Assembly: GCA_030424715.1 (NCBI GenBank)
Contig: JAUHWH010000005.1
Coordinates: 1-64,000, forward strand
Source of the DNA: Bdellovibrionia bacterium
Lineage (GTDB): Bacteria; Bdellovibrionota; Bdellovibrionia; Bdellovibrionales; JAGQZY01
DNA length: 64,000 bases
Direction of reading: 5' to 3'
Position numbers and translations under genes: made by a program. The notes beneath the pieces are model-generated. The model saw only the letters and a program-made list of their open reading frames with translations. It was not told the origin of the DNA and made no database searches. Shown here piece by piece: positions 1 through 64,000 of the stretch. The stretch's first letter is position 1. The number at the start of each line of letters is the position of its first letter.

Positions 1-364
1 GAATCTTAGCCTTTTCTTGAGGCCCATAGGTTTTCTCGTTCATTTTTTGTTCTTGTCTAAAAAAGCTGGCCGCCTTTGAGACATTGGATAAGCTCAACTC
101 TCCAGAAGTGACTTGCTCTTTCACTTGCGGAACTTCTCTAAAAAGGCGCATGGAGCTAATTCTTCGTTGGGCAGCACTCTCGCTGTAGCCAAGAAACTCT
201 GTGCAATAAGAAAACAAAGAGGGGTAACCTCTATTGGCAAACAGTTTTCGATCTTCCACTTCTTTTAAATAATCTAAGATTTGGCTAGTCAATTTTCTTT
301 CTTGCCGAACCAGCCTTAATAAACTGTGACTCAATTCCGCATCACTTACATTCTTTAACCTCAT
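1..364 (-). CDS. HNH endonuclease-family protein, N-terminal part (runs off the left edge)
   Basis: An open frame reads leftwards from an ATG at 364 to the window edge without a stop (about 121 residues). A GGAGG lies just upstream of the ATG. The visible part starts MRLKNVSDAELSHSLL, then RQERKLTSQILDYLKEVEDRKLF, a GYPSLFSYC segment and a GYSESAAQRRISSMRL segment, followed by a V-S-G-E-L-S-L-S-N-V stretch. This order of helices is what I know as the N-terminal region of the HNH endonuclease-like proteins that occur in many copies in Bdellovibrio genomes; the HNH motif itself would lie outside the window. Activity is unknown, and many members sit in gene-poor, repeat-rich DNA as here. The family call is from recall of the pattern, not a search. 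Confidence 0.65.
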   Translation of the reverse strand, partial: MRLKNVSDAELSHSLLRLVRQERKLTSQILDYLKEVEDRKLFANRGYPSLFSYCTEFLGYSESAAQRRISSMRLFREVPQVKEQVTSGELSLSNVSKAASFFRQEQKMNEKTYGPQEKAKI

Positions 365-720
365 GACACCTCCACTTGAAAAGAGATTACCATGGCTTTT
401 TTAAGGAGAATTTTTCCCTTGAGATCGAGCCCTCACACGAGCTTCTATGAAATATAGGGAGCCATTCGATTTGTTTTATATGCAGCGCTAGAGGAGATCC
501 TTGAAGGCCCCAACGCAAAGATACAGCTGATGCAAAAGCCGTCACAAGAAATTTCACTTTTTCAAAAAAACACTGTCAAACAAAAGATGATTCATTAAGA
601 ATTCGGAATCCGAACTTTCACTGCCGCTACGGATGCAGGGGCTTCAATTGAAACTTGCTTGAAAAGGTTATCATCAGGAGTGGAGCGAGTTGTACTGCTT
701 ATGGCCAATATCGCGACAAC

Positions 721-740
721 CCTGAACGGAGGGAAGGACC
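721..740 (+). repeat. Dispersed short repeat, copy A (degenerate)
   Basis: Reads CCTGAACGGAGGGAAGGACC. It matches copy B at 17 of 20 positions. The family core is CCTGAgcRAAGcGAAGGA. See copies at 808-832, 1541-1565 and 1623-1647. Confidence 0.5.
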
Positions 741-807
741 TAAATGCGCAATAACGTGAACTTTCCAATCAACCGTTTCTTGGTGGTAATGGCAAATACT
801 TCCTGTT

Positions 808-832
808 GTCGTCCTGACCGAAGGGAAGGATC
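808..832 (+). repeat. Dispersed short repeat, copy B
   Basis: 25 bases beginning GTCGTCCTGACCGAAG and ending GGAAGGATC, same orientation as copy A. It keeps the GTCRTCCTGA left half shown by the two inverted copies further right. Confidence 0.55.
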
Positions 833-948
833 TTTTACCGGAAATAACGTGTTCGTATTGAAACGAAAAAATGGAAATTCTCTATATCAAAACATAAATC
901 GAAGAATACGTTTCTTTCGCCTAACCATTAGCCAGGAAGACAAGCTAT

Positions 949-1260
949 TTAATATTCGATACGTCGAATTGTTTCCCTATCAGTACTATCAATATAGACT
1001 TTCAAAGTTTTATTTTCTTTCAAGTCTTTTATAAACTGATGCGGGTTCGTGATTCCTAATTCATTAAACTCAGACCATGGAATCTTGAACCTTCTGTTTT
1101 TGGTTAAGATTTCTAAAGATAGATCGTCACCGTTTCTGTAGACGGTTGTACTTTTAACTTCTTCTAATTCGAAGATTCCAGCCTGACCGCTGAGAGCAGG
1201 TGTACCTATTAGTAGCACCATAATAAATGACATGGTTTTTTTCATAACTTCACATTGCAT
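949..1260 (-). CDS. Small exported protein of unknown function (103 aa)
   Basis: I do not recognise this family. The start is taken at 1260 because GGAGG sits 8 bases upstream of that ATG; a longer frame from 1290 has no such site. The N-terminus (MQCEVMKKTMSFIMVLLIG...) is a typical signal peptide with positive residues, a hydrophobic core and an LSGQAG cleavage-like region, so export to the periplasm or beyond is likely. The mature part is about 80 residues, charged, without cysteines, with a motif FKIPWSEFNELGI and an Arg-rich end. It stands alone between gene-poor, repeat-bearing regions, and the mature sequence gives no hint of enzymatic function. Confidence 0.65.
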   Translation of the reverse strand: MQCEVMKKTMSFIMVLLIGTPALSGQAGIFELEEVKSTTVYRNGDDLSLEILTKNRRFKIPWSEFNELGITNPHQFIKDLKENKTLKVYIDSTDRETIRRIEY

Positions 1261-1540
1261 ATTCAAATCCTCCAGCCACAGATGTTGCAATGATCGTACT
1301 CGAAACTCCGCTGTCTCAACTCAAAGGTATCGCACCAGGGTACCATTAAGATGACTAAAACTGTCATTTTAAATGCGTAAAATGTCACTCATGACCTCAT
1401 GGCCGCAGAAATCTCGATGAAATACGGAATGACGGAAATCACTAGACTTTTCCTTAAGTACGTCAGGATGTCTGTATTTGAAGAAGTCCCAATATCACAA
1501 ATAAATTGCTGATCAGTAAAATCACATTATTTCCGGCGGA

Positions 1541-1565
1541 GGTCCTTCGTTGCACTCAGGACGAC
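1541..1565 (-). repeat. Dispersed short repeat, copy C (inverted)
   Basis: The plus strand reads GGTCCTTCGT then TGCACTCAGGACGAC. Its reverse complement starts GTCGTCCTGAGTGC and ends GAAGGACC, matching copy D and, less closely, copies A and B. Confidence 0.55.
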
Positions 1566-1622
1566 ACTTTGGAATAATGGCCATTGTTCTAGGAAAGTTA
1601 CTTTTATGTTATCTCGCTTAAA

Positions 1623-1647
1623 GGTCCTTCGCTTTGCTCAGGATGAC
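1623..1647 (-). repeat. Dispersed short repeat, copy D (inverted)
   Basis: The plus strand reads GGTCCTTCGCTTTGC then TCAGGATGAC. This is the copy closest to the inferred consensus and lies 82 bases from copy C in the same orientation. Confidence 0.6.
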
Positions 1648-1683
1648 AATTGGATCGATGTCCCGTGTGCTGATTTGAGCCGG

Positions 1684-1762
1684 ATGTCGGCTCGGTTATG
1701 ACTCACTTGCAGGGGTGTTGCCCGAACATCGGCTCGGTTGTGATTCGCTTTCAGGGTTGTTG
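1684..1762. repeat. Imperfect direct duplication, about 42-bp period
   Basis: Two adjacent units share GGCTCGGTT-TGA-TC-CTT-CAGGG-TGTTG (first unit from about 1684, second from about 1726) with scattered substitutions and one indel. It is non-coding as far as I can see. Confidence 0.55.
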
Positions 1763-1820
1763 GATAGAATCTAGCTTTTGACGGTCTGTCTGGAGAGGTC
1801 GCTCCGCCTCTCAGAGAAAC

Positions 1821-1892
1821 AAAGCCATAAAGCCATAAAGCCATAAAGCCATAAAGCCATAAAGCCATAAAGCCATAAAGCCATAAAGCCAT
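1821..1892. repeat. Perfect tandem array, nine copies of an 8-bp unit (AAAGCCAT)
   Basis: AAAGCCAT is repeated nine times without a mismatch from 1821 to 1892. It lies 47 bases past the 3' end of coaE, so it is downstream of that gene, and no gene start follows within promoter distance. Such microsatellites are prone to copy-number change by slippage. Confidence 0.95.
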
Positions 1893-1939
1893 ACGCTAAA
1901 CCTTAAGCTTTTACCAATAGGAAATTTGGATCGGTTGGT

Positions 1940-2566
1940 TTAAGTTTCTTGGGCCTGGGAACGGAAGTAGTCTTGCACTTGCGCTTTGAGCTCGTCGCGG
2001 TCCCCTTCGTTCAGAAACGTCACATGAGCCAGTTCTTTTTTCTTTTCGATGTCCATCTGGCTGCCAATACGAGCCTCAGCTTCTTCTAGGGTCAGACCAT
2101 TGCGCTCCATCAAACGCTGCTTAGAGACCTCTTCAGGAACGTAGACGACAATGATTTCGTCGAAGTCCGCTTGCATTTCTTTTTCAAACAGCAGGGGTAC
2201 ATCATAGATCACTAGCTTTTCTCCAGAGACTTCGAAAAGGCGCTTTTTTTCTTTCACCTTTTCACGGACATAAGGGTGAATCATGGACTCCAGAGTTTTG
2301 AGCTGTTTCTCATTTTTAAACACTCGCTGTCCTAGAAGGCGACGGTCAAGATCCCCCTGGTCGTTAATCACATCTCGACCAAAGTAGGTGGCAATTTTCT
2401 CTTTGTTTTTCTCTAAGGCGGAATGGGCCAACTGATCAGCATCAATAACGGGCACGCCCAGCTCTCGAAAGACATTGGCCACCGTCGTTTTACCACTCGC
2501 AATGCCACCTGTTAGTCCCACCCACTTCATTGGTCTATGATGGCACAAAATATTTTTTTTTGACAT
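1940..2566 (-). CDS. coaE: Dephospho-CoA kinase CoaE
   Basis: Catalyses the last step of coenzyme A synthesis, ATP-dependent phosphorylation of the ribose 3'-hydroxyl of dephospho-CoA, in the cytoplasm. The P-loop GLTGGIASGKTT lies near residues 17-28, followed by the family motif VPVIDADQLAH, and the lid/CoA region includes YDVPLLFEKEM. Total length of 208 (or 196) residues is normal. Two starts are possible: ATG at 2566 preceded by AAAGG/GAGAG, or ATG at 2530, which begins directly MKWVGLTGG as most homologues do but lacks a clear ribosome site. A run of nine A/T (2553-2561) lies between the two starts. It is divergent from the kinase gene at 2641. The function is secure; the start is not. 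Confidence 0.93.
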   Translation of the reverse strand: MSKKNILCHHRPMKWVGLTGGIASGKTTVANVFRELGVPVIDADQLAHSALEKNKEKIATYFGRDVINDQGDLDRRLLGQRVFKNEKQLKTLESMIHPYVREKVKEKKRLFEVSGEKLVIYDVPLLFEKEMQADFDEIIVVYVPEEVSKQRLMERNGLTLEEAEARIGSQMDIEKKKELAHVTFLNEGDRDELKAQVQDYFRSQAQET

Positions 2567-2614
2567 CTCTCATGACCTTTGTCCTGTGAAATCATTAATT
2601 ATTCTCGAGTGATA

Positions 2615-2622
2615 ACCGATAA
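2615..2622 (+). promoter_or_regulatory. Possible sigma-28-type -10 box upstream of the PEGA Ser/Thr kinase
   Basis: ACCGATAA matches 7 of 8 bases of the flagellar sigma-28 -10 consensus GCCGATAA and lies 18 bases before the GTG start. No good TAAA -35 element is seen about 15 bases further upstream, so this is tentative. Confidence 0.25.
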
Positions 2623-2640
2623 CTTGGTGTAGAGGACTCT

Positions 2641-4530
2641 GTGAAAAAGAAATTTGAAACTTTTGGCAATTATATCCTACTTGAAAAGCTCGCCTCCGGC
2701 GGGATGGCAGAGGTTTATCTGGCGAAAAAGATCGCTGCCAGTGGCGTGCAGAAGTTTGTCGCTGTAAAACGGATTCTGCAACAGTTCTCGGAGTCAGAAG
2801 ACTTTATCGCCATGTTCAAAGATGAAGCCAAAATTGCTATCAATCTCTCCCACAGCAATGTGGTCTCGATTTATGATTTCGGAACGGAGAAGAAGCAGTT
2901 CTTTATTGTCATGGAGTTTGTTGAAGGCCGCAATTTGCGACAAATTCTCAACCGCATGAAACGAGTGGACAAATATTTTTCAGTCGCCCAGGTGGCCCAT
3001 ATCATAAGGCAAACGGCCGCCGGCCTCGACCACGCCCACCGCTGCATCGACCCCACCACCGGTAAACCTCTAAATATTATTCATCGAGATATGTCACCTC
3101 AGAATGTAATGCTCGGTTTTGAAGGTGATGCCAAAGTGGTTGATTTTGGAATCGCAAAGGCCGCCCACCAAATCGAAGCCACCCGAGCCGGCACCCTCAA
3201 GGGTAAGTTTGGATACATGAGCCCCGAGCAAGTGGAAGGTCAAACTGTTGACTCACGAACCGATATTTTCGCCCTCGGCATTATGGCTTGGGAAATGCTG
3301 GCCAACCAACGTTTGTTCTTAGCCAATACCGAAATCAACACCCTTCGAAAGATTCGCGAATGCGAAGTTCCGAGCTTAAGAAAAATCAATCCCAATATTC
3401 CCGCCGAGCTCGATCAAATCGTGAAAAAGGCTCTCGAGAAGAATAAGGTCGAACGTTATCAATCCGCCGGTGACTTGCAAAGAGATCTGCAAGGATTTCT
3501 CAGTCGATTTGACCCTGATTTTTCGACTCAAGACTTAAGTGTTTTTGTAAAAGGGCTTTTCTCTGAAGAAATTATTCAAAGTCGTAAAAAACAGATCGTC
3601 TACGCACAAGTCACGTCACAAAGAAAAAAAATCCGCGAAGATTTGGCTGAAAAAACCCAGGTGATTGGAACAGCCACGGCCACCCATCTCACGGATGAAA
3701 TGTCTTTGGATCACTTGAGCTTTGAAGAGATCAGTCGAATCAAAAACTTAGACACCACCACCCATGAATACTCTGAGGCCATCAAAAAAGCCGTCGGCGA
3801 CGTTGACTTCACCGACACCGACATGGGTGATAACAAATCTCGCTCGCAACAATTGCATATCGCCAAAAGAGACGTCAAAGAGTCTGTCAAACAGTACCGT
3901 AACCAAACCTACACCAACACAGACAGTGTTCTCGCTGAAATCAATCAGAAGAACAGTAGTAACGCGACCACATTCACCATTCTTTTTTCATTGAGCTTTT
4001 TACTGGCTTTTTTTGCATATGTGAACCGATACCACCCCGAGTTTAAAGCCAACTTTTGCCGCTCCTTGGAATCCTATGGTATCTGCCCCAAGTCACTTTA
4101 CATCCCAGATAACCTATTGGCGATTCAAACCGGGCCGGTCGGCGCCGAGATCACAATCAATGGAAAACTCATTGGCCCCTCTCCACAAGATTATTTGGTT
4201 CAACAGCTCCCCCTTAAAATTGAAGTGAGTAAAGGGGGCTACCGCAGCCAAACGCAGATTGTGGACGCCATTCCAGCCAGTCAGCGAATCGCAATCAACC
4301 TGGCAAAAGTTCCCACCGGATGGTTGATTGTAAAATCAGTAGGTGCTCAAATATACATCAATGGTAGGGCGACCCAGTCCGGCCAAAAATATCCCGTCCC
4401 CGCCAATAAAGACATTCTTGTCAAAGTGGTGAATCCATTGAATGGGAGATCTAAAACCAGGCGCCTCAGGGTGAAAGCCAACCAGACTCTGCCTATGATT
4501 ATTGAACCGCCGACCAGTGGTGGCTTGTAA
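2641..4530 (+). CDS. Transmembrane Ser/Thr protein kinase with C-terminal PEGA domains
   Basis: Hanks-type kinase of 629 residues. The start is GTG at 2641 with AGAGGA just upstream. Kinase motifs: glycine loop LASGGMAEVYLAKK (17-30), ATP-anchoring Lys43 in VAVKR, catalytic HRDMSPQN (148-155), DFGIAKA (168-174) and an SPE motif in place of APE. A linker rich in charged residues leads to one membrane segment (about 445-461). The exported C-terminus carries two PEGA-type beta units (about 490-550 and 557-610; GAEITINGKLIG and GAQIYINGRAT), which in other proteins bind the cell wall or surface layers. The layout therefore suggests a cytoplasmic kinase with an envelope sensor. Its likely targets include FHA-domain readers, and one is encoded at 24642-27557. 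A ligase gene follows 50 bases downstream, probably in the same operon. A sigma-28-like -10 box precedes it. Confidence 0.92.
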   Translation: MKKKFETFGNYILLEKLASGGMAEVYLAKKIAASGVQKFVAVKRILQQFSESEDFIAMFKDEAKIAINLSHSNVVSIYDFGTEKKQFFIVMEFVEGRNLRQILNRMKRVDKYFSVAQVAHIIRQTAAGLDHAHRCIDPTTGKPLNIIHRDMSPQNVMLGFEGDAKVVDFGIAKAAHQIEATRAGTLKGKFGYMSPEQVEGQTVDSRTDIFALGIMAWEMLANQRLFLANTEINTLRKIRECEVPSLRKINPNIPAELDQIVKKALEKNKVERYQSAGDLQRDLQGFLSRFDPDFSTQDLSVFVKGLFSEEIIQSRKKQIVYAQVTSQRKKIREDLAEKTQVIGTATATHLTDEMSLDHLSFEEISRIKNLDTTTHEYSEAIKKAVGDVDFTDTDMGDNKSRSQQLHIAKRDVKESVKQYRNQTYTNTDSVLAEINQKNSSNATTFTILFSLSFLLAFFAYVNRYHPEFKANFCRSLESYGICPKSLYIPDNLLAIQTGPVGAEITINGKLIGPSPQDYLVQQLPLKIEVSKGGYRSQTQIVDAIPASQRIAINLAKVPTGWLIVKSVGAQIYINGRATQSGQKYPVPANKDILVKVVNPLNGRSKTRRLRVKANQTLPMIIEPPTSGGL

Positions 4531-4580
4531 CTCCTCTGACCATTCACTATAAGAGCCTTTAATAATCGAGGACTGGCAAA

Positions 4581-6338
4581 GTGAATCTATTAAAAAAGCT
4601 CATTGACCATAAAAAGAGCCGCCCCACCCAAAAAGCGGTGCAATACTTTAAAAGAGGAAATCTCTATTCCCTAAACTGGACCCAGGTTTACGATCGCGTC
4701 GAGCAGCTGTACAACGCTTTACTCGCCCTGGAGGTGGGAAAAGGCGATCTCGTCGCCATTTATAGCGACACCTGTAAAGAATGGGGCTTCTGCGACATGG
4801 CGATTCTGGCCACGGGTGCGGCTTCGGTGCCGATTTATCACTCAAGTCACAAAGATGACGTAGCGGTGATTCTCGAAGAGGTGCAACCAAAAGTTGTTTT
4901 TGTACAAAACGAAAAGCTCTACAATAAATTAAAGACGATGCTCCCGGAGAAAAATTCGCCCCAAGTGGTGGTTTTCGAGGAATTTTCTCCCCGCCCCGAA
5001 GCCGCCTTAAGTTTGACGGCACTGATTGACCGGCCCGATCATTATCAGGCCTTGAGCGATCAGGCCCATCACCTGAAACCCAATGATTTAGCCACCATTA
5101 TCTACACCTCGGGCACCTCTGGGCGCCCCAAGGGAGTTTGCATCCATCATGAACAGATCATGAGTAGCACAGCGGACGTATTTCCCCTGCTGGGAGTCAC
5201 CCCTCGAGATAGAACCCTCACTTTCTTACCACTGTCCCATGTTCTCGGGCGCATGGAGCTCTTTGGTCACTATTTTTGCGGCTACACGATCTCTTACGCC
5301 GAATCGATCGAGAAGATCAAAGCCAACTTGTTAGAGGTCCAACCCACCGTGATTGTCGGCGTTCCTCGGATTTTCGAAAAAATCTTTTTTGGCATAAAAG
5401 CCCAAATCGAAATTTCTAAGCTCAAGCAAGGTCTTTTTAATAGAGCCCTTCGCGTGGGAAAAAACAACTACCAGCTTAAACAAAAACAGCAAAGCCCCTC
5501 CCTCCTTCAGGCCTTTAAAGCGCGCTTAGCCTATGAGTTTGTATTTTCAAACATCCAAAACAAGCTGGGCGGAAAACTACGTTTTGCCGTCTCAGGCGGA
5601 GCCCCCCTTGACCCTGAAATTGCCGAGGTCTTTGCCTCATGTGACATCCCTATTCTTGAAGGCTATGGGCTGACAGAAACCACAGGTCCCATATTTGTGA
5701 ACACACTTTTCGCCAACCGTAATGGGTTCGTGGGAAAAGCTGTCGGCGATGTAAAAATCAAGCAAGCCGAAGATGGTGAGATCCTGGTAAAAAGTAAAAA
5801 GGTCATGGCGGGATATTTTAAAAACCCCGAGGCGACCCAAGCGGTTTTCGACGACGATGGCTATTTTAAAACCGGAGACATCGGCCAGCTCAGCTCCGAC
5901 GGCTTTTTGCAAATCACCGACCGGAAAAAGGATTTGATTAAAACCGCCGGTGGTAAATTCGTGGCCCCACAGAAGCTACAAAACCGCCTAGCCACCGAGC
6001 CCCTAATTGGTCACATCCACGTCCACGGTGACAAAAAGAAATACATTGTGGCCTTAATCACTCTTGAAAACGATCAACTTCTTCGATTCAAAAAGCAACA
6101 CAACCTCAATCCCACCAGCTTTAAGGAACTCTCACAATGTGAGACTGTGCAGTCGGAGGTTCGCCAAATCATTGCCAACATGAATGCCAGTCTGGCCTCT
6201 TTTGAAACCATCAAGCGTTTTAAGGTTTTGGACCACGAGTTCACTATCGAAGACGGACAACTCACACCCTCACTCAAGATGAAACGAAAAAAAATTGACG
6301 AAATGTACAAGACGTTTATCGACGACTTGTATCGTTAG
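4581..6338 (+). CDS. Long-chain fatty acid-CoA ligase (AMP-forming)
   Basis: A 585-residue member of the ANL adenylating superfamily that activates fatty acids to acyl-CoA via acyl-AMP. GTG start at 4581 with GAGGA 9 bases upstream. Motifs: P-loop-like TIIYTSGTSGRPKGV (about 172-186), GYGLTETTG (361-369), KTGDIG (430-435) and DRKKDLIKTAGGK (about 446-458) with the conserved lysine. The insertion between the P-loop and the GYGLTE motif, and the overall length, resemble the FAA1/FadD15-type long-chain ligases common in delta-proteobacteria and Bdellovibrio. Substrate chain length cannot be read from the sequence. It follows the kinase gene closely and ends at a hairpin shared with the convergent vWA lipoprotein gene. 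Confidence 0.9.
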   Translation: MNLLKKLIDHKKSRPTQKAVQYFKRGNLYSLNWTQVYDRVEQLYNALLALEVGKGDLVAIYSDTCKEWGFCDMAILATGAASVPIYHSSHKDDVAVILEEVQPKVVFVQNEKLYNKLKTMLPEKNSPQVVVFEEFSPRPEAALSLTALIDRPDHYQALSDQAHHLKPNDLATIIYTSGTSGRPKGVCIHHEQIMSSTADVFPLLGVTPRDRTLTFLPLSHVLGRMELFGHYFCGYTISYAESIEKIKANLLEVQPTVIVGVPRIFEKIFFGIKAQIEISKLKQGLFNRALRVGKNNYQLKQKQQSPSLLQAFKARLAYEFVFSNIQNKLGGKLRFAVSGGAPLDPEIAEVFASCDIPILEGYGLTETTGPIFVNTLFANRNGFVGKAVGDVKIKQAEDGEILVKSKKVMAGYFKNPEATQAVFDDDGYFKTGDIGQLSSDGFLQITDRKKDLIKTAGGKFVAPQKLQNRLATEPLIGHIHVHGDKKKYIVALITLENDQLLRFKKQHNLNPTSFKELSQCETVQSEVRQIIANMNASLASFETIKRFKVLDHEFTIEDGQLTPSLKMKRKKIDEMYKTFIDDLYR

Positions 6339-6364
6339 GCCGCTCTTCGATTCAAAGAGTGGCC
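6338..6364. terminator. Hairpin between convergent genes (possible bidirectional terminator)
   Basis: GGCCGCTCTT and AAGAGTGGCC form a stem of about 10 pairs (one G/T) around a 7-base loop. It begins on the last base of the ligase stop codon. There is no run of T on either side, so rho-independent function is uncertain. Confidence 0.45.
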
Positions 6365-6382
6365 AGGTCAAACCTAGTAGTT

Positions 6383-7411
6383 CTATTTCCCAGAAACTTT
6401 CACTTCTGGCTTCTCGTAGATGTCATCGTATTGAATACTCAACAGGCTACTGGCTTCGCCCACCACATCGATCTGGGGAGACAGGTGAATGGCATTGATC
6501 GTGAAATCATAGACCCAGCCACCAATTTCTTGATTGGGGATGACCTGATCGCCATATTTCACTTGGATGGTTCTCACATCCGGCAAACTATCCAGAAAGA
6601 TAGTGGACACCGCTTGCACGATACTGGTAGCGACTTCTGCCAAATCCTCTCCGTAATTGCTTTTACAAATATTAAAACGATGCCCACGGCCCTGAAATAG
6701 ATCGGCGAGGGCATAGATTTTGCTCGGGTATTTGCCACCCGCCTCGGAGTCGCAATCACTTTTCGTGATAGAAACTCCCGCAGCCACAAAGTGCAATTTA
6801 CTAAGATCATTCTTTTTAAGCTTGGCCAGAAAATCAAAAGTCTCTTGCGGAGTCACGTCAGACTGATCATGAGTGTCGGTTAGAACAAAAATAAGAAGAT
6901 GGGCATTGTCCCGTAAAAAACCCTTGTTGGCTCCCTTAAGAGCACTCTCCGAGAAGGTGAGCTGAGGGATCGACAAGAATTTTTCAGCGCCGCTCCCGGA
7001 AATCCCTAAATTCAACATATCGGAAAGAATGCCTTGCGCATCCTTGGTCTCCCTGGTGACAAATCGAAGCCCTTGCACCTGATGCAACTTTCCGTTCGGG
7101 GCTTTACTGCCTGCATTGAAAAAGTCGGCCGAGGAACTGGTCACCCCAATATGGTAATCCACAAAGGGGGCATCTAAAAACGTATCCATAAACAACCCGG
7201 CATTGATTGCCAGACGATCTTGATAGGAACTCATACTCCCCGAATCATCAATGATAAAAAGAATATCAACCGCTGGGTTGTAACTGGTGATTGGGCCTAA
7301 GTTTTTCTCGAGTTCCACGAGAGGTCGCTCTTCCAAATGAGGCCCCGGGTCGGCCTGACAACCGACCAAGAGAACTGCCAGAACCACTGAGAAACATTTT
7401 AAAAACATCAT
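6383..7411 (-). CDS. vWA-domain lipoprotein (CglB-like candidate adhesin)
   Basis: 342 residues. The N-terminus is a lipoprotein signal with lipobox LLVGC (Cys18). The von Willebrand A fold begins at about residue 48, and the metal-ion-dependent adhesion site D-x-S-x-S is intact in FIIDDSGSM (D55, S57, S59). Further vWA features include LIFVLTDTHDQSD. There are few cysteines after the lipobox. Its ATG overlaps the stop of the upstream TPR gene (ATGA), so it is the last gene of the 16894-to-6383 minus-strand run encoding a TolQ/TolR motor and envelope proteins. In Myxococcus the gliding adhesin CglB is also an outer-membrane lipoprotein with a vWA domain; that this protein has the same job is inference from domain and neighbourhood. 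A downstream hairpin may end the operon. Confidence 0.8.
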   Translation of the reverse strand: MMFLKCFSVVLAVLLVGCQADPGPHLEERPLVELEKNLGPITSYNPAVDILFIIDDSGSMSSYQDRLAINAGLFMDTFLDAPFVDYHIGVTSSSADFFNAGSKAPNGKLHQVQGLRFVTRETKDAQGILSDMLNLGISGSGAEKFLSIPQLTFSESALKGANKGFLRDNAHLLIFVLTDTHDQSDVTPQETFDFLAKLKKNDLSKLHFVAAGVSITKSDCDSEAGGKYPSKIYALADLFQGRGHRFNICKSNYGEDLAEVATSIVQAVSTIFLDSLPDVRTIQVKYGDQVIPNQEIGGWVYDFTINAIHLSPQIDVVGEASSLLSIQYDDIYEKPEVKVSGK

Positions 7412-9003
7412 AGAGTCTTTCCCTTCCCCGATTGGCAGCTACCGGCAATATCAATCTTGTAGTTGTCTAATTCGTCGAACCAAATTTCGCCTTGAAAAGG
7501 AAAGGTTAGCGTGTCTTGATCCTGACTGCCGGTGGTGCCCTGCTTACTGCGGGCTTGCATGTTTTTGGTGTCTTCGATCACTCGATCACTAAGGGCCAAC
7601 TGTTGAATCAACTCGGCCTCAACAATCTGCATTTTCTTTAGAACGCTTGAGATCTCTCCCACCTCTTGATTGGCCAAGGCTTTCACCCGATTGAGAGAGG
7701 CCGTGTAACTGTTGCGAGCCCTTCCTTCAATCGTCTTGCGGAACTTCTCCATTTTAGCCTGAAAGCCCACCTGTGCGGTGCCTTCGGACAAAGACTGGGA
7801 GTAAAGCTTTTTAGCAATCTCAGCCTCCTTTTCCATAAGAGCATGACGCTGAACCAAATAGAACAGGTTTTCATCTCGTGTGGAGTGTCGAGGCAAGTGT
7901 TGCCCGGCCTCGCCAAGAGCCGTCATCGTGGTTCGTTCTTCGGCGAGCTTGGCGAAGAGAGTTTTTACGGGCTCGCTTTGTGGGTTCTCTTTGAGACTCA
8001 ACAGGCGACTGGCCTTTAAACGAAAACGCTGACGAAACTCTTTTAACACCTGCGACACCTGTTGATAGTCACAGACCTTCAGGTTCGCCAAGCTGGCGAG
8101 GTAAAAAGCCTCTGGCCCGACGTCGGTTTGCAAAGCCGGCACCAGTAGAGTTTGGGTGTGGGCCAATGTGTTTTGCGGCTGTCCCAGGCGAAGCTCGGCC
8201 CAACCTCTTTCTTCGAGGGCTTCAAACCAGTAATCAGAAGCTTTGCCAATTTTTTTGTAGTACCGGATCGCCTGTGAAAGGTAGCCACTTTGGTAAAGCA
8301 TACGAGCGGCTGTCAAATTCATAAGATCTTTTGAAATCGGATTGTTCTCGTCAATCCCTTGCAGATGTTTTAAAAGTTTGGCGGCTTTCACCACCTCATC
8401 TTGCATTAATAGGGTGGTCACGTAGCGCCACTCGGTCCAGCTTCTCTCCCAAGTTTTCGAAGAGGTCTTTCTGAGGAGAGCCTCAATCTGTCCAATGGTT
8501 AAATCGGAGTCAAAGCGTCGCGCCGTCACCATCACTTCTGCAGACAGGCCAAACACCTCGGTCCATGCTGGCGACCACTGCACGTCTGTAAACGACCACA
8601 AACTCTCATTGGTTTGCATCAGGCCTCGCCACAGTCCTAACAGCTTTTTACTCACCTTTTGCGGGTTGGCCATAAACAAACTTTCCAATCCCGTCAGTCG
8701 CATACCATTTTTGTAGAGGAGGTAACCATAAAGAGCTCGCCCATCGTTTGAGCTGGCAAAAGAGGAGTTTTCAAAAGCCGAGGGCCATTGATAAAGCGCT
8801 TTTTTAACCTCTCCCTTTTCTAAAAACTGGAAAAAAATATTCTGCTCCGGCGAGCGCGAAGGTACAAGGTTTTGAAACACACTGCTTTTTTGTTCAATGT
8901 TCAAACCATCCATCTGCTTTTGATCGCCGTTGAGCACGTCCAACAAGTCGTCGGCTCCTGACTGAAAACAGAATAAAGTGAGAATAACGAATATTTTTAG
9001 CAT
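7408..9003 (-). CDS. Exported TPR-type repeat protein of the gliding-like cluster
   Basis: 531 residues from the ATG at 9003, chosen because it follows the upstream stop, has AAGGCGG before it, and starts a clear signal peptide (MLKIFVILTLFCFQSGADD); the frame extends to 9030 but would overlap the previous gene. The mature protein is almost all helical, with repeated W/Y/L-A-L patterns typical of degenerate TPR units (for example YYKKIGKASDYWFEALEERG), and ends in a coiled-coil-like stretch and a Gly/Gln-rich tail. It overlaps the next gene by 4 bases. Probable periplasmic scaffold that connects motor and outer-membrane parts. The family is not recognised more precisely. Confidence 0.75.
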   Translation of the reverse strand: MLKIFVILTLFCFQSGADDLLDVLNGDQKQMDGLNIEQKSSVFQNLVPSRSPEQNIFFQFLEKGEVKKALYQWPSAFENSSFASSNDGRALYGYLLYKNGMRLTGLESLFMANPQKVSKKLLGLWRGLMQTNESLWSFTDVQWSPAWTEVFGLSAEVMVTARRFDSDLTIGQIEALLRKTSSKTWERSWTEWRYVTTLLMQDEVVKAAKLLKHLQGIDENNPISKDLMNLTAARMLYQSGYLSQAIRYYKKIGKASDYWFEALEERGWAELRLGQPQNTLAHTQTLLVPALQTDVGPEAFYLASLANLKVCDYQQVSQVLKEFRQRFRLKASRLLSLKENPQSEPVKTLFAKLAEERTTMTALGEAGQHLPRHSTRDENLFYLVQRHALMEKEAEIAKKLYSQSLSEGTAQVGFQAKMEKFRKTIEGRARNSYTASLNRVKALANQEVGEISSVLKKMQIVEAELIQQLALSDRVIEDTKNMQARSKQGTTGSQDQDTLTFPFQGEIWFDELDNYKIDIAGSCQSGKGKTL

Positions 9004-9013
9004 AATTGCCGCC

Positions 9014-9691
9014 TTATAGTAGATAACCAAAAGAGACGCCCACGTTGGTGGTGTCTATATCACTCGCTCCACCAAAACGTTGCGCTTGATAAAATCTCTG
9101 TCGAATTTCAACACGTGTGGATAAATGCTGTGAAAGCCAAAGCCCCAGGCCAGCCCCCCAGCTGTATGTCTGGGTGTCGCCGGAGCTCAGCTGGATGTTT
9201 CCAAAGGAGAGCAGTCCGTAGACGTCAAACTGGGCCACACCCGCTCCAAAAAGGTTCACCTTACCGTAAATCGGAGCGTAGTTAAGAACGGCTTCGTATC
9301 CGGCTTCGGGTTGATCGAGGTCTGGGACAATTCGGTTGTCGTCGATTAAAAAACGTCCTTCTTCAGCCAACTGGTTGAAAGCAGAAAAATATGTGAGGCC
9401 AACAGCCCACCTTGGAGAAATATGAAGATGATAATCGAGAGACAACATCTGCGTGTTGAGAAAACTGTCACCTCCCACCACGTTGGCGTATCCCCCAGAG
9501 AATTCATGACGCCAGCGCTTGTCCACCACGCGGTTTTGCACCACCTGAACTTCTTTATCCGGACCAAGAACCTTGGCTCTGTTCATCAAAACATCGTTGC
9601 CACCCAAAGAATCAAAGTCTTTCAGGATGTCCGCTTGAGCGTGACGGCCCAACCATAGGACAATCAGTATCATAAAGGCTTTTTTCATCAT
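9014..9691 (-). CDS. Outer-membrane beta-barrel protein of the gliding-like cluster
   Basis: 225 residues with AAGGAG 6 bases before ATG at 9691. Signal peptide MMKKAFMILIVLWLGRHAQA. After a short N-terminal charged segment (DFDSLGGNDVLMNRAKVLG) the rest alternates hydrophobic and polar residues with aromatic belts (WRHEFSGGYANVVGG, SLDYHLHISPRWAVGLTYF), ending FGYLL, as in 8-strand barrels. The pattern resembles the outer-membrane beta-barrel family found in myxobacterial and Bdellovibrio gliding-type clusters. It overlaps the upstream lipoprotein gene by 4 bases, so translation is probably coupled. Likely outer-membrane anchor of the machine. Confidence 0.75.
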   Translation of the reverse strand: MMKKAFMILIVLWLGRHAQADILKDFDSLGGNDVLMNRAKVLGPDKEVQVVQNRVVDKRWRHEFSGGYANVVGGDSFLNTQMLSLDYHLHISPRWAVGLTYFSAFNQLAEEGRFLIDDNRIVPDLDQPEAGYEAVLNYAPIYGKVNLFGAGVAQFDVYGLLSFGNIQLSSGDTQTYSWGAGLGLWLSQHLSTRVEIRQRFYQAQRFGGASDIDTTNVGVSFGYLL

Positions 9692-10833
9692 GGCGCACTC
9701 CTTACAAGAATGTTCATTTCATGGGTCATGGTAGCCTGACTCTGTGCAGGTCCCCGACGGACTGTATTTGTTCCAATAATTTCAACTTTGGCATTACCCG
9801 AAGCCGCTGGAGCCCAGGTTAACGTACAATAAGCCACTCGTTGTCCATTTTTCTTGGTGGTTCGACAAACGCAGTCCATGCTGGCTGGTTTTTTAGAGCA
9901 AGTCGCATCCACCTCACCCCGATCGAGCGGGTCATATACGGAGAAGGTGTAATCAGACTCTTGCCCCTCGGTAAACTGCACCAATCTTTCCGCGACGACG
10001 ACGGGCTCTTTCGCCCGACTGTATATTGCGTAATTCACCGGGTAACTGCGAGAAGGCACACCCGAGATGGAATACACCACCAAGTCGAGGGCCACTCGTC
10101 GCCCCTGTCCAGAAAGGTAAAAATCGGTCGGCACATCTATGGCAAGCTCGAACTCCCACTCGTCCCTAGCGGGATTGTAAACCCCTTCTTTAGAGACATC
10201 GACAAATTGTGAGCCCACAGTGCTGGTTTTATAGGAGTCAAAAACGCGTAATCGAGGGCTGTACTCTTGCTCGGTGTCTTTCACTCGAACAGTTACCATT
10301 TTTCTTTCACCCGTGATGACATCGCCCCTCTTGCCTTGAAAACTCACCTCGACAATCTCTGGTATCTCGGCGTTCTGTGGGACCACATGAATTGTTAGGG
10401 GTCTTTTGACCGTCAATATGGTGCCTTCATAGGCTGTGTCGAAAGAGAGGTTAATGTTCTGAATCACGTTGGGCGCTTCCACCGGTACAAAGTCAAAATC
10501 AGGAGTGATGTAGATCGTTTTTGTAGCTTCGTCAAAACGAGCACCAGGAAATTTGTCTTGGAGGTCTGGAATCCGAATGGCGGCTAGGGTCACCTCTTTG
10601 TGACTAATCTCAGGCTTTATCACGATCTCAAGGGTGGCTCCCTCTCGCACGGTGTAGACATAAGGCATATCAAGAAAAAGTGACGATTGCTTAGGCGGAG
10701 GTATTTTGCCCAAAGTCGTTTCGGGTGGTACCGCGTTTTTGATGCGATCGTCTTCACCCTTTAAAGGATCTTTATCCCAACCGCTGTGGCAAGCACTTAA
10801 AGTCAAAACCATTAAAATCATCACTAGGCGCAT
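9688..10833 (-). CDS. Large lipoprotein of the gliding-like cluster
   Basis: 381 residues. The start at 10833 is chosen over the longer frame (10968) because AAGGAGGGG precedes it and it opens a lipoprotein signal with lipobox LSAC (Cys15). The mature part contains a proline-rich linker, then beta-rich stretches (PYVYTVREGATLEIVIKPE, RPLTIHVVPQNAEIPEIVEV) suggesting Ig-like or cadherin-like folds, and a small Cys cluster near the C-terminus (CSKKPASMDCVC and YCTL). No enzymatic motif is seen. It sits between the AgmX-like gene and the barrel gene and overlaps the latter by 4 bases, fitting an outer-membrane structural partner. Confidence 0.75.
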   Translation of the reverse strand: MRLVMILMVLTLSACHSGWDKDPLKGEDDRIKNAVPPETTLGKIPPPKQSSLFLDMPYVYTVREGATLEIVIKPEISHKEVTLAAIRIPDLQDKFPGARFDEATKTIYITPDFDFVPVEAPNVIQNINLSFDTAYEGTILTVKRPLTIHVVPQNAEIPEIVEVSFQGKRGDVITGERKMVTVRVKDTEQEYSPRLRVFDSYKTSTVGSQFVDVSKEGVYNPARDEWEFELAIDVPTDFYLSGQGRRVALDLVVYSISGVPSRSYPVNYAIYSRAKEPVVVAERLVQFTEGQESDYTFSVYDPLDRGEVDATCSKKPASMDCVCRTTKKNGQRVAYCTLTWAPAASGNAKVEIIGTNTVRRGPAQSQATMTHEMNILVRSAP

Positions 10834-10862
10834 GGCCCCTCCTTGATCACAAATTCTTTTCA

Positions 10863-12011
10863 TTAGCTCCGCCCCGTTCGCTTCAGTAAGAAGGGATAAG
10901 AGACCGGAACCTCTTGATTGCCTTCGGGTATGGGGAATTTCCAGGTTCGAAGGCGTCGTAAGATACAATCTTCAACTGTTTTGTTATTGAGCGAAGTGTT
11001 TTTCACTTTCGCAATTTTTACTCGCCCACTGCCGTCGATCACCCAGTTCACAGCCACACGCCCCGAAAGAGCGCTGTTGAGCTGCAATCCTTGCTCGTAG
11101 CAAAAGCGAATTTGCCCTAAGTTTCTGCGCACGACATCACCGATCAGGCTACTGTCGAGACCCCCATCAACGGAGGCCTCTTCGGGGATGGGAATCAAGG
11201 AGGCACCGGTCGCTCCAACAAGAGACACGGAACCATAGCCCGCCTTGCCGCCGCCTTTACCTTTGGTGCCGTAACCACCGCCGCCTTTTAAATTATGACC
11301 CGCACCGAGGGGCGCTGCCACCATTCCTTTGCTGTAAATGTTGGTCTGCACTCCACCACTGCCCTGGCTACCACCCAAGCCCGGGCCAGCCGTGGCCTTC
11401 ACCGCCCCGAGATCAAGTCCACCTTTTTGATTGCTCTTCGCCAGTTGCCCAAGGGCCGCTAAAGCACCCCGACGCTTCCAGCCTTTGCGTTTGGCATTGG
11501 GGCTGATTTTTTGAGGTTTCGTTCGATTCAGGCTGACGGTCTGACGATTGCTGGTTTTAGGAATAGCCAACTTCCGTTTTACCACTTTCACGATCTCACG
11601 CTTCTTCTCTTCGACCACCTCTTCGGCGATCTCCTGAGTAGGCGCAAAAACGTCCGAAATCAGATATCCCGACAAGAGGTAAAAAAAGATCGCAAACAAA
11701 ACGGCCTTGCGAGCCGGGCCGAAATCGGTTTCGTTTATCACTTCAGTGGGAGCGGCGACGGCATCGGCGTCGCTTAACTCTAAGTATCCCCCGGACTCTA
11801 AAGGGATGCGACCCGCGCTCAATTCATCACCACTGGTTTCTTTGATGATTTGAAAAGGGATCTGAGCTTTCTCCATTGGCCCAAGAGAACTCAAGACCTC
11901 TAACCGTTTAGTGTCTTTTCGGAAAACCGTCCATATTTTATCAGGAGACGTCCATGGGAACACACGGACAACCTGCCCGCCGCTATTGTGAAGAACTAAA
12001 CTCTTTGCCAT
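10863..12011 (-). CDS. AgmX/PglI-type energy-transducing protein (TonB-C-like)
   Basis: 382 residues from ATG 12011 (GAGG upstream; the frame's TTG at 12023 would overlap the previous stop). Order: N-terminal about 95 residues of beta-type cytoplasmic domain, one membrane segment (about 99-121), a Glu/Lys-rich stretch, a long Gly/Ala/Lys low-complexity linker (GGGGYGTKGKGGGK) and a C-terminal domain of about 95 residues. That domain has IRFCYEQGL, GRVAVNWVIDGSGRV and CILRRLRTWKFP, the signature of the AgmX/PglI C-terminal family related to TonB-C. It carries the paired cysteines usual in the family. The family is named after adventurous gliding proteins of Myxococcus. Likely spans the periplasm and couples the TolQ/R motor to outer-membrane partners. 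Confidence 0.85.
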   Translation of the reverse strand: MAKSLVLHNSGGQVVRVFPWTSPDKIWTVFRKDTKRLEVLSSLGPMEKAQIPFQIIKETSGDELSAGRIPLESGGYLELSDADAVAAPTEVINETDFGPARKAVLFAIFFYLLSGYLISDVFAPTQEIAEEVVEEKKREIVKVVKRKLAIPKTSNRQTVSLNRTKPQKISPNAKRKGWKRRGALAALGQLAKSNQKGGLDLGAVKATAGPGLGGSQGSGGVQTNIYSKGMVAAPLGAGHNLKGGGGYGTKGKGGGKAGYGSVSLVGATGASLIPIPEEASVDGGLDSSLIGDVVRRNLGQIRFCYEQGLQLNSALSGRVAVNWVIDGSGRVKIAKVKNTSLNNKTVEDCILRRLRTWKFPIPEGNQEVPVSYPFLLKRTGRS

Positions 12012-12019
12012 CCTTGACC

Positions 12020-12274
12020 TCAATTCCTTTTTGCCGACTTCTTAATTCTATCTTTAAAATCTTTTCGCACTTCTAAAAGAGCATCCAGAACCTTATCTTG
12101 TTCGACTGTCACCACAGCTTCATCTGAGAAGTGATGCTTACCCTGAACCAAAATTTCGTCAAAGGAAACCTCACGACTGTCTTTAGTCTTGGGCTTTGTT
12201 GACTCCGATTGTGGAGCCGCGAACGCCGGGCTTGTCCATACTAGGGTTGAAAAAAACAAAGTCCATGTTTTCAT
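12020..12274 (-). CDS. Small exported protein of the gliding-like cluster (84 aa)
   Basis: Signal peptide MKTWTLFFSTLVWTSPAFAA is followed by a Lys/Ser/Thr-rich linker and a short conserved-looking core VSFDEILVQGKHHF, then a basic helix. It overlaps the large TPR gene by 4 bases and precedes the AgmX-like gene by 8 bases, so it is surely part of the same operon. I do not recognise the family. Small size and location between the TPR and AgmX proteins suggest a periplasmic adaptor. Confidence 0.7.
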   Translation of the reverse strand: MKTWTLFFSTLVWTSPAFAAPQSESTKPKTKDSREVSFDEILVQGKHHFSDEAVVTVEQDKVLDALLEVRKDFKDRIKKSAKRN

Positions 12275-15219
12275 AAAGATCTCCCTTTAGATTCAAATCC
12301 TTGGTCCACTAACTTTAGGCGGCTGTTCAAATAAATAATCATGGGCTTATACCCCCGCTTGGTCTCCAGACTGATTAGGTTGCGCAATGCGGTTTTGCTC
12401 AGTGGTGAGCTCTTCACTTGCTGCCTCGCGGTCTCGAGAAGCGCTAGCGACGGCATGGTTTTTTTGACTTCTTGCCGGGCCACGAGATCAAATCGAGCCG
12501 CCCGCTCAGGAGTCGAAACCGCTTTCATCTTCTCAATTTGAGGTTTCAGCAAGGCCTGCAGCTCAACCGGAGCTTTGTGGTAATTCGCATAAACCTGATC
12601 AATGGCGGCCTCGTTTTGCCAAAGTTCATCAATCTTAAACTGGATCTGGTCAGCCTTCTCTTTGTAAGGCGCTGCCTGCTGACTCAATAAAGACAAGTAC
12701 TGTTGCTGCTCTTCGGTCGTTAGGTCTTTGGGAGTTGGCAACCCGAGGAGTTCGTTGAAAAACCGTAGATACTGCTGTTGCAACTCTGTTAAGAATAAAG
12801 TTTGGGTCAACCAATCCTGAGTTTCGGTCGCTTTCGCGATGGTCTTTTCAAAACGAGTGATTAAGTTCATCCGACGTTGCAGAGATTTTGTGATCCGATG
12901 GGTACGCCCGTCAAGGCTGTGCTTTTTCAAACGAGCAATATCTCGCTCACCTTGGTCGATAAGAAAACCCCGCTGCAGGACGCGAGCCGCTGGCGTCGAA
13001 GCCAGGCCATTGGCCTTTAGCAACGCGGCGATTTGTTTTGAATTTTTACGACCGCTGTAAATCTCCATCAATAACCCAGCAAGAAAGTTGGGGTTCTTGC
13101 TCAAATAAGGGCGGCACGGCTTTTGGTTGGAGCCGTAGGACTTGGCCTCTTTCACAAGCTTTACGCAGATAGAGAAAGCCAGCTCAGGATCAGGCTCCCC
13201 CTTGAGGTAGCGATAGTAATGTTGGGACGAGGGCTTTTCAGCGAGATCGGCCAATCGCGCGAGTTCTAACCACTTTTTCGTATTGAGCTTTTTGTAGCTG
13301 GCGTAGGCCTCATCAAAGTTCAACTGTAGTTCACTCAACCACACCTTGTTTTCGAGACCAAAGGTTCTCTCCTCGGCGGATAAGTTTTTTAGCTGCAAGA
13401 AGGAACGTAAGGCCCCATCCATCTCCCCAAACTTTTTGAGCTTCCGGGCAAGAATCACCTTGTTCTTGTAGTAGGTTTTTGCCTTGTCTGGATCAGCGGT
13501 CGTGACATCAAAACGGTTTAGGGTGTTCCAAGCCTCAAGATCGTTAGTATCACTGGCCGAAAGAGCTGCCGTTTGCGACAAGACTGATTGGCCGGCTAAG
13601 CTCATAAATCGCTTCCGCTTGGTTGGAAAAAGTCTCGCAAACTCACTAGCCCAGCGTTCAATCAGCAAGTCATTTTTGGCTAGCACCAAGCCATCGAGGG
13701 CCATTTCCGCGGCCTGCAGCTTCAAGCGTGCCGGCGTGCTGGGGTGACTGGCCAGAGTTTTGAATTCTTCCGCGGCAGCCTGGTAATCCTTGGCATCGTA
13801 TTTTTGCTGCGCCATTTGATAACGAATCTCTGTGGACTTGGTTTTCTGTGGACTTCGCTCCAAGTAAAATTTCTGGGAGGCCAGTAGCCAGTTTTGGTTT
13901 TTCGCCAATTCCGCAATTTCAATACGGCGAACCAAAAGACTTTCTTGGTTTTCTTTTGTCTTCGCCAATTTATAAGCCGCTTGGTTCCACCGGTAGGCCT
14001 TGTCATAATCTTTGGCCTGTGTCGCCGCTTGGGATGCTAGTTCGTAGGCCTCTCGGTCCGTCTTCTCGACGGTGAAGTAACCGCCGTAGGCTTCGAGTAA
14101 ACTCTCTGATGGGTTCTTTTTCTCAGAGCGATTCCAGTCAAAGACCAGGCGACGGATGCGTTTTTTCAACTCATCACACTGCCGCTGATCCTTGCACCCC
14201 TGTAAACTGGTCCAATTGCGAAAGGCGCGCTTTAAATAAGGTAAAATTTCTTGCTTTTGACTGCCAGTCATCTTGAGACTTGCTAAGTAGACAAGGCCTT
14301 CCATGCGGATCTGTGGGTCCGCGGTCTCAGCAACCACAAGCTCCCAGGCTTGCTGGGCCTGCTGCACCCGGCCGAGTCGCTCCAATTCTTTGGCAAGAAA
14401 AGAGATGTTCTCGATACGAGTCTTTTCGGGACTCAAAGCATAGACTTTTTTAATGGCAGCGATGTCGATCTGTGAACTGTGGGCCATAAAAACGGTGTAG
14501 TCTTTGGCGACCTCGGATTTGAAGTCTTGATCGACATTCACCATGCTCTCACCCCCACGGGTGAGAAGCTTCGGACTCCTCAATATTTGCTCAAGCCCCT
14601 CAACAGCGGCTGTTATTTTGCCTATATTGTAATGACACCATGCTAAACGAAACGAGGCCAACCCGCGACGAGTGAAACTCTCTGAGGCCAAGGCTTTCTG
14701 ATAAAAAACCTTAGCTGAAGCAAAGTCTCGTTGCTTGAAATAGATCTCGGCCAATGAGAACTGAGCCTCCACGGCGCCGCGACCCGATGTCGAAGCGATC
14801 ACCTTTTTGTAAAAGGAAATGGCCTTATTGTTTTCTCCCAGAACCTCATATATGTGTCCCACCTGCACCATCACATTTTGACGGGCTTCGCCTTTAAGGG
14901 TGGGCAAGGCGTATTCGTAATACTCCAAGGCTTTTTGGCGATCCGCCAGACCATTATGGCACTCGATACAACCTTTTTCTAGCTCGGCTTTTTGCTGCAG
15001 GCGGCCTCTCTCGGCATGCAAATCAGCCAAGCGCAAAGTGATTTTGTTTTTGGTGGGATTGCCCTCCGGCAGCTTTAAGAAAACGTTGGTCAACTTATTG
15101 ATCAAGAGGGTCTCGGTGTCGCCAGCCGCTGCGCTGACAGGCCCAGCAACCACAATAAGTCCAAGACAAAGACTGAAAGCCACCGCAACAGACATGAATG
15201 TGTTTTTTACTTTTATCAT
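12271..15219 (-). CDS. Very large exported TPR protein (982 aa) of the gliding-like cluster
   Basis: Signal peptide MIKVKNTFMSVAVAFSLCLGLIVVAGPVSA, then many TPR-like units across the first 650 residues (for example ALEYYEYALPTL, AISFYKKVIASTSG, AKVFYQKALAS, AQQAWELVVAE). A C-x2-C-H motif (GCIECHNG, about residues 83-90) near the first repeat looks like a single c-type haem binding site or a zinc site. The C-terminal third is helical and coiled-coil like. AGGAAG lies 9 bases before the ATG. It starts 6 bases after the ExbD-like stop. Role inferred: periplasmic scaffold of the motor complex, comparable in position to TPR proteins of Myxococcus Agl/Glt loci. Confidence 0.8.
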   Translation of the reverse strand: MIKVKNTFMSVAVAFSLCLGLIVVAGPVSAAAGDTETLLINKLTNVFLKLPEGNPTKNKITLRLADLHAERGRLQQKAELEKGCIECHNGLADRQKALEYYEYALPTLKGEARQNVMVQVGHIYEVLGENNKAISFYKKVIASTSGRGAVEAQFSLAEIYFKQRDFASAKVFYQKALASESFTRRGLASFRLAWCHYNIGKITAAVEGLEQILRSPKLLTRGGESMVNVDQDFKSEVAKDYTVFMAHSSQIDIAAIKKVYALSPEKTRIENISFLAKELERLGRVQQAQQAWELVVAETADPQIRMEGLVYLASLKMTGSQKQEILPYLKRAFRNWTSLQGCKDQRQCDELKKRIRRLVFDWNRSEKKNPSESLLEAYGGYFTVEKTDREAYELASQAATQAKDYDKAYRWNQAAYKLAKTKENQESLLVRRIEIAELAKNQNWLLASQKFYLERSPQKTKSTEIRYQMAQQKYDAKDYQAAAEEFKTLASHPSTPARLKLQAAEMALDGLVLAKNDLLIERWASEFARLFPTKRKRFMSLAGQSVLSQTAALSASDTNDLEAWNTLNRFDVTTADPDKAKTYYKNKVILARKLKKFGEMDGALRSFLQLKNLSAEERTFGLENKVWLSELQLNFDEAYASYKKLNTKKWLELARLADLAEKPSSQHYYRYLKGEPDPELAFSICVKLVKEAKSYGSNQKPCRPYLSKNPNFLAGLLMEIYSGRKNSKQIAALLKANGLASTPAARVLQRGFLIDQGERDIARLKKHSLDGRTHRITKSLQRRMNLITRFEKTIAKATETQDWLTQTLFLTELQQQYLRFFNELLGLPTPKDLTTEEQQQYLSLLSQQAAPYKEKADQIQFKIDELWQNEAAIDQVYANYHKAPVELQALLKPQIEKMKAVSTPERAARFDLVARQEVKKTMPSLALLETARQQVKSSPLSKTALRNLISLETKRGYKPMIIYLNSRLKLVDQGFESKGRSL

Positions 15220-15225
15220 CTTTAT

Positions 15226-15705
15226 CTACTTCCTGATTACGGCAAAGTTAATGTCACTGTACCCCGCATGGCCACCCGCCTGAATAACGTGGCTCAAAAG
15301 GTCGTAGGCCTGTCGACGATCGGCTTGAATGGTCATCGCCCCAGTGAACTCGGTGTCTGGATAATACTTCTCCCAGTTTTGCTTCACATCGAGCAGTCGC
15401 TTCACCAATTGCGTGGTTGGGATCTCTTCTTCTTCTATATAGAGTTTGTCTTTTTCAACTTTTACGACAACGTTGCGCTCAAGCTCGATCGCTTTGGCCG
15501 CGGCTGGCAGCTCCATACCTTCACTCATATAAAGCAATTCTCCGGTCGTTGAAAAATTCACCAAAAGATAAATCACTAACACGGAGAAAGTATCCACCAG
15601 CGAGGTCAACATGACCGTGGCTGCGAGATTTCTTTTACCTTTGCCCTTAACACCAAATCCTGCCCCCGATGCGAGTCCGGCTTGGCCCAGTGGTCGATTA
15701 AACAT
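15226..15705 (-). CDS. ExbD/TolR-type motor protein 2
   Basis: 159 residues. A Gly/Lys-rich cytoplasmic N-terminus leads to one membrane helix (about 31-50) with the key acidic residue Asp38 in TSLVDTFSVLVIYLL, then a periplasmic domain with VVVKVEKDKLYIEEEEIP and the C-terminal YDLLSHVIQAGGHAGY motif usual in TolR/ExbD. Proton flow through the ring of the neighbouring ExbB/TolQ protein depends on this aspartate in the family. Two different TolR-like genes after one TolQ-like gene is the arrangement of Myxococcus aglRQS, which supports a gliding-type motor. Confidence 0.87.
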   Translation of the reverse strand: MFNRPLGQAGLASGAGFGVKGKGKRNLAATVMLTSLVDTFSVLVIYLLVNFSTTGELLYMSEGMELPAAAKAIELERNVVVKVEKDKLYIEEEEIPTTQLVKRLLDVKQNWEKYYPDTEFTGAMTIQADRRQAYDLLSHVIQAGGHAGYSDINFAVIRK

Positions 15706-15727
15706 AGATCCCCCTGTTCATTTCGCT

Positions 15728-16192
15728 TTACAGCGGTGTGACACCAAGGTCTTGAATGCCTTGTTCACGAAACACATCCATCACTTGAATAATGTCTTCA
15801 AACGGTGTTTTTTCAGCGGGCCGAATCAATGCCATTGAGAGGTCGCTGTACGCACCGGTTAACTTTCCGAGATAGTTCGCAAGCTCTACAAAATCTGGCT
15901 TACCATCCACTCCCGCGATTTTACTGTTGCCAAAAGTCTTTACGAATTTGCGAGGAGCATGACGAAGCTTAAAGGCCAACTCGCCTTCCTTATCCATAAC
16001 GACCCACATTTCAGGCTTTGGCTTGCCGGAGGCCGCTTGACCACCAACAGCCTGCTTTACATTCATGGACCCGATTTGAATCCAAATCGTGGTCAAAAGA
16101 AGAAAGCAGATACAAACGGATAAGAGCGAGATAAACGCCACTAAGTCCACTTCGGTGTTCACCGCTTTTTTGGTTTTTTTGCTTCCAAACAC
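15728..16192 (-). CDS. ExbD/TolR-type motor protein 1
   Basis: 154 residues. Short basic N-terminus, a membrane segment (about 14-40) starting with Asp16 in EVDLVAFISLLSVCICFLLL, and a periplasmic domain ending in the MDVFREQGIQDLGVTPL motif of TolR-type proteins. It lies 12 bases after the ExbB-like gene and 22 before the second ExbD-like gene. Together the three form a proton-conducting 5:2-type stator by family knowledge. Confidence 0.87.
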   Translation of the reverse strand: MFGSKKTKKAVNTEVDLVAFISLLSVCICFLLLTTIWIQIGSMNVKQAVGGQAASGKPKPEMWVVMDKEGELAFKLRHAPRKFVKTFGNSKIAGVDGKPDFVELANYLGKLTGAYSDLSMALIRPAEKTPFEDIIQVMDVFREQGIQDLGVTPL

Positions 16193-16204
16193 TGGGCGCC
16201 TCCC

Positions 16205-16894
16205 TTAGCGGTTCGCAGTGTTGATGTCGGCACGACTGGCGCGGGTCTCCAAAGGGTTAAATGAATAACTCAACCAGTTGTAAGCTTTTAAGGCCGCCTG
16301 ATTTAAATCATCAGTCAATACCTGCGAGCGATTTGCTAAAATTGAATAGATAAGGAGCGTGGGAATCGCCACGATCAAACCAAAAGCCGTGGTGTTCATG
16401 GCCTCTGAGATACCGTTAGAAAGCAACGTCGCCTTCTCCATAGGGTTGGCGTTACTGACCGCCGCAAAAGATTTGATCATCCCTGTGATCGTTCCAAGCA
16501 GACCAGCCAAGGTGGCCACGTTAGCAATCATGGCTAGAAAGCCCGTACGTTTTTCAATCTGCTCGGTTTCTTCAAGAATGATCTCTTCCATTCGACCTTG
16601 GATTTCATCTTTACCCCCCATGTTCATCGCGGCTTCGGTGCCGGCAGCCACGGTGCGATTGATCGGTTCGTCAGCATTTTGCTGAGTCGCAGTCATAACC
16701 GTTTCAAGGTTGCCCTGTCGGATACCCTTTTCAAAATTCAAGACGTTTCTTTTTTGGGTGGGTTTGCGTCGGATATAAAGCGCCATCACTCTTTCAAGAA
16801 CAATTCCTAGAGCAATAATTTGTAATCCTAGTATGAACCACATCCATACTCCACCTGTTGTAAATGCTTCTGAAAGCGAATTAAAAAAGCTCAC
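16205..16894 (-). CDS. ExbB/TolQ/MotA-family motor channel protein (AglR-like)
   Basis: 229 residues from GTG at 16894, selected because AAGGAGG lies 6 bases upstream; the longer frame to 16927 has no site. Three membrane helices: WMWFILGLQIIALGIVLERV (near the start), FLAMIANVATLAGLLGTITGMI and TTAFGLIVAIPTLLIYSIL. The signatures TLAGLLGTITGMI and the Thr-Thr-Ala-Phe-Gly-Leu motif are diagnostic of ExbB/TolQ. First gene of the minus-strand operon that continues to 6383. The 200 bases upstream contain a possible -10 TAGAAT but no confident promoter. Confidence 0.9.
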   Translation of the reverse strand: MSFFNSLSEAFTTGGVWMWFILGLQIIALGIVLERVMALYIRRKPTQKRNVLNFEKGIRQGNLETVMTATQQNADEPINRTVAAGTEAAMNMGGKDEIQGRMEEIILEETEQIEKRTGFLAMIANVATLAGLLGTITGMIKSFAAVSNANPMEKATLLSNGISEAMNTTAFGLIVAIPTLLIYSILANRSQVLTDDLNQAALKAYNWLSYSFNPLETRASRADINTANR

Positions 16895-17095
16895 GCAATC
16901 CTCCTTAATATGATGGACATGTTTCAAGACTTAAATCCATGCCTTTACTATCTGGAAAAAATCGTCCCATTCACCGGAAAGCCAGTCAAACAAAAGCTTA
17001 ACCGAATTCTAAAGAAGCGTGATCTGTTGTAAGCTTACAGAGCGTGTAAGATGTCTTACTTTTGATTTAAGATTGGAGAGCCCTAGTGTTTTTGA

Positions 17096-17878
17096 TTAAC
17101 GAGCGGTGTCCACATAAAATTGAAAACCCACTTGCACAAAGGGATAAGACCATTGGATGCCTCGTGAAGTGCCATCCTCAAAAACGGCAGTGTCTCCCTG
17201 AGCGTGGCTACCCGCAAAGTTTTCACCGCCTTCACCATAAGCCCACTCACTAGCAAAGCTATAATGATAACCCGCCGTCACAGAGATTGTGGTTGTCCCC
17301 GACATTATGAACTCGGTGGACACGCCCAGCATAACAAAAGGGGCCGCCGCCTTATAAGACTCTGTCAAAGAAGATTGTCCCCCCACTAAACTTTGCCCTG
17401 TTGCGCTAAAACTGTAAGTGTTCTCAATATCCATAAATTGATAGCCGCCGCCAACCAGCAGCTTCCAGAGATAGGTCTTCGTGGAGGAGAGTTGATAATC
17501 AAACTGCAGACTGGGGCCATATGCCATGCCTTCGGAGGCGACAGAAAATAGCTCTGCACCAGCAGCATTAAACCCCTTGCCACCAGTCACCGGATCAAAG
17601 GTATGAACCAACACACCCAATGCCACGCCAAAAGAACCACCACGAAAGTAAACACCGAACTCACCACCATAAACAAAGCTCACTTCATCACCAGAGTTGC
17701 TGGGCGCCGACTGCCACCGATAGGGATCGGCTCCCATGGAGGTGACCCCTGTTCGCAAGTTTACAAAAGGCGCCACACTCTCTTCTTCAAACATAAAAAC
17801 GCGAGCGTGACCGGGATTCACAAAGAGAGACAACAGACCGATTAAAGAGAGGTATTTTAGGTTACGAAGGTGTTCCAT
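17096..17878 (-). CDS. Predicted outer-membrane beta-barrel protein
   Basis: 260 residues from ATG 17878, which begins a signal peptide (MEHLRNLKYLSLIGLLSLFVNPGHA); an upstream extension to 17965 is not signal-like. The mature part is Gly/Ser/aromatic rich with alternating patterns (GGEFGVYFRGGSFGVALGVLVHTF, TYLWKLLVGGGYQFMDIENTY) and ends QVGFQFYVDTAR, consistent with an OmpW/OmpA-like barrel of 8-10 strands. Family not recognised. It is separated from the motor operon by about 200 bases and is divergent from the lipoprotein gene at 18073. Confidence 0.7.
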   Translation of the reverse strand: MEHLRNLKYLSLIGLLSLFVNPGHARVFMFEEESVAPFVNLRTGVTSMGADPYRWQSAPSNSGDEVSFVYGGEFGVYFRGGSFGVALGVLVHTFDPVTGGKGFNAAGAELFSVASEGMAYGPSLQFDYQLSSTKTYLWKLLVGGGYQFMDIENTYSFSATGQSLVGGQSSLTESYKAAAPFVMLGVSTEFIMSGTTTISVTAGYHYSFASEWAYGEGGENFAGSHAQGDTAVFEDGTSRGIQWSYPFVQVGFQFYVDTAR

Positions 17879-18013
17879 AATACTGACAATTCCCTTTGAA
17901 ATTATTTCTTGATCGCTCAACAATATTACAGTTTGAAAACCAGCAAAGATACCCCCATGGCGCAATTCTAGCCCTCAGATCAAAACTGTTTTGCCCTGAA
18001 GCCATTTAACGCG

Positions 18014-18028
18014 TGGCACGATCCTTGT
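18014..18028 (+). promoter_or_regulatory. Sigma-54-like promoter upstream of the Cys-rich lipoprotein
   Basis: TGGCACGATCCTTGT matches the -24/-12 consensus TGGCAC-N5-TTGC with one change (TTGT). The spacing is exactly right, and it lies 45 bases before the lipoprotein ATG. An enhancer site was not identified. Confidence 0.5.
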
Positions 18029-18072
18029 AGTTACTATGGGGTGAAGGATCTAAAAAAAAGGAGATTGGGAAT

Positions 18073-18690
18073 ATGAAAACGAAGCACTCGATGGTTGTGT
18101 TCGCCTGTTTGGCATTACTTATGTCAGGATGTGGTAGCAGCAGCTCTGATGACAACAACAAGCCTCAACTAAAAACAGCGGAACAAGAATATATCGATTT
18201 TTGTGCGAGGAATCCAAGTTCAGAACAATGCAACGACGCCAACGACACAGCTGACGATTTGGGTTTCGGAAACTACTATGGTGGCGGCAACGACGCTGGA
18301 TACGGAGACCCTGCTTTTGGAGGACACCCTTCCGGAGCCGGTTGTGGATACAATGAATGTGAAGTGGCTTACCGCGGAGTGCCTCGGTGCGAATCCATTG
18401 AACACTATCGAGAAGCCAGCTCTAATCAGGTCTCCATGCGCTACGTGAAGCGCCCCAATGGCAAAGAAAAGTTATGGGTCGCCTTCGACAGCGACGAACA
18501 TCGCGAAGTTGAAGGCATCCGCACCGGCGGCGGCAACACAGGCTCTTGTAATTCGGGCCAAGTCCGCGGCACCCGCTGCCAGTCGGACCGTGATTGTCAC
18601 TACTCTGATCAACACGGTTATCGCGTTCGAGCGCAATGCGTCTCGATGGGTGGCGGCCTTCCCTACGGATATTGCCAAGCCATTCACTAA
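18073..18690 (+). CDS. Cys-rich secreted lipoprotein
   Basis: 205 residues with AAGGAG 9 bases before the ATG. The lipobox is LMSGC, followed by a Ser/Asp-rich linker. The mature part has about ten cysteines arranged in pairs (CARNPSSEQC, GCGYNEC, then GSC and RCQSDRDC, and near the end QCVSMGGGLPYGYC) and Gly/Tyr-rich loops, so a disulfide-stabilised surface protein is likely. No known domain recognised. A sigma-54-like promoter precedes it and a strong terminator follows, so it is probably transcribed alone. Confidence 0.75.
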   Translation: MKTKHSMVVFACLALLMSGCGSSSSDDNNKPQLKTAEQEYIDFCARNPSSEQCNDANDTADDLGFGNYYGGGNDAGYGDPAFGGHPSGAGCGYNECEVAYRGVPRCESIEHYREASSNQVSMRYVKRPNGKEKLWVAFDSDEHREVEGIRTGGGNTGSCNSGQVRGTRCQSDRDCHYSDQHGYRVRAQCVSMGGGLPYGYCQAIH

Positions 18691-18732
18691 ACAGCTTTCG
18701 GAGTGGACTTAAATCCCTCCCCAATAAAAAAA

Positions 18733-18759
18733 GCCCCATCCTTGGATGGGTTTTTTTTT
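18733..18759. terminator. Intrinsic terminator after the lipoprotein gene
   Basis: CCCATC-CTTG-GATGGG stem-loop is followed by nine T and preceded by an A run, so it could work in both directions. Confidence 0.85.
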
Positions 18760-18867
18760 GCCTTGAAGCGCCAGCCTTCCGCAATGACTCTGCGCGCACC
18801 CCTCCCTTAGCTACCCATCCCGCCTTTATCCTTATAAATATTGAATGCAAACAAAAAGGGAGACCCT

Positions 18868-20889
18868 ATGCTCGACACCTTTAATTCCAACACCACACCG
18901 GACGGCGCCATTCCATTTGATAAACTCAATAGCAAAGACTTTTCGAATGCCATCGACAAAACCATTGGTTTAGCCCGCACCCGCATCGCTGAAATAGAAA
19001 ATCAATCAAAACCCGATTTCGCTAACACCATTGAAGCCCTTGAACTCGCATCAAAAGAGATGGATCAGGTCACCACTGTATTTTTTAACCTCTACCACGC
19101 CTGCACCGACGCCGAGATCGACCAAGCGGTGGGCCCCGTCTCTGAAAAGCTTGCTGCTTTTGGGAACGACATCCAATTGTCAGAGAAACTTTTTGAAAAT
19201 GTCAAAGCCGTCAAAAATGACGAAGCCAATCTCAAACTCAACCCCGAGCAAAAAAAGCTTTTAGACGAAACCTTTGAGGGATTCGCTCGCAATGGAGCTC
19301 TTTTATCGGAGGCCGACAAAACCAAACTGCGCGAGATCGATCAGCAACTCGCCAGCCTGGGCCCGCAATACAGTCAGAATGTCTTAAAGGCCACCCACGC
19401 CTTCTCTCTCAATATAGAAAACGAAGAGCAGGTGCAGAACCTCCCCGATTCGGTGCAAGCCACCGCCGCCGAAGAGGCCCAAAAAAGACAGCAAAAGGGC
19501 TGGACCTTCACTTTACAAGCGCCGTCTTACATCCCATTTATGAAATACATGAAGGATCGTTCTCTGCGAGAGAAAATGTGGATGGCCTATAATACCAAGG
19601 CCCTTGATGGCGAGTATTCAAACAGAGAGATCTGCCAGAAGATCGCAACTTTGCGAAACACCCGAGCTCAATTGTTGGGCTTCGAGACCCATGCCCACTT
19701 TGTTTTGAAAAAGCGTATGGCAAAAACTCCCGAAAAAGTCTTTCAATTTATTGAAGAACTAAAGGCGCCTTCTTTTGAAGCGGCCAAAAAAGATTTAGCA
19801 CAGCTGCAAAACTTCGTGAAAAACGAGGAGAAAGAAGACATTGAGATTCAACCTTGGGATTTTTCATTTTACTCAGAGAAGCTCAAAAAACATCTGTTCG
19901 ATCTTAATGACGAAGACCTGCGCCCTTATTTTCCAGTGCAAAAAGTAATTCAAGGTGTGTTTCTGCATGGTGAAAAGCTTTATGGTCTCAAATTCGATAA
20001 AGCCGATGATATCCCCACCTACCATGAAGACGTCGAAGCCTACCGGGTGTCTCGAGGCGATCAGCATATTGGCTTGCTCTACCTAGACATGTTCCCTCGT
20101 GAAAACAAAAAATCAGGGGCCTGGATGACCAATTATCGTGAACAAGGCTTTGACGGTGAGTCGGTAAAACGCCCCCATGTCAGCTTAGTCTGCAACTTCA
20201 GCAAACCCACCAAGACGCAACCCTCCCTGCTAACCTTCAATGAAGTTCAAACCTTGTTCCATGAATTTGGCCATGGTCTACACAGCCTGTTGTCGGATTG
20301 TTATTATTCGTCTCTTTCGGGGACCAATGTGCTTTGGGACTTTGTTGAGCTGCCCTCCCAAATCATGGAGAACTGGACTTATGAAAAAGAGTCTCTCGAT
20401 CTGTTCGCCGCCCATTATGACACGAACGAAAAGATTCCTGCTGCACTGGTGCAAAAACTCAACGCATCACGAAACTTTCAAGCTGGCTATGGCTCGCTTC
20501 GACAAATTAGCTTTAGCTTAGTCGACATGACCTGGCACACGGAGATCAAAGGCAAAGATCTCGACCCCGTGGCCATCGAAACTTTAGCCACCGCTGATAT
20601 CCAACTGCTTCCGAAAGTTCCGGGCACTAATTTTTCAGTGGGATTTTCTCATATCTTTGCAGGTGGCTATTCGGCTGGCTATTACAGCTACAAATGGGCC
20701 GAAGTGCTCGATGCCGATGCCTTTGAGGCCTTTAAAGAAAAGGGACTTTTTGACAAAGAAGTGGCCAAGAAGTTTCAATCGGAAGTGCTCTCTCGAGGCG
20801 GTGTTGAAGACCCGGCCATTCTCTATAAAAACTTTCGCGGCAAAGAGCCCAACTCCGCTGCCCTTTTAAAAAGGAGTGGTCTGTCTTGA
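18868..20889 (+). CDS. M3-family zinc oligopeptidase (PrlC/Dcp type)
   Basis: 673 residues from ATG 18868, which has AGGGAGA just upstream. Cytoplasmic thimet-type metallopeptidase that cleaves short peptides. The zinc motif HEFGH is at residues 465-469 within TLFHEFGHGLHSLLS, and the third ligand lies in the downstream VELPSQIMENW segment. The helical N-terminal half (about 1-200) and the substrate-binding region RNFQAGYGSLRQISF are normal for the family. It overlaps the NAD kinase gene by 4 bases (stop TGA inside TTGA), which suggests coupled translation. Confidence 0.92.
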   Translation: MLDTFNSNTTPDGAIPFDKLNSKDFSNAIDKTIGLARTRIAEIENQSKPDFANTIEALELASKEMDQVTTVFFNLYHACTDAEIDQAVGPVSEKLAAFGNDIQLSEKLFENVKAVKNDEANLKLNPEQKKLLDETFEGFARNGALLSEADKTKLREIDQQLASLGPQYSQNVLKATHAFSLNIENEEQVQNLPDSVQATAAEEAQKRQQKGWTFTLQAPSYIPFMKYMKDRSLREKMWMAYNTKALDGEYSNREICQKIATLRNTRAQLLGFETHAHFVLKKRMAKTPEKVFQFIEELKAPSFEAAKKDLAQLQNFVKNEEKEDIEIQPWDFSFYSEKLKKHLFDLNDEDLRPYFPVQKVIQGVFLHGEKLYGLKFDKADDIPTYHEDVEAYRVSRGDQHIGLLYLDMFPRENKKSGAWMTNYREQGFDGESVKRPHVSLVCNFSKPTKTQPSLLTFNEVQTLFHEFGHGLHSLLSDCYYSSLSGTNVLWDFVELPSQIMENWTYEKESLDLFAAHYDTNEKIPAALVQKLNASRNFQAGYGSLRQISFSLVDMTWHTEIKGKDLDPVAIETLATADIQLLPKVPGTNFSVGFSHIFAGGYSAGYYSYKWAEVLDADAFEAFKEKGLFDKEVAKKFQSEVLSRGGVEDPAILYKNFRGKEPNSAALLKRSGLS

Positions 20890-21737
20890 GCCAATATAAA
20901 AAAATTGCCATCATTATTCGTAAAGACACTCCAAAGGCACTGATCGAGGGACAAAAATTAGGTCAGTGGCTCACGGATCAAGGACTTGAGGTTTTCTGCG
21001 AACCTGACACCAATCTGTGCGATGCCTCGAGACAGCTCAAAAATGAAAGTGACTTTGATGATATCGATCTCCTGGTAGTCCTTGGCGGTGACGGCACTTA
21101 TTTACAAGCCATTCGCATGCTCAATGGACGGCAGACTCCCATTGTCGGCGTCAACCTTGGCTCACTGGGGTTTTTAACTGACAATCGCCTGGAACAACTT
21201 TACTCCATGCTGAAAGCAACGTTCGCTAACAAAATGGATAAGCGACCTCGGGCCGTTCTTAACATCAGCATTAACGGCACCCCTGGCCACCTTGCTCTCA
21301 ACGACATGGTTCTCGAAAGAGGGGGCCGCACTCACTTATTGAATGTTGGTATTTATTGCGATGGTCAACTGGTGACAGAAACCAAAGCCGATGGCGTGAT
21401 CGTATCCAGCCCAACGGGTTCGACCGCCTATAATCTCGCTGCAGGAGGGCCCGTTTTGCACCCTGAAGTGAAGGCTATTGTCGTAACGCCGATCTGTCCT
21501 CACAGCCTCACGACCCGCCCCATGATTTTTCCGGACGACCGTGAAATTGAATTTCAAATCATCGGCAACGATCGCGTGGCTCTTTTAACTATTGATGGTC
21601 AAAAGGCTCAAGAGATCGACGCCACCCACCGTTTGACCGTAAAAAGGAACCCAGAGGACCATCATATTATCCGACACCCTACCCATAACTTTTTTAATTT
21701 GCTTCGTGAAAAACTCAAGTTCGGCGAAAGGGACTGA
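20886..21737 (+). CDS. nadK: NAD kinase
   Basis: Phosphorylates NAD to NADP. 283 residues. Start is TTG at 20886 overlapping the TGA stop of the peptidase gene; GGAG lies 9 bases upstream. The GGDGT motif is at 67-71 (VVLGGDGTYLQAIR), followed by NLGSLGFLTD and the second signature SPTGSTAYNLAAGGPV. All residues expected for ATP and NAD binding are present. Confidence 0.95.
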   Translation: MSQYKKIAIIIRKDTPKALIEGQKLGQWLTDQGLEVFCEPDTNLCDASRQLKNESDFDDIDLLVVLGGDGTYLQAIRMLNGRQTPIVGVNLGSLGFLTDNRLEQLYSMLKATFANKMDKRPRAVLNISINGTPGHLALNDMVLERGGRTHLLNVGIYCDGQLVTETKADGVIVSSPTGSTAYNLAAGGPVLHPEVKAIVVTPICPHSLTTRPMIFPDDREIEFQIIGNDRVALLTIDGQKAQEIDATHRLTVKRNPEDHHIIRHPTHNFFNLLREKLKFGERD

Positions 21738-21775
21738 TTGCAAAAGGTCAACTCTCTGAAAATTAGGAGATCAAC

Positions 21776-23461
21776 ATGCTAACGGAACTCAAAGTTTCGC
21801 AATTTGCTATTATCGACAGCATACATATCAACTTCAACCAAGGTTTGAATATCTTAAGCGGTGAGACCGGAGCTGGTAAGTCTATTTTAATTAAAAGCTT
21901 AGCGCTTCTAATGGGCGCAAAGTCATCCCAGCAAGACATCCGCAGCAATAAAGATCGAGCTGTGATTGAAGGTGCCTTTGAGCTCTTCGACCGTAAAGAC
22001 ATCGTAGAAAAATTAGATGAGATGGGCATTGAGTGTAGTGACGAGTCGCTCATTGTTCGCCGTGTCCTGCAAAAAAACGGTAAAAGCAAAGTTTATCTCA
22101 ACGGTCACCTCTCCACGATCACCGATTTACGCAAAATTGTGTTCCCATTGGTTACCATGAGCAACCCAACCGAAGCTCCCCTGGTCGAAATCACAGGACA
22201 GCACGAAAACAAAGACCTGATGTCGCCCCGTTATCAAATGGAAATGCTCGATCAATTTTGTGGCAACCTTGACCTTCGCTATGCCATTCGAGAAAAATTC
22301 GAGCTGCTTAGTGAGCTTGATCAAAAAATCGCACAATTGGAAGCCCGCTCACAACTTCGTGAACAACAAATTGATTTTTTGGAGTTCCAAATTCAAGAAA
22401 TCGAGAACCTCAGTCTTGTCGAAAATGAAGACGAAACTTTGACCTCGCAAATTAGAGAATTGAAAAACAAGGGTCAGTGGGAAGAGTGGATCACTGACTC
22501 CATCGACGTTCTTAATAATTCGGACCACTCCATCCTTGCCAAGATTGGCCGAGTGTTAGCATCCGCTCCCCAGCACTCTTCTCTTGCACCGGTCCTGCAA
22601 CAGCTCAACCAGGCATCCGTTCTCGTTGAGGATGCCGCTTTCACCCTGCAACAGTTGGGTTCGCAAGACTCTGACAGTGATGTCTCACTGGAAGATCTGG
22701 AGGATCGCCTCAGTCGCATTCGTAAATTGCAAAAAAAGTTTGGCGAGAAGGTCAGCGACATTCTCAGCTCGCTGTCGGAGATGAAAACTGAATATCACGA
22801 ATTGACCCACTTATCAGAGACTCTCGATCATTTAGAGTCTGAAAAAAAGGTCATTCTGCAAGACACTCGAGCGCTGTGCTTAAAACTTCGTAAAAAAAGA
22901 ATCACAGGAGCAAAGCTCCTCTCAAAAGAGGTGAATGTGGAGCTTGCCGAACTCAATATGAAGGGTTTGGTTTTTCTTATCGCTGTTGAAGACTTGGATC
23001 AGCCTCTTTCAACGGGCATGGACCGCGTTGTATTTCGCACTCAAACTGGTAAAAAGGACGAGGCTCGTGATCTTTCGAAAGCCGCCAGTGGTGGCGAGTT
23101 ATCGCGAATCTTACTTTCACTCAAGCAAGTCATCGGCGCCAATCAACACCCGCGGACCTTTCTGTTTGATGAAGTGGATACGGGAGTCAGTGGACCCACA
23201 GCCGAAAAGGTGGGAGCTAAATTGAAAAACTTAGCCCTGCACCAGCAAGTGATTTGCGTGACCCATCTACCGCAAGTGGCGTCTTTTGGTGATCATCACT
23301 TTTTTATCGAGAAGCAGCCTACAAAAGACACAGTTGAAATGTCGGTTTCTTTGCTGAGCTCTAAACAACGGGTCGAAGAGATCGCTCGCCTCATCTCAGG
23401 CGAGAAGGTCTCAAAAACAAGTTTGGCCCATGCGAGAAAACTTCTCGAAAATGCCCCGTAG
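21776..23461 (+). CDS. recN: DNA repair protein RecN
   Basis: SMC-like ATPase (561 residues) that acts early in double-strand break repair. Walker A GETGAGKS (29-36), long coiled-coil arms in the middle (about 150-370), ABC signature SGGELSRILLSLKQ (from about 439), Walker B TFLFDEVDTGVSG (about 461-473) and the C-terminal histidine-switch region VICVTHLPQVASFGDHHFF. Length is typical. It lies 38 bases after nadK, and AATTAGGAG lies upstream of the ATG. nadK-recN adjacency is common in bacteria. Confidence 0.96.
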   Translation: MLTELKVSQFAIIDSIHINFNQGLNILSGETGAGKSILIKSLALLMGAKSSQQDIRSNKDRAVIEGAFELFDRKDIVEKLDEMGIECSDESLIVRRVLQKNGKSKVYLNGHLSTITDLRKIVFPLVTMSNPTEAPLVEITGQHENKDLMSPRYQMEMLDQFCGNLDLRYAIREKFELLSELDQKIAQLEARSQLREQQIDFLEFQIQEIENLSLVENEDETLTSQIRELKNKGQWEEWITDSIDVLNNSDHSILAKIGRVLASAPQHSSLAPVLQQLNQASVLVEDAAFTLQQLGSQDSDSDVSLEDLEDRLSRIRKLQKKFGEKVSDILSSLSEMKTEYHELTHLSETLDHLESEKKVILQDTRALCLKLRKKRITGAKLLSKEVNVELAELNMKGLVFLIAVEDLDQPLSTGMDRVVFRTQTGKKDEARDLSKAASGGELSRILLSLKQVIGANQHPRTFLFDEVDTGVSGPTAEKVGAKLKNLALHQQVICVTHLPQVASFGDHHFFIEKQPTKDTVEMSVSLLSSKQRVEEIARLISGEKVSKTSLAHARKLLENAP

Positions 23462-23688
23462 ATCGTTTCGCTGCTGTCTCATAGTGAAACACCGACCTGT
23501 TACATCTTTTGACAGCGGGGTGACGAATTGACGAACCTTTCAGCCAAGACCGGCCCGGGTCGATTATAGCTAACGCCCTCCACTAAACACCTGAAGTTAA
23601 AGACTTTTTCCTTAGAGTATCAGAAGCTTGATCCGCTCTCTTGGCCTCGATGTTGCACCTCTTTAAGGTATCAACAAAGGATTAGAAT

Positions 23689-24633
23689 TTGAAAACACCC
23701 AAGGTCACAGCTATCGCCACACTCATCAGTCTGCTTTTTGTAGCCGCAACGGCAGTTGCCGAGACCACTTCAGCACCTCTTGTGGAATCTTCGAGCCCTG
23801 TGCCTGATGTACAGACCTGCGGAACTCTCAAGACAACCAGCCAAGCGCGCATTCATATTCAAGCCCGGGGGCAGAAATCACGCCACCACTATCCCTCCAA
23901 CAAACTTTTGAACATTGCCCGCATCTCTGGAGATTGGGCTATGGTGGAATGGCCCTCTGGAAGTGGTTGGATCCACAAATCGAAATTTGATGGAGCGAAA
24001 TTTGATTCCGCTAAACAACGCTGTATCAGTGGCATTGCCAACCAGCACCTCTACCCCACTCGAGGGTCTATTGGCTCATCGGGTTCGCTCGACACCGCAA
24101 TAGCTGCACAGACCTCGACAAGCATTCGAGACAATGGATTAACAGATCAGTATAAAATGCTTCGTCGTTTTTACGCCGAAAAGAATCGTAAAGAGCGTTA
24201 TGTCTTTATCAACAAGCTCACCAGGGACCGATCAAAATTCACCACCTATGTGGTCGATATGAAAACCAGCCAGGTCAAAGCCAGCTTTGACTCTCTCCGC
24301 GGGTATGGTGGTATTGGCTGTGGTGGGTCCCAAACACGACCCGGTATCTTTCGTTTGCACTCGACCTCAGGCACCGGTGCCTCTCGCAAACCTTGGTGGG
24401 GTAACAATTTTAAATATCAGGTGATGCAGAACATTGGTGGTCACAGCAAAAAATGGGGTGGTCAAGGCTGCGGACTTAATTCACAAATTGTTGCCCACTC
24501 CAACAAGAACATGCGTGGTCGCTCCTCTAGGGGGCGCCGATTTAGTGCTGGCTGTTTCGTGACTTCTCCCGAAATATTCAAAGAATGGACGGAAAAAGTC
24601 GCTGGAGACGCTCTGATCTATAATGTGAAATGA
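23689..24633 (+). CDS. Exported L,D-transpeptidase-like protein with SH3-like N-terminus
   Basis: 314 residues. TTG start at 23689 with AAAGGA 6 bases upstream. The N-terminus is a signal peptide (MKTPKVTAIATLISLLFVAATAVAE), followed by an SH3-like region (about 40-105; GDWAMVEWPSGSGWIHKSKF). The C-terminal half carries KYQVMQNIGGH, VAHSNKNMRGR (His270) and the catalytic-type motif S-x-G-C (S286-C289), matching the YkuD-related murein L,D-transpeptidase family. Probably acts on peptidoglycan in the periplasm; the exact reaction (3-3 crosslinking, lipoprotein linking or D-amino acid exchange) cannot be told. Convergent with the FHA gene, 8 bases apart. Confidence 0.8.
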   Translation: MKTPKVTAIATLISLLFVAATAVAETTSAPLVESSSPVPDVQTCGTLKTTSQARIHIQARGQKSRHHYPSNKLLNIARISGDWAMVEWPSGSGWIHKSKFDGAKFDSAKQRCISGIANQHLYPTRGSIGSSGSLDTAIAAQTSTSIRDNGLTDQYKMLRRFYAEKNRKERYVFINKLTRDRSKFTTYVVDMKTSQVKASFDSLRGYGGIGCGGSQTRPGIFRLHSTSGTGASRKPWWGNNFKYQVMQNIGGHSKKWGGQGCGLNSQIVAHSNKNMRGRSSRGRRFSAGCFVTSPEIFKEWTEKVAGDALIYNVK

Positions 24634-24641
24634 ATGTGGCA

Positions 24642-27557
24642 TTACAGAAATTTTTCTTTGTTCTTTTGAAAAAAAGTCTTTTTGAACTTCATAATCTTTT
24701 TTAAATGACTTGGCTTTTTCAATGTCTTTTTCAACTGAGTCATAAAAAGCTTCTCAATCTCGAGTAACCTCTTTTTACCCTCTTCCACAAAGTTGCCATT
24801 GATGCTGGCTTTTGCTGCGTTCAACTCGCGAATCAAGGTGGCTTCTCGAGCAATAAAAGGAACCAGCTGAGTCTCGTTGAGTCGAAGTTCGTTGGCAAAG
24901 TAGTCCTGCAGGGCGAGAATCCACTGTTTACGATACTCACTATCGAGCTCAACTTGCACATAGCCGGTGGTGTACATCACCCTCTCAGTGTAGGTGTCAA
25001 AATACTTGTCCACTTGTTTGGGGCGGAACTCTTTTTTGTAAGAATTCTCTTTTTGCTTCTGGGCCATCTTCTGTTTGGCGTCTTTGTCGGCTTGAGTCGC
25101 GATGTTGCGACCCGAGTCTTTCGCCACCTTTTTCATCGAAGGGAGGTAAATGAAGAATAAAAGAAGGGCAATAAAGCCCAGAACGCCGTAGACGTAAAAC
25201 TTTTTAACTTTGGATTGGGCCAGGCTGGGGTCAATGTCAGAATAATTGTCAACGCGGTAAAGGTCTTCGTCAACCTCTTCCAATACAATGGCATTGATCG
25301 AACGTTCAAACATAGTCCCCACCACATCAAGAGCCTCCTGGTCTTTTAAGTAGGGTGTCATTCTCACGCGCAGAACATCGTGCAGTTCTTTCTTTAACTG
25401 AATCGCCTGCACTCGGTATCTTTCTTTTAGCTCTTTCTCAAAACTCTGTCGCTGTTTTTCAATACTGGCTAGGGCCTGAGTCCGCAAACCTCGAATTTCT
25501 TCTTCTGTTTGTTGCTTTGTTTTTTTTATATCAGCGTGAAGTGTGGCAAGGTCGCGATCTCCCGTTTTCTTGGCCTTCTGAACAATCTTGGCGGCCTCTC
25601 GCTGAGCCTTGTCCATTACCCTTGCTTTCTCGGCTTCTGCCTGAGCTTTGACTTCTTGGCAAATTTTATCAAACTCAGCTTGCGAGCTATCTTTAATGTC
25701 AGAGGCTTTCTTTCTCGCTTCTTTAACCTCCGCTTGTGCAATAAGATGGGCTTCATCGACACTCTTTTGCGCTTCTTGTTTCGCCTGATTAATAATCTCT
25801 TGAGCCTCGGCTTGGGACTCAGATAACAGAGAGGCCCCCTCTTTCTCCCATTCTCGGCGGAGCTGTTTTTCTTCTTTGGACAGCAATTGGCGCTTGGCCT
25901 CACACTCTTGTTCTGCCGCCGCCTTGAGGGACGCTGAAACCTCAAGGGCTTCTTCGTTGAGTCTTTGAGCCTGAGCTGTTGCCTTGTCGATGGCCCTGTT
26001 CGCTTCGTCTTGGGTTTCTTGTTGCAAGGCCTTCATCTCTCTAACAAGACTCTCTTTCTCCTGCTGGGCATCGGCGACCATGGAAAGCGCTTTCTCTTTT
26101 GCTTTAGCAATGTTCACCGAAATTTCTTTTTCAGCCCGCTGTCGCAGTTTCTCGATACTGTTTGCCGATTCTCGACTCGCCTCCGCTAACCGTTGTTGCT
26201 GCGATTTCTCATCGCGCTCCATCTGGGCCTGTCGCTCTTCATTGAGAATGGTGGTTTTCTGCAGTTCGTCTTTCGCTAGAGAAACCTTGTCTCGTAGGGA
26301 TTCAAGCTCCAATGCCGACGCCTTGGCTTGTGCAACATTAGCATCGTGCTCTTTTCGCTGAGCAAGACTCTCTTTTTCAAGATGTTCGACCGTGGCTTTT
26401 CTTTCTCGAATGTCACGGTCTAAGTTTGCAACACTTTCCTCGAGAGTCGCCTGTTTTGACTCTAGCTCGGGAACTCTCACCTCGAGGACAGACAACGCCG
26501 CTGAGGCACGCTTCTCTAAATCGGCAACTTCACCGATTAAGTCCTGCTGCTTTTTCTGGGCCTCGATAGCCGAAGCTCTTGAATCTGACGTCGTGGTTAG
26601 GTTGAGTTCATGATCTTTTTTAAGTTGAGCGATCGAATCATTGAGGGCTTCCACTTCTTGCCTTCGTGAAGCCAAAGTTTGCTCGATGGTTTCAGACTCT
26701 TCAACCAATCGCTCTTTTTTGCTGACGGCCTCCGCAATTATGCTGTCGAACTCTTCATGAGCCGCTTTTCGAGTTCGCTCGAGTTCTTCGTCGCCTTGAC
26801 GATGAAGGTCCTCGGCTTTGCGTTGAGCCTCTTGCACGATGGACTCCGCCTGATCTTTTTTTTCTTTGGTCAGAATAAACATTTCTTTTTGGACCAGAGA
26901 TTTTTGAATTTCGATTTCCCTTTTCGCCTTCTGAAGAATCGCCTCTGCTTTTTTCTGGGCATGCAACACTTCGTTGTCATGCTTATTCTGACCATCCGGG
27001 GATTGTTTCGAGCCTCCCCAAAGCGGTAACTTGCCCCACTTACCATTGGAATCGTCGACATTTGGCGAACGCAGCACTTTTGCTGGAGCACTGGATTTTG
27101 ATGGCTGCTGAACCTTTGCCTTCTTCTTAGGCTGTGGCGCCGAAGGTTTAGCGGCAGCCGCACGGTCTTTCTGAGGTGGGTTTGTCAAAGGGCGCTCGAG
27201 ACCGAGCAAACGATCTTCTGAGCTTTCCAGTTCTTCTCTTTGCACAATGGCCTTGATTTCAAATCGGCATTCTTTTTTTGCGCCCAAAAAGAGTTCGTTG
27301 CCCTCAATGTATTCAAAAGCCACATTGGGTTTTAATTGATGACCGTTGAGATAAGTTCCATTGGTTGAACCGAGGTCAGTGACATAAATACGATCACGCT
27401 TGAACTCGACGCGGACATGCTGGCGACTGAGGATGTGAGAAGATATTGGAATATCGCATTCGGCCGATCGACCAACAACAAAAGACTCGGCTTTGAGATA
27501 AGCCTCTTTCTCTTTATCGTCCATTTTGTATTTAACAAAAAAATGTTTAAACACCAT
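24642..27557 (-). CDS. FHA-domain coiled-coil membrane protein
   Basis: 971 residues from ATG 27557 (AGGTGA 7 bases upstream; the frame extends to 27677 without signals). N-terminal FHA domain (about 10-95): FVVGRSAECDIPISS, SRQHVRVEF, LGSTNGTYLNG, the residues that bind phosphothreonine. A Pro/Lys-rich linker is followed by about 600 residues of unbroken Glu/Lys/Gln/Ala coiled coil with repeated EAQ/EAEA heptads, then one membrane helix (VYGVLGFIALLLFFIYLPSM, about 765-785) and a basic exported tail of about 180 residues. No enzyme motif. Downstream of the MotB/MotA-like pair with a hairpin in the gap. Likely a phospho-dependent scaffold at the inner membrane, possibly read-out of the PEGA kinase at 2641 or a similar kinase. 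Function unknown. Confidence 0.82.
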   Translation of the reverse strand: MVFKHFFVKYKMDDKEKEAYLKAESFVVGRSAECDIPISSHILSRQHVRVEFKRDRIYVTDLGSTNGTYLNGHQLKPNVAFEYIEGNELFLGAKKECRFEIKAIVQREELESSEDRLLGLERPLTNPPQKDRAAAAKPSAPQPKKKAKVQQPSKSSAPAKVLRSPNVDDSNGKWGKLPLWGGSKQSPDGQNKHDNEVLHAQKKAEAILQKAKREIEIQKSLVQKEMFILTKEKKDQAESIVQEAQRKAEDLHRQGDEELERTRKAAHEEFDSIIAEAVSKKERLVEESETIEQTLASRRQEVEALNDSIAQLKKDHELNLTTTSDSRASAIEAQKKQQDLIGEVADLEKRASAALSVLEVRVPELESKQATLEESVANLDRDIRERKATVEHLEKESLAQRKEHDANVAQAKASALELESLRDKVSLAKDELQKTTILNEERQAQMERDEKSQQQRLAEASRESANSIEKLRQRAEKEISVNIAKAKEKALSMVADAQQEKESLVREMKALQQETQDEANRAIDKATAQAQRLNEEALEVSASLKAAAEQECEAKRQLLSKEEKQLRREWEKEGASLLSESQAEAQEIINQAKQEAQKSVDEAHLIAQAEVKEARKKASDIKDSSQAEFDKICQEVKAQAEAEKARVMDKAQREAAKIVQKAKKTGDRDLATLHADIKKTKQQTEEEIRGLRTQALASIEKQRQSFEKELKERYRVQAIQLKKELHDVLRVRMTPYLKDQEALDVVGTMFERSINAIVLEEVDEDLYRVDNYSDIDPSLAQSKVKKFYVYGVLGFIALLLFFIYLPSMKKVAKDSGRNIATQADKDAKQKMAQKQKENSYKKEFRPKQVDKYFDTYTERVMYTTGYVQVELDSEYRKQWILALQDYFANELRLNETQLVPFIAREATLIRELNAAKASINGNFVEEGKKRLLEIEKLFMTQLKKTLKKPSHLKKIMKFKKTFFQKNKEKFL

Positions 27558-27667
27558 ATCTGCGTCACCTATTCCACACTCCTTTTCGGTGTAATTATTT
27601 GATTTTTTTAATGTTTTAGAAAACTTTTTGCAAAGACTAGACAGAAGTCGATGCCATAAGACACAAA

Positions 27668-27689
27668 TAGCCAGCACAAAGGCTGGCTA
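27668..27689 (-). terminator. Hairpin between the MotA-like and FHA genes (attenuator or weak terminator)
   Basis: TAGCCAGC and GCTGGCTA pair perfectly (8 bp) around ACAAAG. On the minus strand it is followed by TTTGTGTCTTAT, a weak T-rich tail, 32 bases past the MotA-like stop. It could reduce read-through to the FHA gene. Confidence 0.6.
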
Positions 27690-27721
27690 CAAGGAGAATC
27701 GATGGGTTCGCAGGTTGCGAG

Positions 27722-28690
27722 CTACGAGACCCGAGTGAGTTTGCGTTGCTTTTTACCGAGCACCACGTCTTCGCTGAGAGCTTGTTCGGCTAGGACCTCA
27801 TCAGGGTTCCTATTTTCGTCGAAGCCATCAATCTGCTCAGGCAATTCGTTGTCGGAGCTCAGGTGCCAAAGAGCATCCAAAGCCGCTTCCAGACGATCCA
27901 CGGCTGAAACAAACACCTTCTCCGGAGCCATGGCGGCATTAAAGAACGACATGACTACAGAAAGTACGATCCCTACTAAAGATGTGCTCATTGAGAAGGA
28001 AATTTTAAAGAGAAATTCATCCATTATTTTGTTGGCCGCATCAATGTTTCCGAGATCCATCGTTCCTAGCAGTGGAAGAGCCTTCATGATCCCTAAAAAA
28101 GTTCCGAAAACCCCCAATACGATAAAAACGCCGGGTAGAATATTGATCACATCATTGATCCGAGAACTCGGGAAAAGACCTAAAACTTTGCTAAAACTAG
28201 GGTTCCGGGCAAAAGCCTTTTTGGTGATGCTCATTAACTTAGGATGATTGGAGTCATTAAACTTAATATGTCTAAGAGGCTTTAAAATATCATGAACGAA
28301 AAAAGCAGCCCCCTGCTTGACCAGGAACAAGCGATCGCCCACCGTCATAACAAAATCTGGTTTTCGACGTTTCATGGCATATCGGACTCGAAAAAGCTCA
28401 TAATAAGTTTTCTCCATCAAGCGTTTCACGATCATATAAAAAGACACAGTTGATGCTGGATTTCTTTCATCGAGAAAGTGGTCGACACGCTTCTCAAACT
28501 CTTTAGCAAACCAATCTTGACGACGGACGGTGTAGTAAATAAGACCGCGAAGAATAACGGCTCCTACAAAGAGAATTGTCATTGTCGGAATCAACCAATA
28601 GGTGGCAAAATTTAAGAGCGATTCGAGGAGTGTCATTTCTGCCACGACGGTTTCTGTTACTGTTGCTGGATCGATCGCTGGGGTTTCCAT
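27722..28690 (-). CDS. MotA/ExbB/ZorA-like ion-channel motor protein
   Basis: 322 residues. Three membrane helices (about 27-53, 182-205 and 228-252) with a large cytoplasmic insertion between the first two and a C-terminal tail of about 70 residues. The second helix has VFIVLGVFGTFLGIMKAL and the third FSMSTSLVGIVLSVV, matching the G-x-F/L-G-T-x-x-G and Thr/Ser-rich signatures of MotA/TolQ/ExbB-type stators. GGAGAT lies just before the ATG at 28690. It starts 12 bases after the MotB-like gene, so the two form a subunit pair. The length and topology resemble ZorA, but no ZorC, ZorD or ZorE gene is near. Confidence 0.8.
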   Translation of the reverse strand: METPAIDPATVTETVVAEMTLLESLLNFATYWLIPTMTILFVGAVILRGLIYYTVRRQDWFAKEFEKRVDHFLDERNPASTVSFYMIVKRLMEKTYYELFRVRYAMKRRKPDFVMTVGDRLFLVKQGAAFFVHDILKPLRHIKFNDSNHPKLMSITKKAFARNPSFSKVLGLFPSSRINDVINILPGVFIVLGVFGTFLGIMKALPLLGTMDLGNIDAANKIMDEFLFKISFSMSTSLVGIVLSVVMSFFNAAMAPEKVFVSAVDRLEAALDALWHLSSDNELPEQIDGFDENRNPDEVLAEQALSEDVVLGKKQRKLTRVS

Positions 28691-28702
28691 TGAGATCTCC
28701 TT

Positions 28703-30457
28703 TTAGTTTTCCATGTTAAATTTTATGACCACTCGCTGTGATTTTTTGCAGTCAAACTTTTTACAATATTGTTTGTGACTCATATTAGCCACTTGCCTTT
28801 TGTCGACGCCCTCGGCAAGAAAGCTTCGCCCAGTAACCTTCACCATCGGGAGGATGTCTTCCTGATGGGGATAGCGCATTTTCTCGGTATCAAAAATGTA
28901 ATCAAATATAGACCGGGCACGGTAGTAACTCAGATCAAGATTGTAGTTAACTGCCTCTTTATTGTCGGCTGTTAGGCTGACTGGATTGACATATTTCCCT
29001 TGATAGGTTGGCGAAGCATAACCGATAATTTCAATGGATTTGATCTGGCTGGCGGCCTTTTTGTCAGAGAAAAGTGTTTTCGAGTAGGCCGGCATGAACT
29101 TTTTGAGAACCCGCTCCATGCCAGGCTTTACATTGGCTTTGCCCGTATCGAAGTACTCATCACCGAACTCGATCACGACTTCGCCAGATTTCTCATCAAC
29201 CTGCGCCTTCAACCCAGAACGCTGCAGGTTCTTTTTCATATCATCAATTAGCTTTTTCTTGGCGTTGGCCAGCTCTTTCATACGCTTTAAATCAGAAGAC
29301 AGTTGCTGACGCTGCCCCTTGAGGTTGGCATTTTGGGAGGCCAGCGCCTGAGACTTTGCCTCGGCCTGGGCCTGGGCTTGCTGGGTCTGCTCAAGACGTC
29401 CTTGCAGATCTTGCGCCTTGGACTCCATTTTTTGAATCTCATTAGCCAATCGGGCCTCTCTTTGTTGCACTTGCTTTTGAAACTCTTTTTGTTGAGCCGC
29501 TTTGGCTCGAGCCGACAATTGCTGCTTTTGTAACTTGGATTGGAAGGCTTGTTTCTCTTTAGCCATCTTCGCCTGAAAGGATTGCCGAAGGTTCGATATT
29601 TTCTGAGTCACGTCATGCTTCTCAGAAACCAGTGTTGCAATGTCTGACTTTTGCGAAGCAATCGTTCTCTCTGCCTGCGCCAGGTTCTGACTGACCCTCT
29701 CGATCTTTTCCTTACTCTGCTCTATAATTTGAGCAGCCACCTGATTTTTCTGCTTTAATTTCTTGATTCTCTGACTATTTGCCATTTTCAGCCGCTTGAC
29801 TTGAGCCTGCATCTTTTTCTTTGAAATTTTTCTTTGCTTGTACGACTTTCTCAATTGTTTGATCTTTTGAGTCAACGATGAATTCAAGCGAGTGATTTTT
29901 CCGTTGATTTTCTTAATCTCTTTTTGCTTTCTAACCACGGTGCTCTCGAGATCTTGGATTTGCCCCTGTTGTTGATCAATGGTTTTGAAGTTCTTTTTTA
30001 TGGTCTGGTTTCTGCGCTCGATACTCACGCTAGATAAAATATTCGAGTTGATAATATTTCTTATCATCCTTTGATATTTATTGAGAGCGATCTCTTTCTT
30101 TTCATTCTCTTCAGCAGCCTGTCGTAACTCGTCTTTTTCTCGCTTCGCATCTTCCTGCAGAAGATCGAGTTTACTCATCAACTCTTCGTAGTTCGCTTGC
30201 TCCGACTGATTCGAACGGCTCAAGTAGTCATCTTTCATGGTATTATAGACCCGAATTTCTTCTAGAAGAGCATCCCGCTCTCTGACTATCTTTTGATATT
30301 CCGCGTGACTCTTGACGTGACTGGTTCCTGAACGAACACTGGCGACAACGTAAAGAAGCAAAAAGACTAGGGAGAGAACCATAAATAGGTCCGAATAAGT
30401 CGCCCAATGAGAGCCACCCTCTTCACCTTTTTTAATTTCATCATAGTCAAAAGACAC
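28703..30457 (-). CDS. MotB/ZorB-like protein with giant coiled coil and OmpA-like C-terminus
   Basis: 584 residues from GTG 30457, chosen for GAGGAGA just upstream and for agreement with MotB-like N-termini. Short cytoplasmic tail, then one membrane helix (about 20-38) with Asp23 in WATYSDLFMVLSLVFLLLY, the position of the proton-binding aspartate in MotB, ZorB and ExbD. Residues about 45-420 are a coiled coil very rich in Lys and Gln. The C-terminal 150 residues are OmpA/MotB-like (VVIEFGDEYFDTGKANVKPG, IEIIGYASP, LSYYRARSIFDYIF, QRVVIKF), a peptidoglycan-binding fold by family knowledge. A coiled coil this long between plug and peptidoglycan domain is unusual: MotB has about 50 residues there. 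It is the first gene of a three-gene minus-strand unit. Confidence 0.82.
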   Translation of the reverse strand: MSFDYDEIKKGEEGGSHWATYSDLFMVLSLVFLLLYVVASVRSGTSHVKSHAEYQKIVRERDALLEEIRVYNTMKDDYLSRSNQSEQANYEELMSKLDLLQEDAKREKDELRQAAEENEKKEIALNKYQRMIRNIINSNILSSVSIERRNQTIKKNFKTIDQQQGQIQDLESTVVRKQKEIKKINGKITRLNSSLTQKIKQLRKSYKQRKISKKKMQAQVKRLKMANSQRIKKLKQKNQVAAQIIEQSKEKIERVSQNLAQAERTIASQKSDIATLVSEKHDVTQKISNLRQSFQAKMAKEKQAFQSKLQKQQLSARAKAAQQKEFQKQVQQREARLANEIQKMESKAQDLQGRLEQTQQAQAQAEAKSQALASQNANLKGQRQQLSSDLKRMKELANAKKKLIDDMKKNLQRSGLKAQVDEKSGEVVIEFGDEYFDTGKANVKPGMERVLKKFMPAYSKTLFSDKKAASQIKSIEIIGYASPTYQGKYVNPVSLTADNKEAVNYNLDLSYYRARSIFDYIFDTEKMRYPHQEDILPMVKVTGRSFLAEGVDKRQVANMSHKQYCKKFDCKKSQRVVIKFNMEN

Positions 30458-30495
30458 AGAGTCTCCTCGTTGTGGACCAAACCTCAGTCCCCTCC

Positions 30496-30503
30496 TTATC
30501 GGT
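30496..30503 (-). promoter_or_regulatory. Possible sigma-28-type -10 box upstream of the MotB-like gene
   Basis: The minus strand reads ACCGATAA (7 of 8 to consensus), 39 bases before the GTG. The -35 region is poor, so the call rests on the -10 and its position. Confidence 0.25.
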
Positions 30504-30631
30504 GGGTCCTCGTCGATCCTATCTACGATCAAAGACCAGATTCCAGACCATCACACATTCAAGTACAGCCACCTCCGTTTCTAGACCTCAGGGCAGTTGA
30601 GATCATTATGAGACAGTCCGATAGAACAAAT

Positions 30632-31087
30632 ATGAAAAATGCGCTCCTCTTCTCTATTACGATTTTTGTGTCTTCTTTGGGATTTACCAAAGATTCCATA
30701 AACGACAAACACACCTCCATTTATACGGATAAGCTCGTTCGAATTGTAAATGCCATGAACCTGGGGCGCTTTGATTCAGAAGATCAATACTTTTCTATGC
30801 TTAAAACCGCTTGCCAACGCAACCAGTGCAGCCCTCTAGAACACGAAACCATTACGAACATTGGGCAGCAAATCGTCGGCTGTCAGATCAAGCACTTGAA
30901 GGCCCACGGAATAATAAATCAAGACGCGACAAGCATCTGCGAATCCAAACAAGCTATTTTTGGCTGCGACTCCCTAGCCACATCGCTACTCAGAAAGATG
31001 TGCTACAGCGGTAACAACTACAGTATGAAGGTGTGGCGAACTAAAGAAATGAAGTTACAACGTCGCCTGCCGGCTTCAAATAAGTAG
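30632..31087 (+). CDS. Small exported Cys-containing protein of unknown function
   Basis: 151 residues from ATG 30632, the start that gives a signal peptide (MKNALLFSITIFVSSLGFTKDS); the longer frame from 30407 overlaps the divergent MotB-like gene. The mature part has seven cysteines (ACQRNQC, VGCQ, SICES, FGCD, KMCYS) in a helical protein. The C-terminus is basic. I do not recognise the family. A ribosome site is weak at both ATG 30608 and 30632. It converges with the LpxH-like gene with only 4 bases between the stops. Confidence 0.6.
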   Translation: MKNALLFSITIFVSSLGFTKDSINDKHTSIYTDKLVRIVNAMNLGRFDSEDQYFSMLKTACQRNQCSPLEHETITNIGQQIVGCQIKHLKAHGIINQDATSICESKQAIFGCDSLATSLLRKMCYSGNNYSMKVWRTKEMKLQRRLPASNK

Positions 31088-31091
31088 ATCC

Positions 31092-31853
31092 TCAAGAAGG
31101 GTCGTCACCGACATTAACAAATTGGTACCCATCACCATCAATAAGCAGGGCTTTTTGATCGTCAAACCAACTTCCTAAATTTATGGAAAAAACTTGATCC
31201 CCTTCTCGATCCATCTCATAAACATCCCTTAGATGGGTGTGTCCAGAGATAAGATAGTCCACAGGGGGCTCATGCACGACCTCATCGGCATAGCGATGCA
31301 TAAAGCGTTTAATATGATTCGCATCCAGTTTTTTTTGATTGGAAGTGTAGTGTCGGCTGGCTCGACTGGCCCGCTCTCCAATCCACCGCACGCCGGAGCT
31401 GGGAAGTTTCTGTGCAATCAGCTTCACTGGAGCTGACTGTAGTACCTTTTTAAGAAACAGGTAGCCCTTATCATCGGGGTTCATCAAGTCGCCATGTTCC
31501 ACGCGAATTTTGACAGAGCCAAGATTAAAAAACTCAGGCCCGTCATGGACCTTAACCCCAACTTCCTGTTGCCAAAACTTTCTCAAGTATAAGTCGTGGT
31601 TACCCTCGAAGTAATGAACTTCGATTCCCCGAGCAACCAAGACTCTTATAGCATTTACAATTTTTGGATATTTTTCAATAAAATAACTGTGCTTTTCGAT
31701 CCAAAGATCAAAAATGTCTCCCACTAAAAACAAGTGCGTGCCCGGCCTCGACTGATTCTCAAGCGAATGCAAAAAGAGCAATAGCTTTTGGCTATTGCTC
31801 TCGTCTTCATCTTGAATATGTAAGTCTGAAATAAACCAGGCTTTAAATGACAT
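31092..31853 (-). CDS. LpxH-like metallophosphatase (UDP-2,3-diacylglucosamine hydrolase type)
   Basis: 253 residues from ATG 31853, which begins MSFKAWFISDLH as in homologues; the longer frame opens with TTG inside the ftsZ stop. Calcineurin-type metal motifs in order: SDLH, GDIFDLW, EGNHD, RVEHGDLM and SGHTH. Together these match LpxH, which cleaves UDP-2,3-diacylglucosamine to lipid X in lipid A synthesis at the inner membrane face. Related phosphatases of other substrates share the motifs, so substrate is inferred from the GDIFDLW variant and length. It follows ftsZ by 20 bases in the same direction, an uncommon pairing. Confidence 0.8.
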   Translation of the reverse strand: MSFKAWFISDLHIQDEDESNSQKLLLFLHSLENQSRPGTHLFLVGDIFDLWIEKHSYFIEKYPKIVNAIRVLVARGIEVHYFEGNHDLYLRKFWQQEVGVKVHDGPEFFNLGSVKIRVEHGDLMNPDDKGYLFLKKVLQSAPVKLIAQKLPSSGVRWIGERASRASRHYTSNQKKLDANHIKRFMHRYADEVVHEPPVDYLISGHTHLRDVYEMDREGDQVFSINLGSWFDDQKALLIDGDGYQFVNVGDDPS

Positions 31854-31873
31854 CAACAGTCTCGAGAAATCAA

Positions 31874-33448
31874 TCAACCATCCATTTCATCGGCACTGCT
31901 TTGCTGACGACGTAGATAAGTTGGCACTTCCAAATCATTTTGGTTGAGAGGGCGATCCACATTCTCTTCTTTTTCTCCATTTTCAACTTCCATGGATAGT
32001 TGCTCGGGGGTGGCTTGGCGCGCCTGATGAGCGGCCTGTTCTTTGTAGGCACGAGCCTTGGCCATCAATATGTCCCGTGGCAAAGGTTTGCTCTCAGTCA
32101 TTGGAGCGGCCGGAGGAGGAGTGAAGACCTGCTCTTGAGCGCGGCTGCTGCTCTCTCTAACAGGCTCGGAAGCATCAATGGATGGCGCACTGGTCTCTTG
32201 CACTGGCCGACTCTCTTGAGCAAGGGCACGGTCATCAACTCGAGTCTCATAGGTCGGTGGAGTGTCTGGAATAGGCGGAAGATCTGGCAAGGCCACGTTT
32301 TCAGTCGGGGCTGTCGGAGGCTCCGGAGCATACTGAGGTTGAGGAACCGGTGGCATCACATACTGAGCGGGCTGCTGGTACTGCATCTGCTGAGCTTCGC
32401 GGTTCATCGTCTGCCGCGCCACTTGCATTTGGCGCTGCATGATCTGCATCTGCTCGTGAGTGGATGGTCGCGTCTGAGGGTTGGCCATCAAGTTTTGGGT
32501 GAAGCCTGTGGCAATCACCGTCACACGAACCGATTCACCCATGTTCTCATCAATAACCGCACCAAAAATGATTTCCGCATCTTCATGAGCGGCCTCGGTG
32601 ATCAAGGTCGATGCTTCATTGACCTCGTACAAACTCAAACCACTACCACCAGTGACATTAATAATGATACCCGTGGCCCCTTCAATGGAGATGTTCTCTA
32701 AAAGAGGCGATGATATACTTGAAGTGGCCGCTTCGATGGACCGGTTGTCGCCGTCGGCCGTGGCCGTGCCCATAATGGCCATACCTTGCGCTGACATCAC
32801 GGTTCTAATATCTGCAAAATCCAGGTTGATCAGACCGCGGATGTTAATAAGATCGGAGATCCCCTTTACAGCCTGCAACAGCACTTCATCGGCTTTCTTA
32901 AAGGTCTCGAGAAGAGGGGTCTTTTCGCTGGAAATCGACAATAGCTTTTGGTTTGGAATAACAATAAGGGTATCGACGTTTTCTTGTAACTCTTGAATCC
33001 CTGCATGGGCATGGCGCATGCGCTTCTTGCCCTCGAAAGAGAAAGGCTTTGTCACAACACCAATCGTCAAGGCACCCAACTCTTTTGCAATCTTGGCAAC
33101 AATCGGCGCGCCTCCGGTGCCCGTTCCACCACCCATACCGGCGGTGACGAAAACCATGTCTGCTCCCTCAAGAGCTTCGACAATTTCATTGTACGATTCG
33201 ATGGCCGCGCGCTTACCAATCTCAGGATTGGCACCGGCTCCGAGGCCTTTTGTTAACTCTCGGCCAACTTGAATCTTTTTCGTCGCTTTATGAGGGTCCA
33301 AAGCTTGAGAGTCTGTGTTCGCAACAATGAACTCGACACCGGTCAAGCCACCTTCGATCATGGTGGTGACAGCATTGTTACCGCCGCCGCCAATGCCAAC
33401 AACTTTAATGTTAGCGCCGATATCAGTTTTTTCTTCTAGTTCAAACAT
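31874..33448 (-). CDS. ftsZ: Cell division protein FtsZ
   Basis: Tubulin-like GTPase that forms the Z-ring. 524 residues, longer than the usual 380-400 because of a Pro/Gln/Met-rich linker of about 180 residues after the core. GTP-binding tubulin signature GGGTGTG at 106-112; GGGGNNAV near 20-26; T7-loop region [11 protein letters not shown]. The C-terminal peptide [11 protein letters not shown] for binding FtsA is intact. It follows ftsA by 14 bases. Confidence 0.97.
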
Positions 33449-33462
33449 AGATTTCCCCCGGA

Positions 33463-34710
33463 TTAAATGGATAAGGCCTTACTCATAAAGTTTCTGACTT
33501 GATCCCATGTTCCACTTGTTTTTTTTGTCATAATATTTGTTGTTCTCGACTTTATGTTTGGAGCAAACTCTTGCTCACAGCCAAAAAGTAAGGTGCCAAT
33601 CGCGGTTGAGAAAACGGGACTGTTGTAGGCCTCACGCATTCCAATCACATTACGAGGCACTCCGCGACGAACGGGAACATCAAACGTAAACTCCGCCAGT
33701 TCTACCAACCCCTGCAACAGACTGCCGCCGCCGGTCAGAATAACACCCGCCCCTAAATCTTTTAAAACATCCCAATCACTCAACTGATTGAATATCAGCG
33801 AAAGAGTTTCTTCGGCACGAGCCTCTAATATGCGGCTGAGCTCGATTCGGGAAACCTGGCGAGACTTGCGTTCTCCCAAACCTTGAACATCAATCTGCTC
33901 GTCTTCACCGACCATATCAACCAGAGCGGTTCCATACTTCTTTTTGACCACCTCAGCACTGCCGATTGGGGTTCTTAAGCCTACGGCTACATCTTGAGTA
34001 AAGTTGAGTCCACCCACGGGTATGCTACCCACGTGAGTGATGCATGAGTCTTTGTAGACAACCACCTCGCAGGTTCCACCACCAATTTCAACAACAGCAA
34101 CACCTATCTCTTTTTCATCTTCTTGTACGGTGGCCAATGTCGAGGCGTACTGATCGAGAACCACCTGCTTGACCTTCAGCCCTGTTTTTTGCACGCAGGC
34201 CAAAAGGTTACTTAGGCATTTTTCAGAAATAGTAATCAATTGCGCATCCACCTCGAGGCGAACACCCTTCATTGATATGGGCGTTTCAATCCCACCCTGT
34301 CCATCCACGGTAAAGGATTGGGCCAAGGCATGCAGAATACGACTTTCTTCTGGAATATGAATAGCTCTGGCAACTTCTAACACCCGGCCGATATCACTTT
34401 TAGAGATTTCTTTACCACTCACCGGCACTAAGCCACGGGAGGCAATCGCCTTGACCCCTTGACCACCAACAGACAGATAGACCTGTGAAAGCTTCACGCC
34501 CGCCATCAACTCGGCTTCTTCTTTCGCTTCCATGATTGCTTGTGCCGTTTCGGCCATATTGACAATTTGACCTTGGCGAACGCCGTTGTTCTCGGACTTA
34601 CCAACACCAATAACCTCAACCTCGCCCTGTCCGTAAGTGGCAATAGCTACCACTACCTTAGTCGAACCAATGTCCAAAGCTGCAATCATTTGATTTCTGT
34701 TGTCTCGCAT
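33463..34710 (-). CDS. ftsA: Cell division protein FtsA
   Basis: Actin-like protein (415 residues) that tethers FtsZ to the membrane. Phosphate-1 motif [10 protein letters not shown] near the start, connect region [11 protein letters not shown] and adenosine motif [13 protein letters not shown]. The C-terminus [14 protein letters not shown] fits the amphipathic membrane-targeting helix. Located between ftsQ and ftsZ as in most bacteria. Confidence 0.96.
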
Positions 34711-34778
34711 TAATCAACCTTTAGTAGTTTGCTAAAAAACATACTGGACCAGACTGTCAATAGGTCCATACTCTAAGC

Positions 34779-35528
34779 TTAGGAACGCTTACGCGGTCTG
34801 ACAAGAACTTTTTTTGTGAAGCTAGCATCAATGACGCGAGCCTTATGCTTTTGACTTTCCAAGTAGTCTATCACCCGCAAAACTTGCAAGGCTTTAGTCT
34901 GGATATTTTGATCACCGAGATGAACAATCACATCACTCTTGATCAAATGCAAAGTTAATCCAGAAACCGAGTTGTGATCGACCAAAGCGATATTTCCCTT
35001 TTTAAAAGCGCCGATGGCTGGAACTTGCTCATAAAGTGACAACACATTTTGCAATCGAGCGGGATCACGAAAGATATTATTGTTACGCAACAAGGGCGCC
35101 ACCGGGGTGACATTGGCCTTTATTCTCGGCATCTTGGTGCCATTTTCCAAGACTGGAAAAAGTCGATTTTTTTTGTCAGCAAACAAGAGAGACACCTGAT
35201 TAAAATGGACTCGAGAAAAGATCGCTCCAGGAAATCTTCGACTGAGTTCCACCTCTTTCACCCAGGGATTGTTCAAAAGTTCACTGCGAAACCGCGACAA
35301 ACTCACCGTCCAGATGTTTTGCCCCTTTAAGCTTTGAAAGCTTTTTTGAATGTCGGGCTTTAAAGCGACAAGCAAAGCCTCTTGGTTCTCACGAAAACTC
35401 ATTTCCACTTCGAGATCTCGCACAACAAAAAAGTCTTTCTCATGACCAAGCCCCCAGCCGAGCAAACCGACCAACAAGAGTGGAAAAGTGAAGACTAAAA
35501 CTGTTTTTAATATTTTTCGGAGATCCAT
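34779..35528 (-). CDS. ftsQ: Cell division protein FtsQ
   Basis: 249 residues. Short cytoplasmic N-terminus, a membrane helix (about 9-26), a POTRA-type domain (about 35-110; WTVSLSRFRSELLNNPWVKEVELSRRFPG) and a C-terminal FtsQ beta domain (VIVHLGDQN, LESQKHKARVIDASF). A basic tail ends the protein. It is the first gene of the minus-strand cluster; upstream mur or ddl genes are absent and the next gene is divergent. A GGACC/GGTCC inverted repeat lies between ftsQ and ftsA. Confidence 0.9.
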   Translation of the reverse strand: MDLRKILKTVLVFTFPLLLVGLLGWGLGHEKDFFVVRDLEVEMSFRENQEALLVALKPDIQKSFQSLKGQNIWTVSLSRFRSELLNNPWVKEVELSRRFPGAIFSRVHFNQVSLLFADKKNRLFPVLENGTKMPRIKANVTPVAPLLRNNNIFRDPARLQNVLSLYEQVPAIGAFKKGNIALVDHNSVSGLTLHLIKSDVIVHLGDQNIQTKALQVLRVIDYLESQKHKARVIDASFTKKVLVRPRKRS

Positions 35529-35620
35529 CTCTAGAATCCTACCACATTAATTTTGCAAGAAAAGTACAGTTTCACAAAACGACTTTTGCAATTCCCTCGG
35601 CGTCGATAGACAATAGAGGC

Positions 35621-36721
35621 ATGAAGCACAAAGTTCTCTGTATTGACGATGAATCCCACAACCTTGAAGCCCTGGAAAGGTTGTTACGCAAAAAACACCA
35701 GGTGGTGACCGCCAGCTCAGGAGTCGAAGCCCTGAGCGCCCTGAAGGATCACAAGTTCTCGCTCATTATTAGCGATCAGAAAATGCCCGAGATGACAGGT
35801 GTGGAGTTCTTTATGCAGGCCAAAGAGATTCAGCCCGAAGCCATTCGCATCCTTCTGACCGGGTACACGGACCTGGAGTCCGTGATCAATGCAATAAACC
35901 AAGGCCAAATTTACCGATACATTACCAAGCCCTGGGAACCTGAAGAGTTTTTAAGCACAACGCAACAGGCTCTCGAAGTTTTTGAAATGAAAGGCACTAT
36001 TTCACAACAAAACCAAGAACTGCAAAAAGCCAATGAGCAACTCAAAAGCTTAGACAAGCTCAAAACGGACTTTATGCTTCTCGTGAACCATGAACTTAAA
36101 ACGCCACTCACTGGTATTTTTAGTTTCGTGCAATTACTCAAAGAAGAGTCCTTATCTGCGGAACTCAGCCTTTACGTCGATAAAATTCTAAAAAACACCC
36201 AACGTTTGCAAGACCTAATCAACGACACCCTTTTGATCACCAAAATACAAACAAACAATCAAAATTTGGAACTCAGCGAGATCAATCTGGCGGAGACTCT
36301 ACAGCAACAGTGGTCCGAGCTCAAACAAGGCTTTGGCGAAAAACAGATGGACCTAGAAGTTCATGGCCCCACACCTTTCGTACAAAAAATCAACGAAAAG
36401 TATGCCTCGATCATACTTAAAAAGTTACTGCACAATTGCCTCGCTCACGGGCAAGCATCGCAAAAAGTTCAGATCACTCTCAGTGAGACGGCCGACACCT
36501 GGTCGCTGGTGGCAAAAAACAAATTATCCAAACCTTTAACAAAAACACCGGAGCAACTGCTCACGGCATTTTCGACCTCCGAGAACATATTAAATCATTC
36601 GGGAGGGACCGGCCTCGGACTGGCCGTCATCCAGACGATCATCAACCTCTTTGCCGGACAAATCACTATCGACACCCAAAACCAAGAGTTCAGCCTCACC
36701 CTCACTTTCCCGCGCCCCTAG
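35621..36721 (+). CDS. Response-regulator/histidine-kinase hybrid (REC-HisKA-HATPase)
   Basis: 366 residues with the receiver domain first: LCIDDE, phosphoacceptor Asp52 in LIISDQKMPEMTG, LLTGYTDL and Lys in YITKPW (1-120). A coiled-coil linker (about 125-145) leads to the H-box NHELKTPL (His157), the HisKA helix pair and a HATPase_c domain (N-box LLHNCLAHG, G-box GGTGLGLAVIQTII). There is no membrane or sensor domain, so input probably arrives by phosphotransfer to Asp52. The ATG at 35621 has AGAGG one base upstream, a poor spacing. Next gene is the secretin, 107 bases away. Confidence 0.9.
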   Translation: MKHKVLCIDDESHNLEALERLLRKKHQVVTASSGVEALSALKDHKFSLIISDQKMPEMTGVEFFMQAKEIQPEAIRILLTGYTDLESVINAINQGQIYRYITKPWEPEEFLSTTQQALEVFEMKGTISQQNQELQKANEQLKSLDKLKTDFMLLVNHELKTPLTGIFSFVQLLKEESLSAELSLYVDKILKNTQRLQDLINDTLLITKIQTNNQNLELSEINLAETLQQQWSELKQGFGEKQMDLEVHGPTPFVQKINEKYASIILKKLLHNCLAHGQASQKVQITLSETADTWSLVAKNKLSKPLTKTPEQLLTAFSTSENILNHSGGTGLGLAVIQTIINLFAGQITIDTQNQEFSLTLTFPRP

Positions 36722-36738
36722 GCCACTCGACCGAGCCT

Positions 36739-36807
36739 CGGACAAAAAGTCCGCGTTGCGTATAGATCATCCGGAGGCGCCCGCTATGGGCGTCGGAATA
36801 AGTCCGA
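36739..36807 (+). other. Three consecutive 5-bp/5-nt hairpins in the gap before the secretin
   Basis: CGGAC-AAAAA-GTCCG (36739-36753), CGCCC-GCTAT-GGGCG (36778-36792) and TCGGA-ATAAG-TCCGA (36793-36807). The last two are back to back. No T-run follows. Whether they are terminator remnants or a structured leader for the secretin mRNA is unknown. Confidence 0.4.
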
Positions 36808-36828
36808 AGCTTGCACGCTTTAGCGGTC

Positions 36829-38079
36829 ATGAAAAACCTGATCTTGTTTTTATTTATGACCCATCCACTCAGCCTCCAAGCCGAAACCCACTACTTGGGA
36901 ATTGGCGAATCTCTCACTCTTCCCTCTGCTGGCAACACTGAATCGCTTCGTATTCAAAAAAAAGGCTTGCTACGAATCATCGACCAGGGCCACGAACTCA
37001 TATTGAGTGCAAAAAAACTGGGTGAAACCAATGTGCAGCTTGGATCAGAGAAACATCAAGTGAAAATACTGCACAAAAAGCACTTCAGCACCTTAAAGCA
37101 ACTGCAACAGTGGCAACAAGGTAAGCGTGGTCCCGAACTCGAAGTCGCCTCCAAGGAGCCGGTCGTCAAAGGGCGCCTCCTGAGAATCCAAGACTTTCTG
37201 GACATGAACACCCACATGTCCGAGGAATCCGAATTTCGAATGGCAGCCGCCCTAGAGCCACAGCTGCTCGAGAACATTCGCCGCTTTATCGACGACATGC
37301 TCGTTAAAAACATGTTAGCGAAAGGTCAACTATCCACCCAGCCCTACTGGCAATACAAAGTGGGTCCCAGTGAAAAAGTAAACCTTTCACAATACAAAAA
37401 ATTCTTGCGCCCCTATGGAGTTCAAGTGTCTATCGATGACAAAGCTTTGACCCAGAAACCTGTCTTGCAGATCAAAATGATTATTGCCCACGTGAAAAAA
37501 AGCTTTATCAGGCAATGGGGCATTCGGTGGCCTTCGGAGTTTGGAGCCGCCCTTATCCCCGGCGATCAATGGAACTGGCAACAACTCAACCTGAGCTTAC
37601 AAGCTCTCGAGTCTCAGGGGCAGGGACAGACACTGGCCACCCCCACACTAATGACCGAATCCGGACACACCGCCGAATTTCATTCCGGCGGAGAGTTCCC
37701 GATCAAAACCAGCACCCAGTTCAACAACAATGTGCAATGGAAGCAGTATGGATTGTTCTTGAAAACAACTCCCATCGCCAACGCTCAAAAAAACCTGAGG
37801 ATAAACATTGATCTTGAATTCTCAGCACTCGATCAAACTCAATCCAACGAGGGCGTTCCCGCTATCACTCGCAGCTTGGTCAAAACTCAAATCAACATGA
37901 AATCACCCCGTCCTTTTTTGATCTCAGGTTTTTTACAACAGTCTTACCAAAACAGTCGGTCCGGACTACCCTGGCTACAAAACATTCCGCTACTCAGTCC
38001 TCTTTTCGCCAACGGACAGATCTACCGCGATGACTACGAACTCGTTTTCATAATGGTTCCCCGGTTTTATGACAGATAG
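36829..38079 (+). CDS. Secretin (CpaC/RcpA/GspD family), short form
   Basis: 416 residues from ATG 36829, where a signal peptide begins (MKNLILFLFMTHPLSLQAE); an upstream TTG at 36811 is also possible. N-terminal domain (about 20-75) of the type seen in CpaC (GESLTLPSAGN, IDQGHELILSAKKLGETNV), a middle helical part, and the C-terminal secretin domain with QIKMIIAHVKKSF, ATPTLMTESGHTAEFHSGGEFPI and FLISGFLQQSYQNSRSGLPWLQNIPLLSPLFA, the conserved gate/rim region. Forms an outer-membrane channel by family knowledge. The ribosome site is poor. It overlaps the ATPase gene by 11 bases. No pilin, prepilin peptidase or TadB/TadC gene is in the window. Confidence 0.85.
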   Translation: MKNLILFLFMTHPLSLQAETHYLGIGESLTLPSAGNTESLRIQKKGLLRIIDQGHELILSAKKLGETNVQLGSEKHQVKILHKKHFSTLKQLQQWQQGKRGPELEVASKEPVVKGRLLRIQDFLDMNTHMSEESEFRMAAALEPQLLENIRRFIDDMLVKNMLAKGQLSTQPYWQYKVGPSEKVNLSQYKKFLRPYGVQVSIDDKALTQKPVLQIKMIIAHVKKSFIRQWGIRWPSEFGAALIPGDQWNWQQLNLSLQALESQGQGQTLATPTLMTESGHTAEFHSGGEFPIKTSTQFNNNVQWKQYGLFLKTTPIANAQKNLRINIDLEFSALDQTQSNEGVPAITRSLVKTQINMKSPRPFLISGFLQQSYQNSRSGLPWLQNIPLLSPLFANGQIYRDDYELVFIMVPRFYDR

Positions 38080-39160
38080 TCTCCACGAAACCATAACCGC
38101 ACTGTATGCCGAGTATCAGCCTCTTAAAGGGAATCAGCACCTCGTCGGTGGCAAGGCAGACCTGAGCTTTCAACACCTCGTGCAACAAAAAACCCAGGAC
38201 TTTGCAACGTCCTTGCAAAAGCGTATTCACGATGAACTGTTCGGCTGGGGACCTCTCCAGCCTCTCTTACAACGCGAAGACATCTTCGATATTATCATCC
38301 AAGGACCAGATCATATCTATTATGAGTCGCCACAGGGGCTGGCGAGACACGATGACTGTTTCCAGACTGAGCGCTCCTTCCAAAACTTCGTGGAGCGAAT
38401 CAGTCGAGAAGCGGGTGTCTTAATCAATCACCGTGACCCCTTTGCCAATGGGAAGGTCGACTCCTTTCGACTGCATATGGTGATTCCCCCCATAACTCCT
38501 TACCCCGTTCTGACTCTACGGCGTCACAATCAGAAGGTCTTCAAACTGCAAGAAATGAAACAGTCTGGATTTATCAATGACAAACAGTATGAATATCTTC
38601 AGCAGATGATCAGCGAGAAAAGTAACTTTTTAGTGATCGGTCCCACCGGCTCTGGCAAAACCACCTTTCTCAATGCTTTGCTTGGACATATGCCACAGCC
38701 CCAACGCCTGGTTGTGATCGAAGACACCGATGAAATACAAATTCACGACCCTCTGGCCTGTAAACTTTTGTCTCGCGAGATCTGTCCAGAAACCCTTTCC
38801 GTCATCACTATGGAGGACTTGGTCAAACAAGCCCTCCGCATGCGTCCCGATCGGATAGTGATCGGTGAGGTCCGGGGCAAAGAAGCCAAAGACTTGCTAC
38901 AAGCCTTGGCCACTGGACACTCAGGATCGATGGGCACGATGCACGCCCAATCTGCCAAACAAGCCTTGCTTCGGCTCGAAATGCTGGTGCAGATGGGCGC
39001 TCCGCAATGGAGCCTACACTCCATCCGACAGTTGATCCAAATGAGTGTCGACCACCTGGTGGTGCTCAACGAAGATCGACAGAACAAAGGCGTGCAAGAG
39101 ATTTGCAAAATCACCTCTCATGAAAGCTTCGGTTTACTTCTAGAAACAATCCGCAACTAA
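38069..39160 (+). CDS. CpaF/TadA-type secretion ATPase
   Basis: 363 residues. N-terminal dimerisation region (FGWGPLQPLLQREDIFDIIIQGPD), then RecA-like ATPase: Walker A GPTGSGKTT (191-199), Asp box VIEDTDEIQI, Walker B-type RIVIGEVRG, His box GHSGSMGTMHA. Hexameric ATPase that powers Tad/Flp pilus or related secretion. It is shorter at the N-terminus than full CpaF. ATG overlaps the secretin stop by 11 bases, so coupling is expected. Confidence 0.92.
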   Translation: MTDSLHETITALYAEYQPLKGNQHLVGGKADLSFQHLVQQKTQDFATSLQKRIHDELFGWGPLQPLLQREDIFDIIIQGPDHIYYESPQGLARHDDCFQTERSFQNFVERISREAGVLINHRDPFANGKVDSFRLHMVIPPITPYPVLTLRRHNQKVFKLQEMKQSGFINDKQYEYLQQMISEKSNFLVIGPTGSGKTTFLNALLGHMPQPQRLVVIEDTDEIQIHDPLACKLLSREICPETLSVITMEDLVKQALRMRPDRIVIGEVRGKEAKDLLQALATGHSGSMGTMHAQSAKQALLRLEMLVQMGAPQWSLHSIRQLIQMSVDHLVVLNEDRQNKGVQEICKITSHESFGLLLETIRN

Positions 39161-39161
39161 G

Positions 39162-39263
39162 ATGCATCTGACGGCAACTGTTCAAAAAAGAGTTGCTGAG
39201 TTAAGAAATCTCACCATTCAACAATGCTGGTTTGCGACCATCCGATTCCTTCGTCATACCTAG
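39162..39263 (+). CDS. Possible 33-aa mini-gene between the ATPase and the TonB-C gene
   Basis: ATG at 39162 directly follows the ATPase stop (one base apart) and the frame ends in TAG three bases before the GTG of the next gene. The peptide is MHLTATVQKRVAELRN followed by LTIQQCWFATIRFLRHT. There is no Shine-Dalgarno of its own, but termination-reinitiation would allow translation. It may instead be chance. Not recognised. Confidence 0.3.
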   Translation: MHLTATVQKRVAELRNLTIQQCWFATIRFLRHT

Positions 39264-39266
39264 AGA

Positions 39267-40247
39267 GTGTTTCAAAAAGCTCATTGGGCCCATCTTCTTT
39301 CAATTCTTCTGCACGGCATTGCCGCCGGTATTCTTTTGAATGTCGGCGTGCTTCCTGAACGGCCGCCACAAACGCCACTTATCGAGCTTCTGCAACCAGA
39401 GCAACAGCTCAAGCTATCAAAGCCTAAAAAGTTGAAGTCAATACTCCGGCTGCATGGGCGTGCTCAAAACCACAAACAACAGCCTCCTTTCACCAAGCCA
39501 AATAAGAAGCCAGCAGAAATCAAACACACCGGCTTTTATCCCAAAACACAATCGCCTGGCTCGTGGCAGTCTCACCTCGCCAAGAACGAAAATGAATGGA
39601 GCGATAACCCCGTGATGAGCACACTCAATGGTCTAGGGCTTTCCGAATACAGCGAGAACCACTCATTTTTTGAAGCACTGGCGCAACGTCTTAACCGACA
39701 CATCCTCTATCCAAAAGAACTCTGGGAACATCGAATCAGTGGGTCTTTTTGGATTAAAATTAGAATCAACGAGAAGGGGCAACTATTGCAAGTCATAGAT
39801 GCCTCAAGTCACTCGCCCGTGTTGCGAGCCTATGCCCTCATCAATATCTATCGCTGTTTGAAGACCGCACTTCCGCGAAAGTACTGGTACAGTAAACCTA
39901 AAGAGCTGGCCCTACAACTTTCCTTTCAGTTCGAGACCACATCCATTGACAATCAAAAAGTTCGGCAAACCGTTGGCTTTAGAAAAAATTATTTCCGATT
40001 TCACAGAGTGGCTCGTGTTCCTGATCGGCTACGCGAAGCTCTGGCGAACTACGCTCGCTACATCCCGCCCATTCTACCAACGCCAATGGGACCGGTGGTT
40101 AATTTTACTCAACTCTTTCATATGGTTAATGCTTGGAGCAGCGCAGATCCAAGTTTCAAAAAGAAAAATGGCCTCATCTTCACAAAAGATGTCTTAGAAC
40201 ACAAAATCGACCGAGAGCGCAGGCAATTTTATCCAGCCTCTGGGTAG
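39267..40247 (+). CDS. TonB-C-domain inner-membrane protein
   Basis: 326 residues; GTG start at 39267 is the only reasonable start of the frame. N-terminal membrane helix (HLLSILLHGIAAGILLNVGVLP) and a Lys/Gln/Pro-rich periplasmic linker typical of TonB. A TonB-C-like fold follows at about 150-230 (RISGSFWIKIRINEKGQLLQVIDASSHSPVLRAYAL). A further 95 residues after it, basic and aromatic, are not typical of TonB. No Asp/His ExbBD partner is adjacent. The position in the same direction as the secretin and ATPase suggests that it works with them, perhaps to couple inner-membrane energy to the secretin or a cargo. Function is inferred only. Confidence 0.65.
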   Translation: MFQKAHWAHLLSILLHGIAAGILLNVGVLPERPPQTPLIELLQPEQQLKLSKPKKLKSILRLHGRAQNHKQQPPFTKPNKKPAEIKHTGFYPKTQSPGSWQSHLAKNENEWSDNPVMSTLNGLGLSEYSENHSFFEALAQRLNRHILYPKELWEHRISGSFWIKIRINEKGQLLQVIDASSHSPVLRAYALINIYRCLKTALPRKYWYSKPKELALQLSFQFETTSIDNQKVRQTVGFRKNYFRFHRVARVPDRLREALANYARYIPPILPTPMGPVVNFTQLFHMVNAWSSADPSFKKKNGLIFTKDVLEHKIDRERRQFYPASG

Positions 40248-40301
40248 AGCAAGGTCTTGCGATCGCAGATTCATAGCGTTCCCTGTCACTTCGAGGTCCA
40301 T

Positions 40302-40332
40302 AAAAAAATCCAGACGGGGGGACGCCTGGATT
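40302..40332 (-). terminator. Intrinsic terminator of the disordered-protein gene
   Basis: On the minus strand AATCCAGGCG pairs with CGTCTGGATT with one mismatch around a C-rich loop, followed by TTTTTTT. It lies 30 bases past the stop. Confidence 0.8.
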
Positions 40333-40361
40333 CTCGAAGTCTGTCGCTGTTTCTTGTTTCT

Positions 40362-40862
40362 TTATACTGTGTAGTCGACGTAGCTTCCTTTTGGAGTTTC
40401 ATCGATCGGCGCTTCTTCTGGATTGGCCATTTCTTTTTGTACCAAACCAATGGCGTTGTCTGAAATCGAGGCCAATGAAGCTTCGTTGTATATTTCATCC
40501 ATCTCCATGGGATTAAAAGACGGCATGTCTTTTATGGCTGCCGCTTCAATGGCCATCGGCTCAATTTGGGGCGCTAGATTTTGAATGGCAGCCGGAGGTG
40601 GCATTGCCATTCCTGGATTGTTTTGATTTTGAAAAATATCATTTCGCACGGCGACCTCAGTTTGTCTCTGCTGTGTTGGAAAGAAATCACTTTGCATACC
40701 ACGCACTAGGTTCAGTCGCTCTTGCACGCGGTTGTGCCGATCGGAGGTTCTTTGTCGGTGGGCCTGGAGTGCGCCATCCACGGATGAGTGGTGACCTCTT
40801 TGACTCTTTTGACGCTCCCACAACGGCATCCCCTGCGGGCTTGTTCCATTGACTTTATCCAT
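40362..40862 (-). CDS. Disordered, Gln/Pro/Met-rich protein of unknown function
   Basis: 166 residues with AAGGAAGGGGGG upstream of the ATG, a strong ribosome site. The first half is basic and Gln/Arg-rich (HRQRTSDRHNRVQERL), the second half Pro/Met/Ala/Glu-rich and acidic. There is no signal peptide, membrane segment or cysteine. A perfect sigma-28 -10 box (GCCGATAA) lies 31 bases upstream and a clear terminator follows, so I take it to be a real monocistronic gene that may belong to the flagellar regulon. I do not recognise the protein. Confidence 0.7.
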   Translation of the reverse strand: MDKVNGTSPQGMPLWERQKSQRGHHSSVDGALQAHRQRTSDRHNRVQERLNLVRGMQSDFFPTQQRQTEVAVRNDIFQNQNNPGMAMPPPAAIQNLAPQIEPMAIEAAAIKDMPSFNPMEMDEIYNEASLASISDNAIGLVQKEMANPEEAPIDETPKGSYVDYTV

Positions 40863-40892
40863 AAGTCCCCCCTTCCTTGGGTTACTGAATAC

Positions 40893-40900
40893 TTATCGGC
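40893..40900 (-). promoter_or_regulatory. Candidate sigma-28 promoter (-10 GCCGATAA)
   Basis: The minus strand carries a perfect GCCGATAA, 31 bases before the ATG at 40862. The -35 at the right distance reads TTCA instead of TAAA. FliA is encoded at 45274-46056 in the same window. Confidence 0.45.
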
Positions 40901-41005
40901 GAATGTGTCTCAAAATGAACTAGACCTCAGTCTATAAATTAGGCTGGAAAGGAAAAACCAAGCCGGTCTTTTTGGTAGGGTGTTGGATTGTGCCTACTAA
41001 AACTG

Positions 41006-41518
41006 TCACTTTTTCATTCTATGCATGAAAGTCAGAGCCTTATCCGGATGCATGTCGAGATTGATGAATTGCTTACATTTAGGAAAGGTCTCGCAATCGA
41101 CTTGCTTGAGGTCAGCAACCACATCACCCAGTCCGTCGTGCAGCTGATCCACCTTCTTCAGAACGCTAAACTCTTTTTCACACTTTTCACAGAACAGTCT
41201 GACATGAATTGACTCGACAGTTCCATTGGGTGGCAGAAACCCTTCAATCATATTGATCTGATCCAATATGAGCGGTTGGCAATTTCGCAGCGTGATGTTC
41301 ACACCCTCGAGATCCGACAACTCATACATTAATTTAACCCACGTCTTGATGCCTGAGGAGTTAATGACCCCACAATTTTCAAAATCAAAAACCAACGACT
41401 TTGCTTGAACTAACGAGTCGAACGTCGGGAGTTTGGCATTTTCGTCCATACTGCCATCAAAAAAGATGACTTGTGACTCAGCACTAGGACTCTCTCTCTT
41501 AAAATTAAAACTGCTCAA
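41006..41518 (-). CDS. STAS-domain (anti-anti-sigma-like) protein with C-terminal Cys motifs
   Basis: 170 residues if translation starts at TTG 41518, where GGGAG sits 5 bases upstream; the frame stays open to 41647 but without such a site. The core resembles a STAS fold: FDGSMDENAKLP, then KSLVFDFENCGVINSSGIKTWVKLMYEL, in which the Ser-Ser replaces the usual phosphorylatable D-S pair, and VNITLRNCQPLILDQIN. The C-terminal part has FCEKCEKEF and DCETFPKCKQF, a possible zinc ribbon. Likely a cytoplasmic regulatory module. The partner is unknown. The gene is isolated. Confidence 0.65.
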   Translation of the reverse strand: MSSFNFKRESPSAESQVIFFDGSMDENAKLPTFDSLVQAKSLVFDFENCGVINSSGIKTWVKLMYELSDLEGVNITLRNCQPLILDQINMIEGFLPPNGTVESIHVRLFCEKCEKEFSVLKKVDQLHDGLGDVVADLKQVDCETFPKCKQFINLDMHPDKALTFMHRMKK

Positions 41519-41693
41519 TGGGACTCCCTGAAAAACTAATTCTATACTCCTATTATTGTTCGGGAACCCCGAAAAAAAATCAAGAGTTATGAGTTCTACA
41601 CCAAGTGATGGATCCGTCCATGGTCCCCAAATAGTGATAAGGTCCACCGCCGGTCGCGCGGTCTTGCCGAAAAGGAATCGTATGAAAAACTAA

Positions 41694-41936
41694 ACTCATT
41701 GCTCTTGGACCAAAAGAAACTGGACGTGGGTCTTTATCTGTGGCTTTTTAGTGGCCGGTCTGCTGTGGTCGCTTGTATAACCGGACGCAAACTTTGCGTT
41801 TCATCTGCAGGTCTTTTTCTTGAGCTGCATCTTTGTTGCCGGAGGCTTCGATTGGCGCACTGTCGGCACAACTGTACTTTATGTACAGGCAGCATCCGCC
41901 GCCCTGACATGGACGGCTCTTTTTCTTAGCGCTTAG
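41694..41936 (+). pseudogene. Possible decayed membrane-protein gene
   Basis: In one plus-strand frame, read from 41694, two strongly hydrophobic stretches appear, VFICGFLVAGLLWSLV and VFFLSCIFVAGGFDW, with a third TTVLYVQAASAALTWTALFL, interrupted by one TAA at 41778 and ending at TAG 41934-41936. The hydrophilic stretch EKESYEKLNSLLLDQKK just before lies in a different frame, so a frameshift near 41712 is also implied. No start codon with ribosome site is present. I read this as a broken gene for a small membrane protein. Chance open sequence is possible because minus-strand frames are also partly open. Confidence 0.3.
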
Positions 41937-42078
41937 GTCGTTCGTTTTCGAGTCTCGAAGTTAACCACTTTCCATACTCGGAGGATCGTGGTGCCAAAAT
42001 ATCTACCCGAAGGCCATTCATAGTTTGGAAGAACAGAACTCCGGACCCCCGAAGTCTCTCAATTTTATGGCGATTCAC
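41926..42078 (-). CDS. Possible small protein downstream of aspS (50 aa)
   Basis: Begins with GTG at 42078, 32 bases past the aspS stop, and ends at 41926. The sequence (NRHKIERLRGSGVLFFQTMN, GLRVDILAPRSSEYGKWL, then a charged end) has natural protein-like composition with no rare clusters. There is no clear Shine-Dalgarno. It could be a C-terminal remnant of a larger gene. Confidence 0.35.
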   Translation of the reverse strand: MNRHKIERLRGSGVLFFQTMNGLRVDILAPRSSEYGKWLTSRLENERPKR

Positions 42079-42110
42079 ATCACAGGGCTGTCGACAGGAG
42101 CCCGTTCACA

Positions 42111-43898
42111 TTAGGTGTTTTTCTTATCCAACACTTTTATGCCGAGCTCGAGCAGTTGGTGGGGATCAACCTTCGAGGGTGATTCCGACATCAAGCACTG
42201 TGCTTTCGCTGTTTTGGGATACGCGATCACGTCGCGAATAGCATCAGTACCTGCTAAGATCATCACCAAACGGTCGAGACCCCAAGCTATACCGCCGTGG
42301 GGAGGTGTGCCGTAGGTCAATGCCTCCACAAAATAACCAAATTTTTGTTTGGCTTGCTCTTCGGTGAGGCCGAGAGCTTTGAACATCGCGCTTTGAATTT
42401 CCTGATTATGAATACGAATACTGCCGCCGGCCAATTCGTTACCATTGCAAACCAAGTCGTAAGCTTTCGCCTGCACTTTACCTAATTGACTGGCGTCTCC
42501 AGACTTTAAAGCCTCGACATGGTCTTCTTTCGGCATGGTGAAGGGATGATGGCAGGCCACCCAACGATTTTCTTTGTCGTCATAGTCGAGCAGCGGAAAG
42601 TTAACCACCCAGCAAAACACATCTTTTGATGTGTCGATAAGATCAAACTGCTGACCTAGCAAACCACGCAGGGTGCCCAGCGAGCGACTGACAATATTGG
42701 CTGTGTCCGAAACCATAAGAACCGTACCATAGCCTTCGGGGCAGACACGCTCATAAATCGAACCCAGTAACTCTTGCGATAAAAATTTGTTCACCGGAGA
42801 CAAGTACTCGCCGTTCTCCTTTTTGATCCAAACAATACCACCCGCCCCATCGCTCTTGATGACTTTCATCCACTTGTCGATCTGTGATCGCGAAACAGTC
42901 TCTTTGACCGGCAGGCCCAAGGCGCGCACCACGCCCCCATTCGCGATGGTGGAATCAAACACCTTAAAACCACAACCCTCCACAAGATCGGTACATTCCA
43001 CAATTTTCATGGGATTGCGCAAGTCGGGTTTGTCCGAACCGTATTCGGCCATGGCCACATTGTAATCGATGGTGGAAATTTGCTCGATGTCGACACCCTT
43101 GACTTGCTTCCAGATGGTGCGCAAGAGCTTCTCGTTCAAGGTGCGAATGTCATCTTCGTCAACAAAGGTCATCTCAAGGTCAATCTGAGAGAACTCGGGC
43201 TGACGATCCGCCCGCAGATCTTCATCTCGAAAACAGCGCGCAATTTGAAAGTATCGATCTATCCCCCCAACCATAAGAAGCTGCTTTAAAGTTTGGGGGC
43301 TTTGGGGGAGAGCGTAGAAGTCGCCTTGGTTCACTCGCGATGGTACCAAATAATCGCGAGCCCCCTCGGGTGTCGATTTGTATAATATGGGAGTTTCCAC
43401 CTCCCAAAAGCCTTCGTCAGTTAGGGCGTCACGCACCACCTTAGTCACCTCATGACGCAATTTAAGGCATCGTTGAAGTTCTGGGTTTCGCAATGAGAGA
43501 TAGCGGTACTTGAGACGAACGGCCTCAGACACATTAGGGTCTCCAATCACAAAAGGAGGCGTCTCCGCTTCGGCCAAAATTTCGCATTCTTCGACCTCGA
43601 TCTCAATGGCACCAGTCTTCATCTTGTCGTTGACCATGCCATCAGGACGGGCCAGCACCTTGCCCTTGATACCAATCACAAACTCATTACGAAGCTTTTT
43701 TGCAACCGCGGTTTTCTCCTTGCCGGGGTCCAATACCACTTGCACCACACCCTCACGATCTCGAAGATCCACAAAAACCAGGCCCCCGTGATCTCGGCGA
43801 TTATTGACCCAGCCCATTAAAATGACCGTTTGGTCACGCTGCTCAAGACTCACTTGTCCGCAGTAATGGGTTCTTTTCAATTCGCTAACAAAGGCCAT
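42111..43898 (-). CDS. aspS: Aspartyl-tRNA synthetase
   Basis: Class II synthetase of 595 residues charging tRNA-Asp. ATG 43898 has AAGGAG 6 bases upstream; a longer frame adds an unlikely N-terminus. N-terminal OB-fold anticodon-binding domain (MGWVNNRRDHGGLVFVDLRDREG), motif 2 FRDEDLRADRQPEFSQIDLEM, the GAD insertion domain expected of bacterial enzymes (about 285-420), and motif 3 GIAWGLDRLVMIL. Length and order are those of bacterial AspRS; discriminating versus non-discriminating type cannot be decided here. Confidence 0.96.
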   Translation of the reverse strand: MAFVSELKRTHYCGQVSLEQRDQTVILMGWVNNRRDHGGLVFVDLRDREGVVQVVLDPGKEKTAVAKKLRNEFVIGIKGKVLARPDGMVNDKMKTGAIEIEVEECEILAEAETPPFVIGDPNVSEAVRLKYRYLSLRNPELQRCLKLRHEVTKVVRDALTDEGFWEVETPILYKSTPEGARDYLVPSRVNQGDFYALPQSPQTLKQLLMVGGIDRYFQIARCFRDEDLRADRQPEFSQIDLEMTFVDEDDIRTLNEKLLRTIWKQVKGVDIEQISTIDYNVAMAEYGSDKPDLRNPMKIVECTDLVEGCGFKVFDSTIANGGVVRALGLPVKETVSRSQIDKWMKVIKSDGAGGIVWIKKENGEYLSPVNKFLSQELLGSIYERVCPEGYGTVLMVSDTANIVSRSLGTLRGLLGQQFDLIDTSKDVFCWVVNFPLLDYDDKENRWVACHHPFTMPKEDHVEALKSGDASQLGKVQAKAYDLVCNGNELAGGSIRIHNQEIQSAMFKALGLTEEQAKQKFGYFVEALTYGTPPHGGIAWGLDRLVMILAGTDAIRDVIAYPKTAKAQCLMSESPSKVDPHQLLELGIKVLDKKNT

Positions 43899-43976
43899 AG
43901 CCGACTCCTTGACTGATATCCATAAATACCCACTTTTGGTGGACAAAACAACAGTTTCATTCTATTCTCCTGAGCT

Positions 43977-44282
43977 ATGCCTAAAGTAAATATTGATTAT
44001 AAATCACCGTTGCAAGCCCAAGAAACCTTCGAAAAAGTGAAAGAATTTCTTTCCAATGACGAAAGTATCAAAAAAATCGATTCGAGCATTCAAACTGACT
44101 TTAACGACTCGAACTTGTCGGGAGACTTAAAGGGGAGCAAATTCAAAGCTCACATGGCCGTAAAAGAGTCTGGAGACAAGTCGGATGTGTCTATTGTTGT
44201 TGACCTGCCGATGCTACTGGGTGCCTTCAAAGGCCAAGTCAAATCCACGATTGAGAAAAAGTTGCAAAAAGTCTTAGGGTAA
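43977..44282 (+). CDS. Small protein resembling the polyhydroxyalkanoate-system family
   Basis: 101 residues, no signal peptide. The pattern resembles the PHA granule-associated small-protein family: SPLQAQETFEKVKEFLSND, then SGDLKGSKFKAHMAVKESGD and a C-terminal VVVDLPMLLGAFKGQVKSTIEKKL. It lies 7 bases before the RpoH-like gene, likely co-transcribed. The family call is from memory and moderate. Confidence 0.55.
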   Translation: MPKVNIDYKSPLQAQETFEKVKEFLSNDESIKKIDSSIQTDFNDSNLSGDLKGSKFKAHMAVKESGDKSDVSIVVDLPMLLGAFKGQVKSTIEKKLQKVLG

Positions 44283-44289
44283 AGACCCC

Positions 44290-45252
44290 ATGGCTTCTCG
44301 CACTAAGAAGACAAAAAACCGTTCTCCTAAAGCCTCCGCTGAGGTCATTCCTGAGATAACGCCCGCGAAAAAGCATGTGGCCGAGGTCATTGATGACGAG
44401 GTGAAGTCATCACAAGGCCCAACCAAGCTTCCCGCTCTCAGCGATGGGCTCAGTCACTACATCAAAGCCATTCAACAATATCCCCTTCTCTCAAAAGAAG
44501 AAGAAATGAAGATTGCGGAACGTTATCACAAGACCAACGATCCGGCCGACGCCGAAATACTTGTCACATCAAACCTGCGCTTTGTGGTCAAGGTGGCCGC
44601 CGAGTATTCGCAATTTGGCTCAAAGCTTATTGATCTTATTCAAGAGGGCAATGTTGGACTCATGCATGCCGTGCGCGAGTACAACCCCTACAAAGGGGCC
44701 CGCCTGATTACCTACGCCGTCTGGTGGATCAAGGGCTACATCCAAGACTACCTGATGAAACAGCACTCGATGGTGAAGATTGGAACAACTCACAACCAGC
44801 GCAAGTTATTTTATAATTTAGAAAAAGAGAAAGCCAAGATTGACCAAATGGGTCTTGAGCCCACCGTGAAACTACTGAGCGACCGCCTCGGCGTGCCCGA
44901 AAGAGACGTGAAGCTTATGGAAAAGCGCATGAGCGGAAAAGACATTAGCCTTGATCTTCCGGTGGGTGAAGATGGTGGCTCAAGCCTTTTGGACTTTGAA
45001 GCCGGCGACGACGCGGATGTTACAGAACAGCTCATCGAAAACGAAATGAAAGTACAACTCCATTCGGTGCTAGAGAAACTAAAAGAACAATTTTCTGAAA
45101 AAGAAATGTACATCCTGAAAAATCGCCTGCTGGATGACGAACCAATGAAGCTACAAGAGATCGGTGACGAATGGGGGGTCTCCAGAGAGGCCGTTCGTCA
45201 AATGGAAGCCCGTCTCCTAAAGAAAATAAAAAAAGAAATGCTACCAACCTGA
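44290..45252 (+). CDS. Sigma-70-family factor, RpoH-like (group 3)
   Basis: 320 residues. A basic, low-complexity N-terminus of about 55 residues is followed by region 1.2/2 (LSHYIKAIQQYPLLSKEEEMKIA, LVTSNLRFVVKVAAEY, LIDLIQEGNVGLMHAVREYNPYKGARLITYAVWWIKGYIQDYL, the core-binding and -10 recognition helices), region 3 and region 4 with a helix-turn-helix (MKLQEIGDEWGVSREAVRQMEARLLKKIKK). The RpoH family shares the QDYLMKQHSMVKIGTT type of region 2.4/3.0. Likely directs heat-shock or envelope-stress transcription. Convergent with fliA. Confidence 0.85.
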   Translation: MASRTKKTKNRSPKASAEVIPEITPAKKHVAEVIDDEVKSSQGPTKLPALSDGLSHYIKAIQQYPLLSKEEEMKIAERYHKTNDPADAEILVTSNLRFVVKVAAEYSQFGSKLIDLIQEGNVGLMHAVREYNPYKGARLITYAVWWIKGYIQDYLMKQHSMVKIGTTHNQRKLFYNLEKEKAKIDQMGLEPTVKLLSDRLGVPERDVKLMEKRMSGKDISLDLPVGEDGGSSLLDFEAGDDADVTEQLIENEMKVQLHSVLEKLKEQFSEKEMYILKNRLLDDEPMKLQEIGDEWGVSREAVRQMEARLLKKIKKEMLPT

Positions 45253-45273
45253 GTTTTCTAAACCGAAAAGGTT
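45253..45273. terminator. Short inverted repeat between the two convergent sigma-factor genes
   Basis: CTAAACC-GAAAA-GGTTTTAAG in a 21-base gap forms a weak stem with A/T-rich flanks. It could act in both directions. Confidence 0.3.
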
Positions 45274-46056
45274 TTAAGAAGCCTTGGACGTGTCGGTTTG
45301 CTCTAGGGTGGCCTGCAACTTGGCTCGCAAACGAGCAATCGCATGGGCATGCAACTGTGACACGCGAGACTCGGTCACTCGCAGAACTCGGCCAATCTCT
45401 TTCAAATTAAGATCCTCGTAATAGTAAAGAGAGAGCACTAAACGCTGACGCTCTGGTAACTCTTCAATGGCTCCCGTCACCACATCTTTAACAAATTTGA
45501 CGTTGAGCTGACTATGGGGATTGTTGAGTTTGCAACCATCGAGAATGTTTAAAATGGACTTTTTGTCGACACTGCTGAACGTCGGCTGCTCATCGATAGA
45601 CAGCACACTCACCGGCTTGACTTGGTTCATTAGATCGTAAAGTTCTTCGAGGTTGATGCCAAGCCGATCGGCAATTTCTAAATCTTCAGGTGAACGCCCC
45701 AGTTCAGACTCCAGCTTCACAATGGTGCGATCGAGAAGCTTCGATTTGTCGCGCACTGACCGCGGCACCCAATCTTGGGCGCGCAACTCATCTAGGATGG
45801 CTCCTCGAATACGAAATTCCGCATAAGTCTTGAACTTATTGTCTCGAGTCGGATCATACTTCTCTAAAGCATCCATGAGCCCAATCACTCCACTGGAGAT
45901 TAAATCGTCGAGCTCGATATTAGAAGGCAGTCGCATAGCTATTTTCTGAGCAATAAACTTGATCAATGGAGCGTACTCCATAATCAGTTTGTCTTTCTGC
46001 TCATGTGTGAGAGCGTTCGGTGACTCTTTGTATTTTTTCAATAGCGCGTTCGACAT
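45274..46056 (-). CDS. fliA: Flagellar sigma factor FliA (sigma-28)
   Basis: 260 residues from ATG 46056 (GAGGGA 6 bases upstream). Region 2: LIKFIAQKIAMRLPSNIELDDLISSGVIGLMDALEKYDP, then KFKTYAEFRIRGAILDELRAQDWVPRSVR, a hallmark of FliA. Region 4: RQRLVLSLYYYEDLNLKEIGRVLRVTESRVSQLHAHAIARLR. It is the last gene of the fliL-to-fliA operon and directs late flagellar genes; candidate target boxes lie at 40893, 2615 and 30496. Confidence 0.96.
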   Translation of the reverse strand: MSNALLKKYKESPNALTHEQKDKLIMEYAPLIKFIAQKIAMRLPSNIELDDLISSGVIGLMDALEKYDPTRDNKFKTYAEFRIRGAILDELRAQDWVPRSVRDKSKLLDRTIVKLESELGRSPEDLEIADRLGINLEELYDLMNQVKPVSVLSIDEQPTFSSVDKKSILNILDGCKLNNPHSQLNVKFVKDVVTGAIEELPERQRLVLSLYYYEDLNLKEIGRVLRVTESRVSQLHAHAIARLRAKLQATLEQTDTSKAS

Positions 46057-46113
46057 ATGTGATCCCTCATTCATAATAATATCAAAAAAGCACGACTCTC
46101 AAAAGTCCATATC

Positions 46114-46947
46114 TTAAGCAACGTCTAGCAGTTGGTTCCAAAAGAACTGCAAACTCCCATTGATTTCGCCTAGTTCCTGCTCTCCGATCACTGAATCCGC
46201 TATTCTTTTCAAGGCGATAGACGAGGCAGCACTAGGTCTTGCTCGATTTACTATATTTTGGTCGGAGAGTTGTCTCAATTTGGGATCGAAAGGAATGTAT
46301 CCGACATAATTAAGACTGATGTTTAAAAATCGACTGGTGACTCTCTCCATTCGTCGATAAATATCTTTGGCCTCTTTTTCTCCCAAGACTTTGTTCGCCA
46401 CCATGGAAAAACGACAGACTTTTTTATTCTGATTCAATAACTTGATAAGAGCATAAGCGTCAGTCATAGAGGCTGGCTCCGGCGTGATCACGACCAAGAC
46501 ATCTTGCACGGTACTGTTGAGGTACTGAACATTCTCGTCAATTCCAGAGGCGGTATCCACCAAAAGAAAATCATAGGTGTTGTCGAGCATGGAGACTTCA
46601 TCCATCAGCATCTTGCGCTTGTAGACATCAATACTTTGCAGGTCTGTTAACCCACTGGCGCTGGGTAGAACATGAATGTTCTTCTGCACCTTCACAAGGA
46701 TGTTTTCTAAGGTCTCATCGCCATTAAAGAAGTCATCTAAGGTTTTCTGGGGCCGGATACCAAGAAAAATATCAATGTTCGCGAGCCCGATGTCGCCATC
46801 GAGGATCAAGACCTTCTTACCCATCTCCGCTAAGGTTTGCGCCAGATTGACCGTCAGTGTGGTTTTACCAACGCCCCCTTTACCTGAGGTAACGCTGACT
46901 GTTCTTGTCTGTATTCTATTACTCATTGAATTATATGCTGCTGTCAT
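46114..46947 (-). CDS. flhG: Flagellar number regulator FlhG (MinD/ParA ATPase)
   Basis: 277 residues from ATG 46947, overlapping the flhF stop. Deviant Walker A GKGGVGKTTL near residue 22, switch region ILDGDIGLANIDIFLG and VDTASGIDENV. The order flhF-flhG-fliA is the usual one for polar-flagellated bacteria, where FlhF recruits and FlhG limits flagella. Confidence 0.94.
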   Translation of the reverse strand: MTAAYNSMSNRIQTRTVSVTSGKGGVGKTTLTVNLAQTLAEMGKKVLILDGDIGLANIDIFLGIRPQKTLDDFFNGDETLENILVKVQKNIHVLPSASGLTDLQSIDVYKRKMLMDEVSMLDNTYDFLLVDTASGIDENVQYLNSTVQDVLVVITPEPASMTDAYALIKLLNQNKKVCRFSMVANKVLGEKEAKDIYRRMERVTSRFLNISLNYVGYIPFDPKLRQLSDQNIVNRARPSAASSIALKRIADSVIGEQELGEINGSLQFFWNQLLDVA

Positions 46948-48313
46948 TGCCTCTGTCTCCACTGTGTTTAGTCAATTTAAATACCAAGTCTAGTACGCGT
47001 TCGCGGCTGGCCACTTCAAAGCCATCCACGATATCTGAACCAATCCCAAAACTATGAAACGGTTTATTAATAATTTTTTGAATGTTTATTAGAATTCCAT
47101 GTTGCGAAGTCTGATCAATATTACTAACCACCACATCGTCGAACTGAGACACTCTAAATCTTTTTAAGATGCCACCCAAATCTTTTTCTTTGGTCAGCGC
47201 GGAGATCACCAAGTGCACGGTGCTCCCTCCCTCCGGCGTCAGTTGGGCCACGGCTCTCATAAAATCCAACTCTTCAATATTGCTGAGTGAAATCCCCGGG
47301 GTATCAACCAGTATCTTATCAAACTCAGTCAAACGAGCCACAGTCACTGCGATGTCAGCAGGGTCCTTCACCACATAAATCGGTGCGTTGAGAATTCGAC
47401 TGTAAACTCGGAGCTGCTCGACTCCACCAACCTTGTTTAGATCCGAAGTTACAATGGCCACTCGTTTGTTTTCTTGTACAACATAGTGGGTCGCTAGTTT
47501 GACCAGCGATGTCGTCTTCCCTGATCCATGGGGACCAACAAAAACCTCGACGGCTTTCGACGTACCCTCTTGGGCCACTGTCACCTGATTGAGAATCCAT
47601 TTGGCAAACCAAGAATCCACCAACGCCCGTCGCTCTGTCCCCCGCCCCAACTCTCTCGAGCACTGGAACACAAGACTATCGCATAGCTCAAGTGATACAC
47701 CACAACTCTTGAGTCTTTGAATCATATTGGCCACTGGGCCGCTCACTTGAGGCTTGTGCTCGGGCCCCCGAACCACAGACCGCAAAATTTCATCATCCAA
47801 GAGCGCCTCATCCTGGTCTTCGACTGGGGATTTGGCAAAAAACTCAGAGCCAACACTGGTTTTAAAAGCCTCTTGGGCTGCCATCTTCACTCTCTCTAAG
47901 CTAGAAGCTCCAACTTTCACCGGACGCTCCATCGATGGCACTACCGATGCGCCGGGTGCTTCAGCCTGAGGACTGTCGTCGATGTCGATGTATTGAGTTC
48001 GAGTCAGGGTCTTGTGCCTAGCTTCGTATTTCTTTTCGGCACCACGATAGACATTTTCGATAAACATTTTTTGCTTGTTAGCCGATTGGTCCTGCACTCT
48101 GTCTTTATAAACAGCACCCAGCTGTTGCTGAGCCAACTCTTTCTTTTTCAATTGATGCTCAGAAACAGCCGCCACAACAACAAACTTTCGCCCTCCACCC
48201 AGTGTTTTTTTGGCTTCCTGGGTTGAAAGAATGATGGCGTCGGGTCCAAGGTCACCTTTCACCTGCTTAAGAGCTTCTACAACCGATGAGGCTTCGAACT
48301 TTTTAACTTGCAT
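46931..48313 (-). CDS. flhF: Flagellar biosynthesis GTPase FlhF
   Basis: SRP-like GTPase (460 residues) that places the polar flagellum. N-terminal basic domain (MQVKKFEASSVVEALKQVK), a charged linker, then NG domain with VGPHGSGKTTSLVKLATHY, VAIVTSDLNKVGGVEQLRVYS and LVDTPGISLSN. Its start overlaps flhA by 11 bases. Confidence 0.95.
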   Translation of the reverse strand: MQVKKFEASSVVEALKQVKGDLGPDAIILSTQEAKKTLGGGRKFVVVAAVSEHQLKKKELAQQQLGAVYKDRVQDQSANKQKMFIENVYRGAEKKYEARHKTLTRTQYIDIDDSPQAEAPGASVVPSMERPVKVGASSLERVKMAAQEAFKTSVGSEFFAKSPVEDQDEALLDDEILRSVVRGPEHKPQVSGPVANMIQRLKSCGVSLELCDSLVFQCSRELGRGTERRALVDSWFAKWILNQVTVAQEGTSKAVEVFVGPHGSGKTTSLVKLATHYVVQENKRVAIVTSDLNKVGGVEQLRVYSRILNAPIYVVKDPADIAVTVARLTEFDKILVDTPGISLSNIEELDFMRAVAQLTPEGGSTVHLVISALTKEKDLGGILKRFRVSQFDDVVVSNIDQTSQHGILINIQKIINKPFHSFGIGSDIVDGFEVASRERVLDLVFKLTKHSGDRGNDSSI

Positions 48314-50399
48314 GGATATCCTCCACTGTTCCTACAGTATTAATTGCAATATCAGATCCCAATTCACTATGAGAGATGACGACCAATTGCGGAATAAAAC
48401 GGTTCACGAGTTTAAAAATGTGGCGTCGACTCATGGGACTTGTAAGAAGAATCGGCTGGCCCGCCACCTCGGGGTGCGTCTCTATTTTCTCGGCAATGGA
48501 TGTGACCAAACCATGACCATAGGACGGATCGAGTGCCAACTGCACGCCCTGCTCGGTTTGCAGAAGAGACTGATTGATGATCTCCTCAACTTGAGGGCCT
48601 AAATTGATGACATGAATCTGATCTTGATCATCTTTCAACTTTGTGGTGATGGCGCGCCCAAGAGCTTTACGAACAGCCTCGGTCAACACATCGGTATCTT
48701 TGGTCATCATTCCTTCATCGGCAAGAGTCTCAAAGATGGTCAGAAAGTCTCTTATCGACACTTGCTCTTTAAGTAGGTTCTGTAGAACCTTCACCACTTG
48801 CCCAAGAGACAAAATATCTGGAATCAGTTCTTCTACCACTTTTGGATAATTTTTCTTGAAGTTGTCGATCAACTTGCTCGCCTCTTGTCGACCAAATAGC
48901 TCAAAGGCATGCTGTCGCAAGATCTCAGTGATATGGGTGGCAACGACAGTTGGGATATCCACCACGGTGTAGCCAGCAATCTCGGCGTCTTCTTTTTGCA
49001 TTTTTGAAATCCAGAGGGCATCTAGGCCAAACGCGGGCTCCTTAGTTGGGATCCCGTCAATTTTTTGCGAGGTATTCCCAGGATCCATTGCCAGAAAACA
49101 ATCAGGCTTGAGTTCGCCTCCAGCTAATTTATTGCCTTTGAGGAGAATGCGATACTCACCGGGCTTCAACTGCAGATTGTCGCATATGCGAACCGACGGC
49201 ACGACAATCCCGAGATCTAGCGCAAACTGTTTACGAATGCTAACGATTCGCTCGAGAAGATCACCACTTTGCTCAGACTCCACAACATTGATAAGCCCAT
49301 ACCCAATTTCGAGTTCCACCATTTCAAGTGGCAATAGGTTCTCGATGTTTTCTTTTTTCGGCTTGCTAGCCTCGTCTTTCTTTTGCTGGACAATCGATTG
49401 AGCTTCTTCATCTTGATAGCGATAGATCAACCACGCGATACCAGCAAGAAAACCCGAAACGGCCGTAAAAGGAATGGTTGGCAACCCCGGCACTAAACCT
49501 AAGATAAAGACCGAACCCGCAGCAACACCCACGGCCCTTGGATTCAAGAACAACTGCGAGGCCATTTCTGTACCGATATTGCCTTTGGAGTGATTTCGGG
49601 TCACCACAATACCAGCGGCTGTCGAAATAATCAGGGCCGGAATTTGACTGACCAGTCCATCACCAATGGTGAGTCTTGTGTAAAATTCGGCAGCCTGAGA
49701 AACATCCAAGTCCATTTGGATCACGCCGATGGCTAATCCCCCGATAATATTGATTGCCATGATAATAATGCCAGCGATGGCGTCACCACGAACGAACTTA
49801 CTGGCACCATCCATGGCTCCATAAAAGTCGGCTTCAGACTCAATCTCTTTACGACGGGTGCGAGCCTGCTCCTCGTTGATCAACCCCGCATTTAAATCGG
49901 CATCGATCGACATCTGTTTGCCGGGCAAGGCATCGAGGGTGAAGCGAGCCGCAACCTCCGCAATTCGTCCGGAACCCTTGGTGATAACAATAAAGTTAAT
50001 CACCACGAGAATAATAAAGACGATAAAACCAATAGCGTAGTTGTCACCAACAACAAACTGTCCAAAAGCGGTAATCACATCACCTGCCGCCCCTTGGCCC
50101 TTATGACCTTCAGAAAGAATCAGACGAGTGGATGCCACGTTCAGTGACAGTCGTAAAAGAGTCGTGATCAAGAGCAGGGATGGAAAAACAGAAAACTCAA
50201 GTGGACTGTTTACATAGAGAGCCACCAAGAGAATAAGGAGTCCAATCGTCAACGAGCCCGTTAAAGCCAAATCCAGCATTATGGGAGGCAAAGGAATAAT
50301 CATCACGCCCAAAATGAGCATGAGTCCTACGGCCATCATTAGATCAGCATTTTTTGTGTACTTTTCAAATCGCTTTAGATATTGAAACAGATCATCCAT
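48303..50399 (-). CDS. flhA: Flagellar export gate protein FlhA
   Basis: 698 residues. Eight or so membrane helices in the first 330 residues (IPLPPIMLDLALTGSLTIGLLILLVALYV, FIILVVINFIVITKGSGRIAEVAARFTLDALPGKQMSIDADLNAG with the FHIPEP-like motif) and a large cytoplasmic C-domain. Overlaps flhB by 8 bases. Standard length. Confidence 0.97.
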   Translation of the reverse strand: MDDLFQYLKRFEKYTKNADLMMAVGLMLILGVMIIPLPPIMLDLALTGSLTIGLLILLVALYVNSPLEFSVFPSLLLITTLLRLSLNVASTRLILSEGHKGQGAAGDVITAFGQFVVGDNYAIGFIVFIILVVINFIVITKGSGRIAEVAARFTLDALPGKQMSIDADLNAGLINEEQARTRRKEIESEADFYGAMDGASKFVRGDAIAGIIIMAINIIGGLAIGVIQMDLDVSQAAEFYTRLTIGDGLVSQIPALIISTAAGIVVTRNHSKGNIGTEMASQLFLNPRAVGVAAGSVFILGLVPGLPTIPFTAVSGFLAGIAWLIYRYQDEEAQSIVQQKKDEASKPKKENIENLLPLEMVELEIGYGLINVVESEQSGDLLERIVSIRKQFALDLGIVVPSVRICDNLQLKPGEYRILLKGNKLAGGELKPDCFLAMDPGNTSQKIDGIPTKEPAFGLDALWISKMQKEDAEIAGYTVVDIPTVVATHITEILRQHAFELFGRQEASKLIDNFKKNYPKVVEELIPDILSLGQVVKVLQNLLKEQVSIRDFLTIFETLADEGMMTKDTDVLTEAVRKALGRAITTKLKDDQDQIHVINLGPQVEEIINQSLLQTEQGVQLALDPSYGHGLVTSIAEKIETHPEVAGQPILLTSPMSRRHIFKLVNRFIPQLVVISHSELGSDIAINTVGTVEDIHAS

Positions 50400-51471
50400 T
50401 TTGCTTTCTCTTTCTTCTCAGTTTAAATACATAGGCCAACACTTCAGCCACGGCTTCGAACAGCTCTCTTGGAATCAATTGCCCCACTTCTAATGTTTTG
50501 AAAATAGTTCGAGCCAAGGGCTTGTTTTCTACAATCGGTATGTCGTGCTCGGTCGCCATTTCACGAATTTTCTTGGCGATATTGTCAGCTCCCTTGGCGA
50601 GAATGACAGGGGCGGCAAACTTCTCAGGTTGATATTTTAGAGCAATCGCCAAGTGAGTTGGATTTGTGATAATCACATCAGCCTTGGGCACATCATTCAT
50701 CATTCGACGATTGGCCATTTCTTTTTGGACTTTACGGATGCGAGCCTTGATGAGCGGATCCCCCTCACGAGACTTCACCTCTTCTTTGACCTCTTGCTTG
50801 GTCATCCGCATCTGCTTTTCCATGTCGAAGCGCTGAAACATATAGTCAAGCCCTGCAAGAACCGCCATCACCGAGCCAATGGCCAACATGGTTTTGACAA
50901 TAAGGGTGGCGAGGTAATACAAAATCTGTAGCGTTTCGGCATAAATCAACTTCGGGATCACATCGACTTCGCCCTTTAGAACAAAGTAGATGACGATTCC
51001 CACAAGACTGAACTTAAAGATGGCTTTGATGCCCTCGACCACAGCCTTGAGACTGAACATGCGCTTAAAACCCTCAATGGGGTTTATTTTCTTTAGATTG
51101 GGTTGCAGGGTTTCATTAGTAAACAAAAACCCCACTTGCAGAACACTTGAGGCCATTCCGAGAATAAAGGTCATGACATACACAGGCAGTGTCAGTAAAA
51201 ATATCTTTTTAAAGGCGTAAGCGATTGCCGGAACCACGTCACCCGACTTCATGACAGCCAGTAGCTGAGTACTATAGAGCTCGTTGTATATTTCAAAGAA
51301 TTGCTCTAGAAAAAGTTTACCCATGAAATACATCAAAAGAGACAGACCAAACAAGGCAAGAGCCGACGATAGCTCGCGTGTCTGCGCCACCTGCCCTTGC
51401 TTACGAAACTCATCCCTCCTCTGGGGGGTGGCTTCTTCTGTTTTTTCTTGTAAATCGCTATCGCCTGCCAT
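50392..51471 (-). CDS. flhB: Flagellar export switch protein FlhB
   Basis: 359 residues. Four membrane helices and the autocleavage motif N-P-T-H (270-273) in VIITNPTHLAIALKY, intact for substrate switching. The basic C-terminal tail (FKLRRKRKQNG) is normal. Confidence 0.97.
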   Translation of the reverse strand: MAGDSDLQEKTEEATPQRRDEFRKQGQVAQTRELSSALALFGLSLLMYFMGKLFLEQFFEIYNELYSTQLLAVMKSGDVVPAIAYAFKKIFLLTLPVYVMTFILGMASSVLQVGFLFTNETLQPNLKKINPIEGFKRMFSLKAVVEGIKAIFKFSLVGIVIYFVLKGEVDVIPKLIYAETLQILYYLATLIVKTMLAIGSVMAVLAGLDYMFQRFDMEKQMRMTKQEVKEEVKSREGDPLIKARIRKVQKEMANRRMMNDVPKADVIITNPTHLAIALKYQPEKFAAPVILAKGADNIAKKIREMATEHDIPIVENKPLARTIFKTLEVGQLIPRELFEAVAEVLAYVFKLRRKRKQNG

Positions 51472-51484
51472 TTATCCTTCTCGT

Positions 51485-52261
51485 TTAGAAAACTCTTAAG
51501 TAACCAAATAATATTTCAGAAAAATCAACAATCTCGCCTTTCAAGGCGTCCACAAAAAGCGGCAAAACCACAATGAGCACTCCAAGACCCATCAGGGCAT
51601 TCACCGGAAGGCTGGTGATCAACACGTTAATCTGAGGCACAGCTCGCCCCATAATACCCATAGAAAAGTTGACTAACAGAATCGACACAAGCACCGGTGC
51701 TGAAAGAAGCAAAGCGACTTCCATAATTTTCTGGCCTAACAGAGCAAACTCTCCGAGTGTGCTCAGCCGAGGCAGAAGGACATTGAGTGGAATGAGTTGA
51801 AAGCTCTCAGCCAATCCAGTGATGAAGTAGTGGTGCCCACGGATGCCTAAAAACAAAAAGGCCGCCAAAAAAAAGAAGAGTTGGTTGACCGAAGACTGCT
51901 GAGTGTTCAACGAAGGGTTGAAAATTTGAGCCGCCGAAAGTCCCATGGCCATACTGATGAGCTCACCAGCCACTGCCACCGCATGAAACACCAAGGTGCA
52001 AAGAAAGCCCATGGAGAAGCCGAGAACAAGCTCTTTTATAACCAACCCAATCAGAGTCTGGTACTGCACCACTTTTGGATAGGAGGCGGGGTCAACAATA
52101 GCAAAACAAACAAAAGCCATAATAAGGGACAAAAGAGCCTTCAAAGGTGCTGGCACCTGACTGCCACTAAATAGAGGCCAAGATAGAAAAAAGCCAAGGC
52201 ATCGGAAAAACACCAATGCAAAAGCAATTATCTGAAATTGATCAATATTCAATAAATTCAC
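51485..52261 (-). CDS. fliR: Flagellar export protein FliR
   Basis: 258 residues with six hydrophobic stretches and the pattern FFRCLGFFLSWPLFSG, SMAMGLSAAQIFNP and SMGIMGRAVPQINVLITSLPV. Core export-gate subunit. Starts directly at the fliQ end with a 1-base overlap. Confidence 0.96.
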   Translation of the reverse strand: MNLLNIDQFQIIAFALVFFRCLGFFLSWPLFSGSQVPAPLKALLSLIMAFVCFAIVDPASYPKVVQYQTLIGLVIKELVLGFSMGFLCTLVFHAVAVAGELISMAMGLSAAQIFNPSLNTQQSSVNQLFFFLAAFLFLGIRGHHYFITGLAESFQLIPLNVLLPRLSTLGEFALLGQKIMEVALLLSAPVLVSILLVNFSMGIMGRAVPQINVLITSLPVNALMGLGVLIVVLPLFVDALKGEIVDFSEILFGYLRVF

Positions 52262-52533
52262 TATTCCCTCACATAAGTGTGAACGTTTTCGTAAAGCTCC
52301 ACAGTGTACGACTTAATAACGTCGAGCATCCAAGGGCCGGTAAGAACAATCACCAGGGCCACAACAATCATTTTCGGAATAAAGGTTAGGGTGGCTTCGT
52401 TGATCTGAGTGATCGCCTGAAAGATCGACACGATCAGACCGGTCACCAGGGCGCCAATCAGCAGCGGCGAGGCGAGCATCGCGGTTGTCTTGAGGGCGTT
52501 TCCGCCCAATGTGATCACTAAGTCTTCATTCAT
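52261..52533 (-). CDS. fliQ: Flagellar export protein FliQ
   Basis: 90 residues, two membrane helices (TTAMLASPLLIGALVTGLIVSIFQAIT and FIPKMIVVALVIVLTGPWML) with the family motif QAITQINEATLTFIPK. Normal length. Confidence 0.96.
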   Translation of the reverse strand: MNEDLVITLGGNALKTTAMLASPLLIGALVTGLIVSIFQAITQINEATLTFIPKMIVVALVIVLTGPWMLDVIKSYTVELYENVHTYVRE

Positions 52534-52536
52534 ATA

Positions 52537-53298
52537 TCACCCGAAACTCTTCACCATGGAGCCCACTATTAAGCTCCAGCCGTCAACAATTACAAAAAGC
52601 ATGATTTTAAAAGGCAGGGAGATCACCACCGGTGGCAGCATCATCATCCCCATGGCCATCAAAACACTGGCGATGACCATGTCGATAATCAAAAAGGGTA
52701 GATAAATGATGAAACCGATTTGAAAGGCCGTTTTCAGTTCCGAAATCACGAAGGCCGGTATCAAAACCATGGTCTCCACATCACCTCGCGTTTTGGCCTC
52801 ACCCTGCCCCGAAAGGGTCAGAAAAAGGCTGAGGTCTTCTGGGCGAGTTTGCTTGAACATAAATTTCCGAAGCGGTAACAAGCCGGTTTCCATCGCCACC
52901 TCTTGCTGGATTTCTCCATTCAAGAAAGGCTTTAAAGCTTCACTATTGATTTCATTGAAAGCCGGTCGCATGATAAAAAATGTTAGGAACAACGAAAGCC
53001 CAACCAACAACTGATTGGGTGGCATTTGTTGCGTACCAAGGGCCTGCCGAAGGAACGAAAAAATAACAATGATTCGAGTGAAGCAGGTCATAAGAATGAG
53101 TATGGCAGGTGCCAAGGTCAGCACCGTTAACATCAGGATAATTTTTATGCTGTCGACAATCTCCTGAGGATTGTCAGTGCTTTTAAGCCCCAATGAGACG
53201 TTGGGAACTGTCACCTGAGCGAGAGCTTCGGTTGAGAAAAGGGCGATACCAAGAAGGCCCATTGATTGTAGAAGTCGTCGCCCGATCAGTGACTTCAT
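52537..53298 (-). CDS. fliP: Flagellar export protein FliP
   Basis: 253 residues. Signal-like first helix, then the conserved ILMLTVLTLAPAILILMTCFTRIIVIFSFLRQALGTQQ, and LFLTFFIMRPAFNEI, and C-terminal IMLFVIVDGWSLIVGSMVKSFG. Overlaps fliO by 4 bases. Confidence 0.97.
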   Translation of the reverse strand: MKSLIGRRLLQSMGLLGIALFSTEALAQVTVPNVSLGLKSTDNPQEIVDSIKIILMLTVLTLAPAILILMTCFTRIIVIFSFLRQALGTQQMPPNQLLVGLSLFLTFFIMRPAFNEINSEALKPFLNGEIQQEVAMETGLLPLRKFMFKQTRPEDLSLFLTLSGQGEAKTRGDVETMVLIPAFVISELKTAFQIGFIIYLPFLIIDMVIASVLMAMGMMMLPPVVISLPFKIMLFVIVDGWSLIVGSMVKSFG

Positions 53299-53960
53299 AG
53301 AGAGAACCTCTGCGAAACGGCCTCTTTAACAGCATCTAAGCGGGAAACCGAGAAGCCATCGACCTCTTCTGTCTCTTCAGTGATTTTAGTCTTCTCGATT
53401 TTATCTTTCAGCTGATTCGAAAACTGGGGTTCAGTATAGCTTGGCAGCTCATCTTCCATGAGAGACAGGGTCTTAATATGGTTGATGTTATGGTCAGTCA
53501 CTCCAAGGAGAATGGTTTCTCCCGCCACTCTGATCAGCATCAAGTTTTTCTTCGGGCCAATGGACTTTTGAGTGAGAACTTTTATGTTCTTGGCAATAGC
53601 GGTATGGCCTTTATTGCTACCCATCTTTTGCAAGCCTGCGAAACAGGCCACCGCCATCAGAAGAAGACCAAAGATCGCAATCATCATTTTTTTAATTGGA
53701 GACATTGATGATGACTTTTGAGCCTTATCCGTGGCGGCTTTAAGTAGAATTTTGTCTTCATCTATCTCTTTTTGCGTTTGTCCACTCGCTTTACGAACCG
53801 AGACAAGCTCTTTTGACTCTGAATCGTCGCTAACCTTCTTGTTTATTTTTTTAAAATAGTCAGAAAGCTTAGAGTTTTTATCAACGTCCACAAGCTTCGA
53901 TTCTGCAGCGCTGGCAAAAATACTAGAAAATACAAAAAGAAATAAAATGAATAGTTTCAT
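53295..53960 (-). CDS. fliO: Flagellar export accessory protein FliO
   Basis: 221 residues from ATG 53960 (AGGA 7 bases upstream; two more codons are open). Signal peptide MKLFILFLFVFSSIFASAAE, periplasmic Lys/Asp/Ser-rich segment, a membrane helix (MMIAIFGLLLMAVACFAGL) and a cytoplasmic domain with KNLMLIRVAGETILLGVTDHNINHI, the FliO signature. The periplasmic segment is longer than in enteric FliO. Annotated mostly by this signature and by position before fliP. Confidence 0.85.
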   Translation of the reverse strand: MKLFILFLFVFSSIFASAAESKLVDVDKNSKLSDYFKKINKKVSDDSESKELVSVRKASGQTQKEIDEDKILLKAATDKAQKSSSMSPIKKMMIAIFGLLLMAVACFAGLQKMGSNKGHTAIAKNIKVLTQKSIGPKKNLMLIRVAGETILLGVTDHNINHIKTLSLMEDELPSYTEPQFSNQLKDKIEKTKITEETEEVDGFSVSRLDAVKEAVSQRFSL

Positions 53961-53969
53961 GACCAATCC

Positions 53970-54320
53970 TTACTTGAGTTGCTCAACTCGTTCTTTTGGC
54001 GAAATAATATCTGTTAAACGAACACCAAACTTCTCGTTAACAACTACGGCTTCACCACGAGCCACTAATTTGTCGTTGACTAGAATTTCCATGGGCTCAC
54101 CGGCAAGCTTATTAAGCTCAATGACACTCCCCTGGCCAAGGTTTAGTAGTTCACTGACTACCATCCGAGATCGACCCAGTTCCACAGTCACTCTTAGCGG
54201 GATATCAAGGATCAGGTCCAAATTATTTGACTCGCTACCGGCTTCTGCTTGGGGTACGTTTTCTAATTCTGGCGCTTCGGCGTCCAGTAGGTCGGCTATG
54301 TTTTCTGCTTCTTCACCCAT
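53970..54320 (-). CDS. fliN: Flagellar C-ring protein FliN
   Basis: 116 residues: acidic N-terminus, then SpoA/SPOA domain with LDLILDIPLRVTVELGRSRMVVSELLNLGQGSVIELNKLAGEPMEILVNDKLVARGEAVVVNEKFGVRLTDI (positions about 34-104). Switch component. Overlaps fliM by 8 bases. Confidence 0.95.
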   Translation of the reverse strand: MGEEAENIADLLDAEAPELENVPQAEAGSESNNLDLILDIPLRVTVELGRSRMVVSELLNLGQGSVIELNKLAGEPMEILVNDKLVARGEAVVVNEKFGVRLTDIISPKERVEQLK

Positions 54321-55314
54321 TATCTGTCTCCTTAATAATTGGTTTGGTTATCTGCATTGCAACGGACCCGTGGTACACACCATAGAGTCCTTTAAACTTC
54401 TTTACTTCCTGAACGAGAACATCAAACTCACCATTCGCATCTTGATCGAGAGGGATCACATCGCCCTCTTTTAATGCCATCAGTTCTTTCAATGAAATCT
54501 CACTTTGGCCAAGGTTCACTTTCACATTCAACTCAGTATCCAAAAGTTGATCTTTAATAATTGATGTCCATAACTTTTTGTCAGTTTGGTCTGACTCCAC
54601 CTGAAAGCCTGTCGAGAGTTTCTGCTTGATGGGCTCAATTGTAGAATAGGGAATGACCAGGGTGATCGTCCCGTTGGCGTTCTCAAGCTCGACGTCAAAC
54701 GCCGAGGCAATAACAACGTCAGTGGGTGGTACAATTCCCACAAACTGGGGGTTCACTTCGGTACGAACAAAAGAACATTCGATGGGATGAATAGACTCCC
54801 AAGCGGCCTCTAAGTCTTCAATGGCTAAATCCACGACTTTGCGAACAATGGAAATCTCAATGGGAGTAAAATCTTTACCTTCAACTTTTGAATAGGGTCT
54901 GTCGTCACCACCAAAAAAAGAGTCCACTAATGCGTAGGCCAGTTTGCTCTCAATAACAAACAGAGCTGAACCTCGGAGTGTACTAAAACGCAGAACACTC
55001 ATACAAGTCGGCATTGGCAAGGTGTTGATGAATTCACCGAACTTTAGAAAATCGGTACTGGCATGGTTCAGTGAAGCGATCTTTCTGAGAGCACTCGACA
55101 GTGAGACTCGAAAAGAGCGCATGAATTTTTCATAGATAACGTCCAGTTGCGGTAAACGACCTCGAATGATTCGATCTTGACTGGTGAGGTCGTAGACCAC
55201 AACAACACGATCATCCTTCGGTGCACCACTGGCGGGATCACCCGTTTCAATTTCCCCCTCCGACACTGCGGCTAAGAGGGCATCAACTTCGCTTTGCGAA
55301 AGAACCTGATTCAT
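54313..55314 (-). CDS. fliM: Flagellar motor switch protein FliM
   Basis: 333 residues: CheY-binding-type N-terminus (NQVLSQSEVDALLAAVSEG), middle CheC-like domain (FVIESKLAYALVDSFFGG) and C-terminal SpoA domain (VKVNLGQSEISLKELMALKEGDVIPLD). It follows fliL by 9 bases. Confidence 0.96.
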   Translation of the reverse strand: MNQVLSQSEVDALLAAVSEGEIETGDPASGAPKDDRVVVVYDLTSQDRIIRGRLPQLDVIYEKFMRSFRVSLSSALRKIASLNHASTDFLKFGEFINTLPMPTCMSVLRFSTLRGSALFVIESKLAYALVDSFFGGDDRPYSKVEGKDFTPIEISIVRKVVDLAIEDLEAAWESIHPIECSFVRTEVNPQFVGIVPPTDVVIASAFDVELENANGTITLVIPYSTIEPIKQKLSTGFQVESDQTDKKLWTSIIKDQLLDTELNVKVNLGQSEISLKELMALKEGDVIPLDQDANGEFDVLVQEVKKFKGLYGVYHGSVAMQITKPIIKETDNG

Positions 55315-55323
55315 TGGTCGTCC

Positions 55324-55860
55324 TTAACTGTTAATAAACTGGGTGAATAAGACCTTGTTAATACGTCCTTTTGTTAAGAACGAATTCACTGTGTCTCGGA
55401 TTTCTTCTTTTAAACGCTCTTTGCCTTTGGGTGTTGAGATTTGATTGTAGGACTTGCTAGACAACAAAATAATAATGATGTCTCGAACTTGTGGCATTCG
55501 CTTGTTGATCTCTTCTTGAACTTCGACACTATCCACATCGAACTCCATTTGAACTTTAAAAAGTTTTTGCCCTTGATCTTCAGCAAGGTTCACCAAAAAG
55601 TAGTCGAGAGGGACAGCGTAGCCGGTCGTGGCCTCAAGACTTCCCTCTTGCTGGTCAACCACAGCCCCTTGTTCGATGGGCTCAAGGCTTGGCTTGGAAA
55701 TGGCTGTTTTCTTTTCAATATACAAAAAGTAGCCAACCCCCAAGATGACCACCGTATTTAAAAAGACGAGAATCATTAGGATTGGAGAGTTTTTCGACTT
55801 CTTACCTTTGTCTGGTACGACTGGGGTTTCTTCTATTTTTTCTGCCGTATTGTCAGCCAC
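55324..55860 (-). CDS. fliL: Flagellar basal-body protein FliL
   Basis: 178 residues, GTG start at 55860 with GGAGGAATC upstream. Cytoplasmic N-terminus, one membrane helix (SPILMILVFLNTVVILGVGYFLY, about 24-46) and a periplasmic FliL domain (YFLVNLAEDQGQKLFKVQMEFDVD, DIIIILLSSKSYNQISTPKGKERLKEEIRDTVN). First gene of the operon in this window. The 310 bases upstream of it are intergenic. Confidence 0.93.
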   Translation of the reverse strand: MADNTAEKIEETPVVPDKGKKSKNSPILMILVFLNTVVILGVGYFLYIEKKTAISKPSLEPIEQGAVVDQQEGSLEATTGYAVPLDYFLVNLAEDQGQKLFKVQMEFDVDSVEVQEEINKRMPQVRDIIIILLSSKSYNQISTPKGKERLKEEIRDTVNSFLTKGRINKVLFTQFINS

Positions 55861-56170
55861 GATTCCTCCGATTCATAGAAATTCACTTGTTGTTAAAGCA
55901 ACTCGAATGCCAACAGGACTTCCGACCGAGGAAAAATCTCCTTGTGGCTTAAGGCCGATATGGCTCTTGGACCTTGGCCTTTTGTTCAGCTGTAAAATGA
56001 TCGGTCTCTGACTCAACTGTCAGGGTTTTGACTCGTATCGACTATCCGCAGAGGTCCAGAGAGCGCTACAGTTTTCTCGCAATTGCAGGCTAGACCATGG
56101 TTCTAGACTTGACGCAGTAAGTCTCTCAGCCATAATATGAAGGCTGGTTTATTCTCTTTTTGGGGGCCCC
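55861..56170. other. Divergent intergenic region between fliL and the SPOR gene
   Basis: 310 bases without a gene. It contains a plausible housekeeping promoter toward the SPOR gene (56109-56136) with a 17-base near-palindrome (CTAGACCATGGTTCTAG) directly upstream. A GCCGATAT octamer points rightwards at about 55950 but lacks a -35 at the right distance. No sigma-28 or sigma-54 site facing fliL was found. Confidence 0.5.
56109..56136 (+). promoter_or_regulatory. Sigma-70-type promoter of the SPOR-domain gene
   Basis: TTGACG, 16 bases, CATAAT, 35 bases before the ATG. Both boxes match 5 of 6 to consensus. Confidence 0.55.
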
Positions 56171-56935
56171 ATGAAAAGAAAAGAAAAAAGCTCTACGATG
56201 AATTCTGTTTTAACCGCCTTGCTTGCGATCTTTACATGTGTCTTTTTCTTTAGTGTCGGCGTGATCTCTGGAAAAACTTGGTCCGATCGCGACTACAAAG
56301 TGCGACACATTGAAAATGACAGTCATATGAAAGCGGCAATGGACGACAACGAACCTCTTGGCGATGAAATGACTCAGAAAGAAGTGGAACTCCTCACCCA
56401 ACGCGCTCTGAAAGAAGCGAAGGCTGAGCAGCCCTCCATGGAGCCAGAAGAAGACAGCGCAGAAGAGCAATTGGCGCAAACCGAGGCTGCAGAACAAGAT
56501 CCCAATTCTCGAAAAATGGCGAGCGCCGATGAGACTGTTGAAAGCCAGGATTCAGAAAAGCCCAAAGATGAAAAAGCAGAGCCCCTCGGTCGCGAAGCTT
56601 CAACAGCAATGAAGGCCAAAGCAAAAAAATCGGGCCAACGTAAAGTGTCCAGTGTTCGACCGACCCCCTCTGTGCCCAAACCGAAATCCATCGAATACAC
56701 TGTACAGGTGGCCGCCTATAAATCTTTAAAAGAAGCGGAAGCCCACTCGCAGAAGCTCATCGACAAAGGTTTTCCCGCGTTTCCAGTAAAAGCCATGATC
56801 AATAAAAAGCTTTGGTATCGTGTGAGTATTGGCAGCTTCAAATCACGTAAGCAAGCCATGAAATACGAAAGAAACCTTAAAAAACAGGCTGTGGTGAATA
56901 GTACTTTCGTACAAAAAATCACCCGCCTAAAATAG
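56171..56935 (+). CDS. SPOR-domain membrane protein
   Basis: 254 residues. Cytoplasmic tail, membrane helix (SVLTALLAIFTCVFFFSVGVISG, about 13-35), a Glu/Gln/Lys-rich periplasmic linker of 120 residues and a C-terminal SPOR domain (YTVQVAAYKSLKEAEAHSQKLIDKGFPAF, WYRVSIGSFKSRKQAMKYERNLKK). SPOR domains bind septal denuded peptidoglycan, so this may localise to the division site like FtsN or DedD. Monocistronic; next gene is the helicase 176 bases away. Confidence 0.85.
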   Translation: MKRKEKSSTMNSVLTALLAIFTCVFFFSVGVISGKTWSDRDYKVRHIENDSHMKAAMDDNEPLGDEMTQKEVELLTQRALKEAKAEQPSMEPEEDSAEEQLAQTEAAEQDPNSRKMASADETVESQDSEKPKDEKAEPLGREASTAMKAKAKKSGQRKVSSVRPTPSVPKPKSIEYTVQVAAYKSLKEAEAHSQKLIDKGFPAFPVKAMINKKLWYRVSIGSFKSRKQAMKYERNLKKQAVVNSTFVQKITRLK

Positions 56936-57111
56936 AACATCTCAAGACCGCAGACCCTTTCGAGTTGCGGCCTGCCCACGGCCTCGATCTGCGCCCCCTT
57001 CCTCTCGCAAGAACACAATTGACGAGAGGCTTATCGAGCCATGCCGACTGTCAAAGAGGTGGCCATAATCTGGTCGACGGATGGGGGCATTTACGGTAGA
57101 ACCATCCCCCT

Positions 57112-59337
57112 ATGGATACAGAACAATTTTTGCAAAAGCTCAATGAGCGACAGCGAGAAGCTGTCGAGGATTTTTCCAACCCCCTGCTTGTCCTTGCCGG
57201 TGCGGGCTCTGGTAAAACCCGTATGCTGACCCACAAAATGGCTTATGGCATTGCCCAAGGCCACTTTAACCCGCAGTCTTTCTTAGCCGTGACCTTCACC
57301 AATAAAGCCGCGGGCGAAATGAAACAGCGGGTGGCCGGACTGGTGGACAACATCAATCTCCGTGAATCCTGGGTTACAACCTTTCACTCTTTCGGAAATC
57401 GAGTGTTAAGAACCTACGCACCGAAACTCGGCTACACCACTGACTTCACCATTTTTGACACTACAGACCAAACCTCCCTTGTAAAAAGTATTTTGAAAAA
57501 CTTGAAGTACGACAATAGCGCGGCCAACGCTCGCAAAATTGCCCGCCAGATTGGTTCTTTTAAATCCGACCTCGAGGCTCAAAAAGAGCCTGAAACCTAT
57601 CCTTGGTCGCCGGTGTCTCGTAACGTCTATGAGCTGTATGAAAAAGAACTTAAAAAACTTAATGCTTTTGATTTCTCAGATTTGCTTTTAAAAACCCACT
57701 TTTTGCTACAGCGCAATCCCGACGTCGTTGCGCAAATGCAAGATCAGTTTGATTATATTTTGGTGGATGAGTATCAAGACACCAATCTGATTCAGTATGA
57801 AATCTTAAAAAAATTGAGTCGCGACAAATCCAACATTTGTGCCGTAGGTGACGAAGATCAATCGATCTACTCTTGGCGAGGCGCTAACATCTTTAACATT
57901 CTCAATTACGATAAAGACTTTGCCGGCGCCAGAATTATCAAACTGGAGCAAAACTATCGCTCCACTAAAAACATCATCGGTGCCGCTAGTGCCGTGATCG
58001 AAAACAATAGCCAGCGTAAAGGAAAAACACTTTTCACGGAAAATCCCGACGGCGACCTGATTGAGATTCTCGAAAGCCCCACGGAATATGACGAGGCCCT
58101 CTCGATCAGCTACAAAATTCAAAAGCTGATTGAGCAAACCCAGTACACCTATAGTGATATGGCGATTTTTTATCGCACAAATGCCCAGTCCCGTGTTCTC
58201 GAAGAGAAGTTACGTAACTTCGATATTCCCTACAAAATTTATGGAGGATTGAAATTCTACGATCGCAAAGAGGTCAAAGACATTAATGCCTATATGCGCT
58301 TGGTGGTAAACCCGAAAGACGATGTTTCTTTTCGGAGGGTCATAAACACCCCCACTCGCGGCCTGGGGAAAACCACAATTGATAAAATTGAAAGTCTCGC
58401 CCGCCAAATGGATCTTTCGATGCTAGAAGCCAGTATCCAGATTTTGGACTCCAGCGCCCTCACTGCAAGAACAAAGAATAAACTGCAAAGTTTTTTAGAC
58501 ATTCTGGGACAGTTGCGTGAAAGCTGTCTTGAGAAAGATTTGAACGAATTTTATCAAGACCTCTTGCAAATCAGTCAGTACCTCCCCTCTTTGGAGAATG
58601 AAGAAACTGTGGAGGCTAGCAGCCGCATTCAAAACCTCGAGGAGTTCGGCAACGCCATTGCTCGCTACCTTGAACTCAACCCCGAGGAGCAACACATCAC
58701 CCAGTTCTTGCACCACATGGCTCTCGTGTCAGACGCCGACAAAGAAGAGAATGACCCCAACACCGTAACACTGATGACTTTACATATCGCGAAGGGCCTC
58801 GAGTACCCCGTGGTCTTCGTGGCGGGCCTTGAAGAGGGGCTTTTTCCTCATATGGCCTCCAGCGACTTGAATGACCCCGGGGATATGGAAATGGAAGAAG
58901 AGCGTCGCTTGTTTTACGTGGGCATGACCCGTGCTGAAGAAAAGCTGACCTTGTCTTACTCGAAACAAAGAAAAGTTTGGGGCCAGAATCAATTTCAGGC
59001 CCCCAGTCGCTTTTTGAGTGAAGTCCCTGAAAAGTTTTTAAAAAACAAGGTGTCCAAACGACGTCCTCGATTCGTGGACAACCACTCAAGCTCCCTGTCA
59101 GCAAGTTCTGGTGGTAGCAGCAGCTATAGCAGCGACCCTTTCCCTGACTATGAAAATGGTGACGGCGGCAGCGGCTCTCCCTATCGTCAAGGCACTCGGG
59201 TGCGCCACCCCCACTTTGGCTGTGGCGTGATTCATAAAATCGAAGGCCAAGGCTCCAAGGAGAAAGTGAGCGTGATGTTTGATGATCGAACTTTAAAAAA
59301 GTTCCTCTCACAGTACGCCAACCTCGAGCTGAACTAG
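57112..59337 (+). CDS. UvrD/PcrA/Rep-type DNA helicase
   Basis: SF1A 3'-5' helicase, 741 residues. Walker A LAGAGSGKT (28-36), motif Ia TFTNKAAGEMKQRV, motif II ILVDEYQDTN, motif III GDEDQSIYSWRGA, motif IV LEQNYRST, motif V VTLMTLHIAKGLEYPVVFV, motif VI RLFYVGMTRAEEKL. A Ser/Gly-rich stretch (about 660-680) precedes a C-terminal Tudor-like domain (GTRVRHPHFGCGVIHKIEGQG) usual in PcrA/UvrD. It is in repair or replication restart. PcrA versus UvrD versus Rep not distinguished. Confidence 0.95.
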   Translation: MDTEQFLQKLNERQREAVEDFSNPLLVLAGAGSGKTRMLTHKMAYGIAQGHFNPQSFLAVTFTNKAAGEMKQRVAGLVDNINLRESWVTTFHSFGNRVLRTYAPKLGYTTDFTIFDTTDQTSLVKSILKNLKYDNSAANARKIARQIGSFKSDLEAQKEPETYPWSPVSRNVYELYEKELKKLNAFDFSDLLLKTHFLLQRNPDVVAQMQDQFDYILVDEYQDTNLIQYEILKKLSRDKSNICAVGDEDQSIYSWRGANIFNILNYDKDFAGARIIKLEQNYRSTKNIIGAASAVIENNSQRKGKTLFTENPDGDLIEILESPTEYDEALSISYKIQKLIEQTQYTYSDMAIFYRTNAQSRVLEEKLRNFDIPYKIYGGLKFYDRKEVKDINAYMRLVVNPKDDVSFRRVINTPTRGLGKTTIDKIESLARQMDLSMLEASIQILDSSALTARTKNKLQSFLDILGQLRESCLEKDLNEFYQDLLQISQYLPSLENEETVEASSRIQNLEEFGNAIARYLELNPEEQHITQFLHHMALVSDADKEENDPNTVTLMTLHIAKGLEYPVVFVAGLEEGLFPHMASSDLNDPGDMEMEEERRLFYVGMTRAEEKLTLSYSKQRKVWGQNQFQAPSRFLSEVPEKFLKNKVSKRRPRFVDNHSSSLSASSGGSSSYSSDPFPDYENGDGGSGSPYRQGTRVRHPHFGCGVIHKIEGQGSKEKVSVMFDDRTLKKFLSQYANLELN

Positions 59338-59491
59338 CCCTCTTTTTCTCAATTTATCAACAAAATGGCGAAGCAACCCCACCCCTGGATTGTGACCCTC
59401 CGTCGACTGACAGGAGCTGTTGACGCGACAGGCAATTTCGCCCAAATTGACCCTAAAACGATGTTAGAATAGGTTCGGCTATGGTGAAAAA

Positions 59492-60376
59492 ATGAAAGTG
59501 GCAGTTATCGGAAGTGGCAATATTGGGACCGACCTTTTGGTCAAAATTTTGCGATCGAAACACTTGGAATGTGGAGCTTTTATCGGCCGCAGTCCCGATT
59601 CAAAAGGTCTTTTGAAAGCCCAGCAATTGGGTGTCAAAACATCCCACGACGGAATCAATTATATCGTAGAAAACCCGGACTGCTGTGACTTGGTATTTGA
59701 CGCCACTTCGGCCAAAGCCCATTTCGAAAATGCACCCATTTTAGATCGTCTTGGCAAGTTTGTGGTGGATCTGACTCCTGCCAAAGTCGGCAAGATGTGT
59801 GTGCCCGCGGTGAATCTGGATGAGTGCCTAGAAATTCTCAATGTGAACATGATCACCTGTGGTGGGCAGGCTTCAATACCGATTGCTTACGCCATTGGAC
59901 AGACCCAAAAAGACATTGAGTACATTGAAGTGGTGTCGAGTATCGCTTCAAGAAGTGCTGGCCCAGCAACCAGAAACAATTTGGATGAGTACATTCACAC
60001 CACGGAAAACGGGATTCGTATCTTCTCTGGTACAGAGAACGCCAAAGCGATTCTGAACTTAAACCCGGCCGACCCCTGCATCAATATGCAAACCACGATC
60101 TTCGCGAAGGTCAAAAAGCCCGACCTTGAAGCCTTAAAGCCAATGGTTGAAAGCATCGTCAACAAAATCAAACATTATGTCCCTGGCTACGAACTCTTGC
60201 TCGGCCCAACAGTTGAAGACGGTCGTATCGCGGTCATCATTCGAGTCAAAGGTTTGGGAGACTTTCTCCCCGAGTACGCTGGGAACTTAGACATTATCAA
60301 TTGTGCAGCCATCGCTATCGCAGAAAAATATGCACAAGCAAAGCAATCTAAAAAAACACAATCCACATCTGTATGA
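59492..60376 (+). CDS. Acetaldehyde dehydrogenase (acylating), MhpF/DmpF type
   Basis: Converts acetaldehyde, CoA and NAD to acetyl-CoA, usually by channelling from the aldolase encoded next. 294 residues. Rossmann start VAVIGSGNIGTDLLVKIL, PVI-type NAD loop (FIGRSPDSKGL), catalytic Cys123 in MITCGGQASIPIAYA and SSIASRSAGPATRNNLDEYIHTTENGI. Length is typical for the short DmpF class. Located 9 bases before the aldolase. In this context with an epimerase and HpcH aldolase it probably serves biosynthesis, not phenol catabolism. Confidence 0.92.
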   Translation: MKVAVIGSGNIGTDLLVKILRSKHLECGAFIGRSPDSKGLLKAQQLGVKTSHDGINYIVENPDCCDLVFDATSAKAHFENAPILDRLGKFVVDLTPAKVGKMCVPAVNLDECLEILNVNMITCGGQASIPIAYAIGQTQKDIEYIEVVSSIASRSAGPATRNNLDEYIHTTENGIRIFSGTENAKAILNLNPADPCINMQTTIFAKVKKPDLEALKPMVESIVNKIKHYVPGYELLLGPTVEDGRIAVIIRVKGLGDFLPEYAGNLDIINCAAIAIAEKYAQAKQSKKTQSTSV

Positions 60377-60385
60377 GGTTTTGTA

Positions 60386-61417
60386 ATGAAACAAATAATT
60401 GTTAGTGACCCAACTCTTCGAGATGGCAATCACGCTGTTAGACACCAAATAACAAAAGAGCAAGTAAAAGCCTATTGCCAAGCGGCAGACCTGGCCGGCA
60501 TTCCCATCGTAGAAGTGGGACACGGAAATGGAATTGGCGCTTCATCCCTTCAATTGGGGTTGGCTAAGTGCTCTGACGAGGAAATGTTAACCACCGCCCG
60601 GGCCGCTTTGAAAAATTCTCAACTGGGAATTCACATGATCCCCGGCTTCGCCACCATCAAAAAAGATTTGGTGAAAGCCATTGAATGGGGCGTTGATGTT
60701 TTTCGAGTCGCCGCCCACTGCACCGAGGCGGACCTGACCCAAAGACACATTGAATACGTCAGAACCCAAGGGAAAACTGTTTGGGGTGTTTTAATGATGT
60801 CTCACATGGTGACCGACAACATCCTTCTGGAAGAAGCTCGTAAAATGGAGCAATACGGCGCCGAAGCTTTCGTTTTTATGGACTCATCCGGAAATTATTT
60901 ACCGGAACAAGTGCGCACTCGAGTTTCAACTTTGGTGAATGGCTTAAGCATTCCCGTCGGTTTTCACGGTCACAACAACCTAGGGATGGCCGTAGCAAAC
61001 TCGGTGGCTGCCGTGCAAGCAGGAGCCACGGTTCTTGACGGCTGCGCGCGCGGCTTTGGAGCTGGCGCCGGCAATACTCAAATCGAAGTGCTGGTCGCGG
61101 TCCTAGAACGTATGGGCTACAAAACTGGGATTGATTTGTACAAGCTGCTCGATGCTGCTGATTTGGCTGAAAAAGAGATCCTCCCATCGGTTCCCTATGT
61201 CAATTCTGCTAGTATTGTGAGTGGACTCGCTGGTGTTTTTTCAGGATTCAAACGTCCTGTCGAGCGTATTGCCAAGGAGTTTGATCTTGATGCGAGAGAC
61301 ATATTTTTTGAACTTGGCAAGAGAAAGATTATTGCTGGCCAAGAAGATTACATCCTAGAGGTGGCACACGAATTAAAAGCCCTCGGAAGAAATGGAAAAG
61401 ATGTCGCAGTTCACTGA
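60386..61417 (+). CDS. 4-hydroxy-2-oxovalerate aldolase-like enzyme, MhpE/DmpG type
   Basis: 343 residues of the DRE-TIM metallolyase family. Signature DPTLRDGNHA (8-17; the substrate-binding TLRDG), metal-binding GFHGHNNLGMAVANS, and NTQIEVLVAVLERMGY in the C-terminal DmpG communication domain (about 265-340). The reaction is the reversible pyruvate-aldehyde aldol. It overlaps the epimerase gene by 26 bases. Pairing with MhpF fits substrate channelling. Confidence 0.92.
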   Translation: MKQIIVSDPTLRDGNHAVRHQITKEQVKAYCQAADLAGIPIVEVGHGNGIGASSLQLGLAKCSDEEMLTTARAALKNSQLGIHMIPGFATIKKDLVKAIEWGVDVFRVAAHCTEADLTQRHIEYVRTQGKTVWGVLMMSHMVTDNILLEEARKMEQYGAEAFVFMDSSGNYLPEQVRTRVSTLVNGLSIPVGFHGHNNLGMAVANSVAAVQAGATVLDGCARGFGAGAGNTQIEVLVAVLERMGYKTGIDLYKLLDAADLAEKEILPSVPYVNSASIVSGLAGVFSGFKRPVERIAKEFDLDARDIFFELGKRKIIAGQEDYILEVAHELKALGRNGKDVAVH

Positions 61418-62465
61418 TATAGTAAAAGATGCTTGTGCGACATCCCTCGGGACAAGCGCCGAACAATTGCACAACCTGAGAAACTCGAGTGTTACAATCA
61501 CCGGTGGTACTGGCTTTCTTGGAACTTGGCTGACAGAAGTCCTCACCTCTCTCAATGATCATCATGACTTTGGAATTCAACTTCATTTAATTGATCGAGA
61601 AATTGAGTCTTTTAGTCGGATCAGTCCTCATTTGGCCTCTCGATCAGACGTTCACCTGATTGAAGCTGACGTTCGGTATCTCTCCGAATTGCCCCGTGAC
61701 ACCCAGTGGTTAATTCATGCCGCCGGCGACCCAGACACCCGCAACCATTTTTCGAATCCCGTAAAAACTCTCAATTTGCTGAGTGCGGGCACCCAATCGG
61801 TTTTTGCCCTTGCGGAGCAGCTACCCAAAATTCGTATGGTCTTGAACCTGTCCTCTGGATTGATTTATGGACCTCAACCAGAGGAAATGGAAACCATCCC
61901 CGAAGACTACTCAGGCGCCCCTTCTCTGACGGGCCTACAATCGGTCTACTCCGAAGGAAAACGCTTCGGAGAAATGGTGGCCAACGCCTACCGAAATGAG
62001 GCTCGCCTACCCACGACCAATGTGCGCCCGTTTTCATTTATTGGCCCTTTCCAAAAGTTAACAAGTCCTTGGGCAGCAACCAACTTTATCATGGACTCAC
62101 TTCAGGACCGCCCGATTCGTATTTTGGGAGACGGCACCACTCTTCGCTCTTTTATGTACGGTAGTGATGCGGCGGTATGGCTTCTCCATATGTTGAGCCG
62201 AGGAACCTCGGGAGACATCTTCAACCTGGGCAGCTCAGAGTCTATCGACCTCAAATCATTAGCCCGAAAAATTTCTGAGCAGTTTTCCAACCCTCAGCCT
62301 GTTATTCTAAGTGCTGGAGGACCGGAAGCACAAAAAAGATCGGTGTTGGTCCCATCTACAAAAAAGGCAGAAACTCAATTGGGATTATCCCTTAGAATCC
62401 CGTTTGACGACGCTGTGAATATGACCGTTAAGTGGTTCAAGAGCCAGCATGGTGGGACCTTGTGA
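61392..62465 (+). CDS. NAD-dependent epimerase/dehydratase (extended SDR)
   Basis: 357 residues. After a 30-residue N-terminal helix the Rossmann motif GGTGFLG (38-44) and the D-x-D region VHLIEADV, then active-site Ser-Ser-Gly with YSEGK (Tyr/Lys, about 185-189), and NVRPFSFIGPFQ, ILGDGTTLRSFMYGSDAA, typical of nucleotide-sugar SDRs. Either ATG 61392 or 61401 may start it, since both overlap the aldolase gene. Product sugar unknown. It overlaps the next gene by 4 bases. Confidence 0.88.
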   Translation: MEKMSQFTDIVKDACATSLGTSAEQLHNLRNSSVTITGGTGFLGTWLTEVLTSLNDHHDFGIQLHLIDREIESFSRISPHLASRSDVHLIEADVRYLSELPRDTQWLIHAAGDPDTRNHFSNPVKTLNLLSAGTQSVFALAEQLPKIRMVLNLSSGLIYGPQPEEMETIPEDYSGAPSLTGLQSVYSEGKRFGEMVANAYRNEARLPTTNVRPFSFIGPFQKLTSPWAATNFIMDSLQDRPIRILGDGTTLRSFMYGSDAAVWLLHMLSRGTSGDIFNLGSSESIDLKSLARKISEQFSNPQPVILSAGGPEAQKRSVLVPSTKKAETQLGLSLRIPFDDAVNMTVKWFKSQHGGTL

Positions 62466-63193
62466 GTTACCAATCAATCACCAATAAGCGAAACAAAAAG
62501 AAGCAGGTGCTTGGAACCTGGATCACCCTACCCAGTGCCGAAATGTGTGAGGTCCTTGGTCGCAGCGGACTCGACTTTGCTATTTTAGACCTGGAGCATG
62601 GGACGTTTGACCTACCGACACTGGGACATTGTATTCGTGCCCTACAATTGACCAACACTTCGCCCATCGTTCGCATACCCGAGATTTCGGGCACCATCGT
62701 GCAAAATGTATTGGATCTCGGAGTGGACGGGCTCATTGTCCCACAGGTGCACGGTAACGAAAGTGTCAATGACATCGCAAGGCTGATGAACTACCCACCC
62801 CAGGGCGTTCGAGGTTTTAACCCCTTCATCCGCGGTGAACTTTATGGTCCTGACAGAGAAAGAGAAAAACCTTTTCTCTCCGTTATTGTTGAAAACAAGC
62901 AGGCCTTTGAAGACCTCGAAGCCATTGCCGCGAATCCGGCTGTCGACATGGTGTACCTTGGTGTTTACGACATGTCCGTACACCTTGGTTGCCCCGGCGA
63001 AGTGGACAATCCCCTTGTAAAAGACTTTGTGAACAACAGTATAAAGGCACTCAAGGCCCAAGGAAAAGCGACGGGATTGATGGTAAAAAATGCCAGTGAA
63101 TATGCTCATTGGAAGTCTGAGGGCATCGAGTTTCTTGTCTATGCCACCGACACATTACTCCTATCGACAGAGCTTAAGGCCCTGCAGAATTAA
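62462..63193 (+). CDS. HpcH/HpaI-family aldolase
   Basis: 243 residues from GTG 62462, which overlaps the TGA of the epimerase and has GGTGGG upstream. Class II pyruvate-type aldolase fold: LGTWITLPSAEMCEVLGRSG, metal and substrate motif FAILDLEHG, VRIPEISG, LDLGVDGLIVPQV and GVRGFNPF. The expected Glu and Asp metal ligands are present. It condenses or splits pyruvate or oxaloacetate units with aldehydes by family knowledge. The natural substrate is unknown. Confidence 0.88.
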   Translation: MSYQSITNKRNKKKQVLGTWITLPSAEMCEVLGRSGLDFAILDLEHGTFDLPTLGHCIRALQLTNTSPIVRIPEISGTIVQNVLDLGVDGLIVPQVHGNESVNDIARLMNYPPQGVRGFNPFIRGELYGPDREREKPFLSVIVENKQAFEDLEAIAANPAVDMVYLGVYDMSVHLGCPGEVDNPLVKDFVNNSIKALKAQGKATGLMVKNASEYAHWKSEGIEFLVYATDTLLLSTELKALQN

Positions 63194-63208
63194 AAGGACT
63201 CGTTTATT

Positions 63209-64000
63209 ATGAGAGTATCTGACTATATCGTTCGCCATTTAGAATCTTTGGGTATTGATGCCGCATTCATGTTAGCCGGTGGCGGCATGATGCATTTGAT
63301 TGATGCTCTCGGCCGCTCTGAAAAAATAAAGTACTACTGCAATCATCATGAACAAGCTGGAACCATGGCGGCCGATGCCTACGCTCGTGTCTCTGGCAAG
63401 CCCGGCTTGTCTTATGCCACAAGCGGGCCCGGTGGTACCAACACCATCACCGGTATTGTTGGAAGCTATCAGGACTCCACCCCAATGATTGTGATTACTG
63501 GGCAATCAAAAGTCAGCCAGACGATTCGTGGTCGTCACAAAGAAGGCCTGCGCCAGTTCGGGGTTTTTGAAGTCGATATCGTCCCAGTGGTGGAGTCGAT
63601 CACTAAATACTCCGCATTTGTAGAGACCCCAGAGAGCATCCGATACCATCTTGAAAAAGCCTGTTACCTGGCGCAAGAAGGGCGCCCCGGCCCGGTGCTG
63701 CTCGATATTCCGTTGAACGTGCAAGGTGCCCAAGTGGACCCAGAAAAACTTGAGGGGTTTTCAGACTTTACTCCCCCCCCCAATCCCGATGAAAAGGACC
63801 TCGATGAGCTTCTCGCGCTGTTGAGTGCCGCGAAACGCCCCCTTGTCGTTGCTGGAAACGGAGTGCGAGTTTCAGGACAACATGAAGCCTTTTGTCGTTT
63901 TATCGAAAAACTGAACCTGCCAGTGGTAACAACACCTCTCGCCGTTGACCTGCTCACCCACGATTCCTCCAACTACATTGGCCATCCCGGGGTCAAAGGG
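63209..64000 (+). CDS. TPP-dependent acetolactate-synthase-like enzyme (runs off the right edge)
   Basis: 264 residues visible, start ATG 63209 with AAAAGGAC upstream. N-terminal TPP-PYR domain: FMLAGGGMMHLIDAL, activating Glu48 in HHEQAGTMAADAYAR, SGPGGTNTITGIVGSYQDSTPMIVITGQ. From about residue 190 the central domain starts after a C9 run (TPPPNPDEKDL). IlvB-family fold; the PP domain and cofactor GDG motif lie past the edge. Here in a sugar-type operon it may transfer a two-carbon acyl group, as YerE-type enzymes do in branched-sugar synthesis; this is inference. Confidence 0.88.
   Translation, partial: MRVSDYIVRHLESLGIDAAFMLAGGGMMHLIDALGRSEKIKYYCNHHEQAGTMAADAYARVSGKPGLSYATSGPGGTNTITGIVGSYQDSTPMIVITGQSKVSQTIRGRHKEGLRQFGVFEVDIVPVVESITKYSAFVETPESIRYHLEKACYLAQEGRPGPVLLDIPLNVQGAQVDPEKLEGFSDFTPPPNPDEKDLDELLALLSAAKRPLVVAGNGVRVSGQHEAFCRFIEKLNLPVVTTPLAVDLLTHDSSNYIGHPGVKG
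63773..63781 (+). repeat. Poly-C tract (C9) inside the TPP enzyme gene
   Basis: Nine C in a row begin at codon 189 of the frame and encode Pro-Pro-Pro. Tract length change would shift the frame; see the finding. Confidence 0.9.

Follow-up and report, generated by a model that had tools for sequence, protein, structure and literature searches.

Three open reading frames lie in a row on the minus strand of the window, the whole 64,000-nt stretch of DNA that was analysed, in the order MotB*, MotA* and an FHA coiled-coil protein, and the ORF list agrees with the original prediction on their number and place. MotB* (28703..30457, 584 aa) combines one membrane helix carrying a proton-site Asp with a helical stalk and an OmpA-like end. 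Its ORF reaches back to TTG 30532, while the best start is GTG 30457, which has AGGAGA ahead of it, and from this start the predicted numbering of the Asp as D23 (codon 30389..30391) is correct. After a gap of 12 bases follows MotA* (27722..28690, 322 aa), starting at ATG 28690 with AAGGAG ahead of it, a ZorA-like three-helix motor subunit that lacks the long ZorA tail. The third gene is taken as 24642..27677, from GTG 27677, giving a protein of 1011 aa whose true start is uncertain, the first ATG being at 27557. The side of the membrane to which each protein part is assigned below follows from homology and domain type.

The motor subunits were placed by profile scores. Hydropathy gives MotB* one membrane helix and MotA* three (residues 33-51, 184-202 and 237-255), the number that had been predicted, and MotA* ends about 65 residues past the last of these. 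Against Pfam, MotA* finds MotA_ExbB only weakly (15.1 bits, under the 22.9 cut-off), while its PADLOC matches are to ZorA only (best 1e-7), and ZorA models match all 20 aligned MotA* homologues. A MotA* profile run against PDB sequences returns the ZorA chains 8vvn (1e-8), 8qyh, 8qyy, 8qyk, 8qyd and 8vvi, the sole match outside ZorA being weak and unrelated (E 0.19). With the same profile two ZorA-like proteins of the phylum reach 1e-11, and the eight other MotA/TolQ/ExbB proteins of the same genome score 6e-4 or worse. MotB* matches the ZorB1 model of PADLOC at 2e-31, and a fold search of the PDB with its structure model gives just one significant hit, type I ZorB (8vvn_A, E 4e-6, probability 1.00); in Pfam it has a weak MotB_plug match and none to PF02472, the ExbD/TolR family. 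By profile and fold searches, the MotA*/MotB* pair adjoins ZorA/ZorB, not MotAB, ExbBD or TolQR. The curated NCBIfam cut-offs for Zorya are missed widely, with 27.8 bits vs 100 for ZorA and 34 vs 400 for ZorB2. The notion of a motor without relatives falls, its sequence and fold neighbours being ZorA and ZorB, and of the ExbB/TolQ signatures read in MotA* the weak MotA_ExbB match stands, but the protein is nearer to ZorA than to ExbB/TolQ by profile.

Comparison with the known systems follows the same lines. The type I and II ZorAB complexes (PDB 8vvn, 8vvi and 8qyd; PMC11890865) share with this pair a three-helix A subunit, the GTF and Ser channel motifs, an Asp in the single membrane helix of the B subunit and a ZorB-like end. 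However, Zorya ZorA has a long cytoplasmic tail that is missing from MotA*, ZorB lacks a stalk where that of MotB* runs to about 370 residues, and Zorya carries ZorC, ZorD or ZorE, none of which is recognised adjacent here, the third gene being instead an FHA gene or, in the sister operon described below, a cNMP-binding one. TolQR and ExbBD resemble the pair in the three membrane helices of MotA* and its weak MotA_ExbB match, but MotB* is not ExbD-like and there is no adjacent TonB or TolA partner. Flagellar MotAB likewise forms an A/B gene pair, and MotB* has the weak MotB_plug match and the OmpA-like end; flagellar MotA, however, has four membrane helices, whereas MotA* has three hydrophobic ones, is nearer to ZorA and stands without flagellar neighbours. 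Large periplasmic domains are reported for non-flagellar relatives of MotAB in a survey that regards ZorAB as a remote homologue (PMC12505986).

The putative channel residues are conserved. MotB* D23 is invariant in 38 of 38 aligned homologues, and MotA* T197 and S237 are invariant in 20 of 20; for ZorAB, packing of the Asp against a ring of Ser/Thr is described (PMC11890865). As judged from these alignments, the pair has the trait of a 5:2 motor, namely a conserved Asp in the B helix with Thr and Ser in A. At the other end of MotB*, residues 415-584 (28706..29215) form an alpha/beta fold in the AlphaFold model, in keeping with the predicted OmpA-like end, but this end has diverged: the window protein falls short of Pfam OmpA, to which just 12 of the 38 MotB* homologues rise at E 0.01. 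The domain carries a G[YF]ASP-type sequence (GYASP in the window protein), the invariant residues S482, L509 and R513, and two invariant cysteines, 565 and 570. Peptidoglycan binding by ZorB II requires H141 and S143 (PMC11890865), and the spacing of these two residues would fit the GHASP motif of the sister clade, on our own reading without a computed alignment.

Between these two conserved ends lies the stalk (residues 42-413, 29219..30334). In every one of the 38 homologues its base, from D23 to K121, is 98-99 residues long. The OmpA-like segment 415-482 likewise keeps to 66-67 residues, while the stretch between the base and this segment varies in length. In the segment from K121 to 211, eight of the ten distinct lengths are equal modulo 7, an agreement with a chance of about 4e-5 if the lengths are independent. 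For two further stalk segments, 25 and 26 of the 38 homologues share the same length modulo 7, counts that include related sequences. A segment whose length changes in steps of seven indicates that the predicted MotB* coil is a real, register-keeping coiled coil, which is support beyond composition. At the usual rise per residue, a straight rod of 370 residues would be about 55 nm long and would exceed an ordinary periplasm. The suggested reach across the periplasm fared less well where a straight coil is meant, as AlphaFold gives three helices of about 97 residues and the length varies widely between species. In the model (mean pLDDT 76, pTM 0.45), helices extend up to 81 and over 115-209, 213-311 and 316-413, and the turns between the stalk helices lie near partly conserved motifs, a KISKK-like one and LSA. 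If the stalk folded as a hairpin, the lengths of its segments might compensate for one another; across the 38 homologues there was no clear correlation (0.11 to 0.22), so neither a rod nor a folded bundle is favoured by this comparison.

The third protein has the parts that had been read in it: an FHA domain, a long coil, one membrane helix (residues 827-845, 25143..25199, by hydropathy) and a tail. Its FHA domain (residues 57-120, 27318..27509) matches PF00498 at 4e-16 with 59.6 bits against a cut-off of 20.7, and GR, SR.H and NGT motifs are read in the sequence, with R70, S84, R85 and H87 nearly invariant. Both the score and these binding motifs assign it to the FHA family. The tail (residues 880-1011, 24645..25040), probably periplasmic, is a helical domain with an AlphaFold pLDDT mostly above 90 and no PDB match below E 2; it is conserved in homologues, being present in 61 of the loci having at least 5.5 kb of downstream DNA. 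Complete homologues range from roughly 700 to 1400 residues and are poorly conserved outside their ends, with a mean column identity of 14% over the full length. The FHA domain is the one feature of the trio that points to the proposed kinase control. The genome holds three Pkinase matches, one of them inside the window, and a kinase source for an FHA signal thus exists. The match within the window is a serine/threonine kinase with a PEGA domain (2641-4530, plus strand), a possible source of FHA signals.

To count operons, loci were taken from the best 80 MotA* matches in the genome collection, 79 of which have enough DNA. MotB* lies directly upstream of MotA* in 78/79 loci, and an FHA protein directly downstream in 74/79. 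Of the five loci without a downstream FHA call, the tail domain is still present in two, the sequence stops 910 bases beyond MotA* in a third, and the remaining two (L060 and L072) have other genes in the FHA position. Nearly all of the best 80 loci are titled Bdellovibrionota or unclassified Proteobacteria, and the full trio occurs in B. bacteriovorus kdesi (L112, NZ_CP102930.1). The three genes therefore co-occur in other genomes, as predicted, and the trio is a standing operon in Bdellovibrionota. One locus in a MAG titled Thioalkalivibrio (L092) is on a contig that is probably misbinned, since its MotB* and MotA* agree in length and spacing with those of a Bdellovibrionales MAG (L093) from one and the same sampling series. 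A MotA*-type match is present in 148/291 genomes of the phylum, a figure that includes the weaker sister clade. The trio itself is patchy: G001, a genome of the same genus, lacks it, also between recN and ftsZ. Its flanking genes change from one genome to another. With neighbours compared by eye and by window homology, neither flagellar genes nor tonB were seen beside it and no Zorya effector was recognised there, in line with the original prediction, and no flagellar genes occur in its recurring neighbourhood.

A sister form of the operon (family f18, with matches near E 1e-35; loci L169-L172, L175 and L200-L219) begins with a long-coiled MotB, continues with MotA and ends with a small protein (about 155 residues) bearing a cyclic-nucleotide-binding domain. 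Here, MotB is mostly 559 to 1057 residues long, with one of 1750. The third protein matches PF00027 at E 1e-14 to 2e-21 in the five that were scanned, and with a model built from those five the gene is found in 25/27 sister loci, once on the opposite strand. Two genomes (G180 and G230) have a close MotA* match together with a weaker one at the level of the sister clade, so that both operon forms may coexist in some genomes. Since the FHA and cNMP proteins are both signal readers, the third place in the operon appears to be a control input. The sister operon and its cNMP third gene are new in this analysis; for the trio, no describing paper was found in the open-licence literature, which is weak evidence of absence.

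On balance, we consider it somewhat probable that these genes encode a ZorAB-like stator with its own cytoplasmic sensor. By homology, five MotA* subunits would surround the two membrane helices of MotB*, and ions passing D23 where it faces T197 and S237 would turn the MotA* ring. The OmpA-like domain at the stalk end would hold MotB* outside, presumably through anchoring to peptidoglycan, and the conserved, fixed-length stalk base would sit just above the membrane. A phosphothreonine signal could be read by the FHA protein, whose coil, membrane helix and helical tail may connect this input with the ring and the base of the stalk; contact of an FHA membrane protein with a motor A subunit has a precedent in GltG and AglR (PMC3169522). 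With a cNMP-binding protein in the same place in the sister clade, the common plan would be a motor gated or loaded from the cytoplasm. Points against this account are the low conservation of the FHA protein outside its ends, the few loci that lack an FHA protein and the patchy distribution of the trio. Our guess is that the likeliest output would be mechanical work or control in the cell envelope, not flagellar rotation, with gliding or prey entry and defence as other possible outputs. More tentatively, the two forms might make up an envelope motor class of their own, apart from both defence and motility, with a conserved stator core, a species-specific stalk length and exchangeable cytoplasmic sensors (phosphothreonine through FHA in one clade, cyclic nucleotides in the other). 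The trio would add a standing lineage of ion-driven rotary motors that is neither flagellar nor standard Zorya, and one that occurs where genetics exist, including B. bacteriovorus. Should the motor be gated by the third gene, the two forms of the operon would illustrate how a single stator can be connected to different signals from the cytoplasm and which roles ZorAB-type motors may have beyond phage defence.

The closest relatives being ZorA and ZorB, the trio could alternatively be a divergent Zorya-type phage defence, in which the FHA or cNMP protein replaces the effectors or relays an alarm to them. Patchy presence and a changing genomic site are often seen in defence genes, divergence of the FHA protein is rapid, and standard Zorya is nearly missing from the phylum (0/291 genomes over the ZorA_1 cut-off), so the trio could be its local form. 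Against this, Pfam finds no nuclease or other effector domain in the third proteins, the 322-residue MotA* has no ZorA tail, and a MotA*-type match occurs in about half of the sampled genomes. Phages, plasmids and viral contigs also gave no trio match in a limited test of one query per collection. We regard this account as possible but rather unlikely.

A module that supplies force for gliding on surfaces or for entering prey seems less probable still. By analogy with Myxococcus, where the FHA membrane protein GltG interacts with the motor subunit AglR (PMC3169522), the FHA protein would couple the motor to an envelope machine; AglRQS with GltG thus provides a precedent for an FHA membrane protein partnering an ion-driven motor. 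Bdellovibrio glides and has several sets of that core complex (PMC3169522), and the named predatory-type genomes with the trio all belong to Bdellovibrionota. However, AglQ and AglS are short and ExbD/TolR-like while MotB* is ZorB-like, and GltG ends in a TonB-like domain where the FHA protein of the trio has its long coil and a helical tail for which no fold relative is known. Furthermore, with flanks that are not conserved, the trio has no gliding genes as constant companions, and the literature examined links no predation phenotype to its genes. As for an alternative flagellar stator, FliF is found in 262/291 genomes of the phylum, but four genomes (G035, G206, G256 and G030), some of them draft assemblies, have the trio without a FliF match, MotA* is nearer to ZorA than to MotA, and flagellar genes are absent beside the trio, which makes this reading very improbable.

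The surroundings of the ZorAB-like operon in the window also merit description. Membership of the ftsZ cell-division cluster was rejected, since relatives carry the trio next to other genes and in G001 the ftsZ cluster occurs on its own. The gap from recN to the phosphoesterase and ftsZ genes is a variable site, occupied in three relatives by one gene that differs each time (L197 in G001, 2149-3567; L198 in G003, 7404-9146; L199 in G002, 9255-10121). Tail to tail with the FHA gene lies an exported protein (23689-24633, plus strand) with a weak L,D-transpeptidase-like match (E 0.04), which was not found beside ftsZ in G001. Elsewhere in the window, a TolQ/ExbB-type gene, two ExbD/TolR-type genes and a 982-aa TPR protein stand in a row on the minus strand (12271-16927, with 9014-12023), with a beta-barrel protein nearby, and this set resembles the Agl-Glt gliding core complex.
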